This document shows positions 1-64,000 of a stretch of 64,000 bases of DNA, in pieces. The DNA is taken from the NCBI RefSeq assembly GCF_963576615.1, contig NC_088711.1:63087248-63151247 (forward strand), written 5' to 3'. Positions within the stretch are counted from its first letter, which is position 1. The number at the start of each line of letters is the position of its first letter. A program made the position numbers and the translations under genes. The notes under the pieces were generated by a model. The model made no database searches. It saw nothing but the letters and a program-made list of their open reading frames with translations, and had not been told where the DNA came from. Origin of the DNA: Watersipora subatra. Lineage: Eukaryota > Bryozoa > Gymnolaemata > Cheilostomatida > Watersiporidae.

Positions 1-476
1 CTGTAATGCTAGAGGCAGTTTCAATCATTCAGCCATGCATGCAATACTCAGGAAAAATTAGAACTAGAGTTGAATTGTTTGTTCCAATATAAATGCCCCC
101 CTCAGGCTATGATTGGCCATTTCCATTTGAAGCATTTTTTGAGTTATCGCTATGAAACAAGCATTGGTAGCATCAAGAACTCAAGAGGTCCGGAGTTTAC
201 GTCTGACCATCCAACTTTTTGAGAAAGGTCTTTCTTTCTATTTAGGACTTTGCTTCATTGCTCAAGTGTGTTACCTGTTTCTATACTCCATGGTGGTGGT
301 GGAGACACCAGACAGACTTGTTTCAATCCATCAGTTCAAATTTTCTGTTTTGTTAAAGTGCTCCATGCTACTAAATGTACTTGGCCAGGCTTGCTATTGG
401 TCAATCTTTGTGACAAAACGAGAACTGTCTGTAGTGGTTGGCTTCTGTTTTTGTTAGCTCTGCATTGGTATTGTAG
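1..476 (+). other. Intron of PANK upstream of the first visible exon
   Basis: This stretch precedes the acceptor (pyrimidine-rich, ending ...ttgtag at 471-476) of the first recognisable PANK exon. A 101-codon open frame at 152-457 shows no resemblance to the PANK segment that should precede GGGTF, and its frame does not join the exon. I treat it as intronic. No other signal was seen. Confidence 0.5.
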
Positions 477-3400
477 TATCGGAGGAGGAACATTCCTCGG
501 TTTGTGTGCTGCCTTGACTGGCTGTGGATCCTTTGAGGAAGCCATCGACTTGGCATCGACCGGTGACAATGCAAGATGTGACAAACTAGTCAGTGATATC
601 TATGGCGGCGACTATGATAAGTTCAGCCTTCCAGGACATCTAGTAGCTAGTAGGTGAGAGCTTACTAACCTGGTTTTTTACATCTCCCATTTCTAATTGT
701 AACAATTAGAAAACTGCACCATTTGTTTCTCACAAGATATTATTGCAATCCACTCATTTTTGTGCCATTTTCAACTCGGCAATTATAGGCGCGCCTTGTT
801 GTTTTCAGCACTGTTGATATATCGTCTGATATAAATCATGGTTTCTACCTGCCATATTAACATTAGCTTAGGTTTATTTGAAAATGTCATGCATTTTTAG
901 TTGCTCATATTTCTTTACTCCAATTTCTCGACTGCAATTCTGAGCAGTTTTTCTGCAAAAAAGTTGTGTAATTTTTCAGCCACCTTTAGCATAGTGACTT
1001 ATAGTTAGTAACTAACAGCAGTGGACTGAAAGATGTAAGGCTTAAGTCAAAGATATTTGCCGTTTTCCTATGCATTCAGTAAATTGGAAAATATCTTAAT
1101 ATATCTTCTGTGAAAGATCAACATAGGCGCACACGCATTAAATCTCCTGTAACTGATTAGTCAATTTTCCAAAAAATTAACCTAATGCTCCAGTATGATT
1201 AACTCCATCTGGTATGTCTCATTTTCTTTGTTGCTAACATGCAAATAGCATGACACAAGACCAGTTGAAACCTGGCAGCATGCCTGCGAGTGTAGACTTT
1301 AAGCACCTGCTTCAAGCTGCAGGGTTTTGAAACAAAGTGTCAAGTTATAGTCAACTATTGTAAGGAAAACATAACTAGTTTAAATAAAATTCTGCACGTA
1401 TGCGTACCATAAATTCCAACGTATCAATCGAAAATTTGACATCAAATTTCACGCTCAAAAATCCTTCCTCGACTTATACCGCGGTGACGTGTTAGTGACT
1501 CGAAAAACATGTCTTGATTTTCTCTTAAATGCGTATTATCAGGGATGGCAGTTTCGTTCTATTGGCAAGGCGGTCCAATATGATAGTGAAGTATTGTTTT
1601 GTGCCTTGTGATCTTCAATAGAACTGTCGTATTCGTTCTTTTGTTAATGGTTGTTGCCGATGGCATCAAAAAATATGTGCGTTTTTGCTGATGGCATTTT
1701 TTAATGCCATTTTCTCAGCTACAAATCGCCTGCCTCTGATGCCGACTGAACTATTAGCAATCAATTGATTAAAGCCAGAAAAGGGGGTCGACTTATACGG
1801 CAGGTACATGTCAAAATCAGGATTGTTAAACCAAACTTACTCGACTTCGACTTACACACCGGGTCGACTTGGGCACCAGAATTTACGGTAACTGTTTCTC
1901 AAAGCGCATTCTGTTAAGTTTCGGTTCAATGTGATTGGTTGAAAACGTCACAGGCTTGTTATTAGTTGATTTAGGGATGAAATGTTCTGCTCGTTATCTA
2001 GCTTTGGATATATGATGGACCCAGAGAGAATGAAGTCTGCAAGTACTGCTGACATGGCGAGGTCGTGTCTAGCTATGATCACATACAATATCTCTTCCCT
2101 CGCCAGGCTCAACGCTGAGAAACTGGTAATTCCTATCCTCTAACGTTATGTTATTGCAATCGGTCTGGCAAAATATAAATATACCCATGATGTTTGTGTG
2201 TCAAGGCCACTGACAAAAGGCTTATTCATAAGGCTGTTCGCTTCTTAAATCAAAACCTAAATGTTCACTTAAAATAGCTTAAAAAACTATAGCTATGAAA
2301 ACTTTTCCAAAGGCCACCGACAAAAGGCTGAAGTCTGGTTCACACTATATCATCGTGTGTCGGCATTTTTTTCCGGCATTCATCGTCGATTATGTGAACC
2401 GTAAACCAATGGCATCGACGAAGCAACATGGATACGTCGGAAAAGTTTGCAGCTGTCAAACTTTCCTGATATTCCGCCAAGCGTCGGTGACCGTCTGTAC
2501 AATGTGACCTGTTTCAACTATCGTAATTCACGGTTTATTGTATTCACATTTATTTATTTATTTTCGTTTATGACAGTTGCTGCGGGTCTAATATTTGATT
2601 CAAACACGCAAAAACAAAGAAGTTTTTTCGCGAAAAATTAACAAAAAACTGAGAACAGTATGTCTCGGAGTATTCCCTTATGCAAACGGGGATGTGTTTA
2701 TGATAATGTGAACATTGTTATCATCGACCGTCACCGAAGTATTGTGGCATCAACATCAAGATACAGCGATTTAGTGTGAACCGGCCTTGTAAGGCTGTTC
2801 GCTTCCTAAAGGCAAACCTAAATGTTCCTCAATGTGTCCTAAATATTCACTTAATTATAGCAATGAAACCTGGAAGTCTATTGTAGTACATACACATTAT
2901 GATCTATATGACTCTGCAATGTATACCAGGCTCAAAACCTTTTGTGCTTAATACTGTTACTGTTTTTAATAGTATGTAGAGATTTAGTATTATTTGAAAA
3001 CAAATTTAAGTTTAAATTGCACTTTATATGAAAGCTAAATGACTGATAATGATTTACTCAGTCACAAAAAGGAAACATATTTAACATACATAAATATACA
3101 TAAATTCCTTCATCATGGTCAATAATAGTTCTCTCTGTTGGGTTTCTGTTCTAGTAGACCTGGTTCGTTATCATCTTTGGTCTACATTGTAAATGTAGTT
3201 GATGTGCTCAACAATATATTTTATAAAGTAAGTTCCCACTGTAATGTGAAAGGTTATGTGAAAAGGAACCATGTTTAACTTGTTTAAGATTATTTCTTGA
3301 GATTACCAGCTGAGGGTACTGGGCTTCAAGAAAAATATATTGCTTGCTATGCCGTTATTGAACCTACTCTTTTTTAACTAATTTATATTGAACTGTTGGA

Positions 3401-6400
3401 ATGTTACATTCGATGGGTTTTACAGGATATGGAAAGAGTTGTGTTTGTTGGAAACTTTCTGAGGAGGAATACATTGTCGATGAGGCTGTTGTCTCATGCG
3501 ATGGACTATTGGTCTAAGAAGTCTATGAAGGCATTATTCCTACAACATGAGGTATCTACTAGTACGCCACTAAGTTTTTATGTTTAACACTAGGGATCGC
3601 CGCAAGGCAATTGAAGCAAGGCTTAAAAGTGTGCGTATCTCAGTCAAAACAAAAGTGTCCCCTTGAGCCAGAACGCAACTAGTAAAAGATTTATGTCATT
3701 TCAGCTATTTTTTGCTTTACAGTTTCTTGGTTCCATTCGTTGAAATTCAATCAAGAGGAGAAATAAAGTAAACTACCATTAACTCTTTCGCTACCGCATT
3801 AAATTCTGACCGAACGATTGTTCTTCCCGAATTAATTCAAACGGATTTTCGAAAAACCGATATACTGTTACTAGTATTCAAGCAATATTTCGAGAATCAA
3901 AACAGATATCGTTTCCCTGTAAAATGCATCTTATTCAGAGCAAAATTCTCTACAAGATAAGTACAAAATTGTTTAGTAAATCCCACTCTCGCAAACTTTC
4001 TAATGCTTTCTTTGCGTTGAACGATTGCAGTGTGTTTCTTATTGTCATAACGATCTGGTTTCCCGTATCGAAAAAACAATTAGAAGCGGAACCATTGAGT
4101 CGAAAAATCTTTCATTGGTTGCACATGATAGGCAACCAGGTTGTTTCACTGGAGACAAAATTTGATTAGTCTAGTTAATGTAAGGGCTTCATAATGAAAA
4201 CAAAAGTAAAACCCTATTGATAAGCCGATACATCGACTTACGGTCAGTACTTACATTATTGCGAAAGTCGATATACCGGCTTGCGGTAGCGAAAGAGCCA
4301 AGCTCGGTGATGCCGGGACTTCTTTTACTTGTCGATCCGCCAACCCGCAGGTTGGCGTTTACGATGCTGCTTTTCAGGTACCAGACAGAGATTGGAAACC
4401 CGACATTTTAGAAATCTGGTGAAAAGCACTGAGCATATGCATGCGATGTTTGAATAAAATCAGCCAAAAAGCTTGGAAACGCAGTGTTTATGTGGACAGA
4501 CACACAATGACAAAGTGACAGTTATTAATACGGATCTTTGCTCCTCTTATAGCGTTGTCCAACTTGAGTAAGACTGAAGCTGTTTGGTTTGCAAGGTTTG
4601 TTTGCTGCGACTCGTTCTCCGATCGAAGTAAACAAACTAAAGCTTTCGACTAAAGCTTCGGTCGACGCAAGCGTTAGATTTATTACTGTGTTGCGACCCC
4701 TCAAGGTTAACTTACCGCGATGTAACCGGCTGAGTGCGGAAGTTACAGAGAAAATTCTCTTAAGATGATACCTTGTCGGTAGGGCAAGACACTTCTCAAT
4801 TAGTTAGGTTGAAAGGTGTCAGCCATGACACGTATAATGATTGACTTATACCATCCGCTAACCACTAATAAACGCGATGTACCATCACAATGTATACAGA
4901 ATCCCTCACCTCAATTTTACTGCTCTATCATGTGTGTCACCTATAGAGGACTAAGAGACAGACGTTTGAGATCATAAATTTAGAAATATTTTGAGCTAAC
5001 AAAGATGCAGGCTATTAGTCTTAGAACCCTTTTATGCTGACTGCAAGATTAAACAGAAAACAAGTGTTGCTGGGCTAGCTCGTCATTTTTCTAAGGCTAA
5101 GGTCATTTTTCGAAGGCTACATGAGTGAAAGTTATTCGTAATAATTGTTTAAGGTGCAGCGTTATTTTTTATCCTCCGGAAAAAAAAAGGAAAAATAAAC
5201 AAGCAAATCAGTCTAGATCACAATTTTGAGAGAATAAAACAAAAGTTTGGGAATTTGGTTTTCTGTGTTGTTACAACACAGAGAAATGTGCCAAGATATG
5301 TCTGATTGTAATCAGAAAGATGCACCTCCGCTTGCTTTAAGGACTATTGCCTTTCATCAATATGTTGATAGGTTGTTGTGAAGGCAGTGTAGCAATTCGA
5401 GTTGAAATCCACCCACATACTGCAGGGCGCAGGCTATATGATTAAACGTGAAAGAAATCTGGGGCAACGCCAGGCTTAATGCTAGTATTGCATAGTTTCA
5501 GACAATGATATCTTCATATTTCATAGTTTCAGACAATGATATCTTCATATTTCATAGTTTCAGACAATGATATCTTCATATTTCATAGTTTCAGACAATG
5601 ATATCTTCATATTTCACAGTTTCAGACAATGGTATCTTCATATTTCATAGTTTCAGACAATGATATCTTCATATTTCATAGTTCCAGACAATGATATCTT
5701 CATATTTCATAGTTTCAGACAATGATATCTTCATATTTCATAGTTTCAGACAATGATATCTTCATATTTCATAGTTTCAAACAATGATATCTTCATATTT
5801 CATAGTTTCAGACAATGATATCTTCATATTTCACAGTTTCAGACAATGGTATCTTCATATTTCATAGTTTCAGACAATGATATCTTCATATTTCATAGTT
5901 CCAGACAATGATATCTTCATATTTCATAGTTTCAGACAATGATATCTTCATATTTCATAGTTTCAGACAATGATATCTTCATATTTCACAGTTTCAGACA
6001 ATGGTATCTTCATATTTCATAGTTTCAGACAATGATATCTTCATATTTCATAGTTCCAGACAATGATATCTTCATATTTCATAGTTTCAGACAATGATAT
6101 CTTCATATTTCACAGTTTCAGACAATGATATCTTCATATTTCATAGTTCCAGACAATGATATCTTCATATTTCATAGTTCCAGACAATGATATCTTCATA
6201 TTTCATAGTTTCAGACAATGATATCTTCATATTTCATAGTTTCAGACAATGATATCTTCATATTTCATAGTTTCAGACAATGATATCTTCATATTGCATA
6301 GTTTCAGACAATGATATCTTCATATTGCATAGTTTCAGACAATGATATCTTCATATTGCATAGTTTCAGACAATGATATCTTCATATTTCATAGTTTCAG

Positions 6401-6873
6401 ACAATGATATCTTCATATTGCATAGATTTGGACAATGATATCTTCATATTGCATAGATTTGGACAATGATAGGTATATTCATATTGCACAGATTTGGACA
6501 ATGATATTTTCATATTGCATAGATTTGGACAATGATATTTTCATATTGCATAGATTTGGACAATGATATCTTCATATTGCATAGATTTGGACAATGATAT
6601 TTTCATATTGCATAGATTTTGACAATGATATTTTCATATTGCATAGATTTCGACATTGATATCTTCATACTGCATAGATTTGTACAGTGATATCTTCATA
6701 TTGCATAGTTTGGTAGTAATGCCTATGTATCTCATGCATACTACCAATAGCCTTGCATACAAGATGTAAGTGACAACTGGAGATTAACTGTTGATAACTT
6801 TTCTCAGGGCTACTTTGGAGCTGTTGGGTCTCTTTTGGAGTTAATTAACCCGCAGTTTACTGACCAGTACTAG
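477..6873 (+). CDS. PANK: Pantothenate kinase (PANK1/2/3 family), 3' part of gene, four exons
   Basis: Pantothenate kinase phosphorylates vitamin B5 with ATP, the first and rate-setting step of coenzyme A synthesis. Exons read: 477-653, 2002-2125, 3426-3551 and 6808-6870 plus stop TAG 6871-6873. All have AG/GT borders and matching phases (2, 0, 0). Family landmarks in order: GGGTFLGL (nucleotide-binding glycine run), [45 protein letters not shown], then [12 protein letters not shown] just before the stop, as in animal PANKs. The N-terminal half with the catalytic Glu lies upstream of the window. The last intron (3552-6807) carries a foldback element and a 31-bp satellite. The C-terminus runs a few residues past the conserved LLEL, and its final codons and stop lie in a second 31-bp repeat. 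Family assignment is secure; which vertebrate paralogue is closest cannot be told here. Confidence 0.95.
2333..2790. mobile_element. Short inverted-terminal-repeat element in PANK intron
   Basis: The segment opens with tctggttcacactatat and closes with tagtgtgaaccggcc, which are inverted copies of each other. Around it, a run beginning aaggctgttcgctt occurs at about 2230 and again at about 2792, so flanking sequence is duplicated too. No coding capacity. It looks like a non-autonomous element (MITE); the superfamily is not identifiable by eye. Confidence 0.45.
3783..4297. mobile_element. Foldback/MITE, 515 bp, in PANK last intron
   Basis: Terminal inverted repeats ctctttcgctaccgca (3783-3798) and its reverse complement (4282-4297) bound a non-coding 515-bp segment. 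No convincing target-site duplication was seen. Likely a non-autonomous DNA transposon. Confidence 0.55.
5489..6716. repeat. 31-bp satellite array, about 39 copies, in PANK last intron
   Basis: Head-to-tail units of 31 bp, each containing the palindrome gatatc within gacaatgatatcttcata. Two sub-types are ordered along the array: the 5' part carries catagtttcagac and the 3' part (from about 6420) catagatttggac, with increasing divergence. In the 5' part a three-unit block (cacagttt/ggtatc unit, standard unit, catagttcc unit) recurs starting at 5615, 5832 and 5987. No spacers, so this is not a CRISPR array. Confidence 0.97.
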
Positions 6874-6985
6874 CCAAGCACTTGCCATCGTTGACAAGTA
6901 CTAGCCAAGCATCTGCCATCGTTGACCAGTACTAGCCAAGCACCTACCGTTGTTGATCAGTACCGATTCAAGCATCGGCTGTTAC
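6864..6985 (+). repeat. Three and a half copies of a second 31-bp repeat spanning the PANK stop codon
   Basis: Units at 6864-6894, 6895-6925 and 6926-6956, then a decayed fourth. Each begins with a variant of ccagtactagccaagca. The first unit supplies the last PANK codons and the TAG stop; the second and third repeat the same in-frame sequence in the 3' UTR. Confidence 0.85.
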
Positions 6986-7356
6986 ATAGCGACATTCCAA
7001 CTTCTTCCACACTACTTGTAGTAGATATTACTAGTCCAGTATAGCTTTTTATATAACTATAAAATTTTCAATGATATTTCTTATTTATACTGAACTGTGT
7101 TAAAACTAATTGCTATTGATGATATTGCTAATCGTAGGTAATATTACTTTGTATATAGGTAGCGCCATAATTCTATATTATTTATCAGTGTATGACAACT
7201 CCGAGCTACTTTGAGTTTTCAGTTCTTTTCACTATATTGCTATATTGTTTACTATGTAGACAAATGTGCGAGAGTTAAGTGTTCATGCCTTTTTCTATCA
7301 TCTCCAATTATTTTTCTGTGATACATCTCATCATTATGTCTACACTTTCAGACCAA

Positions 7357-7362
7357 AATAAA
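7357..7362 (+). promoter_or_regulatory. Possible poly(A) signal for PANK
   Basis: AATAAA about 480 bp after the PANK stop, in non-coding sequence. Position is plausible for a 3' UTR end; no transcript evidence. Confidence 0.35.
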
Positions 7363-8052
7363 CTATCTTTAGAAATAGCTTTAGAGGTAAGTCAGCACCA
7401 AAGGCTGGCTTGCCATGTTGCCGTGTGACATATGTGCATCCCTGTGTAGATAATCAGATTACTCGTCATCGCCATACAATCTATAGGTAATGTCCAATGA
7501 ATTATGGAGATCTAATAAGCGACTTATTTAATAAAAGCTCTTCTCATTAGCTTTCCTTAGGGAAATCACTCTAACTGAGGTTATGTAACTTACTGGTTCC
7601 TCCAATATTGGATTACTGTCCTTGGAGTCTCTTCAGACAATATAAACCATGACTGACATTTGTCGCCTGAGGACTGTGCAGGCACACTTCATCTGACATT
7701 TGCTGGCAGGTATGTAATAACGCTTCTAACTGTGATTTCTGTCACTTGGCAATAATATTCAATCCATTGACAGTGGTTGACACCGCTTTACAGGTACTTG
7801 ATAGTCCTAATTTAATATATCATAGTTTTATTTATTAGTTGTCTAAATTTTCATGTGACCCACCTGATTGTGGATATGTGTTGTGTTTTAGTTAATTATA
7901 TCATTGTGTTACATAAATTTCAAGATGATTCACTCATATTGTTTACTCCAATATCTTGAAAAATGACACCTTACAATGGAACCCTTATTCATCGCTGATA
8001 CATGTTGGCATTCTGCAGAATGAACGATACATAAAGCCTCCTGGTGGCGAGC

Positions 8053-8487
8053 ATGGTTCAACTCTTCTACCATGACGCTCGAGGCAAGAGCATCCGGAAA
8101 TTGCTGAGGTATGAAGGTATTCCGCTGCATGTGAACATATTTCCAGAGGAGAACTTTGGTACGAGTTTATCATGGCACTGGGTTATCACTGTGAGTAAAT
8201 GGCAAAACAAGGCACAGGTTTTGGAGATATATGGCAACCATTGCAGACAGAGCAAAGCCAAAGTCAAGGTTCTTCCCGAGGGCAATGTGGTCATCAAAGG
8301 GAGTTTTAAAAAGTCTAAAGGCAAGCTTGGGGAGCACCCGGAACGGTCAGACAAGTTTGAGCTCAGGCTATGCACTGCAGTGTATGAGGAAGACTTTCAG
8401 CTGGGCTACAGCATGACAGGAAGTCTGGTAGAGACGGGGAGATTTCCAGCCTCACATTTGGCTATTGTTAAGAGAAAGGGCTACTAA
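8053..8487 (+). CDS. Single-exon ORF, 144 aa, unknown function
   Basis: I do not recognise this protein. The ATG at 8053 has a good initiation context (A at -3, G at +4), and an in-frame TAA lies at 8032-8034, so the ORF is probably complete in one exon. Starts MVQLFYHDARGKSIRK, rich in Lys/Arg/Gly with scattered aromatics; no signal peptide or membrane segment. The middle (AKVKVLPEGNVVIKGSFKK) reads like beta strands. It ends KRKGY, and AATAAA follows at 8729-8734. A GTG at 8044 extends the frame by three codons but is unlikely to initiate in an animal. It could be a retrogene, a lineage-specific gene, or the terminal exon of a longer gene. A different frame ending in NERYIKPPGGEHG crosses its start and might be the tail of another exon. 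Confidence 0.5.
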   Translation: MVQLFYHDARGKSIRKLLRYEGIPLHVNIFPEENFGTSLSWHWVITVSKWQNKAQVLEIYGNHCRQSKAKVKVLPEGNVVIKGSFKKSKGKLGEHPERSDKFELRLCTAVYEEDFQLGYSMTGSLVETGRFPASHLAIVKRKGY

Positions 8488-8728
8488 ATGTAACATTCCT
8501 TCATTCAGAATGTAGAGAAGATGAACATGCATCAAAATTTTGTATAATTGGTCAGTCTAACTGCTCCTTTTTATCTGAGACAATTTCTATTTTCTTGCAT
8601 GAAAAACTCAACATTTGACCATATAGCCTAAGTTCTCCGCCAATCAGAGTTAAGCTTGTGAACTGCGAGCGAGTCATCTTCCTCGATGTGACACTTCAAT
8701 AACAGGCTCACTTGAAGTTCAGGTTATT

Positions 8729-8734
8729 AATAAA
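8729..8734 (+). promoter_or_regulatory. Possible poly(A) signal after the 144-aa ORF
   Basis: AATAAA 242 bp downstream of the TAA stop of the unknown ORF, on the same strand. Confidence 0.35.
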
Positions 8735-8764
8735 GAACATGTAACGATTGTAATTATTAATTTA

Positions 8765-9342
8765 CAGTCATGTGCAAAAGTATAAGACCACCTACAACAA
8801 TCTAGTATTTCTGAAATATATATAACAAGTTGTAATGTGTTTTAAAAAAGCACAAGAGCATGAAAACTTGACATCAGAATCTCCTCCATCTGTTTTTTTG
8901 TACTAGTTGTTAAAAACAATCGACTGCTACGTTGCTAAGCAGTGTTTAATGTAAATATTCTTTTACTAAATGCTATTTTGAGAAATGAGTGGTTAAACTT
9001 GCAAAAATGACTGAATCAATTATACCGCTAGGAAGGTAAAAATGTCAAACATTTAAAAATTTCAAAAAATTTAACATAATGGTTTGAAAGAGAGAATTAC
9101 CCCCTATTAACTTTGGCTAATGTTTTACTCCTATGAAGCAGATCTCAGCGCGAAAGAGTATTATATCATTAGGAGGAATAAATTTAATCCACAAATATTA
9201 CAATAACATCACAGAAAAGTGTACATTTTTAAGATTAGAATGGTACATACGGTAACTTTTAGTTGACTATATTGGGCTTAATGTTCAAGTATACAAAAAT
9301 CATGAAATTTATTGTGTGGTCCTATACTTTTGCGCATCAGTG
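8765..9342. mobile_element. Tc1/mariner-like MITE, about 578 bp
   Basis: Inverted ends: cagtcatgtgcaaaagtata at the left and its near reverse complement (tatacttttgcgcatcagtg) at the right. The left end follows a TA dinucleotide, and CAGT-type termini with gtgcaaaagtat are typical of Tc1/mariner derivatives. The interior is AT-rich and non-coding. Confidence 0.7.
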
Positions 9343-10506
9343 CAGTCATTATTGTCAAATTTCCTGTTGCCAAGTGACCTATTCCGCTACTTCGCCATAA
9401 AATGCAGTAAGTTTTGTCTTTATTGTGAGCAGATTTTCTGACATGCCTGACTGATAGTCTTCGCTTGGAAAAGCAATCTAATTTCAGGACTGACTAATTA
9501 TATCAATGGCTCTACATAATGCAATAAAATCGTAAGGTCAGTGTCGCAGCTGCAGGCCACTGTTGTCAGGTTGCTTAGATTTCTCATGCACTTCTCGTCA
9601 GCTATTCCATAATTGATTTGAACGATTTTCTTTTAGTTTCATCATGCCAGCAAAACTAGCATCAACAATGTTTCCTTCTGTCCTCTTTTTAAGCTTGAAC
9701 ACACCCTAAACTAAACATACATGTGTGTCTTATAGGATATTTAGTTTTAATAGATAAACGCTTCTAAAATACATGTTAAAAGGCATCGATAAGAAATGGT
9801 GAATAATTGCTGGCGCTCAATTGCATCAGCGTACGTCAGGGACATCATAGTTTCAGTATATTTTCAATAGGGCAAATGATACTTGCTTCCTTTCACTCTC
9901 CCTGAAAGGTTTGACTGGCGGGACTCGTGTTAGGGTCTGCTGCTCCAAAAGTTATGTCTAATGACTTGTCTTGGTTTTACGGCTGTTTACAGAAATATGA
10001 TAGAAATTATATCATCAAAGTTTTTAATAAAGTACCATTTTATGATTGAACGTAAAAGTGATACGAAGTCTTTCATAGTTGTAAACCAAAATTCTCTGAG
10101 ACAATACTTTCCATATAGCCTATGGCCAGTAAATTGTATTACCCTACCCGTTCCTTGAACTTCTCTATAATTTTTACTAACATTTTTAATACCAGCCTTT
10201 GGCTAGCATTTTTTTACCCTCTCATTAGCATAAATGATATGGTTGATTTCTGAGTTACACCAGTCCATGGAAATGCTGAGGTTATATCGAATCAAATCTC
10301 TTTAGATGGAATCACCAAGCATCTGGAAATCTGTTTTCTAATTATTATGTCATCAAAGCTGAATTTCATTTGCTAACAACAGCAGCCTTTTTACAAGAGT
10401 ACTGATTGATATCAGAATGTTGCTGCCTTTAACAGTTAGTTTTCACAAAGTTATCCATGGTATTTTTATCCGGCACGATGAGATTGTAAAAATGTGGTAA
10501 TCTTAA

Positions 10507-11380
10507 AGGTTGACTTGCAACAAAATTCACCTTACCGTTATTTGACATGAAAGATTCACCATGTCATACTCTGTTGTGTCGTAGGTGCAAAATATGTGGA
10601 AAGGTGATTACAAGCTCTTAAAAGCTCAAAAACGAATAGAAAATCGCAGCCACACGAGACCGCCGTAGTTTGGATTCCCTTTCCAAAACGGCTCAAATGT
10701 GATGTAGTGGTGAGAGATGGTTTCTGTTTACACTTTCTTGCAACCTTATTCGTCGAAATATTTTCACAAATATACTTCACGCATTCAATAAAACTATGTC
10801 TATTGTTCTTACGCGTCTGTTTTATCGTCATTGTAATGCTGTCACTTTTAGCACTGATATCTTATAACTTACCGTAAAAAATCGTTAAACTTTTTAACCT
10901 TAGCTCGAAGAAGTACATATCATTGTCTGATAATCATGACGAGCCTGTTGGTCACCTGTGATAATCGAAAAGTGCTGCAAAAATTATTTGCGAAGTATTG
11001 GGTCACATGATCAGATTACGACTTGACGATTGAATAATGCCGAAACAAAACTGTAAAGTAGCAAGCATCTATATTTGATACGGGGTCTTCGGTAAACCCG
11101 AAGTGTTTGTCATAAACTAGTACTACGATAAGTTTTATATTGAGCTTTGTATTGGCCTTTGAATTCACGTGAGAACATACGTGATAAGACGATAACCAAA
11201 TTTCGTGGTTACGTCATCGAAATAAGGAGATTCCAATCTACGGCGGCTTTTCGTTTTTGAGCTTTTAAGAGCTTGTAATCTCATTTCCACATATTTGGCA
11301 CTTACAACACAACAGAGTAAGACATGGTGAATCTTTTGATACCAAATAACTGTAATGTGAATTTTGTTGCAAGTCAACTT
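10507..11380. mobile_element. TTAA-flanked foldback element, 874 bp, long terminal inverted repeats
   Basis: TTAA at 10503-10506 and 11381-11384 flank inverted arms of roughly 150 bp beginning aggttgacttgcaacaaaat; the right arm ends attttgttgcaagtcaactt. Both arms also share, inverted, a gctcttaaaagctcaaaaac-like stretch. TTAA target duplication is the piggyBac hallmark. The ORFs at 10556-10831 and 11165-11377 (minus) are products of the arms, not genes. Confidence 0.75.
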
Positions 11381-11399
11381 TTAAGTATACATATTTACA

Positions 11400-13965
11400 A
11401 GTTAGAGTTCGTGAGCCACTCAAATGATCTCATACGAGGGCTGTAACATTAAAACTGCACTGCATCATCACAGGACAGTTCGCACTAATTGTGCAGTAGA
11501 TTACAACTTCTAATGCGCAATAGACATTTACTGCAACTTTTGCCAATATTTCTGCAATTTGCCCAATGAGGTCTACTGCGCATTTACTTCTAAGACGCAT
11601 TATCTGAAACCCAGCAAATCATGCATACCTCTAATGCGCATTCTTCTAAACTTACAACTGCATATGTACTGCAACAGTGCATTAGAGTAAAGTTGTTATT
11701 GTGAATGCACTGAGACTGCTGCTTTCCAAGCGTCGCTACTGCATTGTACAAGATTGTAAAATACTATGTTTAGCAAGCTCATGCACTTGCGTTCCAATCC
11801 CATATCATTTTGGAATAGGAGTCAGGCACTGTCACCATTCCAATTGATGAAATTTGGGTCTTTGAGTTGTATTTTCATTCATTAACATTATATCTTAAAA
11901 CCATAATAGATTTTCATTTCAATCTTATGCAATATGCCAATTGTGATCAATGTGTTTACCAACATATATTCAAGTCTAAGCAACATTCACATTTTCCAAT
12001 CATGTTGTGGTTGGGTCAAGGTCAACTGATTACTTCGTTCTGTGATAAGTTTTCACAAAAATGTGCTGTAAATTTATGTACAGCGCAATGAAGTTCCCAC
12101 TGCACTAATACTGCTTACTGCGCATTAGAAAATAGTTGTACTGCATGCATACTGTGTACTGCACAGTATGCGTGCAATTACGATAGTTGCATTAGCAGTT
12201 GCTAATACAAATGTAATGCATTTTATATATGGGCATCAGCGAGTACTATCAATGCGCAGCTATTATTTTTTGTAATGGACACAACCCTGCCTTATACAGA
12301 CATCGACTTGCAGATTTCGTTACCAAATTGCGCTACCACTGTTGATGTCATCAATTGCAGTAAGTTTCATTTCTAGTATATGAATAATTTCTTTGGTCTT
12401 TCTATTGCGCTGAGCAAGCCCCGTCATAGATGTTTTAGTAGTCGTTTCATCATGTAATGTCGCAAAAAACAAAATATGTTATCGCAATTATAGGTACTCG
12501 TATACTTGTAAGAAAGTCAGAAGCTTACCAACAATTTGAGAATGTCAGCGAGTTCTCGCAAAGCTTATCCTCTTGATCATGGATTAGTATTAGATAGTCA
12601 TCAAATACTGCTAACCTTTATTATTCATACTAATTCATACCACTACTTCATACATTCTCTGGGTAAAGATTATTTTACTGCTTCTTTCTATGCAGTTTAT
12701 GGAATTTCATCTGAAGCCTATCATGCAAAAACTCCTTGCCGTTTTCTCTAAAATGCAATTATATTACAAGCAACTATATATATATAACTATAATATAAAA
12801 TTTAGGTATTATATATCAACTATTTTAAGCAAACGCTTTGGTTCCGATCAGTAAGCACTTGAATAATACATATACTTGAATGGAGTAATCATGAATTAAT
12901 GATAAATAGTAATCAATTTTACTATAAAACCAATCTTACTGTGGAGAACTATGCTATGCTTAAGATGTTGATTTCCTTATGTAGAGTAGGCAACTCCTGT
13001 TCAAATATGCTACATGACTGCGTGTGTGTGTGTGTGCGCGCGCACCTATAGGCTGGTTATGCGCTCATGTAACAAACTGTCATTGGTTAATTGTTGAAAC
13101 ATCAATGCTAATTGGTTCTTATGTGCTTATTTGCATAACCTTTCATATTCACAAAAGCAAGAGTATGCAAAATCTTATATTTCACTCTTTATATATTCTC
13201 AGATATGCAAAAATTTATGCATTTATCTTGTATATAGTTTATACTTTATATATTGTATATTTACATACAATAATTATTTTAATATTATAGTAATAATATA
13301 CTAATATATAAATTAGTTATATTAATATCATTATAGTATATTTATATATATACTCTATATATTCCCAGATATGAAAAATGATTTGCATATCATCTTACGT
13401 TTTTTAGATAATCTTATTAATCAGGATGACAGCATATTTGGTTCTACTCGTCTTTGGTTATTATTATTATTGTTCTAACATAGCAGCAGCGTATCAACTC
13501 TAATTTAAAATCATGTACTACAGATGTTAAAGTTCAGTATTTCTGTAATTAATGCATCAAATGTTGAAAACAAGTTCTAAAACTATTATGCAGGTTTCGA
13601 TGCGGATCAAAAATAATTTCAAGTTGTGTGAAGTCTAACAGAAGACATGAAGTTATGAGTTACTTGCCAACGACAACATCTGTCAAACGATGCAAATGTA
13701 ATTTTTAAAATTTTAACATATACCAATACTTAGATTTTTTTCATAAATTGGGTGACCTTGACACTTATGTAGATGTAAGGTCAATACAGTAGCAGCAATT
13801 TTACCTTTCAATAAATGTTGGTAAACTAAAAAATTGATTTTACTAACCCTCTATACTATTATACTAACCCAGTATTTATGAAACTTCTCTGCCACTTATT
13901 ACTTAAGCTAATAGAAAAACTGTAATCCGTTTTTCGCATGTCAATAACATTTAAAATTTACCATT
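11400..13965. other. AT-rich intergenic stretch, no gene seen
   Basis: Repeated actgcgcatta/taatgcgca words cluster at 11450-12270 without clear periodicity. A short (GT)n(GC)n tract lies at 13021-13046 and a TA-rich tract at 13190-13360. Nothing coding could be supported. Confidence 0.5.
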
Positions 13966-13969
13966 AAAA

Positions 13970-14190
13970 TGTGGGATATGAGGTTGAACCAATAATAAAT
14001 ATTATTCAAGTATTATAAGCGGGTAACAGATGCAAGAGTGCAGGTGCTTGCTTTAAAAGCAGTTTACCAAGAAGAGTCAAAGTGGTGGAAATGTCTTCAG
14101 CAGAGAAACTCTTTATAACAAATAACAAATTTAACTTCTACTAGTAGAAACTGTCAATAAGCAATCAAAGCTAAAAGATACTTTGTGTTT
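13970..14190. repeat. Dispersed repeat, copy 1
   Basis: From gtgggatatgaggttgaacc to about 14190 this matches 21093-21345 in the same orientation with moderate divergence, including shared words aataataaatattatt and ttataacaaataacaaattt. It lies just past the 3' end of the GH31 gene; the partner lies in one of its introns. Confidence 0.65.
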
Positions 14191-14612
14191 CAAACACAGA
14201 TCTTAATGACCCCACATTACAGAAGTAAACATCATTCATTAACTACATCCTTTGCTGCAGTACAAAACCACTTACCTGGAGGTTATAATCAATAAGTAAT
14301 AATCAATAAGTAATATAGGATGCCGTATTGTTGACTAGGAACTATGACTTTTATGACAAGTTCATAAAATGACTGCAACAAGTAAGACAGCAATCCTTTA
14401 GCTGGAAATGCTCCATAATAATAGCATAAAGTGTACACATTATATGAACTTTGTAGCACAAAATATCTGTATGGGAAAAGTAGCCTACCGAACCACTGAT
14501 ATGTAATATAACATGTTATAAAATATCTGAGTACAAAAATATGACCAAAACTGGTTTCAAAATGGAAATAAATAATGGTTATAGAGAATTGAGAGAACAG
14601 TGCTCTTCTGGT

Positions 14613-17600
14613 CTACCATGTGATCTGTAGTGGTTCTAGTAAGTTGACATTCAATCTGTCTAACTGGAGCACCTGCAGGAAAATGTCAAAAAAAATTTCC
14701 ATATCTGTCTGATAAGTCACTATCACTGCTTGAATCAATTCGATGTGCAAATCAAAAAAGGAAAACTGATAATCAACAATCCAACAAATAATAAACAAAC
14801 AACCAATAGCTTTTTGTCTAATCATCGTAAATGCGTGGTTGGGTCACCACTGTGTTACCCAGAGGTCTTTGCATCTGCATTAGATTTCCAGGCTCATTGG
14901 AAAACAGGTCAATAGTGCAAAAGTAGAACAGATTGCTATAAGGTGCTAATTACACTCATAATAAATATTTTATCATTGGTTGCTGGTGAGGCAGCTATTC
15001 ATGGTCTATAAATTTGAGCGATAGATTTTAAACATTTCAATAAATTTGAAAGTTAAAATAAGCTTAAACTAGAAGCATGAATAGATCTTTGCTAAGTGTT
15101 GAGAGCCCAAGAAATGAGAGGTTACTAACAAGACAAGGAAATACCAGATTATGGATGAATCAGTAAGTACCATTGATACTTACTCTGTTGGCTCTGTAAG
15201 TGAAAGGAGTGGCTGAGCCATTCACTATAACAGTCTCCGGAGGAACAAACAGCCCAAATATCTGAACAAGTTTCAACTGCATGTTACAGTTACGGTAACC
15301 TAGCACTTCCAACTGGCTAGTCAAGCAACCCTGAAACAAACCCAGTCATTTGTAAGAAAAACCTCTCGCAATATGAGGATGATATTTAACTTACGCTGAG
15401 ATTTTTTGCAACAATCCAGTTCCTCAGATATTTTGGACTCGAGCCAAATCATGAGAAAGGTAGCAGGAAATGTACCATGGTATTTTTTTTGAGAACAAAA
15501 ATAAATCATAGAATCACATGTATTACTTTAGAAAATGTTACAAATGTTGAGCTGTTTTAAGTCAAACTCTCTTATGTTTTCTAGAGCTGGAATAAAACAC
15601 TATAAAAAGCAGCTCAAAAAAAATTCATGAAAACTTACAGTGCTATAAACCCCTAACCCTTAATCACTAGTACAAAAACTACTACAAACGACAAGTGACA
15701 GCAAGTGATGGCAAGTGACACACCTTACCCACCAAAACAGTGGTAAGCCGCATGGTTCAATATAACATAAATTCATCAACTAGTTGATTTCAAACAAATA
15801 GATTATATAAATAAATACTGGGATTAAAAACAATAATATTTTGACGGCATTAAAAGAACTGTAGATTAAATCGTCTTCAGTTTTATTGAATTACTAGCTG
15901 TACTACCCGGCGTTTTTCGGGTAATAAATAAAGTCTAGACAGAAAATTTATTTGTTTTAACATATAATAACATTGGCCATTCCAACTTTCAAACTACATA
16001 TCATGAGATAAGTGTTTTGTGTAATTGAAATAAATTAAGAGAGAACATAAAAACAACTGTGAAGGTTTTCAAACTTTTTCAAACAACTGTAACCTTCAAA
16101 CTTCATGAGGAGAATGTTTTCTGCAGGTCAAATAAATAAAAAAAATAAAACAGCTATAAAAACATTTAAATGTAAATGTGAAATAATTAGCAAGTCTAAA
16201 TTGAGTCTGTTTTGCTACGATTACAATAAAAGATGATTCGATAATGATACAATTAATACAGACTGAGAAAACAAAATAAAAATTCTGAATATGTTGAATT
16301 AATAATAACAATTCTTGCATATAAGTGTGAGTGTATAAAAAGGTTACTCTTTCACCAGAAGCTATCCATCAAAACACTGAATACAAAGATACTGGTACCT
16401 CTTGATACTGGTACAAATGTAAAAATTAAATACCGAACTGTCCTTGTCTGACTGAACAAGGAGAGAATGTCGAGGTTTTTCTCACGACGATAATACAAAC
16501 GCCCGCGTGAAAAGAATCAGCATTGCCCACGATATAGCAATTGAACCTTAAGAAAAACCGACAATAGAAGTTTACGAAAACACGAAAATGCAACGTGTTT
16601 CATAGTTACGCAAAAAATATTTCATAACAGGGGCATCGTAACACGTGGATGCAATGCTAAAATAATACGTCATTTAGCATGTGCATACGCTAACGTGCAT
16701 ACACTAGATCATGCCTTGTATGGTTCAGTGTAGAGCGCCTGGATTCTAAACTTGGGATTGCAACCTTCGTGAGCTCAAATCTATCAGAACGCGAATTTAT
16801 AATTCCAAGATTTTAAAAGCTATAGCTGGACAAACAGACACCAACTTTGAGAAATGTGTATATAGATTGGGAACTAGTTTAAGCTTTACAAACTTTTCAA
16901 ATATTTTACTTTACAGAATATTAGTTAATTTAATAACAAAGCCCTAGTGGCAATGCGTAACCTCCTAATCTATGATTGGCCACACCTTTTCAATATTAAA
17001 CCTGATGAGGTTGTAGGACTTGCTCTCTGCAGGGTCCAACGACTCCCCATCATCCCAATAAAGTCTTCCTTTGGCAGAATGGTTACAATCAAGTGCGGCA
17101 AGAAGTCCAAAAGGACTGCGCTGGCTGTAATGAGACCAACAAGTTCACACGCAGCAGGATAAGTATAAAAAATTTGTTCACACTTTGAAGCCATTCGTCT
17201 TCAGCTTTATAAGAGTTGTCATCTCCTATCGTCACCCATGAAGTCCTCATGTGACATATTGGATTTGTGTTACCATGACAAATTTAATGATTATGCGCGA
17301 CAGCACAATAAATCATTGAGTAGCAAACAATAGAGTAATGACAAAAGAGTTAATTTTGTTGATTGTTAAAACAAAGGTTACCCATAGATTCGATGAAAGT
17401 AGATTTCTATTAAAATTGCGTAATACCATAGCAATGCGTTGGCAGAGGGTTGGGTAGAAAAATTGTTTCCATACTTCACGACAAAAAATTCAATGTTTGT
17501 AGGCCATAATAATCTAAGAAACCAATGGCTAATTTTCGATAGTCGCAGCAATAGGTGCTGCACTGTGACACTGATAGTTGCAGCAATAGGTACTGCACTG

Positions 17601-20600
17601 TGACACTGATAGTTGCAGCAATAGGTGCTGCACTGTGACACTGATAGTTGCAGCAATAGGTGCTGCACTGTGACACTGATAGTTGCAGCAATAGGTGCTG
17701 CACTGTGACACTGATAGTTGCAGCAATAGGTGCTGCACTGTGACACTGATAGTTGCAGCAATAGGTACTGCACTGTGACACTGATAGTTGCAGCAATAGG
17801 TGCTGCACTGTGACACTGATAGTTGCAGCAATAGGTACTGCACTGTGACACTGATAGTTGCAGCAATAGGTACTGCACTGTGATACTGATAGTTGCAGCA
17901 ATAGGTACTGCACTGTGACACTGATAGTTGCAGCAATAGGTGCTGCACTGTGACACTGATAGTTGCAGCATTAGGTGCTGCACTGTGACACTGATAGTTG
18001 CAGCAATAGGTACTGCACTGTGACACTGATAGTTGCAGCAATAGGTACTGCACTGTGACACTGATAGTTGCAGCAATAGGTACTGCACTGTGACACTGAT
18101 AGTTGCAGCAATAGGTACTGCACTGTGACACTGATAGTTGCAGCAATAGGTGCTACACTGTGACACTGATAGTTGCAGCAATAGGTGCTACACTGTGACA
18201 CTGATAGTTGCAGCAATAGGTACTGCACTGTGACACTGATAGTTGCAGCAATAGGTACTGCACTGTGACACTGATAGTTGCAGCAATAGGTACTGCACTG
18301 TGACACTGATAGTTGCAGCAATAGGTACTGCACTGTGACACTGATAGTTGCAGCAATAGGTACTACATTGTGACACCGATAGTTTTATACTAAAGTTGAA
18401 AATGACGAAGCATAACAACGAATGTTAGTCAATGTGAACTTTGACCCACGTAAGACAAACTCTCTCTAATGTCATGGCTACACAGGTTCATGTTTCCTTA
18501 CAATACAGACACTGATATGTTCAGCACAAGTGCATGGCGCTTTACGATGTTTGTGTTTGTTTGGAATGTTTTTGCATTGGATAAGTCTCATTGGCTATTC
18601 ATGTTAGCACTAAAGTCTTATTGGCTACTCATGTTAGCACTAAAGTCTCATTGGCTACTCATGTTAGCACTAAAGTCTCATTGGCTACTCATGTTAGCAC
18701 TAAAGCCTCATTGGCCACTCACGTTAGCACTAAAGCCTCATTGGCCACTCACGTTAGCACTGAAACCTCATTGGCTACTCTTGTTAGCACTGAATTCTCA
18801 TTGGCTACTCATGTTAGAACTGAAGCGGCACAAAAAGCCAGTAATAGCGACAAAAACACTTGAGAGGCTTGGCTCTAGGTTTGGACTGATTCTTAGGAAA
18901 TTCAGCATAAAAATATTTTTCTCATTCTTGTCCTGCAATCAGCTAAATGTGCTGAAATGGCCTGTGGCCCCCGAAGTTTCACTCACAAGTGTCTATAAGC
19001 TTTGTACCAACCTGCAGCTTGTGTTCTGTCCAGGGCTTTGCGTGCTGATTATAGAGCCCCCTCTGACATGGATATTTGTGTGAGACAAGGGGGAAGGTAG
19101 CTGAACAGTTGCACCTACTTTATCAAGACGGTATCCACTGAAGAAATCATACCAGATGTCAAAGGGAAAGTATGCAGAGACAGTAGAAGCACCCTGTAAA
19201 TAAGCAAAAGGTAGGCATAGTAAAGAACCACAAGGAAATCTATCATAAATTTGGGAACTATTGCAAAGTAGCCGAGGCGGTCAAGCAAATCGCAAAAGCT
19301 ATTGTACAACAGTTTGGAAGTCGTAGCTGTTGTGTAATGGGATTTGTTAGGCCCAGGCTACATTTGCCTCTGAGCTCACAGGTGGTCTTGGCAATTACGG
19401 TGAGTGAATAAAGCGGAATAAAGCTAGCGAATAAGGCTAGTAGATTAGGTAGTATAAGGCAGTATGGGGAGAATATAAATAAATATAATGAAAGACGGAC
19501 GTTCTTCTACTTCTTCACATCAATACATGTAAGCGAACACATTTGTACAACAGTAGTAACAATAATAGTAACAATAACAATAGTAGCGAAAATTTGAAGG
19601 AAATTAGCTTGTAACTTGGTGAGATGGTTTTGGTTTCTTATCAATGCGTGACACACAGTCTAACCAACTTTAACACAGTCAAACATGGATAACTCGAACT
19701 TCACGGGACCGAGCGAAAGTGTTCGAATTATCAGAGCGTTCAAGTTATCAGAGCACTGTCACAAGTCCATGTATTTACTTATTTATTAGTAGATACATGT
19801 ACCTATACAAACTATAATATAAATCAAAAGCACAAATGGCTTGTTTCAAATTAAATGCTTCTAATGTAAAGTTTAAAACGTTTTTATCAAAAATTATAGA
19901 GATTTTTTTATCATTTGAGATTTGTTTGTTGATTGAGGTGATGTTATTGCCAGGACGTTTTTTAGATTGACATTGGCAAAACTTGATCGTTGTTGAAATG
20001 CTCAAAAGAAAAGACATCTTTTTCTTTTGAGCGTTTTACCAACGATCAAATTTGCCGATTTTTCTTGAAGTTTATGCAAAGATTACCTCACTTTACCTCG
20101 CTTCCGAAGGGCGATTGCTAAGCGGATGTTTGGTATAAATCAAATTTCACCAAACCTTTAGAAGGTCGTTGACAAAAATATTTTGCCGATGGTGGTAATA
20201 ACGACGCTTATGAATTACGAAAAGTTGAGGTTTACCTCTATGGTTTGGAATAAAGTGATTTTCTAAAGCGATAACAACCGTTTCAGTAGCCGTTGGGCAA
20301 AAAACGGTTCGAGTTAACAGTGTTGAGTTCGAGTTATCTATAGCAATTTATCATTACGTGGGAACGGACCAAAGAAACCGTTCGAATTAACCATGTGTTC
20401 GAGCTATCCGTGGGCGAGTTATCCATGTTTGACTGTATTTTAAAAAGCAGGTTAAACTATGACCTTGAAATTCCAAATACTTCAGTGGCAGTGTACCCTG
20501 TGAAGCGATGTTAACATGTGAAGAATTAATTCTATACCACATTACTATTTTTTAGTATTTCATGAAGCAAAAGAGTGATGCTAGAAGTTGCACCACCTTT

Positions 20601-23600
20601 CCTTGGCTTTTCTTTTGATCAAGTAAACATAGTCTGAGCAAGTGTGCCGGCATTACTAACAACACCCAGTATCACTCATGATGCCAGAACTGGTGCATGC
20701 ATGGTCGCACACTTGCCTTTGTTACAGACATGACGCACAATAATTTGGTAAAGTTAAATTTTTAAATCACTAACTTATATTATAAAAACTGATTTGCTTT
20801 AATTATAGCATCACCAGTGCGTCAGTTGAGTTCTGTTGAGTTTCGGCTGACCAACTGCTACAGTGTTTCTCGCCATGTGCATAGTAACACAACTCCAAAT
20901 ATTTAGGTTCATATTGAATACCAATATGTTAAATATGGTATGTTGTATAAACTGGACATTCAGACTTCAGTGCCATGTCATACTGCATATTCAGCTGAGG
21001 ATGTGATGTCATACTGTATCAGATAATCCTGACGTCTGTTGTGACTTACTGACAGAATTAGTGCCAGAGTGAGTCAGGAAATAGAACTAACATGTGGGAT
21101 ATGAGATTGAACCAATAATAAATATTATTTAAGTATTATAAGCATGTAACAGATGCCCGAGTGTAGGTACTTGCTTTACAAATCAATTTACCAAGTTACA
21201 GGTAATTCGGTAAATTTCAACCTGTAAATTTACCAAATTTACAGGTCAAAATACCGTCAGCCGAAAAACCTTTATAACAAATAACAAATTTAACTTCAAC
21301 TAGTAAAAATTGTCAAAAAGCCATTGAGAGCTAAAAAATTGTCTGCTAGTTGATACCTTATGATTCAAACAGGCAACCCAAAAGGTGCTATCAAAACTTT
21401 ACAAGCTGAAGGACAACATTTGGCTTACCGAAGGTAAAAGCAGTATTGGCCTTTTTCATGATTCTTTTTTAACTATCTTGAACAACCTTTTATATGGATG
21501 TCTCACAAAATTCCGTTATAATAATTTTGATTTTTAGAGTTTAATCTAATTAAATATATTTTTTGTACATTTTTGTTTTAGGCAGACGCCAGAGATCCAA
21601 CAACATTGGGCACTAAAATCTCGGATAGTCGGCTAGCGGCTATCAGTTTTGCGTAATATTCGGAATTGTCAGTACTCTGAGAGTTAGCTGAGAGGATGAC
21701 AACCTACCCGTGTGAGGCATGGGGAGAAGAGGAGAGAGCTTCCCCACATAAACTGACTATCTATGCTGTAGGTCTGTTTGTCTTTAGGATAACTGAAAAG
21801 AGAATCGCTCTTGAAAATCCTGATCAATGACATAAAAAGCTCAAATAATGTTGCTATAAAGTCAGGAGACTAGAGCTATCTAAAAACATCTGTAAAACAG
21901 CATTTGGCAAACAAGACAATACCAGACACCATCTCGAAAAAACTTCCATGCAAACTGGCAAAAAACAAACCATAAAAAAAGTTGAAGTTGTGTTCCTTTC
22001 CCATTTGACTAACTCCACCGATTTCGGCCAAAAGGAGAGCAACTGTATGATTCTCTAAATGATGCATTATTCAAGAGTATTAGAATACTACTAAGATAAT
22101 TAGCAATGTGTCTGTAGTCAGTGATTATGTCTTCAAATCATACAGATCTACTATTGAACTTCCCGACTACACACTCTCTTTGTAGATGTCAATACTACCC
22201 TCTTTCAGGTGGTGTTTTATTTAGTTTAAATATTCTATATCTAAATATTCATTTACAATCTCCAACGATACTGATTTTTCAACATACCATACATCATGAA
22301 ATTTGAACAAAGTTCTGGGACCACACCCGAAGTTATTTCCAGCACATGTCGTTTGAGGCTTTTCTAGCCTTCCATAAGCATAATGAAGAGGCTGGTGAAA
22401 TTAGGTGAAAACATAAACAAACATAAGAATAATTAAAGAGAGATAAGCCAAATTAGTTTAGCTATCACCTAGTTTATGATAGCCTAGGTTATGCAGCGAC
22501 TTTTCCTCACAAACTCTATCACTGAGCCTACACTTCTATTCAAGCATCTTTAACATAGAGGTAAAGTCACAATGAAAAACCTCTATTTATTCAGTTAATT
22601 TTTTGCATTTAGTCTTTTAACCTGGTTTCAAAGGATGCATTCGTTTTACTGCAATATATGACTATCGACAGTATTTATTGACGAGTTTTCATAAGTTTTT
22701 GGACTATGGAGCGAATTAAATGAATGACAGCATATTCTTATAGGAATATTGCGCCAGGATACAATGGCTTTAACATACAAAGCACGTATCAGAGCAAATT
22801 TACCTTGTATGTAGAGATTTGACTGCAGTATTAAAAATGCTTATAAAATGTTTCATTGAGACCTTCAATCAAGGGGCATGGAACCAAGGCTAAAATATTT
22901 GCCCTGAATAACTTATAAAATGAAAACTAATATTGTGAAAAACCGCTACATAATCACTATTTACACCAGTAAAATGTAAAACTAAAGCTTATTCTGTCAG
23001 GTTTAGTTTCAGAGTTACCAGAGTTCGCCATCCATTTTTCAAGATAACTCCAAAAATATAGCTGTTTTATTTGGCTGACAAGTTTGGGGAGAAACTTGTT
23101 TAGATTTGCAGACTAAGCAGAAATTTGTCAGTAAATAAGAATAACTCCTTTTCAACCAGCCCTAGCCAACTTAATTAGTCTACAATCAATAGCCAACTTA
23201 CAATTTAGTCTACCAATCGGTAGCCCCGTAAAGCCTGGTTCTCATGTACGCGGCAAGCACCGGCGACAGAACCACAGGCTATCAGCCATGTGAACCTGCG
23301 CACCGAGTACCGTTGATAGTTGCTGGCAGTCAACGCAAGAGTTTAGCGCTGTTCAAATTTCGCGAAGAGCCGCAGGCAAAACCTTCCCGAAATGCACTGT
23401 GCAGGTGAAGGTCAGCATTATCGAATCGGCATGGCGAGCGAACATTTTTATGCGATTATTAGCGATGCAGCTTTATGTGAACAGAAGCCACCGAGCCTAG
23501 CGTCGCAGGTGTTTGGCGGCGCAAGATTACCGTCGGAGTCTCGCAATCGATATGGGAACCAGGCTTTACATTTAGCCTACCAATCAATAGCCAACTTTCA

Positions 23601-26600
23601 ATTAGGCTACCAACTAGTATCCAAATTTTATCTTGCTTACAGCATTTAATAGCTAACATAAATTTATAATGAATAATCTATAGACAAGTTGACTAGTTTT
23701 ATCCAATCATAGGTCAATTTAGGTTTGGTTTAACCAATCAGTAGCCAAATTGTATAAGTGTAATCAACCATATTGGCTTCTCAACAAAAATTAAACCAAT
23801 AAGCAATGTAACAATTATCTAGCCTGTGAGCGATGCAGTTGTATTAACTTACATCATAAGGAGAGGTCTGACCGCAGTTGTCCCCACCATATGGCACTCA
23901 TATAACAAGGTGTAAAGGAAAGGAAGTAGCGAGTACCGAATTCTAACAATGTCATTCACAATTGCCTGTTCATCTGTTTCCAAGTCTGCCTTCTGACAAT
24001 GAAAGACAACTCTCATATTGCTCTTGTAACATTGAAGTCTGACCCAAATATCTGTCCAAATTTTTGAACTGTAATACTTAACAGCAATGCCAAAAATTGT
24101 TACTAAATGTGCAAACAATATGCTTTCTTAAAAATCATCCTCCTCTGTCCAGTAGTTTCAACTTTTAGTTTAATTAATGTGCTACACAAATATTTGTAAG
24201 CCAATAAAATATGAACCCCGCAAACAGCGAAATTAGACAAGCGCTTTGACTAGACAAGTGAACTCATGACTGAACTGATCAGGATTTACAGTGAAGGCCG
24301 AAGCACCCAAATGCGCAATAGCTTCTTAAAAACAAAACAGAATTCTATAGGTCTACCAATAGCTGCCCCGACAGTTATACACTTAAGCTATAATATAATT
24401 GTATGCTTATCATACAATTATATGTAAATCTGTGAATGTAGGCAGATTTACATTGCTGCCTACACTTACAGTTTTGTAGGAAGTAATGTAAATGTTTTTA
24501 CTTACGGTTTTGGAAGCAGCAATGGAAGTGTTTTTGAGGAGTGGAAAGAAAGCTGCTAACTGAAGCCAACGAATGTAAAGCTCTCCTGTACAAGTAGAAC
24601 TGATGTCTGATCCAACGAGAGAGACCCCATACATGCTGTTAGCTAAAATGGCTGAAATAAAAACAGTCTTTCAATCAAATATCCACCTCTTACGATCTTC
24701 AAGAGTTATATTAACCAAAATATAAGTGCCCAAAGTTAACAACGAAAAGCTAAAAATATTAACTTCTACTTTCATAAAAAAATTTTCATATCAGATAAGT
24801 TATTGAGTATTTATAGAAGCATCTGATACTACTATCAGCACTGCAATATATCCATAACAATCTGTTCATATATTTACACGAGGAATTACTTGTTTGCGTT
24901 GGGCAGTGAATTACCACTTTTACTAGAAGTGTAACTACTGACTAGGTATAGATTTACGCTAGACAAGCACCTACCTTTACCATTTACTATGCGACTATCG
25001 CTTTGAAAATGTAGTTAAAGTCTACGCAGGGTGTTTATATTACACGCTGTATACAGATAATACTGGCCTGAGGTACCTGCTATGGAATGTCTCAGGTCAG
25101 GAAAGGATAAAACTTTTCCAATGCAGTGGCCTGAGTACTGCCCACTTCCTCCAGTCGTGTAGCTGGATATTAGCAAACTCCGCCTCCCCCGAACTCTTCT
25201 GCACAGACTAAAGAAAAACATGATAAATTTCATCTCCTTTTTTCTACTTTTCACTGTTCTGTACTTTTTTTCCAAAGAAATAAAACAAATAAACAGACAA
25301 ATCTTTTGCCAGTCTATGATTGACTCTATGGATATGTGTGTTCAGATTCTCGCCATCCTTATGATCAGACTATAGTGCTAGCCTATAGTAGATATACTCA
25401 TCCCTATAGCGATCAGTCGATGGAATTGGTATGATTAGCAGTCAGGCAACACTAGTTTAAATATTACAGACAGCTGTTGGATCCACAACAGCCAGTGAAA
25501 CAAGCTTTACCTACATCACATACTCATAGAAACACATAGGTTCTCTAGCATGTTGCCATTGGAATGATAAGGCAGATTTTGTGTGCTTATCACCTAATGA
25601 CCCGATTTCACAGCTAACATTTCACAGATCGTTCTCATCGATTTTCCTTCATAGTTATGATAGAAATAATTTTGAATATGTAGGCAGTAGTAACATAGAC
25701 ACTTGATAGCATCTGTTAGCACCTGTTAGTTCCTATTAGCACCTGTCAGCAAATGTTGCTACCCGCTAGCACCTGTCAGTATCTGTTAGCACCTGTTAGC
25801 ACTTGTCAGTACCTGTTAGCACCTGCTAGTACATGTTAGCATATACTAGTAAATGTTAGCACTTGTTAATACCTACTAGTATCTGTTAATACATGTTAGT
25901 ACCTATTAACACCTGCTAGTACTTGTCAGCACCTGTTACTACGTGTTTGTACCCATTTCTACCTGTTAGCACCTGTCACTACTTGTTAGTACCCATTTCT
26001 ACCTGTTAGCACCTGCTGCTACCCGTTAGCACCTGTTAGTACCTATCAGCACTTGCTAGTACCTGTTGGCATCTATTAGTACATGTTAGTGCCTGCTACT
26101 ACCTGTTAGCATCCCGTAGGGAAGCACAAGAAAGCCTCTCAACAGTTGAATGATTTCTCTTCCTCGATACTCGAACTGCTGCCATCCCATTTCTGCCATT
26201 TCTGGTATGGTTATCTAAAGTAAATATAGTTTCATTATGTTTTTTGATATCACTGTCTCCTAACTGAAGAGTTAATCAAATAAGAAAGCAAGTGGAAGAG
26301 CAAGAACTAACTGGAGGAGTGAGCATGAGCCAAGTCACAGGAAGGATAATCGCAACCCATCTGGGCATCAGATTCGTCAACATCCTGTAAAAGATTGAGC
26401 CAATTATTTTAACTCTAATGCTGACTGATTCAAACGGAAGTATGAACAGTGGTTAAGAAAATATCTACAGCCAGAGAAGCAGCAGGTTGCACTAAACAAA
26501 GTTTTCCAGTTGCATGGCTTAAGTTCTCATAGTGTGATTTCAATGGCTTACACCGAAGCTAGTGTTACTGGCAGTAAAGAGTCAGCGACTAGATACATGC

Positions 26601-29600
26601 AGATGCAATGACTTACCAAGCAAAGTCCATCAAAAGGGATATCTCTGTGTAGCCTCTGTACAAATTCCAACCAGTATCTCAGCTCTTCAGTAGGGCTTCC
26701 AATTACCGGTCTTTCTTTACCCTGTGTCACAGCCTGAGGGGTTTATAAATAGTGCAGAATGATTAGGTATACATCTCATCAATGTACTAGCTACTAGATG
26801 TTCTACACAAAGTCATTAAAACAGCAATAAATTTTCAGTAGCTTGTTTACGAAACAATTCTTTAGCGTTTCTCTTGACTCCATTCAATCGAGAACACTTG
26901 AACTTGCATGAAAGCACAACTACCATAATTCAACCATTGCTCTTGATATATCTTATATCTATATATATTATATTTCTCAATGTTGGTTGTTCGTCGTTGT
27001 ATATATCCATTTATAGCTATAAAAAATCTTGGAATAAAGAATCCGGAAAGCGGAAGACTTGATCTCAAAACCTCCCATTCGTCTGTCCAACACCTTACTA
27101 AGCCACACAAGCTTCATAGAATTCGCTAGGCAATATATGTCCCTATATGGGAGCAAATAGGCTACCGCTTTCGGTCACAATGCAAAGTGATGGCGTAACG
27201 TCATGAAAAGCGGTAGCTCTTATTAGTAACCTTACTCAAATTATCCATCGGCAATGTGCCAAGCTAATAGCAAGTGGCAGGCGACGCTCATTGTCGCATT
27301 GTTTATAAGTTGATTTTTAATACCTAGGCAAGGCCGGTTAGCACAGCTAGTACGTATATCTATATATAGCGCGTGTTGTAATAAAGGCTCACCTTGTTAT
27401 CACTTGTTGGGCTCTGAACAAATCTGTGGTGCAGCACATTCTGTGACTGTAAAGTTGAGAGTACTAAACATGTCAACAGAGAACAACTACAGAGCTATAA
27501 ATGCAACTGCTTCATCTACTTTAATCTTACAGTTTCCAAAGCCTTCCTTTGTGGCTACTTACAATGATTGGAATGTATCTTTGTCCATTTCCGTGTAGAT
27601 TCTGCACAACTCTCCCCAATTGTTCAAGCATTTCTTGTGGTAGATTGATGTCTAGATCGGCCCACTGACTCTCCTATAAATAAACAATAAAGCATATTAT
27701 TAAAAGTTATTTTAACGCATACACATTCTAAGGTAGAAGAGAAGTGGGTAATGTGGACAGTTTTTCTTTTTATTACAGTTACTACTATTCTATTCACTTT
27801 AGAATACTCTAAATTATGTCTTTAGCTTGCAGAGTTTGTTGGCTCTCTTTTCTTAATTGCATGTTTTATAATACAAGCAATAGTTTTTCCGGAATCCACC
27901 ATATCGTAAACCACAAGATTTTCCACATTACCCACCATCAGTGGGTAATGTGGACAGGTGCACTGGGTAATGTGAACATGTCATTTTTTGTCATTAAAAG
28001 TAAATATTTTTCAAATATTTAAATAACTACAAGTAATATATGCATTTAGTTATATTCAATTTAATGTAAACTGTACAGGAATAATTATGGTAATAACCCA
28101 GATTTTCCTTTAGTATTGTTGGTATAACAAATTATGTCTATCTTAAATTGAATGCTGATTGCTTAAATTCAAATATGTGTCCACTTCTGGTTCTTTCTGT
28201 ATTTCCCTGCGACAGCGGTTTAGGTAAGACTAATTTGAGCTGGCTGCGACTCACATATTTACAATCTGGTAGGTCTGGCTTGAAAAACTTCCCACTCCTG
28301 TGCCGGTAAAAGTCTACTTCCAACTCTTCAGAGGCAATAGTTTTAATTAACTTAAGGCAATTAATTTAACATTCATTTTCTAATTACAACATTTTAAAAA
28401 ACTTGCGTCTACTAATCACAATCAATAGATGGTGCAAAACAACATTCACTTTTGCATTCGTAATTATTGGCAAATAATTGTTGAACTGAAAAATTTACAT
28501 GCAGGCTACATATATTAGTAAATTTACTAGTAAGCCTAGTAGTAGTAGAACTTAACAATTTAGACATCAAGACAATCAACTGTCCACATTACCCAGCTGT
28601 CCACATTACCCACTTCTCCCCTACAGAGGAACCACAAGATACAAAATCAATCCATTTCAATATGTACTTTGTATGTCAAAACAGTCGTATGTTAGAGCAA
28701 ACCTTTTTATATGAATATATATTTGAATTGTGTGCAATTCGTTTCATAACTCAAATACAATCATAAATACTTCAGATAGTTACAAGCAAAACAAGAACAA
28801 ACGCATTATATAATACTAAGAAAACAGTTTAGAGCTCTAAATCATGTACATGTATAAAAACTTAATCAAGAAAGTTATAATCAGTAATTGTTAAAGGTTG
28901 ACTTGCAACAAAATTAAGTCACTTTACTTAAATTAAGTTAAGTTACTTCAGGGACAGGTGGCTGTAAGTGTAGGCTCAGCAATGCTTAGGTTCAATGCAA
29001 AAGTGACAGCTGTAAGCAGGTTACACTAAATACAGCGTAAACTAATTTAATTTATATATTTGTTATTGTTCTTATGCTATATTTTCTACTTTTATAAAGC
29101 TGCGACATTTTAAAATATCCTAGGCATCGGATGTTGTATGTCCATTACATGTTGCATGTACACCACATGTTTTACGTCCATCATATGTTGCATGTACCCC
29201 ACATGTTGCATGTACCCCACATGTTGCATGTACCCCACATGTTGCATGTACATCACATGTTGCATGTACATCACTTGTTGCATGTACACCACATGTTGCA
29301 TGTACACCACATGTTGCATGTCACCACATGTTGCGTCAAATATCTGCTTATATTTTACGTTGCACATTGAACAATTTGTATGCAGGCGTGTTAATAAGTT
29401 TTGATTTGACTGAAGAAATAACTTGGCCATATATAGCGCTTTGACACATACATGAGGTGTAAGGAATTGTTTCCTCTTCTCTATTGCACTGTTTAGTTCA
29501 ACTGCGGAGTGACAATCTTCTACTGCAAAGTGAAAGCCTAAACTCCAGTACGGGGGTATATGAGGCCTGCCTATCATCTCTTGGTACTGTTGCACCACCT

Positions 29601-30020
29601 ATAAATATAATAGCACAACGATTGTAACTCGATAAATAATTTTTAATTGGAGTTGTTCCTCTAATGTTGAGTAAATAACTCTAGCACAAAAACATGAATT
29701 TGCTTGTGATAAACTGTATGAAATATAAGTGAGTTTCTATTGGCTGTCAAAAAATGCCATTGAAAAAGATTACGTACTTCCATTGGTCCAGGCCCTGTGA
29801 ATATATATAGGTCAAACGCTCTGCCACAATCATATGAAAGGTATCCTGGCTGGCCGTGACGAATAGAGATATCTGTAGATACAAGTAAAAAATAGAAATG
29901 ATGTAATTACAATGTATAATTTTAAACAATGAACTTGAAAGCTTCACTACTACTAATAATATTAATAATAATAACAATAATAATAATAACAATAATAATA
30001 ATAACAATAATAATAATAAC

Positions 30021-30058
<38 letters not shown>

Positions 30059-33000
30059 TACTAATAATAACAATAATAATAATAACAATAATAATAATAA
30101 TAACAATACTAATAATAACAATAATAATAATAACAATACCTGTAATAAAGTTGTTGCACAGATACAGTCCATGAGCATTTCCATCTTCCTCCAGTGCAAG
30201 GAAAAACGGCTGACAATTTTGAGTCTGAAAGGAAAGGATATTGGCATATTTGTTGACTACTAAATGCTTTGCATATGTCAAAAAGCTGTCGGTTGCTGTG
30301 TCTAGAATTCATGGGTCATGTGGTTGGATGCTGTTTAGTACATTAACTACATGTGCGACCAGAGCAGCTGTACAGGCAAGCACCATAGTGCTATCATCTA
30401 CTGGTCAAATTGCATTCAACCATCTGATAATTCATGCATCAAAACATTCTACACCAGTCAGTAGAATAATAATTAAACAAAACTGTGATGTGAGGGCAAA
30501 GGTCATGTGCAGTTATATGAATATTCTCTAGATTAGCTGGCTCATATACAACCTGTCAAGACTTTCATGGACTTATGCCATTGCTTTTATAATGAAATAT
30601 ATCTTATACAAAAAGGCTAGCAAGGAATCTATTTATTTTGTACTACTGAGTGATGAGAATACAACTCCAAAGCACTCGAAGGTTTCATCTCATTTGGCGC
30701 ACTGTGAAAATGAAAATCATTGTAAAAAAACCTGCTGAAGCTTGGTAGGACATGAAAAAGGTTGAGATCCTCCACATCTCGTGTCTATGAGGAAGCTAGT
30801 ACGAGCAGATGTGAGACCATAGAGACACCTGCTATAGACTGCCGTAGTGACACGCATCCTTCCCTCTTCATAGCGCAACTCGCCATGACTACTATCGAAT
30901 CTACAACGGCCACCATTTGCGTGTTTACACAGTCAAAAGGAGTGCCTACGGTTAATGATCCAAGTTTCCATGGTTACAATACTGTAGTAACAAAATAATT
31001 CTTAGTTTTCTGTTCAGTCAACAGGATATTATTCAGTCAACACATTTTAGAATATATAAATATATACAAAAGTTAAACAGCCTTTGCATATGTTAAATTT
31101 GTATGTTTCTCGGCTCTGACAAGGTTCCAACAATGCCAGAGTCAGGCTTCCTGTAAGATTGCTATTTGTTGTCCTCTTGCCTATTTACCCCATATGCTAG
31201 TCAAACAGCCAGAGGAATTATTCTCTTGAGAATAGCCTATGTCAATACTAAATGGTGTAAGATTAAGGAGACAGGTCGGGCTGCCTGACAAACCCTTATA
31301 CATGTACAGGGACAGCCAAGATAGGATCAAGATTTCTAATTAAGGAAGAGCTTGTTGTTAGCCTCAGGATACAACCGTGTACATATTTAGAATGAAAACA
31401 ATTGCTCACTTTATGAGCGTGCTGATCGAGGAATGCCTCAGTGATAATAGAAAAGACATATTTTACGAATGGCCTTATACATGAGCTGATGGTCTTTGTG
31501 CAGAAGTGCTGCACCTTTTTACTGGCAGCAGCAGTACTATCGTTCTTAGTAACAAGCCTGACTACTACCTCCTGGTACAAATGCAGCTGCTAGCATCACA
31601 AGAAATTCTCAATGAATACGCATTGTGGTTGAGGAGATACGATTAGCTCCTCACTTCAGCAGCGATGCTGACCGATGTAGGCAATTATTGATCATTGGCA
31701 GCGTTTGATACCGCATACATAATCTTTTGCTGGGTTTGCTGTTAGTCTGACACAACAGCACCCACCAACTGTCATTATATTTCTATAGCGTTTTCCACAT
31801 CAGCCTCTAAAAACTTGCATAGTGCACCAAATATTGTTTGCTGAAGGACAGGCACCCTACTATTGTCTAAAAGTTCTCGAGTGATCTGCACAAACGTAAA
31901 TGTCAACCAAACGACTCGATGCTGATAAACCTGCTGTGAGTGTTTGCGTACGGCATTAGAATGAGCTGATTAACCGTATCAAGAACGGAAAAATGTAAAA
32001 AATCTCATTTTGAAAAAGTTGCAGTCGAGCAGCTTTACTGAATGAGCCATTGGCCGTTGTTGGTGTTTGTTACGTACCAAACATTAGCCCAGTTGTAAAG
32101 TGGCTAATCACAAAGAAACATTGTTAACAAACATATCACTTTGTCGTGCAGTGTTTTATTCATTGGAATTGTTATAATGCAATGATATGGCACCATGGCT
32201 AGCAGCTGTTCACTAGCCTGCTAAATCAAAGGGTGTCCCGGTGCAGCTAGATTCATGCATGCTGGGAAACCCTATGAGAATAGGCCTCATGTACTTACAG
32301 AATAAAGCCTGTGGTCTTGCGTTTCACAACTAAGCTGAAAGGATCTTCTCTGTACTCTATTGTGTATTGAGGATGATGGGCTTTCTTAAAGTTGGAGTCC
32401 CTATGTGTCAGCTGCGCTGTACTGGAGTCTGAAACCTGCAGTATCAGGGATTACATATGAACCATCAATATTCCTGGATGAACCCATACGTATATAACAT
32501 ACAATCCACTCAACTAGATTCAGTAATTTCTGACTGTTTACATCTCTTCTTAGCATACTTCTCACAGGTGCTGGAAAGGGAGTGACCCAGCGTGAACCTT
32601 GTTAACCAGGAAAACATTTGAGCCGGTAGAGATTGTAGCATTCATCATTTATTTTATAGAACTGCATGCAAATGTTGAACTGATTTCCAACTTTCACTAG
32701 ACCAGAGTTACTCTCTCTCTCGACAGGAAGGAAGCGGTATCCAGCAGGTAAGAACTGATTAAAACATGCTGTCATATTTCCATCCTGTTGCAGTGTCTAT
32801 GGATTGGTTTGTTTATCCTCGCTCTAGATGCTGCCACGGTGCATCATTGAAATAGCGCAGTGTATTTACACGCCATTGGTTCTGTAAGGGTGTCCAGTTC
32901 AACCTCCCTATTGTATGGGCGTTGACGCTTTAGTTACAGTCCGCCCAACCGATACGTAGGGACACACCTCTATGTATCGTTACTATCCTTACAATAAACT

Positions 33001-35826
33001 TTCAATGTTAGGGATGTATATATACCTGCAGTATGTATGCCTGTTACATCATAGACACACCTATACCTGCTGTATTGCAACAATATGAGGTATACACCAA
33101 CCCCTGCAGAATCACATATACATCTATACCTATAGCATTCGGGGTCATATCTATACCTACAGTATTAATAGTTAGAGCAAATCCTTCAACGTGATTATAC
33201 CTACAACGTTGGAGGATACAGCTGAACTGTCAATATCCAATACATACAATTATAGAATTACGGATACAAGTGAACCTACAATTTTAGGCTCCGCCTTTCC
33301 TTGTTATATTAGTGGGATCCAGCACAACATAAGGTATATACCTATATAATTTGTATTAGGGGATAGAGCAGAACCTGCAATATTAACAGATAAACCTATA
33401 ACTATAATATTAGGTGCACACCAGTACCTACAGTATTAGGTACACATATGTATATACAATACTAATGCATACACCTGTAATCACAGTACTTAGAGATGTC
33501 CTTATACCTATAACACTGAGTACTCTACAGTAGTAGAGAATATGTTTACACCTAAACACAACCATCACCTCCAATAACAGATGTCAACCATAATGTTAGC
33601 GACCGACCAGAATGAATCTCATAGACTTTTAAATACATCTACAAGTGTTTTCAACATCGGTTATGCAAAAATCTTTGGAGTTGTCTGTAATGGCAAACCC
33701 ATGAGTGTGCAGCTAGTTACGATAATACAGGATGGGGCGAGTGAAATCCCACCCTAACAATCTGAACAATCGCTAACTCATAAATACTATTAGTCTGTGC
33801 ATCTTAAGAGAGCTTCCCTGATGAGCTCTCCATGCCAGCAATTATTTCTAGAGAGTTACGGAATTTCTACGCCTCAATAAAATCATCTGATAATTAAGCA
33901 TTGATCTATCACCTGGTGATTTGCGAGTACTGCTGCCAGCTGACCATTACCACTTCTAGCAGCAGAACGCATGGCTATTCTTATTATAGTTATTCTTATT
34001 ATAGTAACCTAATTGACCTTATTCACTGAATCCCTGCCACTTCACAGGATCCATCTATCCGCAAAATTATGTGTCAATGGCTCCAAGCGCAGCATGAAAA
34101 AGAATTACATTAGGGTCAGCACTCTCAGCTACCAGGTGAGTAACACTGACCAATTAGACAGCAACGAGGTAAGTATTGGGTTAATAGCCCTCTAAGAATA
34201 GAAGGATGTGACCTTCACAGGTCATATAATATTCACACCGTAAAAGGCTTTCTTTCGCCCAACCACTTTCTTCCAGGTCATGAAGGTAGTAGATATTAAT
34301 CCATGCAATGTCTAAGAAGTGTTGTGAGAAGCAAAACCCTTGTATTTCTTGTCTATTGTCTACTTGTCACACCAGATACGGTATGACAGAATTTGACAGG
34401 TCAACTAATATATAAAGCAATGGATTAATGATGGCTGTCATACATGATTATTTTCCAAAAGGAATGTTGGGCACCTGCGCTTCTACAGGCTACCACGGGA
34501 TTAACACTAATCTGTTTCCCTCGACATTCGAACCTACCGTTTTACCGTTGCAGTATCACTGCTCAATAGGGGCGAGGTTAGAACTTTTTACACACAAAAT
34601 TTAGCTGAATCACTAGGTTTCAAAAAATCTTGATAATAAACAAATTAGAAATCCCCATGCTGCCGGATTCATGAGGGCATCAACAAATATACTGACAATT
34701 TGTGTAAGAGACAAGTGAGTGCTTGAGAGAACGCCTCTGCCTGGCCCAACTCAAGTGGAGACACTTGATACAAGTGCCCAGTGACTTGTGCAAACAGTCA
34801 TGCGCTGCCGTGCTACAGAAATGCTTTTGCAGAGCCCATAAAGCGAAAAACCAGAAACGTTATAGCCTAGTTCAAATATTCAGTGATACAAAAGTGAATG
34901 ATTGTGTAGCTACCAATCAGAGATGAAACCGAGCTGAAGCTGGCTGCAGAAATAAGGCTAACCTGTTTTGATTTACGTAGACGCATGCCCTTGCCTACAG
35001 GCGCTAATTGGCTGCAGAAACCGTGGCCTCAGGCTTAAGATAATTTTGTTAGCCTACTCAGAGTTAGCACTTCAGATACATGATTTACAAAATCAGTGTA
35101 GTAGTTACAAGTGTTGATAAACTGCTGCCAGCGATGAAAGGGAGAGTCAACCCGTACATAGCAGCCTTCAATGCTGATTCACAGAATTGAAGTATGCTTT
35201 AGTTTCAATATTAATATAACTGGAAAACCCTTTACAACAAAATGTAGATGCCCAAACACACGCTTATAAAGTCCTATAGACCAACTAAAGATTTCTGTTA
35301 TCGCTACTAAATGTGGCAAACTAGACTATTTTGCAGACGATAATTAACGATGATTAGAACTAAGTCAGAGAAGGGCTAAAGCTAGTCCTGTGCGTGTGTC
35401 TCAACTATTGTCGACACAACATGCAAGGCCTGAAGGCATGCCAAACTTTTGCCTAACATAATTTAACAAAGTAGGCATTACCTTTAAATGAAACCTGTAG
35501 ACTGTTTCCTCCTTTGCTTCCACAATCAGGGAAGATGCCCTACCATTCGCAGTTTCTAACTGGAGTCGGGTAACCTCTTTTGAAAAGGAAACATCCTGAT
35601 TAGCACTGTGTGTAATATAATAGTCTGTGACATTTGCAGGTTCACATCTTGCCTCCTTGTCAATAAGCGAGATTGATTCCTGTGTAGTAGATCTAGTAGT
35701 CGTATTATTATTCATTTCCGGAAGGTTCTTAAGTGGCTTGTGCCATCTTTGTGGAGATGGAGATGGGCGCCTGTGAGAGGCTGGTGAGGGTCGTGCAGTT
35801 TGACTAGTAGAGTGTTGCCCCCCCAT
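14613..35826 (-). CDS. Glycoside hydrolase family 31 protein (acid alpha-glucosidase/maltase-like), probable pseudoenzyme, 18 coding exons
   Basis: GH31 enzymes remove terminal alpha-glucose; lysosomal GAA and brush-border maltases are the nearest kin. Exons 5' to 3': 35826-35482, 32435-32299, 30900-30732, 30224-30140, 29872-29778, 29598-29452, 27673-27563, 26733-26617, 26384-26312, 26201-26103, 25193-25077, 24651-24506, 23992-23853, 21792-21708, 19193-19012, 17124-16986, 15330-15184, 14672-14613. All junction phases agree and the total is 2394 nt (797 aa plus stop). Landmarks: CQPFFLALEEDGNAHG, IGRPHIPPYWSLGFHF, QWADLDI, PFDGLCLDVDES (nucleophile Asp kept), QYSGHCIGKVLS (acid/base Asp is Lys), GVSLVGSDIS, IRYSLLPFLYTLLYE, QFMWGSSLLFSP, NIHVRGGSII, GRLYWDDGESLD. 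No trefoil domain or signal peptide was found; a 5' UTR acceptor at 35834-35835 precedes the ATG. The 26201-26103/25193-25077 junction is the least certain. Confidence 0.88.
15895..15960. repeat. Interspersed-repeat fragment with a short hairpin
   Basis: agctgtactacccggcg followed by tttttcgggta forms a small stem-loop. This tail resembles a widespread invertebrate retroposon end, but I cannot name the family. It is intronic to GH31. Confidence 0.3.
16715..16795 (+). repeat. tRNA-derived SINE head or tRNA pseudogene
   Basis: tggttcagtgtagagcgcct resembles a polymerase III A box, and gagctcaaatc about 40 nt later resembles a B box. The clover-leaf stems are not clean, so a tRNA-derived SINE head is likelier than a functional tRNA. 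Confidence 0.4.
17538..18383. repeat. 35-bp tandem array, about 24 copies, in GH31 intron
   Basis: Near-identical 35-bp units containing gttgcagcaataggt and ctgcactgtgacac; the main variation is tgctgc versus tactgc. Because 3 x 35 = 105 and the minus strand of the unit has no stop in any frame, long repeated ORFs appear there; these are artefacts. The array sits in the intron between exons 19193-19012 and 17124-16986. Confidence 0.97.
18583..18823. repeat. 30-bp tandem array, about 8 copies
   Basis: Units of 30 bp built on cattggctactcatgttagc. The period is a multiple of three, so each plus-strand frame gives ten-residue peptide repeats inside an open frame at 18469-19083. No gene features support coding, and the end of that frame runs antisense over a GH31 exon. 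Confidence 0.95.
19680..20430. mobile_element. CAGTC-ended inverted-repeat element, copy 1, about 750 bp
   Basis: Ends cagtcaaacatggataactc and its reverse complement (gagttatccatgtttgactg), with TA on the right flank. Several internal gttcgaattatc-like words repeat in both orientations. A diverged second copy lies at 50379-51123. CAGT termini with TA suggest a pogo/Tc1-type non-autonomous element. It sits in a GH31 intron. Confidence 0.7.
21093..21345. repeat. Dispersed repeat, copy 2
   Basis: Same-orientation partner of 13970-14190, starting gtgggatatgagattgaacc. Contains an extra stretch with repeated tttaccaa/aatttacag words absent from copy 1. Confidence 0.65.
23229..23568. mobile_element. 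Inverted-repeat element with taaagcctggtt ends
   Basis: Begins taaagcctggttctcat and ends with tatgggaaccaggcttta, inverted. The interior is GC-richer than its surroundings and non-coding. A related element lies at about 60100-60499 and a lone end at about 61468. Confidence 0.6.
25077..25193 (-). other. GH31 exon where the acid/base Asp is replaced by Lys
   Basis: Translates to ...RRSLLISSYTTGGSGQYSG then HCIGKVLSFPDL. The family consensus here is ISRSTFAGHGRYAGHWTGD: Arg600 becomes Ser, Trp613 Cys and the proton donor Asp616 Lys (codon aaa), human GAA numbering. The acceptor is either ag at 25194-25195 (phase-consistent with the previous exon) or the stronger cag at 25199-25200 (phase conflict). 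Confidence 0.85.
25690..26110. repeat. Degenerate 10-bp tandem array abutting a GH31 splice donor
   Basis: About 40 imperfect units of (t)tagcacctg/ttagtacctg. Read on the gene's (minus) strand each unit is close to gctaacaggt, so the array is a chain of AG|GT donor-like sites. The real donor of exon 26201-26103 (aacag|gtagta) is itself in the first unit. Confidence 0.85.
26312..26384 (-). other. GH31 exon carrying the nucleophile Asp
   Basis: Joined to the preceding exon this gives FDGLCL|DVDESDAQMGCDYP, aligned with the family motif FDG-x-WIDMNEPSNF. The nucleophile Asp (D518 in human GAA numbering) is kept, but the preceding Trp is Cys, NEP is DES, and the loop that follows is rewritten. 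The exon runs gat gtt gac gaa... and ends at donor gttagt, phase 1. Confidence 0.85.
27050..27110 (-). repeat. tRNA-like SINE head
   Basis: On the minus strand, tggcttagtaaggtg (A-box-like) is followed about 30 nt later by gagatcaagtc (B-box-like). Likely a decayed tRNA-derived SINE in a GH31 intron. Confidence 0.35.
27733..28624. mobile_element. Inverted-repeat element, about 890 bp, with gggtaatgtggacag ends
   Basis: The left end gtagaagagaagtgggtaat and the right end (read inverted, gtaggggagaagtgggtaat) match over about 30 bp. The word gggtaatgtggacag recurs inside near 27946 and twice at the right end. Non-coding MITE in a GH31 intron. Confidence 0.7.
28895..28920. repeat. Solo end of the 10.5-kb TTAA element family
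   Basis: TTAA then aggttgacttgcaacaaaat, identical to the left end of the element at 10507. No matching second end was found nearby, so this is a truncated copy. Confidence 0.6.
29137..29333. repeat. 18-bp tandem array, about 11 copies
   Basis: Units built on catgttgcatgtacccca; each contains the partial palindrome catgttgcatg. The six-residue peptide repeats in ORFs here (plus and minus) are artefacts. It lies about 120 bp downstream of the donor of GH31 exon 29598-29452. Confidence 0.93.
29944..30139. repeat. AAT/AAC trinucleotide microsatellite touching a splice donor
   Basis: About 195 bp of (aat/aac)n. On the gene strand the GH31 intron begins gtattgttattatt, so the microsatellite starts within about three bases of the 5' splice site of exon 30224-30140. 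Polyleucine/isoleucine ORFs here are artefacts. Confidence 0.97.
33000..33560. repeat. Degenerate repeat of 'tatacctacagtatta' words in GH31 intron 1
   Basis: Variants of tatacctgcagtat/acctacagtatta recur every 30-45 bp with heavy decay. It is probably an old minisatellite; the period cannot be fixed by eye. Confidence 0.5.
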
Positions 35827-35999
35827 TTCCAAACTAAAAATAAAACAAGGAAAATATGTATTCCATGGTGGCGCAAAGCAGTCTGATATATTGCTTAAGT
35901 ATGCAAGTAGAAACAAAAGAGTATATAAAATTTATATCAATAATTACTTTAGTACAATCAACAAGACTGCCAGTAAGAAGATCATCTTAAATGACAAAA

Positions 36000-36866
36000 T
36001 ACAATGAGATAACATAGTTGATAATGAAATTATTGATAGCATTTCGGAGCAACTCAAGACAATAAATTGTCCAAACAACATTTTGTAAAAAAGCTAATAT
36101 TCTGAGTAAATAACTTTAGTGATAGGGTTTAAAAGCTCTTTACAACCTCAAACTATTCCATAGTGATTGGTTTGCTATTCACAGATCAAATAAACAATAC
36201 TCCTTAAGATTTACAATAATAATATATGTTTGATGATTTACAAAGCAAGCTCCAAAGCAATAATCGCAGAGACTTTTACCAATGTAAAAACCACCTTAAT
36301 AGCATTGCTTATAATTTCTCAGCTCCCTGCTGCTACAGTAAATAATTAAGATAAACTGCAACAATCTTTATAAAAGTGTTATTATGTATAAAGAGGTTTT
36401 CCGTCATTACTGTGGTAAATGCTTACCCTGTTGTAGCTTTTAATACATGCTTTCATGTGCGGCTAAAGTTGAACAGCTTTTAAAATACCGTATATTGCAC
36501 GATCGAGAGAGAAACCAACGCACGTGGTTAATAAAAGCCATAGCTTGATCGAATCAAAATCATCTTATTACCATAAACCAATTACGTCAGGTATGAAGCG
36601 ATTACCAATGAAACTCGCTCAAAATGTCACGTGACAGCAACGTGGTTTAATTGCGCTCGCAGCGCGCTGTTTCGCAAAGTTCCCGTACAGCTGTGGAACT
36701 ATACGGCTCTGGTTTGTAGTACAAACTTTGTACTACAAGCGTAAATGACATTTACAACTACAAGCGTTGTAAATGTTTTAGTCTGTTACGATGGTAGATT
36801 TATACGTATGCTTTTAAAATATTTGTAGAATTATTTTTTCTAAACATTTTCCGTCGTGCACCGTGC
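36000..36866. other. Sequence upstream of the GH31 coding start
   Basis: No ORF or homology seen. It is relatively CpG-rich around 36600-36720 (gcgctcgcagcgcgctg), with a short palindrome tagtacaaactttgtacta near 36716. It could hold the GH31 promoter and 5' UTR exon, but nothing defines a start site. Confidence 0.3.
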
Positions 36867-36874
36867 TTTTGATC

Positions 36875-37688
36875 AATGATATACAGCCCAAAAGGATAGC
36901 CGACGGCTATCATATGGGCGGGGTTTAATTATGGAGCTCTATTAGGATTGTGCTAACCTGGGTTTCAAAGCAAACACAACTCTCGCGGGGCGGTCGCGTT
37001 GCCTTGTTAAGTTTTAGAAAACACGAATCGCTGTTATCGTTTCATTAGCTTATTCAGCCATTAGACCCCGCGGGTCACAATAGCAAACATTGAATTTCTG
37101 CAATGTAGGGGTAATACCTAACCAAAATAATGTATCTAATCAAAATAAAACATTTCAAATTACCTACTTTTAGTAATTTTAAAATTAGTAAAGATCGTAG
37201 TATATGCCTAAAGTTGAATATAATTACCCGAACAATGGCATTTTTTTTCTAGTTTTTGATTAATATTTTGCCACTCGTAATATAAAATGACAAAGTCTTT
37301 CATCGGTTTCACATTGTTTTACCTTGCCAATAAGATGGGACAGCAGGCAAAGCTGTGCAGTGTAGTTTTCATACTCAAAATCTAATGCAAAACCGAATTT
37401 GAGCTATTTTACGATTGTGACTATTAATATCACGAATGCTTGTGAATGGCAACTGACTGATCATAACGGTGACAATATTGGGATACTATATTTATTTGAC
37501 AAAAAAATGAATTCAACAGATAAGTAAAACAACCGCTATAGTTCATAATATTCGTAAATTTACGAGGTGCTTTATTCAGCATATTTGTTTGTTCGGGTGC
37601 CGTGTTCGGGTTAATCCCAACAGAGCTTCATCATTAAACCCCGCCCATATGAGCGCCGTCGGCTATCCTTTGGGGCTGTATATCATTG
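36875..37688. mobile_element. Inverted-repeat element with aatgatatacag ends, long copy (814 bp), 8-bp target duplication
   Basis: Flanked by ttttgatc at 36867-36874 and 37689-37696. Inverted ends start aatgatatacagccc and continue with imperfect gatagccgacggctat and gggcggggtttaat blocks, roughly 60 bp in all. No transposase ORF. The 8-bp duplication is typical of hAT-type transposition. Two much shorter relatives lie at 48199 and 50692. Confidence 0.85.
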
Positions 37689-37869
37689 TTTTGATCTATC
37701 AACAAACACTGGTCAGTGCCTCAGTGGTCATGGATTAGAGACTGGTCATGGATTCGAGACTGGCCGACGTTGCATTTGCCTTGCTTTTGAAACTACATGT
37801 ATAAGCAAAAGTAGCCTCAAGCTTTCAAATACCAGAATGATATTTCTTAACTATAATGTATCTGTTTTA

Positions 37870-38082
37870 TGATCACTCACCACGTTTTCACTAGCTTTAA
37901 GCGGGAAGAATAATGCTCTCCTATACACCTTTGTATATACTTAGGGACCTCGATAAGCTGACAAAGCTATATAATCCTGCAAGCCTGTGTAAGAGGCTTT
38001 GCCTCTTAAAGCTGATCGGGTTTCCTTAGCCCAAGTGCCTGAAACATAGTCAGACTTGCAAGAGACGCCTGCATATACAACA
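37870..38082 (-). repeat. LTR (3' relative to element coding strand)
   Basis: Matches 40938-41145 throughout, sharing atgctctcctataca, cttagggacc and gtaagaggctttgc. TG...CA ends (tgatcactc...tacaaca). Confidence 0.8.
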
Positions 38083-38666
38083 TGCCATTTTTAGGCCAAG
38101 GGTACTAGGTACCCTTTTTGGTTCTAGGTACCTTTTTTAGCCCTAGGCCACTATTGGTAAACATGGGTTTTACCACCGCCAGGAATCATGTTCGGAAGCA
38201 ACAAGCTTCCGATGCAGTATCTGATACGCATGTATACTATCCTCTATTACACTAATAGGGCCTGCAGTCATCATGAGCTCGCCAAGGTGTTAGTCACACT
38301 GGGAGCGGGAGAAGTTAGCAAGCTTACCCAAGGTGTTAAATGGGAACATGGCAATCATACATGAGTATTAAGATAGCCTGTGAACCAGATGTTAACCTTG
38401 TACTAAATTCAAAATTGGCCTTACCTGTGTGGGTTGGGTCATCTTCTTCCTATACTTACTCTCCCGTCTATAGTAGCTCCCGCTAGCCTAACCTGTTGTC
38501 TTCAGCTCTAACCCGCAAGTTCTGAGTACATGCCTGTTTTTTTTCATCTGCTCATGCATTTTCTAGGCATTCAGGCCACTCTCTCCTCTTACCGACATCA
38601 TCGGGTTATCTGAGTCATACGGAGGGTAGATCCTAAATTCCTCCTCAGAGCCTGACTCCTCTCCTA

Positions 38667-39335
38667 TCATGCATCTTGTGCCTCCATCTCTTTAGCCCAA
38701 GAAGTCTTTTCTTGAGCTACCATGCCACCTGTTGTGGCATGGCTAATCTCATTAGCCATGCCATCTGTATAGGCTGCTGTCGAAACAGTATCCTCTGCAC
38801 CTCCCTTATTTGAGGTGTAGGGAGCTAAGTGAGCCTTCTCGCCAACAGACAGCTGGTTGTCTGTAGGTAACTTTACCTTAGACTGAGTAGCGGGTCGCTT
38901 AGCGTATTTCAGAACTTTGTCCTTCAGAATGCCCAAGTTTGCCAAGGCATCCTGTACCTCCTGCTTATTCTCTATCTCCAACCGAAGCTGGCACTCATCA
39001 ACCTCTACAGCTGCAATGGCTTTCCTGTACTGTTCCTCAATTCTCAACCTGTGCTCGACAAAGGTGTGTTTGCGCTGTTGGATGATCTCATGTGACATAA
39101 AACTTGACTGAACTTTATTAAGAAAGCTGCTCACCTGATTCATGAAAGGTTGAAGCTTACCCTGAGCTGCCTCTGCGTAGATGGTGCTACGAGCATGCAT
39201 TTTTGTTTGCGGACCAGCTCCTTCTGAGCTAGTGCTATCCCTCATTGATACCTTTTCTGGTCGACCTTCATTCCTGTCCTTCCCATCTCTGGGACCTTTA
39301 CCTTTTCTATCATTTTTATTCACCAAGTTTGGCAA
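38667..39335 (-). CDS. 222-aa ORF in the position of pol, with coiled coil
   Basis: Intact frame in an otherwise decayed element. N-terminus Lys/Arg/Gly/Asp-rich (KNDRKGKGPRDGKDRNEGR), then a helical, probably coiled-coil middle (HTFVEHRLRIEEQYRKAIAA, ECQLRLEIENKQEV), then a Thr/Ala-rich tail. No reverse transcriptase or integrase residues. It could be a structural accessory protein or captured host sequence. I do not recognise it. Confidence 0.45.
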   Translation of the reverse strand: MPNLVNKNDRKGKGPRDGKDRNEGRPEKVSMRDSTSSEGAGPQTKMHARSTIYAEAAQGKLQPFMNQVSSFLNKVQSSFMSHEIIQQRKHTFVEHRLRIEEQYRKAIAAVEVDECQLRLEIENKQEVQDALANLGILKDKVLKYAKRPATQSKVKLPTDNQLSVGEKAHLAPYTSNKGGAEDTVSTAAYTDGMANEISHATTGGMVAQEKTSWAKEMEAQDA

Positions 39336-39353
39336 CTTGCCATCTAAAAGATG

Positions 39354-39539
39354 TCAATATAGATCAGCAGTAATAGATCTAGGAGGCAACAATGTAACTG
39401 GCTTATAACCTTTCCTACATAATGCATTTAAAACAGCTAATAATTTTAACTGCCTCAACTCATTTACGCCCAAGAAATTTTTGCTCAATCCTTTTATAAC
39501 ATGAACCTCAGTGACCATAGATCTGTATCTACTTCTCAA
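39354..39539 (-). pseudogene. Retropepsin (aspartic protease) tail fragment
   Basis: VTEVHVIKGLSKNFLGVNEL followed by RQLKLL matches the C-terminal end of gypsy-type proteases, where VIKGL..xLLG precedes the ALxL helix. The catalytic DSG/DTG part is not readable in this frame. It lies downstream of gag, as expected. Confidence 0.6.
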
Positions 39540-39552
39540 CTGAACCTCTGCT

Positions 39553-40680
39553 TTATACTCCTGTCACTTTGGCTACTGCTACTTCTATCACAGTGGTACC
39601 TGTTAAGATCTTGTCTCCGGGTGTCCTCAGAACTATTCCTAGTGCAGTCAATACTAGCATGACCTTTCCTATTGCAAGTAAAGCACTTAGCAGTAGGACA
39701 ACTGCGAAGTCGGTGCTGTCAACTACCACAGTTGTGACATTTATCACTCAGGTGAAAGCTCACCCTTAGATCTAGTGCGCCAATTATCTCTATTAGCACT
39801 AGAAGACCGACTAGAGTTTTTATATCAGCTCCTATATTTATGTCTAGTAGACTCATGACCTGAAGATCAACACCCAACCTTGGGGCACCTATTCTTAGAA
39901 CTATTATCATAATAGCCCTTACATTCCTTCTGAGAAATTCTATGAACTTCTGCACCTTCACTAAAGTAACGACTAGCGCTTCTAGTTTTATTTTTATATT
40001 GTTTAGAAACAATGGCCGCTACTTGTGAAACCTCAGTACAACTAGCTTTAGCCTTAGCATCTTTTAGTACTGCTTCTAAATCACGAGCAGGTTGTGTAGC
40101 TCTGAGAGTATCAGATAATCTTCCCCAATCTAAATCTCTTTCCTGCATCAATTGCCTATGTAGCTTTGACTCTCCAAGTCCATTAACAGTTATCGCAAGA
40201 GCAAAATCTTCCATTTTATCATCTCCAACAAAATCTAAATTCTTGCCGAGTTTTTCTTAACATATAACTGCTTTCATTTTCATCACATGCTTGAGAACAA
40301 GTAACAAATTTCGTAGTCCAAACGTATACTGTCTCTTCCCCACCATAAATTCTTGTTATGTGTTTCATGGCCTGCTCATAAGTAGAATCATGAAACTCTA
40401 AACTAAATCCTACAAATTGTAAAGCCTCGCGGCCATCCTTACCTATAGCATTCAATAGCGCAAGCAGTTTAATGCGACCGCTAGAATTATTCTGACCTCC
40501 TTCAGCCTTACCTATTTGCAGAGTGATAAGTTCTACACATAAACCCAATTCTGATAACCTAGACTTACAAGAATTAACTGCATCACTAGATTTGATAGCT
40601 AACCTAGGGAAATCATTAACATTGAACTTGAATGCAGCCATCGTTAAAAATAACGAAAGCGCCTCTACCACGATCACCAA
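39553..40680 (-). pseudogene. gag: Broken gag of the LTR element (capsid plus zinc-knuckle nucleocapsid)
   Basis: Begins MAAFKFNVNDFPRLAIKSSD after upstream in-frame codons. The capsid-like part is in one frame to about 40225, then shifts by one base into the frame with MEDFALAITVNGLGESKLHR. The nucleocapsid has two CCHC knuckles: CHNCG..QHRLRSC, interrupted by a TGA at 39719-39721, and CFTCNRKGHASIDC, intact. At least one frameshift and one stop make it a dead copy. Capsid-like Gag followed by two CCHC boxes is the usual order in gypsy-type elements. Confidence 0.8.
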
Positions 40681-40937
40681 CTAGTAGTATACAAACACTT
40701 ACCCTCGCTCTTCTTGAAACGAATAGGTAACCAATTTCTGTAACACAATTCACTGAAAACTTATCTTTACACCACTCTCAAATGTCAACATGACTATTCG
40801 AATATTAAACACATTACACTGTATCACTCTTCCTTACACCACTCTCTCCAAATTCTACATGACAGTTCGAGTACTAAACACTGTCAATACTATCACTTTC
40901 TCCTGCAAACCAAGTTTGCTTATGAAGCCATGCTTTA

Positions 40938-41145
40938 TGATCACTCACCATGTCTTCACTAGCTAGAAGCAGGAAGAAGAATGCTCTCCTATACATCTTT
41001 GCATATGCTTAGGGACCACAATAAGCTGAAAAAGATACATAATACTGCTAGCTTCTGTAAGAGGCTTTGCTTCCCAAAGCCGATCTGCTTTCCTTAGCTT
41101 AAGTTCCTGAAACATAGGCATGTGAGAGACGCCTGCATATGCAAC
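40938..41145 (-). repeat. LTR (5' relative to element coding strand)
   Basis: Partner of 37870-38082 with about one difference per six to eight bases. Gag starts about 260 bp inside it on the minus strand. Confidence 0.8.
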
Positions 41146-41149
41146 TATT

Positions 41150-43860
41150 TAAATTAATGAGGCATAGTATTTTACGAAAGAGTTTTTTTTATGGGTTCCG
41201 AGAAAATAGTCGATATTTTGCCTAAATATATTGACTAGAATCAATTAAATAGAAGAAACCTATAGCCTAGAAGGTTATAGGTCTGTATTCTTTTAGAAAC
41301 CTAGAAGGATATAGCTCACACAATGTTGTTTTAGCGCATAAATTAAGGAAATTCTTTTTTGGGTCAGTGATTTATCTTTTGGATTTGTCTGTCAAACCAT
41401 GTTGCTATCTACTTTTGATTGTTGGCGGTTATTTTGGAGCCTAGCCTCAGATCTCTCATGGTACTGGGTAGGAGACTGCTATAGTATATCTAGATTGGCA
41501 TGCATATTGATACGAATTTCTGTCATTAACCAGTTCCCCATACGGGAGGACAGGGTTTGGTGACTAATTTATTTTTGCTTTTATGTAGCTAGAGCTCTAG
41601 ATCTGTCTGAACTCCTGTAATAGTTGGCTAATGACTGGTTGCTGAAATTCGCAGCATTTCAATACCCACACACTTTGATGTTACCCATGTTTACTTCTAC
41701 TGCTTAGCAATTAGCTATAACTTCATCATTACGGCTGAATAGTTTTTGTATACTTGGCCATTTAAATGTCCCAACCTCAACTATATATGATGATTATGTC
41801 TGAATTAAAATTCAGGAGGCAAATACCATTTTTCATATATGTTAATACAATCTCTGCAGATTGCATTATTCCATAAACAATTTTTCGTGATTAGTTGAAT
41901 ATTCGTCTCAGGTTTAGAGTTGATTCAATAGAATATGGTCATATGTACTTAGAAATGCAAAAAAGGTAGTAGCCAACACGGGTCTCTTAAAAAACTCCTC
42001 TAAAACACTCATCTCCAAGAACACTGATTTTTAAAAATGGTCATCACTCTTGCATCCTAAATTAAATCCTACTGGATCAGCTTGAAGTAGATTTAAACGA
42101 ATTGCTGATCATTAATACATCGTAAAACAAATGCTTGTTCAACGCAGGCCTAATGAAGCACTCTTTTCTAATCATACCAGACATTTGCTACCATGCATTA
42201 TTTCTTATTTTTGCAGTATTTGGTTTTAACTAGTTGTTAGCTGATAGTCCAGTCGGGATTTTGTATTTTCTACTGACTTTTTTGGTCTCGATGAATATTC
42301 TCAAGGATGTGATATAAAATTTGCTCTGAAAAGAAGATATCTTTAGAACTAAAATAGGAGTAAACGTACAAGCCACTCCATATGGATTTTTTTAACTACA
42401 GAAGGTTTTGATAAATTGTGCAACAAAACTAGAAACTAAACTCGAATCTTCTAAATGACTCAATACAGGCTTGGTGGTTGGTAACTCAACCTTGGCGTGT
42501 GAAGTTATCTGCTCCAATATTTGTTGTCATGCTGAAACCGTTGCATGTTCCATCACATTTTCTTATCAGAATAAATTGTGTTTGGTTTAATTTCTTTAAC
42601 TGTTGGAAACCTAATGGTAAATACCTCAGAAGGCTATTTGTAGCTAAAGAACAAAAGTATTATATATAAAACTGTAAAAAACTGAATTGAAAATCTACAT
42701 TGTAAGTAAGAAATTAAACCAAGTATATGTAACTGTAACTGAAAAACTAATTAAACCGAGTAACTGTCAATGAAAAAAGGTTTTCATTGACAGTTACTTT
42801 AATTGCAAGACAAAGTGACAATATCTATATTCGATAGATATTCTCACTTTGTCAAGTTAATCACACGTTTATTTTTTCTTTTTAAAATGATGATAAGCCA
42901 ATGATGAAAGCATTATTCATCATTGCACAAAGTAATTAAAAAATTATCGGGGAAAGTTAAACATGCTAACTTGGTAAGTGTCATAGACCTACTGTTGAAG
43001 TTGCTCACTTTGCTACATTTGTTGCCAGGTTCGAAACTTGTGCTCAAAACTACTAGTTGCTGACCTATGCTGCTGTATATTTAAAATAGATTGTATACAG
43101 TAAGTTTAATTTTGTTAGCATTGTGAAACCTATCTTTAGACATTGTAAAAATAAATATTAAATACATTATACAGATGAACGTTTACCTATGATCCCCTCA
43201 ACATAAAATTACTCCAACATACAATTTAAAGCTCATCAAATACATGCTTGTACTTGACTGTACCTTGGCTGTAGGGATTTTCTGTGAATGACTTTCAGAG
43301 TTTCACTAATCATTACAGTTTTGTAAATAAAAGTACAGAGGCAGGTAAAAATTTAGTATAAAAAATATATCTAAAATAATACAAAACATGAAAACAAACT
43401 TAGTTGAGACTTTATCTAGTCTTAAATAAGGCAAGTTACGCACATACGCATCTCTATCACTGAGCATGTAGGTACTTTTTTTTCATATCTCCATGATAGT
43501 TGTCCTGTGTGTCAGTCTCATCAACAACCCGGTCCTTTTTTAAATATATCACTCTTGGTCGCAATAGGTGAGCTGAGGTTATTAAAATGTCTGTCAATGT
43601 TTGCTTCGAGGTAATATTTTGGGCAAACTTACATTTTAACAACCCGCTGTTTAAGTTACTTTAATATTTTCTTTTAAACCTTTACTCATCTGCTCCGGTG
43701 CTGGTCTACAATCAAAACCTCTTTGTACCAAGATTTATTTCTTGTTGTTTTCATTATTGGTTTTCTTTAAATATAACCGTTAAGCCATATGACCTTTGAA
43801 CCATCTGACCTTTGAACCATATGACCTTTAAACCATATGACCAACATCTATACCTCGTAA
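41150..43860. other. Intergenic stretch without genes
   Basis: Apart from the hairpin pair at 42760-42853 and four copies of a 16-bp repeat (gacctttgaaccatat) at about 43789-43845, no coding or repeat structure was recognised. Confidence 0.5.
42760..42853. repeat. Two adjacent long hairpins
   Basis: The first is a perfect inverted repeat: gtaactgtcaatgaaaa, a 4-nt loop, and its complement (42760-42797). Eleven bases later gacaaagtgacaatatctat pairs with 42834-42853 with one mismatch and a short loop. No gene nearby. Confidence 0.85.
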
Positions 43861-43869
43861 CTCCCAAAA

Positions 43870-44310
43870 CCTGTAGCGCTTCTGATAGTTTCTTATATGG
43901 TTACTTCAGTTAAAATCAATTGTTATTATAACTCCTAAATTTTTAATACTAACATGATTTGAAACCACATTGCTCAGTCGGTATTGGATGCTACGAACAT
44001 TGACTACTTTGGTGGTACCAAAAGTTATAATAGAGCATTTAGGTGTATTAAAAGACTTTGCCTAGCTTTCTAAAATATTTCTATCTTTCTGAGAAATATC
44101 AATAAAGGAAGAACTGGTGATTGGATAGTGCATTAATGCATCAACTCCATACAGCTTTATACTAGAAGTTAACACATGACTGATGTCATTGATATACATG
44201 TAAGGTGAGAAAGAGTGCTGGTCCAAGGACCAAGCCATGAGGCACTCCAAACGTAAATGCCAAATGTAAGAAAGTGCTATCACCATGAACAGTGTAAACT
44301 GTCGATGGCT
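43870..44310 (-). pseudogene. LINE reverse transcriptase fragment (jockey/CR1-like)
   Basis: Across two frames the minus strand reads TFGVPHGLVLGPALF, YINDISHVLTSSIKLYGVDA (active-site YxDD decayed to YGVD) and SIKNLGVII..DFN.SNHIRN. These are palm and thumb landmarks of non-LTR reverse transcriptases in the right order. It is broken by a frameshift and stops. Confidence 0.75.
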
Positions 44311-44384
44311 TATGGAGAGCATCACGCCGGCCAAATGTATGATATTTATTAAGTCTGTTTATCTGTTGCCAGCCCTAGTCCAAG

Positions 44385-47300
44385 ATGGATGAAAGAAGAT
44401 GCATAATTGTTGAGCCATTTTACGGAGGCTCTCATAAGCAGCTGTTAAATACTGTGTTTGGTGATGTAAGCTCTCGGCCATACACCTCCATATATACTCT
44501 ACCTGCCAAAAAATGGCACTGGAAGGCTAGGACCTCCGCTCTGTATTTCTCACAGCAGGTAAGACTTCTATATTCTGTGACTAATTCTACCATGGACTTG
44601 CAAGATCTTTCCATATGTCTCAATGAGTAGTGTTTTTACTCGCTTAGTTGGCTCAGCTACAGTTTGGGCAACACTGGCATCTTGTTGGAGGTTAGCGGCT
44701 CAGGGTATCGTGCTAACTAGATGTGGCAGGTGCTTGGCCGTCACCATTGTTTATTTTACTATAGAAAAAGTTTTCTGGTCTTTTACGATTATGAGTCTGT
44801 AGAAGCTGGCTATATCAGCTCCTTGTCATCCTATAGTAGTTAGAGAGCTTGTTTAGCAATCAATGAGGTGATCTTGATATTGTTATCAAAAAGGATTCTT
44901 TCTTAATTGTCTATATGCCTCAACCCTACCAATATAAAGCCATTCTCTCCTATTTAGGGGTATAGCAAGAATGTCGAGATTAAGATATTTGTTAACAGAG
45001 TTAATATGTTAAGATGTTAACAGAGTCTATTATTGTTTATTATTATCATTATTTTATTATTACGTTATTATAATAAAAACGATTTTCTGTCTGAATAAAA
45101 TGAGCATCCCCAAACCTTTGCATATGAGTTGGAGTTATCTGCTTCTGGTTTTCATAGAAGAATCAAAATTATGCTTTCACGCTGTTTATTATTACAGATA
45201 CCTTTAGTAGAAAAGGGATCTACAAACACTACCATTTTTGCTAGCTCTGTCCTTAACCTAGCAGAGCTAGTAGCCCTCAGACCAGATTTAGCTGCTTGCA
45301 GGAAGCTCCTCTATTTTCATGAGAATCAGCTTCAATATCCTCTGCAGAAGTCTCAGCAACGAGATTTTCAATATGGTTACAATCAAATTCTGTCAGGGTA
45401 CGTCACAGTTTGTCCTCGTTTATCTTTCTTTCCTACCTACTTCAAAATTGTTTCACATTCTTGGTTCGATTTCTTCAAGTTACGGCTTTATATGCTCATT
45501 TAAATATTTAATATTTTACGACTTTGGGATTACAATAGTAGTAATAGTAGTAGTTTATTTGGAACGCTTAATAAATTAATATTAAGTGTGAAATCTTTCT
45601 ATAGTATAATTTGCTATGAAAGTTTAGATAAAACTTGAGACACCTCTTTCTTTTCGGTAGCAATAATAATAATAATAATAATACAACCAATAGAGCTATT
45701 TGTGCTGTATTTATATATTCTTGTGAATGAATCTGTGTTTTGCTTGCCGTAATGTTAAGTGAGGTTTTAGCCAAGTTTGCCAAACTGAATGTTATTAGAA
45801 TAACAGATCTTATATATCTGTAGTCAATGAGCCGTAAACGTAAAATTACATAATTAAATACCAGAGTATAACTACACAGTGTAAATATCATGGTATTTAC
45901 TTAAATAGTCCCTCTTTGAAGTACTATTTGAAGCTGCAAGAGTCAACATTACTATTAGGTCAGGGATGAGAGTCTTACTATTTCTTAGCACCAACTATAG
46001 CAAATGTCTGGACTGGGTGTTTTTGTTAAATACTTGCACTTGTCACTGCAGAATAGCTGAAAACAAAGCTGGCATTTTTCCATTTGGGTTTCTTATGACA
46101 GAACTCTCTCTTTCATGCAGATCAGCTGTTATAAATAGCTTTCTATTCACGTTACTCTTCACACTATATATTATTGTTAATATATATCAACAAAGATAAT
46201 ATATAATATGCGAAAAAAAGTGGCTGGAAGCAAATATAAGCAGAATTTATTAATTTTATTAAAAGCTCCATTGATTTGTTGAGCACTTTCCTTTTATTTA
46301 ATTTTTAAAATTATACCAACTTATCTGTCATATCTTTATTTATTACAGGCTTGTCGCGGATATTAATCTCTTCAATTCTCGGTACAACATGGAGTCCTTC
46401 TTAGAGAAGATACCATCATTCCTTAAAACTGTTCCCGATGGAAGGGCTGATGCCCAGCAGATTGTGGAAACCTTGAGGATAAAAAGCAGGCTGCTATATT
46501 TTGCTTTGGATTTGCCCCCTCTTGATAACTACCTTTCCATTAGCAAAGGTGATGTCTTGCATATCGTCTGGCCTCATAGATGGTAAACTGACTCATTCTG
46601 GCTGTGAATATACTTGACTATTGTCACCGTGTTATAAAACAAATTCTTTTTTTAATTTGGCAATTTCACATGTTTTGGTTTTACTGACTTGTTGGTCATG
46701 GTAGAGATTTTGGGTTTGACCAATGACCTTAAAGCACATAAATTACATAATTTTTTTATTATATATTTCAATACATCAGAGTCTTGGCTTTCGAATGAGC
46801 CTATATTCAATACACAAAGAATAATAGAACTATGAAAAACAGGGTGTCAAAAGTATGTCCTGCAAAAAAAAACACTTGGTTCAGGTTCTCAAAATGTGAT
46901 GTCACAATTATTATTTAGCCTTAGGTAGTCGATCCTTTTCGCTGCCATTGAGGCTGCGCTTTTCTGTGACAATCGGTGCTGTTAAACCCAGAGAGCGCGA
47001 ATAATAAATTAGGATTCTAGATAATCAACAATGCCCGGGATTGTGCTAATGCCAGACCAAGACAAACACATGTTCTGGGTTAATTAATTATGCTTCAATA
47101 AATGTACTGTCGTTGATAAAGGTAATGAAATCACATCGATTAAATTCTGACCTGCGGTTGCATGGCACTAGGACTATATGTCAATCGCACTTTCGCGAGA
47201 TCAAGCAATGCTTGAAACTAATTAGTCTCAGCCGCCGACCCTCAACAACACAATAAAATGAGAGGGTTAGTGCATAATATCATCGGGAAAACATAATATG

Positions 47301-50300
47301 GTGCTTGGAATCGTGAGTTGTTTATCATAGAAATAATCTGTACATGGAGAACTAATGACACTGATTCCTTTGTCATCTTCATTGGTTCTCTGGAGTTGTC
47401 CTACCTTCGCCTGACACTAGCGTCATTATCGTAGTTGATAAATATAAGCGGTAAGCAATAAAATAGGCGGTAAGAGCACACAACACCGCATATGAAAATT
47501 GTGACATCACAATTTCTGAGCCTATGCCAGTAAACATTTCTGCGGTAGAGCTCTGGGAAAATCCTATAAACACCAACCAATGTCTGTCTCACCATGGCAA
47601 ACAATAGCTCATTTAAAAGCCAAGACTTCGATGTATTGAAATATACAATAAAAAAATTATGTAATTTATGTGCTTTAAAGATGTGGTTGCGTCAAATTTG
47701 AGTTGATCTTAAAAGAAAGCATTTTTTTTCTCTATCAGTTGATATGTTGTTTGTTGTGTTAGGCGATCTCATTGCCAAGATATTTGAAGATTAAAATCGA
47801 AAAAATCTGGTCACGGTAAAAACGCTCAGGCCAAAAAAACATGCCCAGACTTGCCCAAAATGATGTCACGCGTGATTTATCTGTCAATGTATCTCGTATT
47901 CACATCGGCTATTTGCGATAAAAATCTAGTCCTACGCGGCTCTATTGGCATATATTTTATTTTGTATTTGCTCATGTTGGTTAGAATACAATTTTAAACC
48001 CCGCTACAGATACATTATTATGAATGTTTTAAAGGTCTCAAATAACGAAAATTGAAAATTTGTCTTACTCACTTTCTCCAAATGCTGTGTAAACATTTGA
48101 GTACCGACTACCAATTCTACCGGTCTACGGTAATTCTGTCAAGCAAACTATGTAGAATAAGGTCTTTGTATCAGCACAGTTCCGCCGCTACCCACACTAA
48201 CGATATACAGCCTCCCAAAAGCCCCGCCCACACTATGTCCGTCGCCTATCCTTAGGGCGGGGCTGTATATCATTGCCCACACTGAAAACGCGTTTCTTAC
48301 TACTGTAAGTAAAATAAGCAAGCTGCGTCTTTGAAAAGAATATACATAGTTATAGAGTTTTAAGGATGAGAAGTCTGCTGCAAACTGGATTTGAACTCAC
48401 ATTCTCCAGTTCTGCGGACATCCATATACCGTATCCAATTCACTACAATATTATGCCAATCATGTTTTGCATTATCTTCAACAATATTATTTTATTATAT
48501 AATTTTTACAAGCAAAAAATTTTCATCTCGGCATAAAGCTTTTATTAAAAATATTCATCAAGTCGTGGCCACTCACATAGTTTTAGCTAATACAATAAGA
48601 CAAATTCATCTACAGCAACAAACTCAAACAAAACATCATGGTTTATGCAGCACACATTCAAGTCTCTCTTTCCCCTTTATGGCAGTTTCCACACTGACAA
48701 AGCTGCTTCGGCTGGTGGGACGACATAAACATCCTGTAATCAGTAAAACAAATGCAATAAATATGTCATTCGTAGATATGTCATTCTAAAGCGTATCTAC
48801 TGAAAGCTTTCAAATTGGGAGTTTGATAGATTGCGAGTGTAATTTTAAAAACGAATAAATGTTTAACAAAGGCACAATACACCAAGCCAATGATTCGAAG
48901 CTGTGGTTCTGGAAGTTAAAGATTTGCATTGATTAATCGATTTTCTTCATTTTCTACAAGTGAAAAGTGAACATCTAAAATCAAATCATAAATCTAATTT
49001 ACTAGATAAAACTGCCACAAAAAATTTGAAGCAAATGTAGCTAGGTGAACCGATAAAAAAACATAAAACGATGATTAGTGATAGCAAAAAGTTATAATTT
49101 TATTAATTAGTACATGTATTAATGAGTACTAAAATATTACCTTTAGTATATTCATCAATCTAAGCCATTGTATTGCTAGATGCTAAAGATTAAAAAGAAG
49201 CCGTCAAGAACTCACTGTACATACGTATCTCGCATGCGCAGGAAATTACATTTTAGCCTCAAACAGGGAAATATAATCTGAATGTAAACTCAACAGGAAA
49301 CTCTATAGGAGACTCAAAGTAAAAGATAAATTTACCTCCATTCTCCGATCTTCCTCCGTAAAACTTTAACTACCTGATGCCAAGAAAACTCGGAGTCACC
49401 TTCGCAGTAACTTTACAGCAATTTTTACAATTATGTTGTTTGCCAATAAAACGTGTCGATTGAGTAATTCATTAAAGTAACGATGTTAATTAATTTAGTA
49501 AATATCGATGTCCGTGCGATTTAATAATAGATTAAAATCCCTAAATTTGAGATCACAGACAACGCGTTTTACGAGTGATAACATTTATTACGGCCTATAT
49601 AAAAATTTCGCGCTGTTGATTGGCTAAGGAAGCAACCTCATATTTATCGCTCGTAGTTTCTTTTCAGATATATTGCTTGTGACGTCACGGAAGAAGCACC
49701 CGCTGGAATGTGAGCTTTTTAAAAGAGGGCCTCATTCAAACGCATATATCTCTGGACAGAGTTGGTCTACAAAGACAAAATGGCATCAAATTGTAGCTGA
49801 TGTTTTAGTTTTTTATTGGTCTTAATTTCATTCAATCGAATTTTTTGACGCAACCACATCTTTAAGTTTTTGTTTCACTGTGGTGTAATATTTATTCAGT
49901 TATCTACGTGAACAAAGAAGAGAGTATGCCTGTAGCTTTAAGTACATTTTTTATTTTTGCAAATATACATTTACCAAAATAGGATACGGCATAAGAAATG
50001 ACTATAACAAGTGTTGGATATTCTTTGGGTTACTATAGTTTGGCTTGTGATACCACATATCGAATATGGTCATCAAGTGCAAATGCCGCTATTGGCTCCA
50101 TCTACTCCAATTCCGCTTATAAAACATAGCAATGTGTAAGAAATCACCGAAAATTTGTACCGATTTCTTTTTCTTGATTGACAATGTACTAGGGATGGCA
50201 TTTGTTGTTTGAAAAGGTGTTATCGACTATCGTTGGAGTTGTCCCACCGATAGCAATAGTATCGAATTATCAATAAGCAGACAGAGTTCATCGATAGTTA

Positions 50301-53300
50301 TCGAGTGACTTTGCAGCTGGTAAAACTATCGAATTATCGTGCCTGAAAAGATCGAAGATTGTGGGAAGGAATAGGAAAAGTTGTTCGAGCTATCAGAGCG
50401 TTCAAGTTATCAGAGCACTGTCACAAGTCCATGAATTTATTAGTAGATAAATGTACATATACAAACTATATATAAATCAAACGCATAGATGGCTTGTTGC
50501 AAATTAAAAGGCTTCTAGTGTAAAATTTAAAAAAAATTTCATCAGAAAGTATAGAGACTTTTCTATCACTTGAGATTGGTTTGTTGTTTGAAGTGATGTG
50601 ATTGCCAGGACGTTTTCAGATTAAAATTAGCCAAACTTGATCGCTGTTGAAATGCTCAGAAGAAAAGACATCTTTTTTGAGTGTTTTAACTAATGATATA
50701 CAGCCCCCAGGAATGATATACAGGGGGCTGTATATCATTGTTTTAACCAAGATCAAGTTTGCCGATTTTTCTCAAGTTTATTCGAAGGTTAGCTCACTTT
50801 TTTTAGCTTTCGGAGGGCCATCGCTAAGCAGATGATTGGCAAAATTTGATTTTTGCAAACCTTTAGAAAAGTCGTTAACGCAAATATTTTGCTGATGATG
50901 GTAATAACGACGTCTAATAACTACTAAAAGTTGAGGTTTGTCTCTATGGTTTGGAATAAAGTGATTTTCTAAAGCGATAACAACCATCGTAGTAGCCGTT
51001 GGGCAAAAAACTGTTCGAGTTAACCAAGTTGAGGTCGAATTATCTAAAGCAATTTATCATTGCGTGGGAACGGACCAAACAATTCCGTTCGAGTTAACCA
51101 TGTGTTCGAGCTATCCGAGGGTGATAACTATCGAATTATATTATTTTTTATTATTCGATAACGATATATTTATTTCAGATGTTTCGATAGGCTAAAAATA
51201 GGCAACCTATTCATATCGAGAAAGACAACTATCGACTATCGAAATCGAGCGATCGTGCAACCCTACAATGTACCACACAAGGTTTTGTATTTACTTTTCT
51301 TGAACTTTGTGAGCTGATGTCGTGTTATTATCTATTTATTTGTTCTTTAAACGCAGCATTATCACAATTGTTATCGCTCTTTTTTATCCTTTTACTATTC
51401 TACTTTTATCATGGAGGGAGCATGACAAGGATCCAAACACATTTTTCCAAGTCTTAGAAGACATGAAGACGGAGCAGCTCGCCTTCAGAGTCTCTATTCT
51501 GGGAGAGAAGTACAATGAGACACCAGGTAGTTAACAACTGCAGACTAGGTTCTTGCTCTGCAATAGATTTTTTATATCTAAATAAATTTCTTTTTTATAA
51601 GGAATATTGAAAATGCAATGATTAAAACATGTCAATGAATAGAAATAGGCAACCTTCCTCAATCATCTGTGGGCTATTATGTAAACTTGTTTCCTATTGG
51701 ATTTTTTGTGTAGAAGTCACCATTACTGATTAAGTGAACATTACTAATTACAGTCGCTCTCTTTAGCTCTAATCTAACTTTATTTTGTTGTTATACTTTG
51801 CTCTGGTTCTCACTTTTGTGATAGGGCTACAGTTCATCTATTTTTATTCATGTTTTTGTTGAGAAAAAGTATATATTTGAACATTATTGAATGCAAATGA
51901 GAATTTGTACAATATGATCAAAAATTTGCGAAGCAGCAACCAAGCTAAATTTTTATTTTTTCAAGATGGTTTAATAGAATTGAAAAATTTTGCCTGTATA
52001 TTTCGCACAATTAAATGGAATCCAGTATGAAATCTGGCCACTTGTCATGGAAATATTTAGTGCTGGGTTCTCGGTCCACTTTTTGACACTAAATGTAGTG
52101 TCGAGACAATTAACGTGTGATTCGAATAATTTGAATAGTTAGGGTATAATTCTATCCAACTCGGGAGGCAGATGTAGCTGGTTTTTAGCCACATGGTTCA
52201 GTCCCCTGTACGGATTTATTCCAATTTTATGTAGGACAATGTTAAACAAGTTTACAGATTGTTTCTGCTGAGGAACAAGTCAAATGTTTAGAGTTCCGTT
52301 ACACTAAATTTCAACTAAATTTTTAATTCTAGTCTTCAATGGTTTCATTGTATTAGTTATTTCTTAATTATATATGGAGACTAACAACAGATTTTGCATT
52401 CCTTATTACGCAATGATGAGAGAATTAGAAAGTTTGCTGTTGCTGTCATCAGCGCAAATGACAATGAGTTGGGTGAGCTACTGTATTATCTGCTTACAGA
52501 AGTATTTAAGCGGATGCAAGAGGTGATGGGTGATTACATTGTTGAGTGGGGATATCAGGAGAGTAAGGAGAAATACTATCAGGTGCTATCCAGTGCCCAT
52601 GTTGTTGTCTCAACAGCTTTGCATGAGTTCTTTGGCGTTGCTATGTAAGTGTTTAAATGTGTTGTCTTCTCATGATACTGTGATAGGGCAACTTCCAAGA
52701 GAACCATTGTGGTCAATGTAAAAGAATTTTTTTGTAAAGACAGTATGAATAACTTTCATTTTAGGCTGGAAGCTGTGCACTTTGGATGTTATCCACTGGC
52801 ACCTCATGGATTAGCATATCCTGAACACTTTCCTGGTAGGTTGGCACTTTCCCTCCAAAATCTTGTTCCTAGCTTGTTAGTTTTATTGATCTATCCTGCT
52901 TCAAATGAAAAGTTTGACTTTTCCCGATCGGACATACTCATATTTGTTACAGAAAAACGTCACTTAAGTATTGGTTTTTATTATATTATTTATGATCTTT
53001 TCTGAAAACAAATTTTATTTAATGCACAAGTTCGTAATTTAATTATAAAATTCATGCATCGCTCAATAAAATATCTGATGGTATTCTACCAACAGCTGAT
53101 TGAATACACTATGATGTCAGTACATTTGTTTTTTAGAGGAATGTCTCTACAGGACTACCTCACAGCTCACCAAGAAACTGAGATATTTCTCCAGATATCC
53201 TCACAAGACTACTAAATTCAAGGTTATTTAAAAGCAATTTACATGGTGAATTCTCTTGTATTTTACCGCTATTCACCATTACAAGGACATCTAATTTATC

Positions 53301-53381
53301 ATTAAATGATTTTAGCTGGATGTGTCAAAATACTCATGGCAGACCCTTCGTGAAGAGTATGAACAGGTGCTGGCAGGTTGA
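44385..53381 (+). CDS. QTMAN (GTDC1): tRNA-queuosine alpha-mannosyltransferase (GTDC1), complete, eight exons, 361 aa
   Basis: This GT-B glycosyltransferase (GT4-like) transfers mannose to queuosine at the wobble base of tRNA-Asp. Exons: 44385-44558, 45198-45397, 46349-46582, 51417-51526, 52500-52644, 52765-52835, 53137-53222 and 53316-53381. Phases all agree; total 1086 nt. Family landmarks: [13 protein letters not shown] at the N-terminus, [92 protein letters not shown] (EX7E motif, split by an intron) and FSRYP. It is shorter than the human protein (458 aa), mainly because the low-complexity loop before HIVWPHRW is missing. Intron 3 (46583-51416) is 4.8 kb and packed with transposons. The conserved start at [12 protein letters not shown] and in-frame TGA support completeness. 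Confidence 0.95.
45659..45685. repeat. (ATA)n microsatellite in QTMAN intron 2
   Basis: Uninterrupted aataat run of about 25 bp. Confidence 0.8.
46733..47674. mobile_element. TTAA-flanked foldback element, 942 bp, in QTMAN intron 3
   Basis: Arms of about 60 bp: agcacataaattacataat at the left and its complement at the right, extending to cagagtcttggctt/aagccaagacttcg. TTAA at 46729-46732 and 47675-47678. No ORF. piggyBac-type target choice. Confidence 0.75.
48199..48275. mobile_element. 77-bp miniature of the gatatacag element family, 8-bp target duplication
   Basis: Flanked by cccacact at 48191-48198 and 48276-48283. Begins aacgatatacagcc and ends ggctgtatatcattg. Its right half matches the right end of the 814-bp copy (ccccgcccac, then cctatcctt). 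Confidence 0.85.
48370..48450 (-). repeat. tRNA-like SINE head
   Basis: On the minus strand tagtgaattggatacgg (A-box-like) precedes gagttcaaatcca (good B box) with a plausible spacing. The stems are imperfect; read as a tRNA-derived retroposon remnant. Confidence 0.45.
50379..51123. mobile_element. CAGTC-family element, copy 2, nested
   Basis: Matches 19680-20430 along its length in the same orientation, but both termini are eroded. Interrupted by the 49-bp element at 50692-50740. Confidence 0.75.
50692..50740. mobile_element. 49-bp gatatacag element, innermost of three nested insertions
   Basis: Begins aatgatatacagccccc and ends gggggctgtatatcatt, so almost all of it is terminal repeat. 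Flanked by ttttaact (50684-50691) and ttttaacc (50741-50748). The undisturbed sequence is visible in the sister copy near 20033. Confidence 0.85.
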
Positions 53382-53893
53382 ATATCGAAATATGGATGAC
53401 TACGAGCTGCTAGTGGCGGAGGGAAAACTAGCCAATCCAGGAAAGCTTAACACCGAGAAGACAACATCTACACACAAGATAGTCTGCGTTGTATATTTGC
53501 TCTGACAAATGACACTGGAAAGCTAACGATTGCTGTCCATTATGTGCTTCTGAGAAAGATGACTCCCGTTAGATTTGACAAAGCACATGAAACGCATGTG
53601 ATTATTCATTATTTAAATGTGATTATTCATACGAAACATCAAATGTGTAGGTGAAATCCGATGGTCTAGTGACAGTCAACCTGGTTGTTCACATGCACAT
53701 ATTACATAGAGAGAATGCCACAAGTTGTTAGACATAGTTACATGATGTCACAACTCTAAAATATGTGTTTGCTATTTACTGCACATGCAGAACAGATTGT
53801 GTTGTCTAAACAAGTTGTATTTTCATTATAAAGTCTAAAGATGTGAGCGAATGAGACGGAAAGGAGCAGTATAATAATGGACTGCTCTGATCT

Positions 53894-53899
53894 AATAAA
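53894..53899 (+). promoter_or_regulatory. Possible poly(A) signal for QTMAN
   Basis: AATAAA about 510 bp after the QTMAN stop, in the gap before the convergent APP gene. Confidence 0.3.
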
Positions 53900-54137
53900 T
53901 AACTAGTAAAATAGATACAATTGTATGCAGTAAACTTGGCTGCATTGTCTAACCTGTCATTGTGATCAGATGTCTGGAACAATGCAGCTATTGTGTACAA
54001 TACAGTGAGTTCACAGTGACCTCTAGCTATTCAATAAAATTATCTTGTTAAGTATCTCAACAGCTAGTGGACTACAAACTGCAGGTGCAAAGTGAAGTAG
54101 TTAGGTTAGAGGTTGATAGATCAGTATGTTGCGGAAC

Positions 54138-54188
54138 CTAGAGCTTTTTCTGTTCCAACAGTGAGTATGTTGGGTTCTCGTATCCATT
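54138..54188 (-). other. APP terminal exon with the GYENPTY sorting/adaptor motif
   Basis: NGYENPTYSLLEQKKL then stop TAG (54138-54140). In APP proteins this NPxY motif binds PTB adaptors (Fe65, Mint/X11, Dab) and drives endocytosis. The residues after NPTY differ from vertebrate KFFEQMQN. Confidence 0.92.
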
Positions 54189-57100
54189 CTAAAAAAGATA
54201 ATTGACTGGCATGATAAGTGTACATTGATTAACACAACAAATGTATGAGAGTCATACAAATGTGCTGCATGACGTTAATGACTAGTGACGTCGCAGCAAA
54301 ATTGGGGAGCAGTCAGTGATGCGCCTTTCCACATAATCGGTGTGGAGTTATCGTTTCATGGCTGCAGTGTCCAAACAAATTACGTGAATTATGCTATGGG
54401 TTGGTGTAGCTGTCAAATACCACTACTTTCATGACCTTCCAGCGAACTTCTACTGCGAAATACTTCAGCGCACTATTGCTGACAGCGTGTATGTGATGAC
54501 GCATGACCGAGATAAGTTATTGTTGACCATATTGATTCATGTAGCGTAACAGTTGAGCGTAAAACGATTATCACCGTGTCACTTAATGACTTGTGCTATC
54601 AGTTATGCACTACTGCAGTTAACAACTGATAGCAACTACACTATTAACAGTAGGGAATCTATTTGAAACTGCATAATTAAACAGGCTTTGCAATGGAACT
54701 GGCTAAGTGAAGATAACTCTCTAACCATTGATAGAACACATAGCCAACAAACTCCAATATTTCACCTATTGGGCGCCTGTATCTGAGATGAACTACAAGA
54801 CAACAGTTCACTTGATTTGCTTGTTACTTTCTGATCCGAATCACCAGAATTTGAAATGATGAAGACCGGTTGTGTAACAAAAGGTGAGTGAATTTGATAG
54901 TATTTTACGGATGATTATTATGTTTACCTGCATGGCCACTATATGCCTGTCCTCTGGACATACGGAATGAATGCTCTGTGAAACCTCCAGGTAGTTGTGA
55001 GACCTTCTTTTGGGTCTATGTTTTGATCGTTTAACAACAACGATAACGACGAAAATTGTGAACAGCGTCGTAACAACACCTGTCAAAAAAGGGAGTATGC
55101 ATGACGAATGGCTCACAAGTGTTTATCATTTTTACATAAACTATTCTTTATTTCGACCTGAAAAATATCGAGTCATAAGTCATAAAAGTAATGAAACACT
55201 AGCAACATAATAGAGATGGGCTACATTGTTCGCTTTTGATAAACAAAGCCAGATTTTTTTCATTCTCGAAATGAACAAAACAGATGGTGTTAATTGTAGC
55301 TGATACTAACTGCACTATAGATCGACAACTTAAAAATTTCCAAGTTTCCTTACAGCGATAGTGTAACGATGCCTGGGTGCGCCAGTGCTGAAGGGTTATA
55401 CTTGGCTGAAAGGCAGATCATGTTTCTATAAGGAGCCATAGTAGAGCGATGTTTGTGCGAAGCCTCATGTCAAGGTTGTATCCTTAAGAGGTCAAGGACA
55501 AAATGAGTTAATGAACAGCTTTAGTTACTACTGCATCAAACTATGATATATACAGCCTTCTCTTCTGCAATTTTCAGTTTCATGTAAAAACAGATAGATA
55601 AGAGCGCTTCAACAACAAAGATTTCTGCATAAGAAGCAACAGGAAAGCATGACCTACATATGTAGTATATGCGCGCACAAGTGTGATGTCATTAGTCGTT
55701 AAGCCTGTTTTTCATAGCACAAAATATGGCGCATCGCATGGGTGTTTCGCTTCCAAACAACTATATTGAATTATGACACAACAGAATGAGAGCGACACGA
55801 CAGAAAGAGAGCGACACGACATGAGAGCGACACGACAGCGACACGACATGAGAGCGACACGACATGAGAGCGACACGACATGAGAGCGACACGACATGAG
55901 AGCGACACGACATGAGAGTCACACGACATGAGAGCGACACGGCATGAGAGCGACACGGCATGAGAGCGACACGGCATGAGAGCGACACGACAGAAAGAGC
56001 GCGACACGACAGAAAGAGAGCGACACGACATGAGAGCAATGCGACACGACATGAGAGCGACACGACATGAGAGCGACACGGCATGAGAGCGATATGGCAT
56101 GAGAGCGACACGACATGAGAGCGACACGACATGAGAGCGACACGACATGAGAGCGACACGACATGAGAGTCACACGACATGAGAGTCACACGACATGAGA
56201 GCGACACGACATGAAAGCGACACGACATGAGAGCGACACGACATGAGAGCGACACGGCATGAGAGCGACACGACATGAGAGCGACACAACATGAGAGCGA
56301 CACGACATGAGAGCGACACGACGTGAGAGTGACACGACATGAGAGTGCTGGCATACGGTTGGGTGTCATACGGTGGAGTGCCATACGGTTTGGTGTCACT
56401 ACGCTATCGCCGGTGAGGTTGAAAAGCACTGCCAGTGCGTAAGAAAAATGTGAGAATCGTAAAGACACGCATATATAAACGCAAATGAAGATTACTTCAA
56501 ACCTGCAGTATAATTAATATTTAGATTTAGACAGCATTTATCTAGTCAGATAGAAGAACTCAAACATACAAGACAGGAAATAGAATAGCACGAAATACTC
56601 TTAATATTCACCGAATGTTATAAGGAAAGCAATGAGTGGCCAGGATTGTAGATTTACGCTTGCTGCAGTCATGGACTCTGTCTCCGCACCTCCCACCTAA
56701 CCAATGAGAAGATTCAGTGATAATGCATGTCAGAGGATAATGCTCTTATCGCTCAGCTGTGTAATTTCCTTACAAGGTTATAACAGATCAAGGATATACC
56801 ATTAGAGACTCCAAAACATTCTAGCTACACGAGCAGCAAATAAAAGCTGACAATGAGGTTGTCCAGCGGAGGCTCTGCCTTATTGGCTGTTAGTTAAAAC
56901 CGCTGGGTACAAGACCTAGACTCTGAATATCAAACAAAAATGCACACTGACCTCTTCTGTAACTAGCGTTTTCCTGCTTGTTTCTATCAACGGCGTGTCA
57001 TCTCCCCTCTCATTTGTCACTGGGAAATTAAAACACAAATATGAACTCAAAAGTTTATGGTCGATTTAGTGTGTCCTGCATCACCCAAACTGCACTAAAG

Positions 57101-60100
57101 AACCTTCATTGTTAGTGGTTTGGTCAGGAAATATTTTACTACCAAAGCGGATGGATATACTCCACTTCTATTACAGTAGAGTTCAGGCATTCATCTTTGA
57201 AGGCAACTTCAAGGCACTGGCGTAGAAACTATCAAAAAAACTTTCTGTTATTCAACGGTACAAAGTAAAGCTAAAGTTGAACTCAAAGTAAAGCTACCGT
57301 GACAATGTAACTAATCGGCGAAAACAAAAGTCTTGTTATGAACAAGTCAAGCAGAACAATTCATTGGCAACAAAATAATTATGGCTCCATCAATACTAGG
57401 GACTAGTGTCGTAACTACCTGTGCTTCCAAGATCTTAGGCCTAGCATTGCCTAACCCTTTCTCTTTGAAAATATTAAAAGGTTTTAGGGCTATAGTATAG
57501 ACTCTCTAATTAAATACTAACTAGTTGAAACAACTTAATCAATATGAGAAGAAAAGATACATACAAAGCCAAGCCCGTGAGCGAGCTCAACATAGAACCA
57601 TTGATTAGCCTACTCGAGGAATCAATTAGGTTATTATGGCTCCTAATTACATCCATTAATGTGATCGACCATTGTTTTATTTTCAGTGTCGCTTACATGC
57701 ATTTTAGTAGGCCACCTGACACCAAATGGCTGTATCCATTTGCCCTTTCTGCTGTGATATATCTAATATTAGGGAAGAAATGCAAAAGAATGTCAGTACT
57801 TAGAAATTATGGAAGGGAGTCTGTTCACAGACAAATACTGTCAAACACGTTAGCTTGAACCCACCGCCACAGGAAACACCACAGGAAACACCACGTACTA
57901 ACATTTGTATAAAGATGACCCGATCACATACCAGGCAAGCGGTGGCTGGGTACAAAGTTATGAGACAGTTTGGTGGTTTCAGCATCTAGTGGAGGTCTTC
58001 CAGTAACCGCTTTCACCAAAGAAGACCTGAGCTCCTCTCCCTATAAAGGAACTCCAGCTGTTATAAAGTAGCGATATATTATCTAAGCTAGTCAGATTAT
58101 CCAGTAGGCATCGTGCGCTGCCAGATTGTTAATATCATCTGAATCAGCTATTGTTCTCATGAGATGAGAGTTTGTTCAGCTGTGTGTGTATAACAGTGCT
58201 GTCTTTGCAAATATAACTGGTAGACACATATCGGTCACGTAAAAGCACCCCTCAGCCTTCCTAATAGTAATGTATGGAAGTTGTGGAATGCACACCTGAG
58301 CTGTGTAGCTTGTGTAACCCAATTCTTACTCTACTGCCGTGTCAAACTGTATAGTTTTGTATTTGTGCAATTGGGTTACTGTGAATAATGTGTGGATCAT
58401 GCTAAGAATAGGCCACAGTGATGAGGTGCAACCCAAATTACAGCTAAACACTAATCTATAACTAATCAAACCTTACGATTTTTTGCAATGTGCTGCAGTT
58501 GTACATTGCGAAAAAAACAAGGGGAAAAAACTGGTGAAAATTACAACGTAAACAATATAAAAATAATTAAAATATATCAGCTAGACTAGTTAGAGTAAGT
58601 TAAGCGATGGATCTCTATAATCAGTCTCTTCTCCGTAGCAGCACATCGCAAGCCTATGTTTCTGTTTTCATGACTCCAAGTAAAGTAGCGAAGCCTTCTT
58701 TTACTTATTAGTAATTCACAAATTTCGTTTTTATGTCTCTTTTTACATTAATAATATTTATTTATATATAGTGTATTTACTAGAATGATATGTGTAATTA
58801 CCTGTTCTAACATGCGTACAAAGCAAATCCTAGAATAACCTAATTTCATATAAAGAGGTCGGAATGAATGAAATTAAAAATGAGTCAGGTTTAGTGAGAG
58901 GCTTGATGATTCAAACTATATGAGTAGAGTAGTGACAAGAAGTCAAGGATGAACTGTAAGGTTACAGGAAGGACTGCTATTGAGAAACGTGACCCGACAA
59001 ATATAATGGGTGGGGAGAATGGATGAAGTGATTCAGGTTCCGATGAACTACAATTGCCCCGCGGGCCTTAGAGGTAGACATGAAAAATAACTGTCATTTA
59101 ATAGGAGTATCACTCAAGCAACTATTGAGACCACATCATGCTTAAAAATTCAGAGCTGCTTGTCCACAGCGGTGATGGACTCAAGAACCAGCTAATGGAG
59201 TAAAGACTTCTGTTAAGCCTGTTAAGACCTCTGGATGACCTCGATAGTACAATATTTAGTGGTTGCTGACTGGTTTGTTATATAAACACTACAGATTAAT
59301 AATTACATATTGGCACCTACTAGACTGGACTGTGTAATTACAAAACAAGTAGACCATAGAGATGTTTCGGACACTCGCGTTTACAGAAGTGCAGACTGCA
59401 GACTACTGTACAAGCTATAACATGGTCTGTTCTATGATCAGTCAAAATACAACAGAAACATGAGAAGACCCGTGCAAAACCACTGAAGAAGGTGCGTATT
59501 ACGGGCTAGCTTCACATCCATGGGGTATATTCTATTAGAAAAGGACTAAGATCGCTGGGACACGTGTACAGGATGGGTTGAGTGAATGGCAAGACAACTA
59601 GGCCTATTATATTCGGGACTCTATGAAATAAGAATCATGGCAGATCCAGACTGAGATACAAAGATGTAGTTAAGTGTAACATGAAGTCGAGGAACTAGAC
59701 ACAAACAGATGGTAAGAGAAGGTGGAAAACAGAGCTGCATGGAAGTCAGTGATGAAGCCTAAACCATAAGACAGTCATTGTCGAAACGACCGACTGCAAG
59801 ATAGAGACATTATTAAAGCTCTTTTCCCACATTACCGACGTAATGTGGTTAAGACGTAAGAGCCCATATCCAAACGAAAACAACCAAAGTTTGCAATGAT
59901 CGGCCACAAATTAAACTTTAAAAATTAATTTTGTAGTAGCTCTTTACTGTTCTATTGTCACACGAATCTATTTGTTACATTTTTAGTCAAGTTTGGAGTA
60001 ACAGCGAATATTGGACTCGCTAATAATAAATTGTCCAATGATATGTGAGCTTCAGTTGTATCTGGCAAAATCATATTGAGCATGACCACAGCCATTTAGT

Positions 60101-63100
60101 TTTAAATCTGTAGGTTTCCATATGACAGCGCAATGATCGTGCGTGGCCCAGTGATCGTGTGCAACGCATTGCTTGGGCTGCGATACAGTGTTTCCATAGC
60201 GTACGTAGGCGCCATGCTTGCATCGAACAGGGTTGGTAATTTTCGCTTGCTCTTTTGTACGGGAGACCAATTTCTTCGCGATATAAACTAAAACAGTCCT
60301 CCGTTTGCATTGTGGGATAGGTTGAAATGATCGAGCGGTGTATTGTGGGATACATCATCGCACTCACCCGTCGCAAGAGTCCATTCGGTTGGATCTTTGC
60401 GCTCATCGCGCGTTGACGTTTCCATATCACAGCTGGCCTACGTACGACGTCGCGCACCTTATTGCGCACTTTGCGCTGTCATATGGAAACCAGGCTTTAC
60501 TTTAGCTGCTTTTTTCAATCGAAACTTCAGTCAACCCTCACATACCTTTGGTCAACAAGAACTGAAGATGAAATTACGCACAAGTACCATCAGGTGCCAC
60601 TATAATTACAAAAATACTACCAAATTTTTCTACAAATTTGAGGTGTACGCAATTGGTATCCAGATGTTATATACTCGTACATACTCCCTACATGTAGCGA
60701 ATACAAAAACAACTTTAATTGACTCAAGGAGTATGACTCATTCAAGAGAATGGAAATAAATTATTCCAACTTATACACAGACCTTCCTTTGTGGGAAGGT
60801 TGTCAATGGCAACTGGAACACTGAGAAGCTATGAATGACCTAAGCAATGATTCCTAGGAATAATTCTGGTGAAACCTACTAAAGAAACAACTTGAACTTA
60901 CATGGGCAGTCAGCACACAGTACAACAAACAAGCGGGGACTAAAACTTCAAATACCTCGTCAATAGGCTTAGCTTCTGGTAGCTCCTTGAGCAGAGAGAG
61001 GGTCTCCTCAATGCTGAAGGAGGAAGTTGTGACCCACCTAGCGATGTTGGTTTTTAGCCGATCAGCGAGTCTCCGATCAAGTAGTGTGTCAAACAATTCG
61101 ATGCTCTGGTTGATTCTCATACTGTAAGACAAAAAATCTGAGTGACCCCTGCTCCATTCCGTCCATAATAGAGACATGTGTTCTCCTGCCACGGCACAGC
61201 AGGGTTATAAGACAAGCAGACCATTAAAAATTAAGAAATTAACGCTTGAAGTTTCACAGTAGCCTGTTAATAAATGGATAAAAATGCTGTGAGCGGATTA
61301 CAAGTTTTGACACAATTCCTAATATACTTGGAAAGCAGCAGACAGCATGTCAGTGTGCAGAGAAATGGAAACTACGTGACAAATATCCACAGAATACTCA
61401 ACAGTAGTGTATGTCACAAACAGTCAAATGTACATTGCTATTATATAACTTTATTACATGGTAGATTAAGCCTGGTTCACCTATCCTTTGCAATACAATA
61501 CAAGGAATGCAGCAATGACACACAAAGGATCTGCTAGCTACCTTCAGATGACCTTGTGCATACTTTGGTGGGCGCCAGTGACAAAATTTTGCAAAAATAT
61601 TTATCACGAAAAGTGTTTATGATAAGCATTCGTTTGATACCTGCACGTACCATAAACCTGGAGTTTATGTCGACATACCGCATAATGAATCCAATAAAAC
61701 CTTTTTAGCATAAATAAAATGTCCTTGCTGTAGGAAAAAAGTTCAGTTATTTTAGACTTGAAACGTTAATAAATATCTTGAACCCTAGGATTTATATAGA
61801 TCTTGGGCTATGGCTTCTGTTAATGCATCGGCACATATGTGCTTATCCACTGTTAACACTACCCAACTCTGCTAGTGTTTAACATAGCTCGCTTAAAATT
61901 GTGAGGGGTAATGTTTACCCCAATCACATACCCCTTTACGTGTAGGCAATTTAAAAACAACCTAAGATTGGGACAAGAGGGGAGAAAGCAGCAGCCTATG
62001 CTACATTTGTATATTAAGTATACATGTGTTATAGAGCCCTTAAAATACAAAAATGATTCCACAAATGCATATACAGTTGTGGCAATCACCTTTGTAAAGT
62101 TTTCATGTGATTCCATAAAAATTGGACGGCATTAGATTTCTAAATCTCAATGTGAAGAGAAAGGGAGTGGACTCAAGCATATCACATATAAAAGGGTGTG
62201 AAATCAAGCACATTTCACACAAAAGGGTGTGACATCAAATAGATCTCATAAGGAAGGTGTGAACTCAAGGTTGTCTCATATTAAAGGGAACATTGCGCTA
62301 ACCTGATGAGTGTCAGATGCTCTATGGTGGTCGGCAGCAGAGGCCTAGCAGCATTTGAATCTCTTGCCCTAACCTTGACAAAATGCTTTACACAATGAGC
62401 CGCATCCTTTTGCTCAATTAAGATGTAGTTCTGGAGGAGAGTGAAAAGATCATCTGAATCATGTGAGTTGCTCTGCAATTCCTCCATCAACTTCTGCATC
62501 GCTATACTCTTCTTAGAGTTGAGATTAAGTTGGACATGTTGCTGGTGCACCGTGTCCAACTGGCCCATCTCGTTGTTCTCCTGGTACCGCAACGCTTCAT
62601 ATTCCTTGGAAAACCTTTCACTTATCTCTTTGTTCATCTCCTCCGCCCCCTGCGGGTCACTTTTCTGCATCTCAACAACTCTCGCCCTTGCAGCATACCA
62701 CTCTTCCATTAACTGCAAAATATTTAAACTTTTTAATGAATTTTCCATCAAAAAACTAACAAAGGAAACGAGCAATAATTTTATAAAGTATGGCTAAAGT
62801 AACTGAAATACATGTAACTACATACTTTACTCGATTTCTCCTTGTTCATTTCTGCTTGCCTATGTTTAGCCAATTCATAGGCATCGTGCTCATTGTTGTA
62901 CAGGCCACCAATGAGCTTGAGGCCCAGGTACTTGTCGATCGCATCATCTTTCTCACTCTCTTCTTCCCCTGTCAAATGTTTTGTGGTTGACTTAATCAGG
63001 TTTCCACAGTTCACCACAAATAGTTACTAGCGGTAAAAGTGAATGAGCAGGTAAGGTGCCATTATTTAGACTTAAAGTTATACATGATGTCACAACACTC

Positions 63101-64000
63101 AACCATTTCAAGCAAATATAAAAAGTATTCTCTGTCAAGGATGTCTGAGAGACACTCTAAGAACTAGTACTATTTCTAATTACATATCAGTAGTTGGAGA
63201 ATTATTATTATTAGTGAGGGAATAATTCTAGAAAATATTTCTTGTCATTAGAGAGAAGGGAATGTAATGTCATTCAAGGAGATGCTAGCCTTATTCACTA
63301 TCTCAATATCGCGTCTTATAGTGCCGACGAAAAGCAGACAAAGGAATTACACAGTGAAACTAGCACATGACTAAAACCTATTGAAAAGCATTTCAAGAGA
63401 AATAGGTTTGTAGAATAAGTCGGTGTAATCACCTGGTGGGCAGCAGACATACTCGACACCAGACCAGAGATCTGTGCCGCATGGCAGCAATGTTCCAAAA
63501 CTGTGTACTACTAAGCCATTCTGATTTGCACAGCTCGTAGTAGCAAGACTGGACCAGTAGTTAAAACCCTTGCATGTATGATTCGGTTGTGTGTGCTCAA
63601 ACTCGCAAGCATCCGGAACCACAAGGACATCACTTTGAAAAGCTCCAGCCAGACATCTAAAAATGTGATCATCCGTCAATTAATATTGCAAAACAAGTAG
63701 ATTGTACGGCAATTCTTTCAAAAACTAATAAATACTTTATTGCTCCGAGTGACTGCTGTCAGCATTTGAAAAGTTTGAAATCTGAAATTCTCAATCTGTA
63801 AAAGTTTTCAAAGACTGTTTTCAACATGGCGACTAGATATAAAGAAAAAGCAAAATTCAAAATAATACGCCATAAGTACCTATAGGCTTGCACCGTGAAT
63901 GTGTCAGGATACTTGCAATCACTTGTCCCAAGGGGACACCATCCTTTAATGGTCATCTCATTTGTTGTCTCGACAACATTCCGTATGTCTAAGCCGGGAT
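54138..64000 (-). CDS. APP-like: Amyloid precursor protein homologue (APP/APPL/APL-1), ten 3' exons, 5' end outside window
   Basis: A single-pass type I membrane protein, secretase substrate and neuronal adhesion/trafficking receptor in other animals. Exons: 64000-63880 (partial), 63656-63433, 62968-62826, 62712-62303, 61121-60956, 58040-57932, 57019-56952, 56696-56612, 55079-54928, 54188-54138; all phases agree. Order of domains: end of the growth-factor-like domain (NVVETTNEMTIKGWC), copper-binding-type domain with its cysteines (CLAGAFQSDVLVVPDACEF to VEYVCCPPG), a very short acidic linker (EEESEKDD), E2 helical domain (DAIDKYLG, LMEEWYAARARV, MRINQSIELFDTLL), linker, membrane segment WPLIAFLITFGVVTTLFTIF, basic stop-transfer KRSKHRPKRR, and tail CPEDRH..NGYENPTYSLL. 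No Kunitz domain. The E2-to-membrane linker exons (58040-56612) are supported by phase rather than homology. Confidence 0.93.
55773..56344. repeat. 16-bp tandem array, about 35 copies, in APP intron
   Basis: Units of gagagcgacacgacat with variants (cagaaagagagcgacacg, tcacacgacat, ggcat). The minus strand has no stops in the unit, giving spurious 125-235 codon SCRVALM-type ORFs. It lies between the exons encoding the two halves of the membrane segment (56696-56612 and 55079-54928). Confidence 0.95.
58041..60955 (-). other. Large APP intron
   Basis: About 2.9 kb between the E2 exon and the first linker exon. Contains the inverted-repeat element at about 60100-60499; no additional exon was recognised in 58100-60050. 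Confidence 0.5.
60100..60499. mobile_element. Inverted-repeat element related to 23229-23568
   Basis: Left end ggtttccatatgacagcgca; right end (inverted) aaagcctggtttccatatga then cagcgca. The interior is CG-rich (gcgcgttgacg, acgtacgacgtcgcgc) compared with its AT-rich surroundings. Non-coding; ORFs here are fortuitous. Confidence 0.6.

What the first reader, a model, noticed from the sequence alone, without database searches (positions are those of the whole stretch)
14613..35826. Intact GH31 (acid alpha-glucosidase-like) gene with a dismantled active site: candidate pseudoenzyme
All 18 exons keep splice sites, phase and frame over 797 codons, so the protein is under some constraint. Yet the proton-donor Asp (D616 in human GAA) is Lys in GHCIGKVLS, Arg600 is Ser, Trp613 and Trp516 are Cys, His674 is Thr (FPLLKNTS), and the loops that carry Trp376 and the WPG segment are rewritten or deleted. 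The nucleophile Asp, the QW-DLD Asp and the Asp of VGSD remain. An intact frame with a lost acid/base suggests a binding, chaperone or regulatory role.
Basis: partly seen in the sequence, partly recalled or inferred. Interest (0 to 1): 0.75.

Follow-up and report, generated by a model that had tools for sequence, protein, structure and literature searches.

The report
Dead-site paralogue of acid alpha-glucosidase
An animal genome keeps a full-length relative of the sugar-cutting enzyme acid alpha-glucosidase whose cutting site has been destroyed while the rear part of the protein still looks maintained by selection, so it is probably used for something other than cutting sugar.

Summary
The window (unnamed 784-Mb genome, animal by its APP gene) holds an 18-exon minus-strand gene, 35826..14613, 806 codons without a stop, collinear with GAA/sucrase-isomaltase (GH31). 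Of 17 introns, 13 match active GAA/SI-type paralogues of the same genome within one codon and in phase. Plain decay is unlikely: beyond residue 690 the gene keeps 85-87% of family-invariant columns, like active paralogues (79-90%), but 37-49% before that (active 86-97%), and neutral drift able to ruin the site should leave 14 or more stops. The genome also holds GAA-type and SI/MGAM-type genes with all catalytic residues. Best reading: an old, single-copy GH31 pseudoenzyme from a GAA-type gene. What it does is not shown. Weak points: exon 10 without detectable homology, weak splice sites at exon 3, unknown N-terminus, no orthologue or transcript. GH31 proteins without catalytic residues are reported in sandflies and mosquitoes, so this is a new member of a known kind.

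The parts
35482..35826 (-). exon 1: start codon and N-terminal extension (no signal peptide, transmembrane stretch or trefoil seen) plus start of the N-terminal beta-sandwich; an upstream exon joined at acceptor 35833 is possible
   Evidence: trefoil sought by pattern and tblastn
32299..32435 (-). exon 2: N-terminal beta-sandwich
30732..30900 (-). exon 3: counterpart of the YGLGEH region, degraded to LYGLTSARTS; weak splice sites
   Evidence: homology 99.5 vs shuffle maximum 91.5, 0 of 100 shuffles reach it; splice scores -0.9/-2.1
30140..30224 (-). exon 4
29778..29872 (-). exon 5
29452..29598 (-). exon 6: start of the barrel; the RWGY loop with Trp376 is rewritten (HFAVEDCHS)
27563..27673 (-). 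exon 7: QWADLD, keeps Asp404 and Asp406; about 6-7 residues after it deleted
26617..26733 (-). exon 8: Asp443 lost, VWPG segment with Trp481 deleted in frame, ends FDGLCL (Trp516>Cys)
26312..26384 (-). exon 9: DVDES, nucleophile Asp518 and Glu521 kept, Met519>Val; donor 26312 or 26339
   Evidence: donor scores -0.5 and -0.9
26103..26214 (-). exon 10, uncertain: phases fit (1 in, 2 out) but no detectable homology; alternative 25712-25619
25707..26111 (-). 20-bp tandem repeat between exons 10 and 11, overlapping the last 9 bases of exon 10
25077..25207 (-). exon 11: ISSYTTGGSGQYSGHCIGKVLS; Arg600>Ser, Trp613>Cys, acid/base Asp616 lost
24506..24651 (-). exon 12: VGSDIS keeps Asp645; CGF lost; KNTS in place of RNHN
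23853..23992 (-). exon 13: IRYSLLPFLYTLL...TTAVRPLL, strongly conserved
21708..21792 (-). exon 14
19012..19193 (-). exon 15: C-terminal beta domain
16986..17124 (-). exon 16: WDDGES region, strongly conserved
15184..15330 (-). exon 17
14613..14672 (-). exon 18 with stop codon TAG

Best explanation
A single-copy, anciently diverged GH31 pseudoenzyme: a protein-coding paralogue of GAA-type alpha-glucosidase that lost hydrolysis (no acid/base, no Arg600, no His674, pocket tryptophans and loops gone) but is kept as a folded protein. Shown by sequence: the gene structure (one exon apart), the losses, and the uneven retention. Inferred: that it is translated, folds like GAA and cannot hydrolyse. Most likely mode of action (inference, no direct evidence): it works as a non-catalytic protein partner, with the preserved last barrel helices and C-terminal beta domains as the working surface and the former catalytic face freed from constraint, much as heparanase-2 acts on heparanase-1. 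Glycan binding in the old pocket is less likely, since the pocket is gone.
For: Collinearity with GAA/SI/MGAM without stop or frameshift. 13 of 17 introns shared with own active paralogues, 12 of them with own GAA, which has 13. Invariant columns kept: 66 of 126 in all; 24 of 27 beyond residue 690 against 42 of 99 before (Fisher p=1.8e-5); leave-one-out control: active paralogues 79-90% beyond 690 and 86-97% before, window 85-87% and 37-49%. Active-site set (recalled list): 3 of 16 kept against 63 of 110 of the rest (p=0.006). Neutral simulation: levels at which on average 6 or more of the 16 site residues change give on average 14 or more stops; from divergence 0.1 up, 0 of 150 runs per level stop-free. 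Splice scores on average close to those of active paralogues. Best-scoring match elsewhere in the genome only 35% identical over 82 residues. Own GAA, two SI/MGAM-type genes and GANAB keep Asp518 and Asp616.
Against: Exon 10 not identified by homology; exons 3 and 9 have weak splice sites; a satellite array touches exon 10. No transcript, orthologue or dN/dS. The start ATG gives no signal peptide, whereas the own GAA locus has a hydrophobic N-terminal stretch and trefoil cysteines (open frames). Cysteines 647, 658 and 558 of the GAA barrel are gone (pairing recalled, 558 lies in the uncertain exon), so folding in the secretory pathway as in GAA is not assured. Own GANAB, an active but more distant gene, also keeps only 24 of 42, 37 of 56 and 19 of 27 of the same columns, so low retention in the front alone does not prove loss of function. 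Codon scores do not single out the frame: in 8 of 18 exons another frame scores higher. The tree leaves the parent open: branch 2.86, no starred group.
Confidence: 0.72

Rival explanations
1. A decaying pseudogene: a GAA duplicate that lost function and happens still to show an open frame.
For: Weak exon 3 and exon 9 splice sites, no homologous sequence for the HNLYG exon, satellite array touching exon 10; long branch; coding frame not singled out by codon score in 8 of 18 exons.
Against: No stop or frameshift in about 800 codons, although neutral drift large enough to change the site gives 14 or more stops on average; retention beyond residue 690 equals that of active genes.
Confidence: 0.17
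2. A variant of the best explanation, not exclusive of it: a pseudoenzyme in which only the C-terminal half is still used, so that the barrel is nearly free to change; front exons may be partly skipped in transcripts.
For: Retention 85-87% beyond residue 690 against 37-49% before; the unidentifiable exon and the weak exon 3 lie in the front part.
Against: The front part also lacks stops and keeps frame and most intron phases. An alternative start near the C-terminal exons was not looked for.
Confidence: 0.2
3. Still an enzyme, with another residue as acid/base and another substrate.
For: Asp404, Asp518 and Asp645 remain.
Against: Arg600, His674, Trp516, Trp613, Trp481 and Asp616 are gone together and pocket loops are deleted.
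Confidence: 0.04
4. An artefact: a wrong gene model or mis-assembly hides an intact site.
For: One exon and its junctions are uncertain.
Against: The D616 exon is bounded by introns at places and phases found in own paralogues, and the motif patterns hit nothing in the six frames of the window.
Confidence: 0.02

Closest known systems
Lysosomal (acid) alpha-glucosidase GAA, GH31 (human; own copy at C4:19.43 Mb)
   Same: 31-32% identity, 12 introns shared with own GAA, which has 13 in its model, collinear domains
   Different: Acid/base, Arg600, His674 and pocket tryptophans lost; VWPG loop deleted; no trefoil or hydrophobic N-terminus found
Sandfly and mosquito lysosomal GH31 proteins without catalytic residues (PMC8063059, passages read)
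   Same: GAA-type GH31 proteins without the catalytic residues; the authors infer lost activity
   Different: In the sandfly both aspartates are glutamine and the sequence is truncated; the authors suggest these insects may lack lysosomal glycogen breakdown. Here the nucleophile stays, the acid/base goes, loops are deleted, and a GAA with its catalytic residues is present
NET37/MYORG-like GH31 without catalytic residues, clade IV of the same paper
   Same: GH31 proteins predicted to be inactive
   Different: Another GH31 subfamily by name; the window gene was not put in a tree with NET37 proteins
Heparanase-2, GH79 (PMC12406646, passages read)
   Same: Works-like candidate: a catalytically dead paralogue kept beside the active enzyme
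   Different: Other family; its inhibition of heparanase-1 is reported, here no role is shown
Inactive GH28 of herbivorous beetles (PMC6549527, abstract read)
   Same: Inactive paralogues that matter to the same pathway as the active ones
   Different: Multigene family; here a single copy

Membership tests
GH31 (fold and sequence family) | Match to GH31 barrel and C-terminal domain models | tested here: met
   PF01055 108 bits (cut-off 23.5), PF21365 87.3 bits (cut-off 24.4)
GH31 (active enzyme) | Nucleophile Asp518 and acid/base Asp616 | tested here: not met
   Asp518 kept, Asp616 lost
GAA-type alpha-glucosidase | -1 subsite residues (recalled set of 16) | tested here: not met
   3 of 16 kept in the MAFFT alignment; 4 of 16 if the alignment is anchored on the intron (Ile441)
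GAA-type alpha-glucosidase | Trefoil domain and signal or anchor at the N-terminus | tested here: inconclusive
   None recognised in exon 1 or upstream by pattern and tblastn; the Pfam trefoil search of the genome did not complete; an upstream exon cannot be excluded
GAA-type gene lineage | Intron positions and phases | tested here: met
   12 window introns match own GAA, which has 13 in its model
Pseudoenzyme | Catalytic residues lost | tested here: met
Pseudoenzyme | Kept as protein by selection | tested here: met
   Uneven retention and absence of stops; indirect, no dN/dS
Pseudoenzyme | No activity, non-catalytic function | not testable with these tools
   needs protein
Pseudogene | Stops or frameshifts | tested here: not met
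   0 in 806 codons of the chosen model; one exon choice uncertain

The most novel reading that the evidence does not exclude
A GH31 scaffold in which the catalytic face has been given up and the last barrel helices and C-terminal beta domains have become the working part, with the trefoil and perhaps the secretion signal lost too, so that a lysosomal enzyme was turned into a protein acting in another compartment.
Probability: 0.25. Interest if true: 0.6.

Novelty: new member of a known kind. Interest (0 to 1): 0.4.

Why it matters
If maintained as a protein, it shows which part of the GAA fold has a use apart from catalysis. That bears on how the C-terminal half of GH31 enzymes works in general. 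It also adds a case, beside a GAA that keeps its catalytic residues, to the GH31 proteins already reported without them.

Tried and rejected
Exon 25712-25619: matches SI around HNLYG a little, but 3 of 60 shuffles score as high and its codon score is -0.32. A first shuffle test for it was uninformative, since the alignment did not bridge the region. Micro-exon 27413-27393: 25 of 100 shuffles as good, left out. Signal peptide or anchor upstream of exon 1: hydrophobic open pieces exist (36093, 40018, 43482), none with further support. Naming the animal: COX1 not found in the assembly, the 18S search did not complete. Structure prediction was not requested: the tool takes proteins read letter for letter from the DNA, and this one is spliced. 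Literature searches; GH31 + pseudoenzyme + catalytic residues gave 0 papers.

MAFFT misplaces the stretch RYIPII/AVT. Anchored on the intron, Ile441 is kept, Asp443 is Ala and Pro444 is Val. This changes the active-site count from 3 to 4 of 16 and a few other columns; the counts in the report are those of the MAFFT alignment.

The intron list was typed. Model A's exon 10 and acceptor 25207 were chosen with the paralogues' phase 2 in mind, so the match at position 453 is not independent (the profile run had picked 25207 on its own, the second run of that call had not). The count of 15 of 17 within four codons takes donor 26339, not model A's 26312.

Full report
What is there. The window is G000:C4:63087248-63151247 of an unnamed 784-Mb genome, an animal by its APP gene (inference). 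On its minus strand lies one gene of 18 exons from 35826 to 14613, 806 codons in my model A, no internal stop. I found the exons with a splice-aware aligner that allowed stops and frameshifts, with human GAA, SI-N, MGAM-C and a five-sequence profile as queries. None of these alignments used a frameshift or a stop; they differ from one another in the weak regions named below. Pfam finds the GH31 barrel (108 bits) and C-terminal domain (87.3 bits) in the model.

Support for the model from other genes. I modelled other GH31 genes of the same genome in the same way: a GAA-type gene (C4:19.43 Mb), two SI/MGAM-type genes (C9:55.45, C5:0.43) and GANAB (C5:64.29). The window gene shares 13 of 17 introns with the three GAA/SI-type genes within one codon and in the same phase, where 0.43 would be expected for uniform places, and 15 of 17 within four codons; 12 match the own GAA, which has 13. 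The aligner knew nothing of the paralogues' introns. I did use the phase at position 453 in choosing model A's exon 10 and acceptor 25207, so that one match is not independent. Mean splice scores (2.33 donor, 2.14 acceptor, for the profile's own chain) lie within the range of the active genes (1.84-4.11 and 1.55-2.23).

What is lost. Against eight active GAA/SI-type domains, 126 columns are invariant and the window gene keeps 66. Of a recalled set of 16 active-site residues among them it keeps 3 (Asp404, nucleophile Asp518, Asp645) against 63 of the other 110 (p=0.006). Lost: acid/base Asp616 (Lys or deleted), Arg600>Ser, Trp613>Cys, Trp516>Cys, Met519>Val, Phe525>Gln, Arg672>Lys, His674>Thr, Trp481 with the VWPG loop, and Phe649. 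Trp376, which is Trp or Tyr in the family, is Glu. The motif patterns I searched hit nothing in the six frames of the window, so there is no sign of an alternative exon with an intact site. The own GAA, two SI/MGAM-type genes and GANAB keep Asp518 and Asp616.

Why not plain decay. Losses are uneven. In a leave-one-out comparison the three own GAA/SI-type paralogues keep 86-97% of invariant columns up to residue 690 and 79-90% beyond. The window gene keeps 37-49% up to 690 and 85-87% beyond (for the full set 42 of 99 and 24 of 27, p=1.8e-5). The rear part is thus as conserved as in working enzymes. A control cuts the other way: own GANAB, active but more distant, keeps 24 of 42, 37 of 56 and 19 of 27 of these columns, so a low figure in the front is not by itself proof of lost function; the contrast between front and rear is smaller there. 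In a neutral simulation the levels that change on average six or more of the 16 site residues leave on average at least 14 stops, and from a divergence of 0.1 upward none of 150 runs per level was free of stops. The simulation assumes uniform neutral drift since the loss and ignores indels. Codon scores are weak support: 18 of 18 exons of model A lie above the mean of random pieces of the locus (-0.24, sd 0.22), but in 8 of 18 another frame scores higher, and the training genes are homologous.

Weak points. Exon 10 is the main one: the region that carries HNLYG in active enzymes has no recognisable counterpart. Exon 26214-26103 fits both phases and has fair splice sites, but no homology; exon 25712-25619 has slight homology (3 of 60 shuffles as good) and a low codon score. 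A 20-bp satellite (25707-26111) touches the end of exon 10. Exon 3 has weak splice sites (acceptor -0.9, donor -2.1), although 0 of 100 shuffles reach its homology score. The N-terminus is open: from the start ATG there is no signal peptide or trefoil, while the own GAA locus has open frames with a hydrophobic stretch and trefoil cysteines; a coding exon spliced to 35833 cannot be excluded. These points keep a pseudogene at 0.17.

Origin. No close copy was found: the best-scoring match elsewhere in the genome is 35% identical over 82 residues, and shorter matches of up to 58% belong to the paralogues already named (a search that scores only its best candidates). In the tree the gene hangs on a branch of 2.86 beside human GAA and own GAA, outside the SI/MGAM clade (90/95), without firm support for its own place. 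The intron at profile position 498, phase 1, is shared only with the own GAA among the paralogues. An old duplicate of a GAA-type gene is the simplest reading.

How it may work. Catalysis is very unlikely: the acid/base, the arginine and the histidine of the -1 subsite are gone together with pocket aromatics and loops. Binding sugar in the old pocket is unlikely for the same reason. What is preserved is the rear of the barrel and the C-terminal beta domains. I therefore favour a non-catalytic protein partner, as heparanase-2 is to heparanase-1 (PMC12406646, passages), but this is inference.

What is known. GH31 proteins without catalytic residues are on record: the lysosomal alpha-glucosidase of the sandfly has both aspartates replaced by glutamine, those of mosquitoes also lack the residues, and one clade of NET37 proteins lacks them (PMC8063059, passages). 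Dead glycosidases with other roles are reported in GH79 (above) and GH28 (PMC6549527, abstract). The window gene is a further member of that kind; its own features are the kept nucleophile, the deleted loops, the normal C-terminal retention and the GAA with catalytic residues on the same contig.

Noticed in passing
window 62281-62793 and 63371-63679, minus strand: Exons of an amyloid precursor protein (APP) gene: E2 domain (5.7e-29) and copper-binding domain (3.7e-20).
   Followed up: no
window 40219-40680, minus strand, with open frames 39867-40256 and 38667-39353 beside it: Open frame with a weak PNMA match (E=0.0037, 17.2 bits, cut-off 25), perhaps a retroelement gag; the two neighbours match no Pfam family.
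   Followed up: no
window 17538-18384, 5486-6711, 55786-56345: Tandem arrays with periods of 35, 31 and 16 bases; the first lies inside the intron between exons 15 and 16 of the GH31 gene.
   Followed up: no
window 25707-26111: Tandem repeat whose unit on the minus strand reads CTAACAG and CAGGT, resembling acceptor and donor sites, touching the uncertain exon 10.
   Followed up: partly
L012-L014 (C9:55.45 Mb) and L015-L017 (C5:0.43 Mb): In the tree one gene groups with the C-terminal halves of human SI/MGAM (97/96) and the other with the N-terminal halves (94/95), as if the two halves had been separate lineages before the vertebrate tandem gene.
   Followed up: no
window protein: 21 cysteines in 806 residues against 1-11 in the four own paralogue models, and 9 tryptophans against 17-21.
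   Followed up: no
G000:C1:21.884 Mb, C7:57.98 Mb, C7:62.343 Mb, C4:26.472 Mb: Further GH31 matches; the first two look MYORG/NET37-like by my reading of their motifs (recalled), the last two were not read.
   Followed up: partly
window 10791-10955, plus strand: Weak match with an internal stop to the hydrophobic N-terminal open frame of the own GAA locus (E=0.017), probably chance.
   Followed up: no
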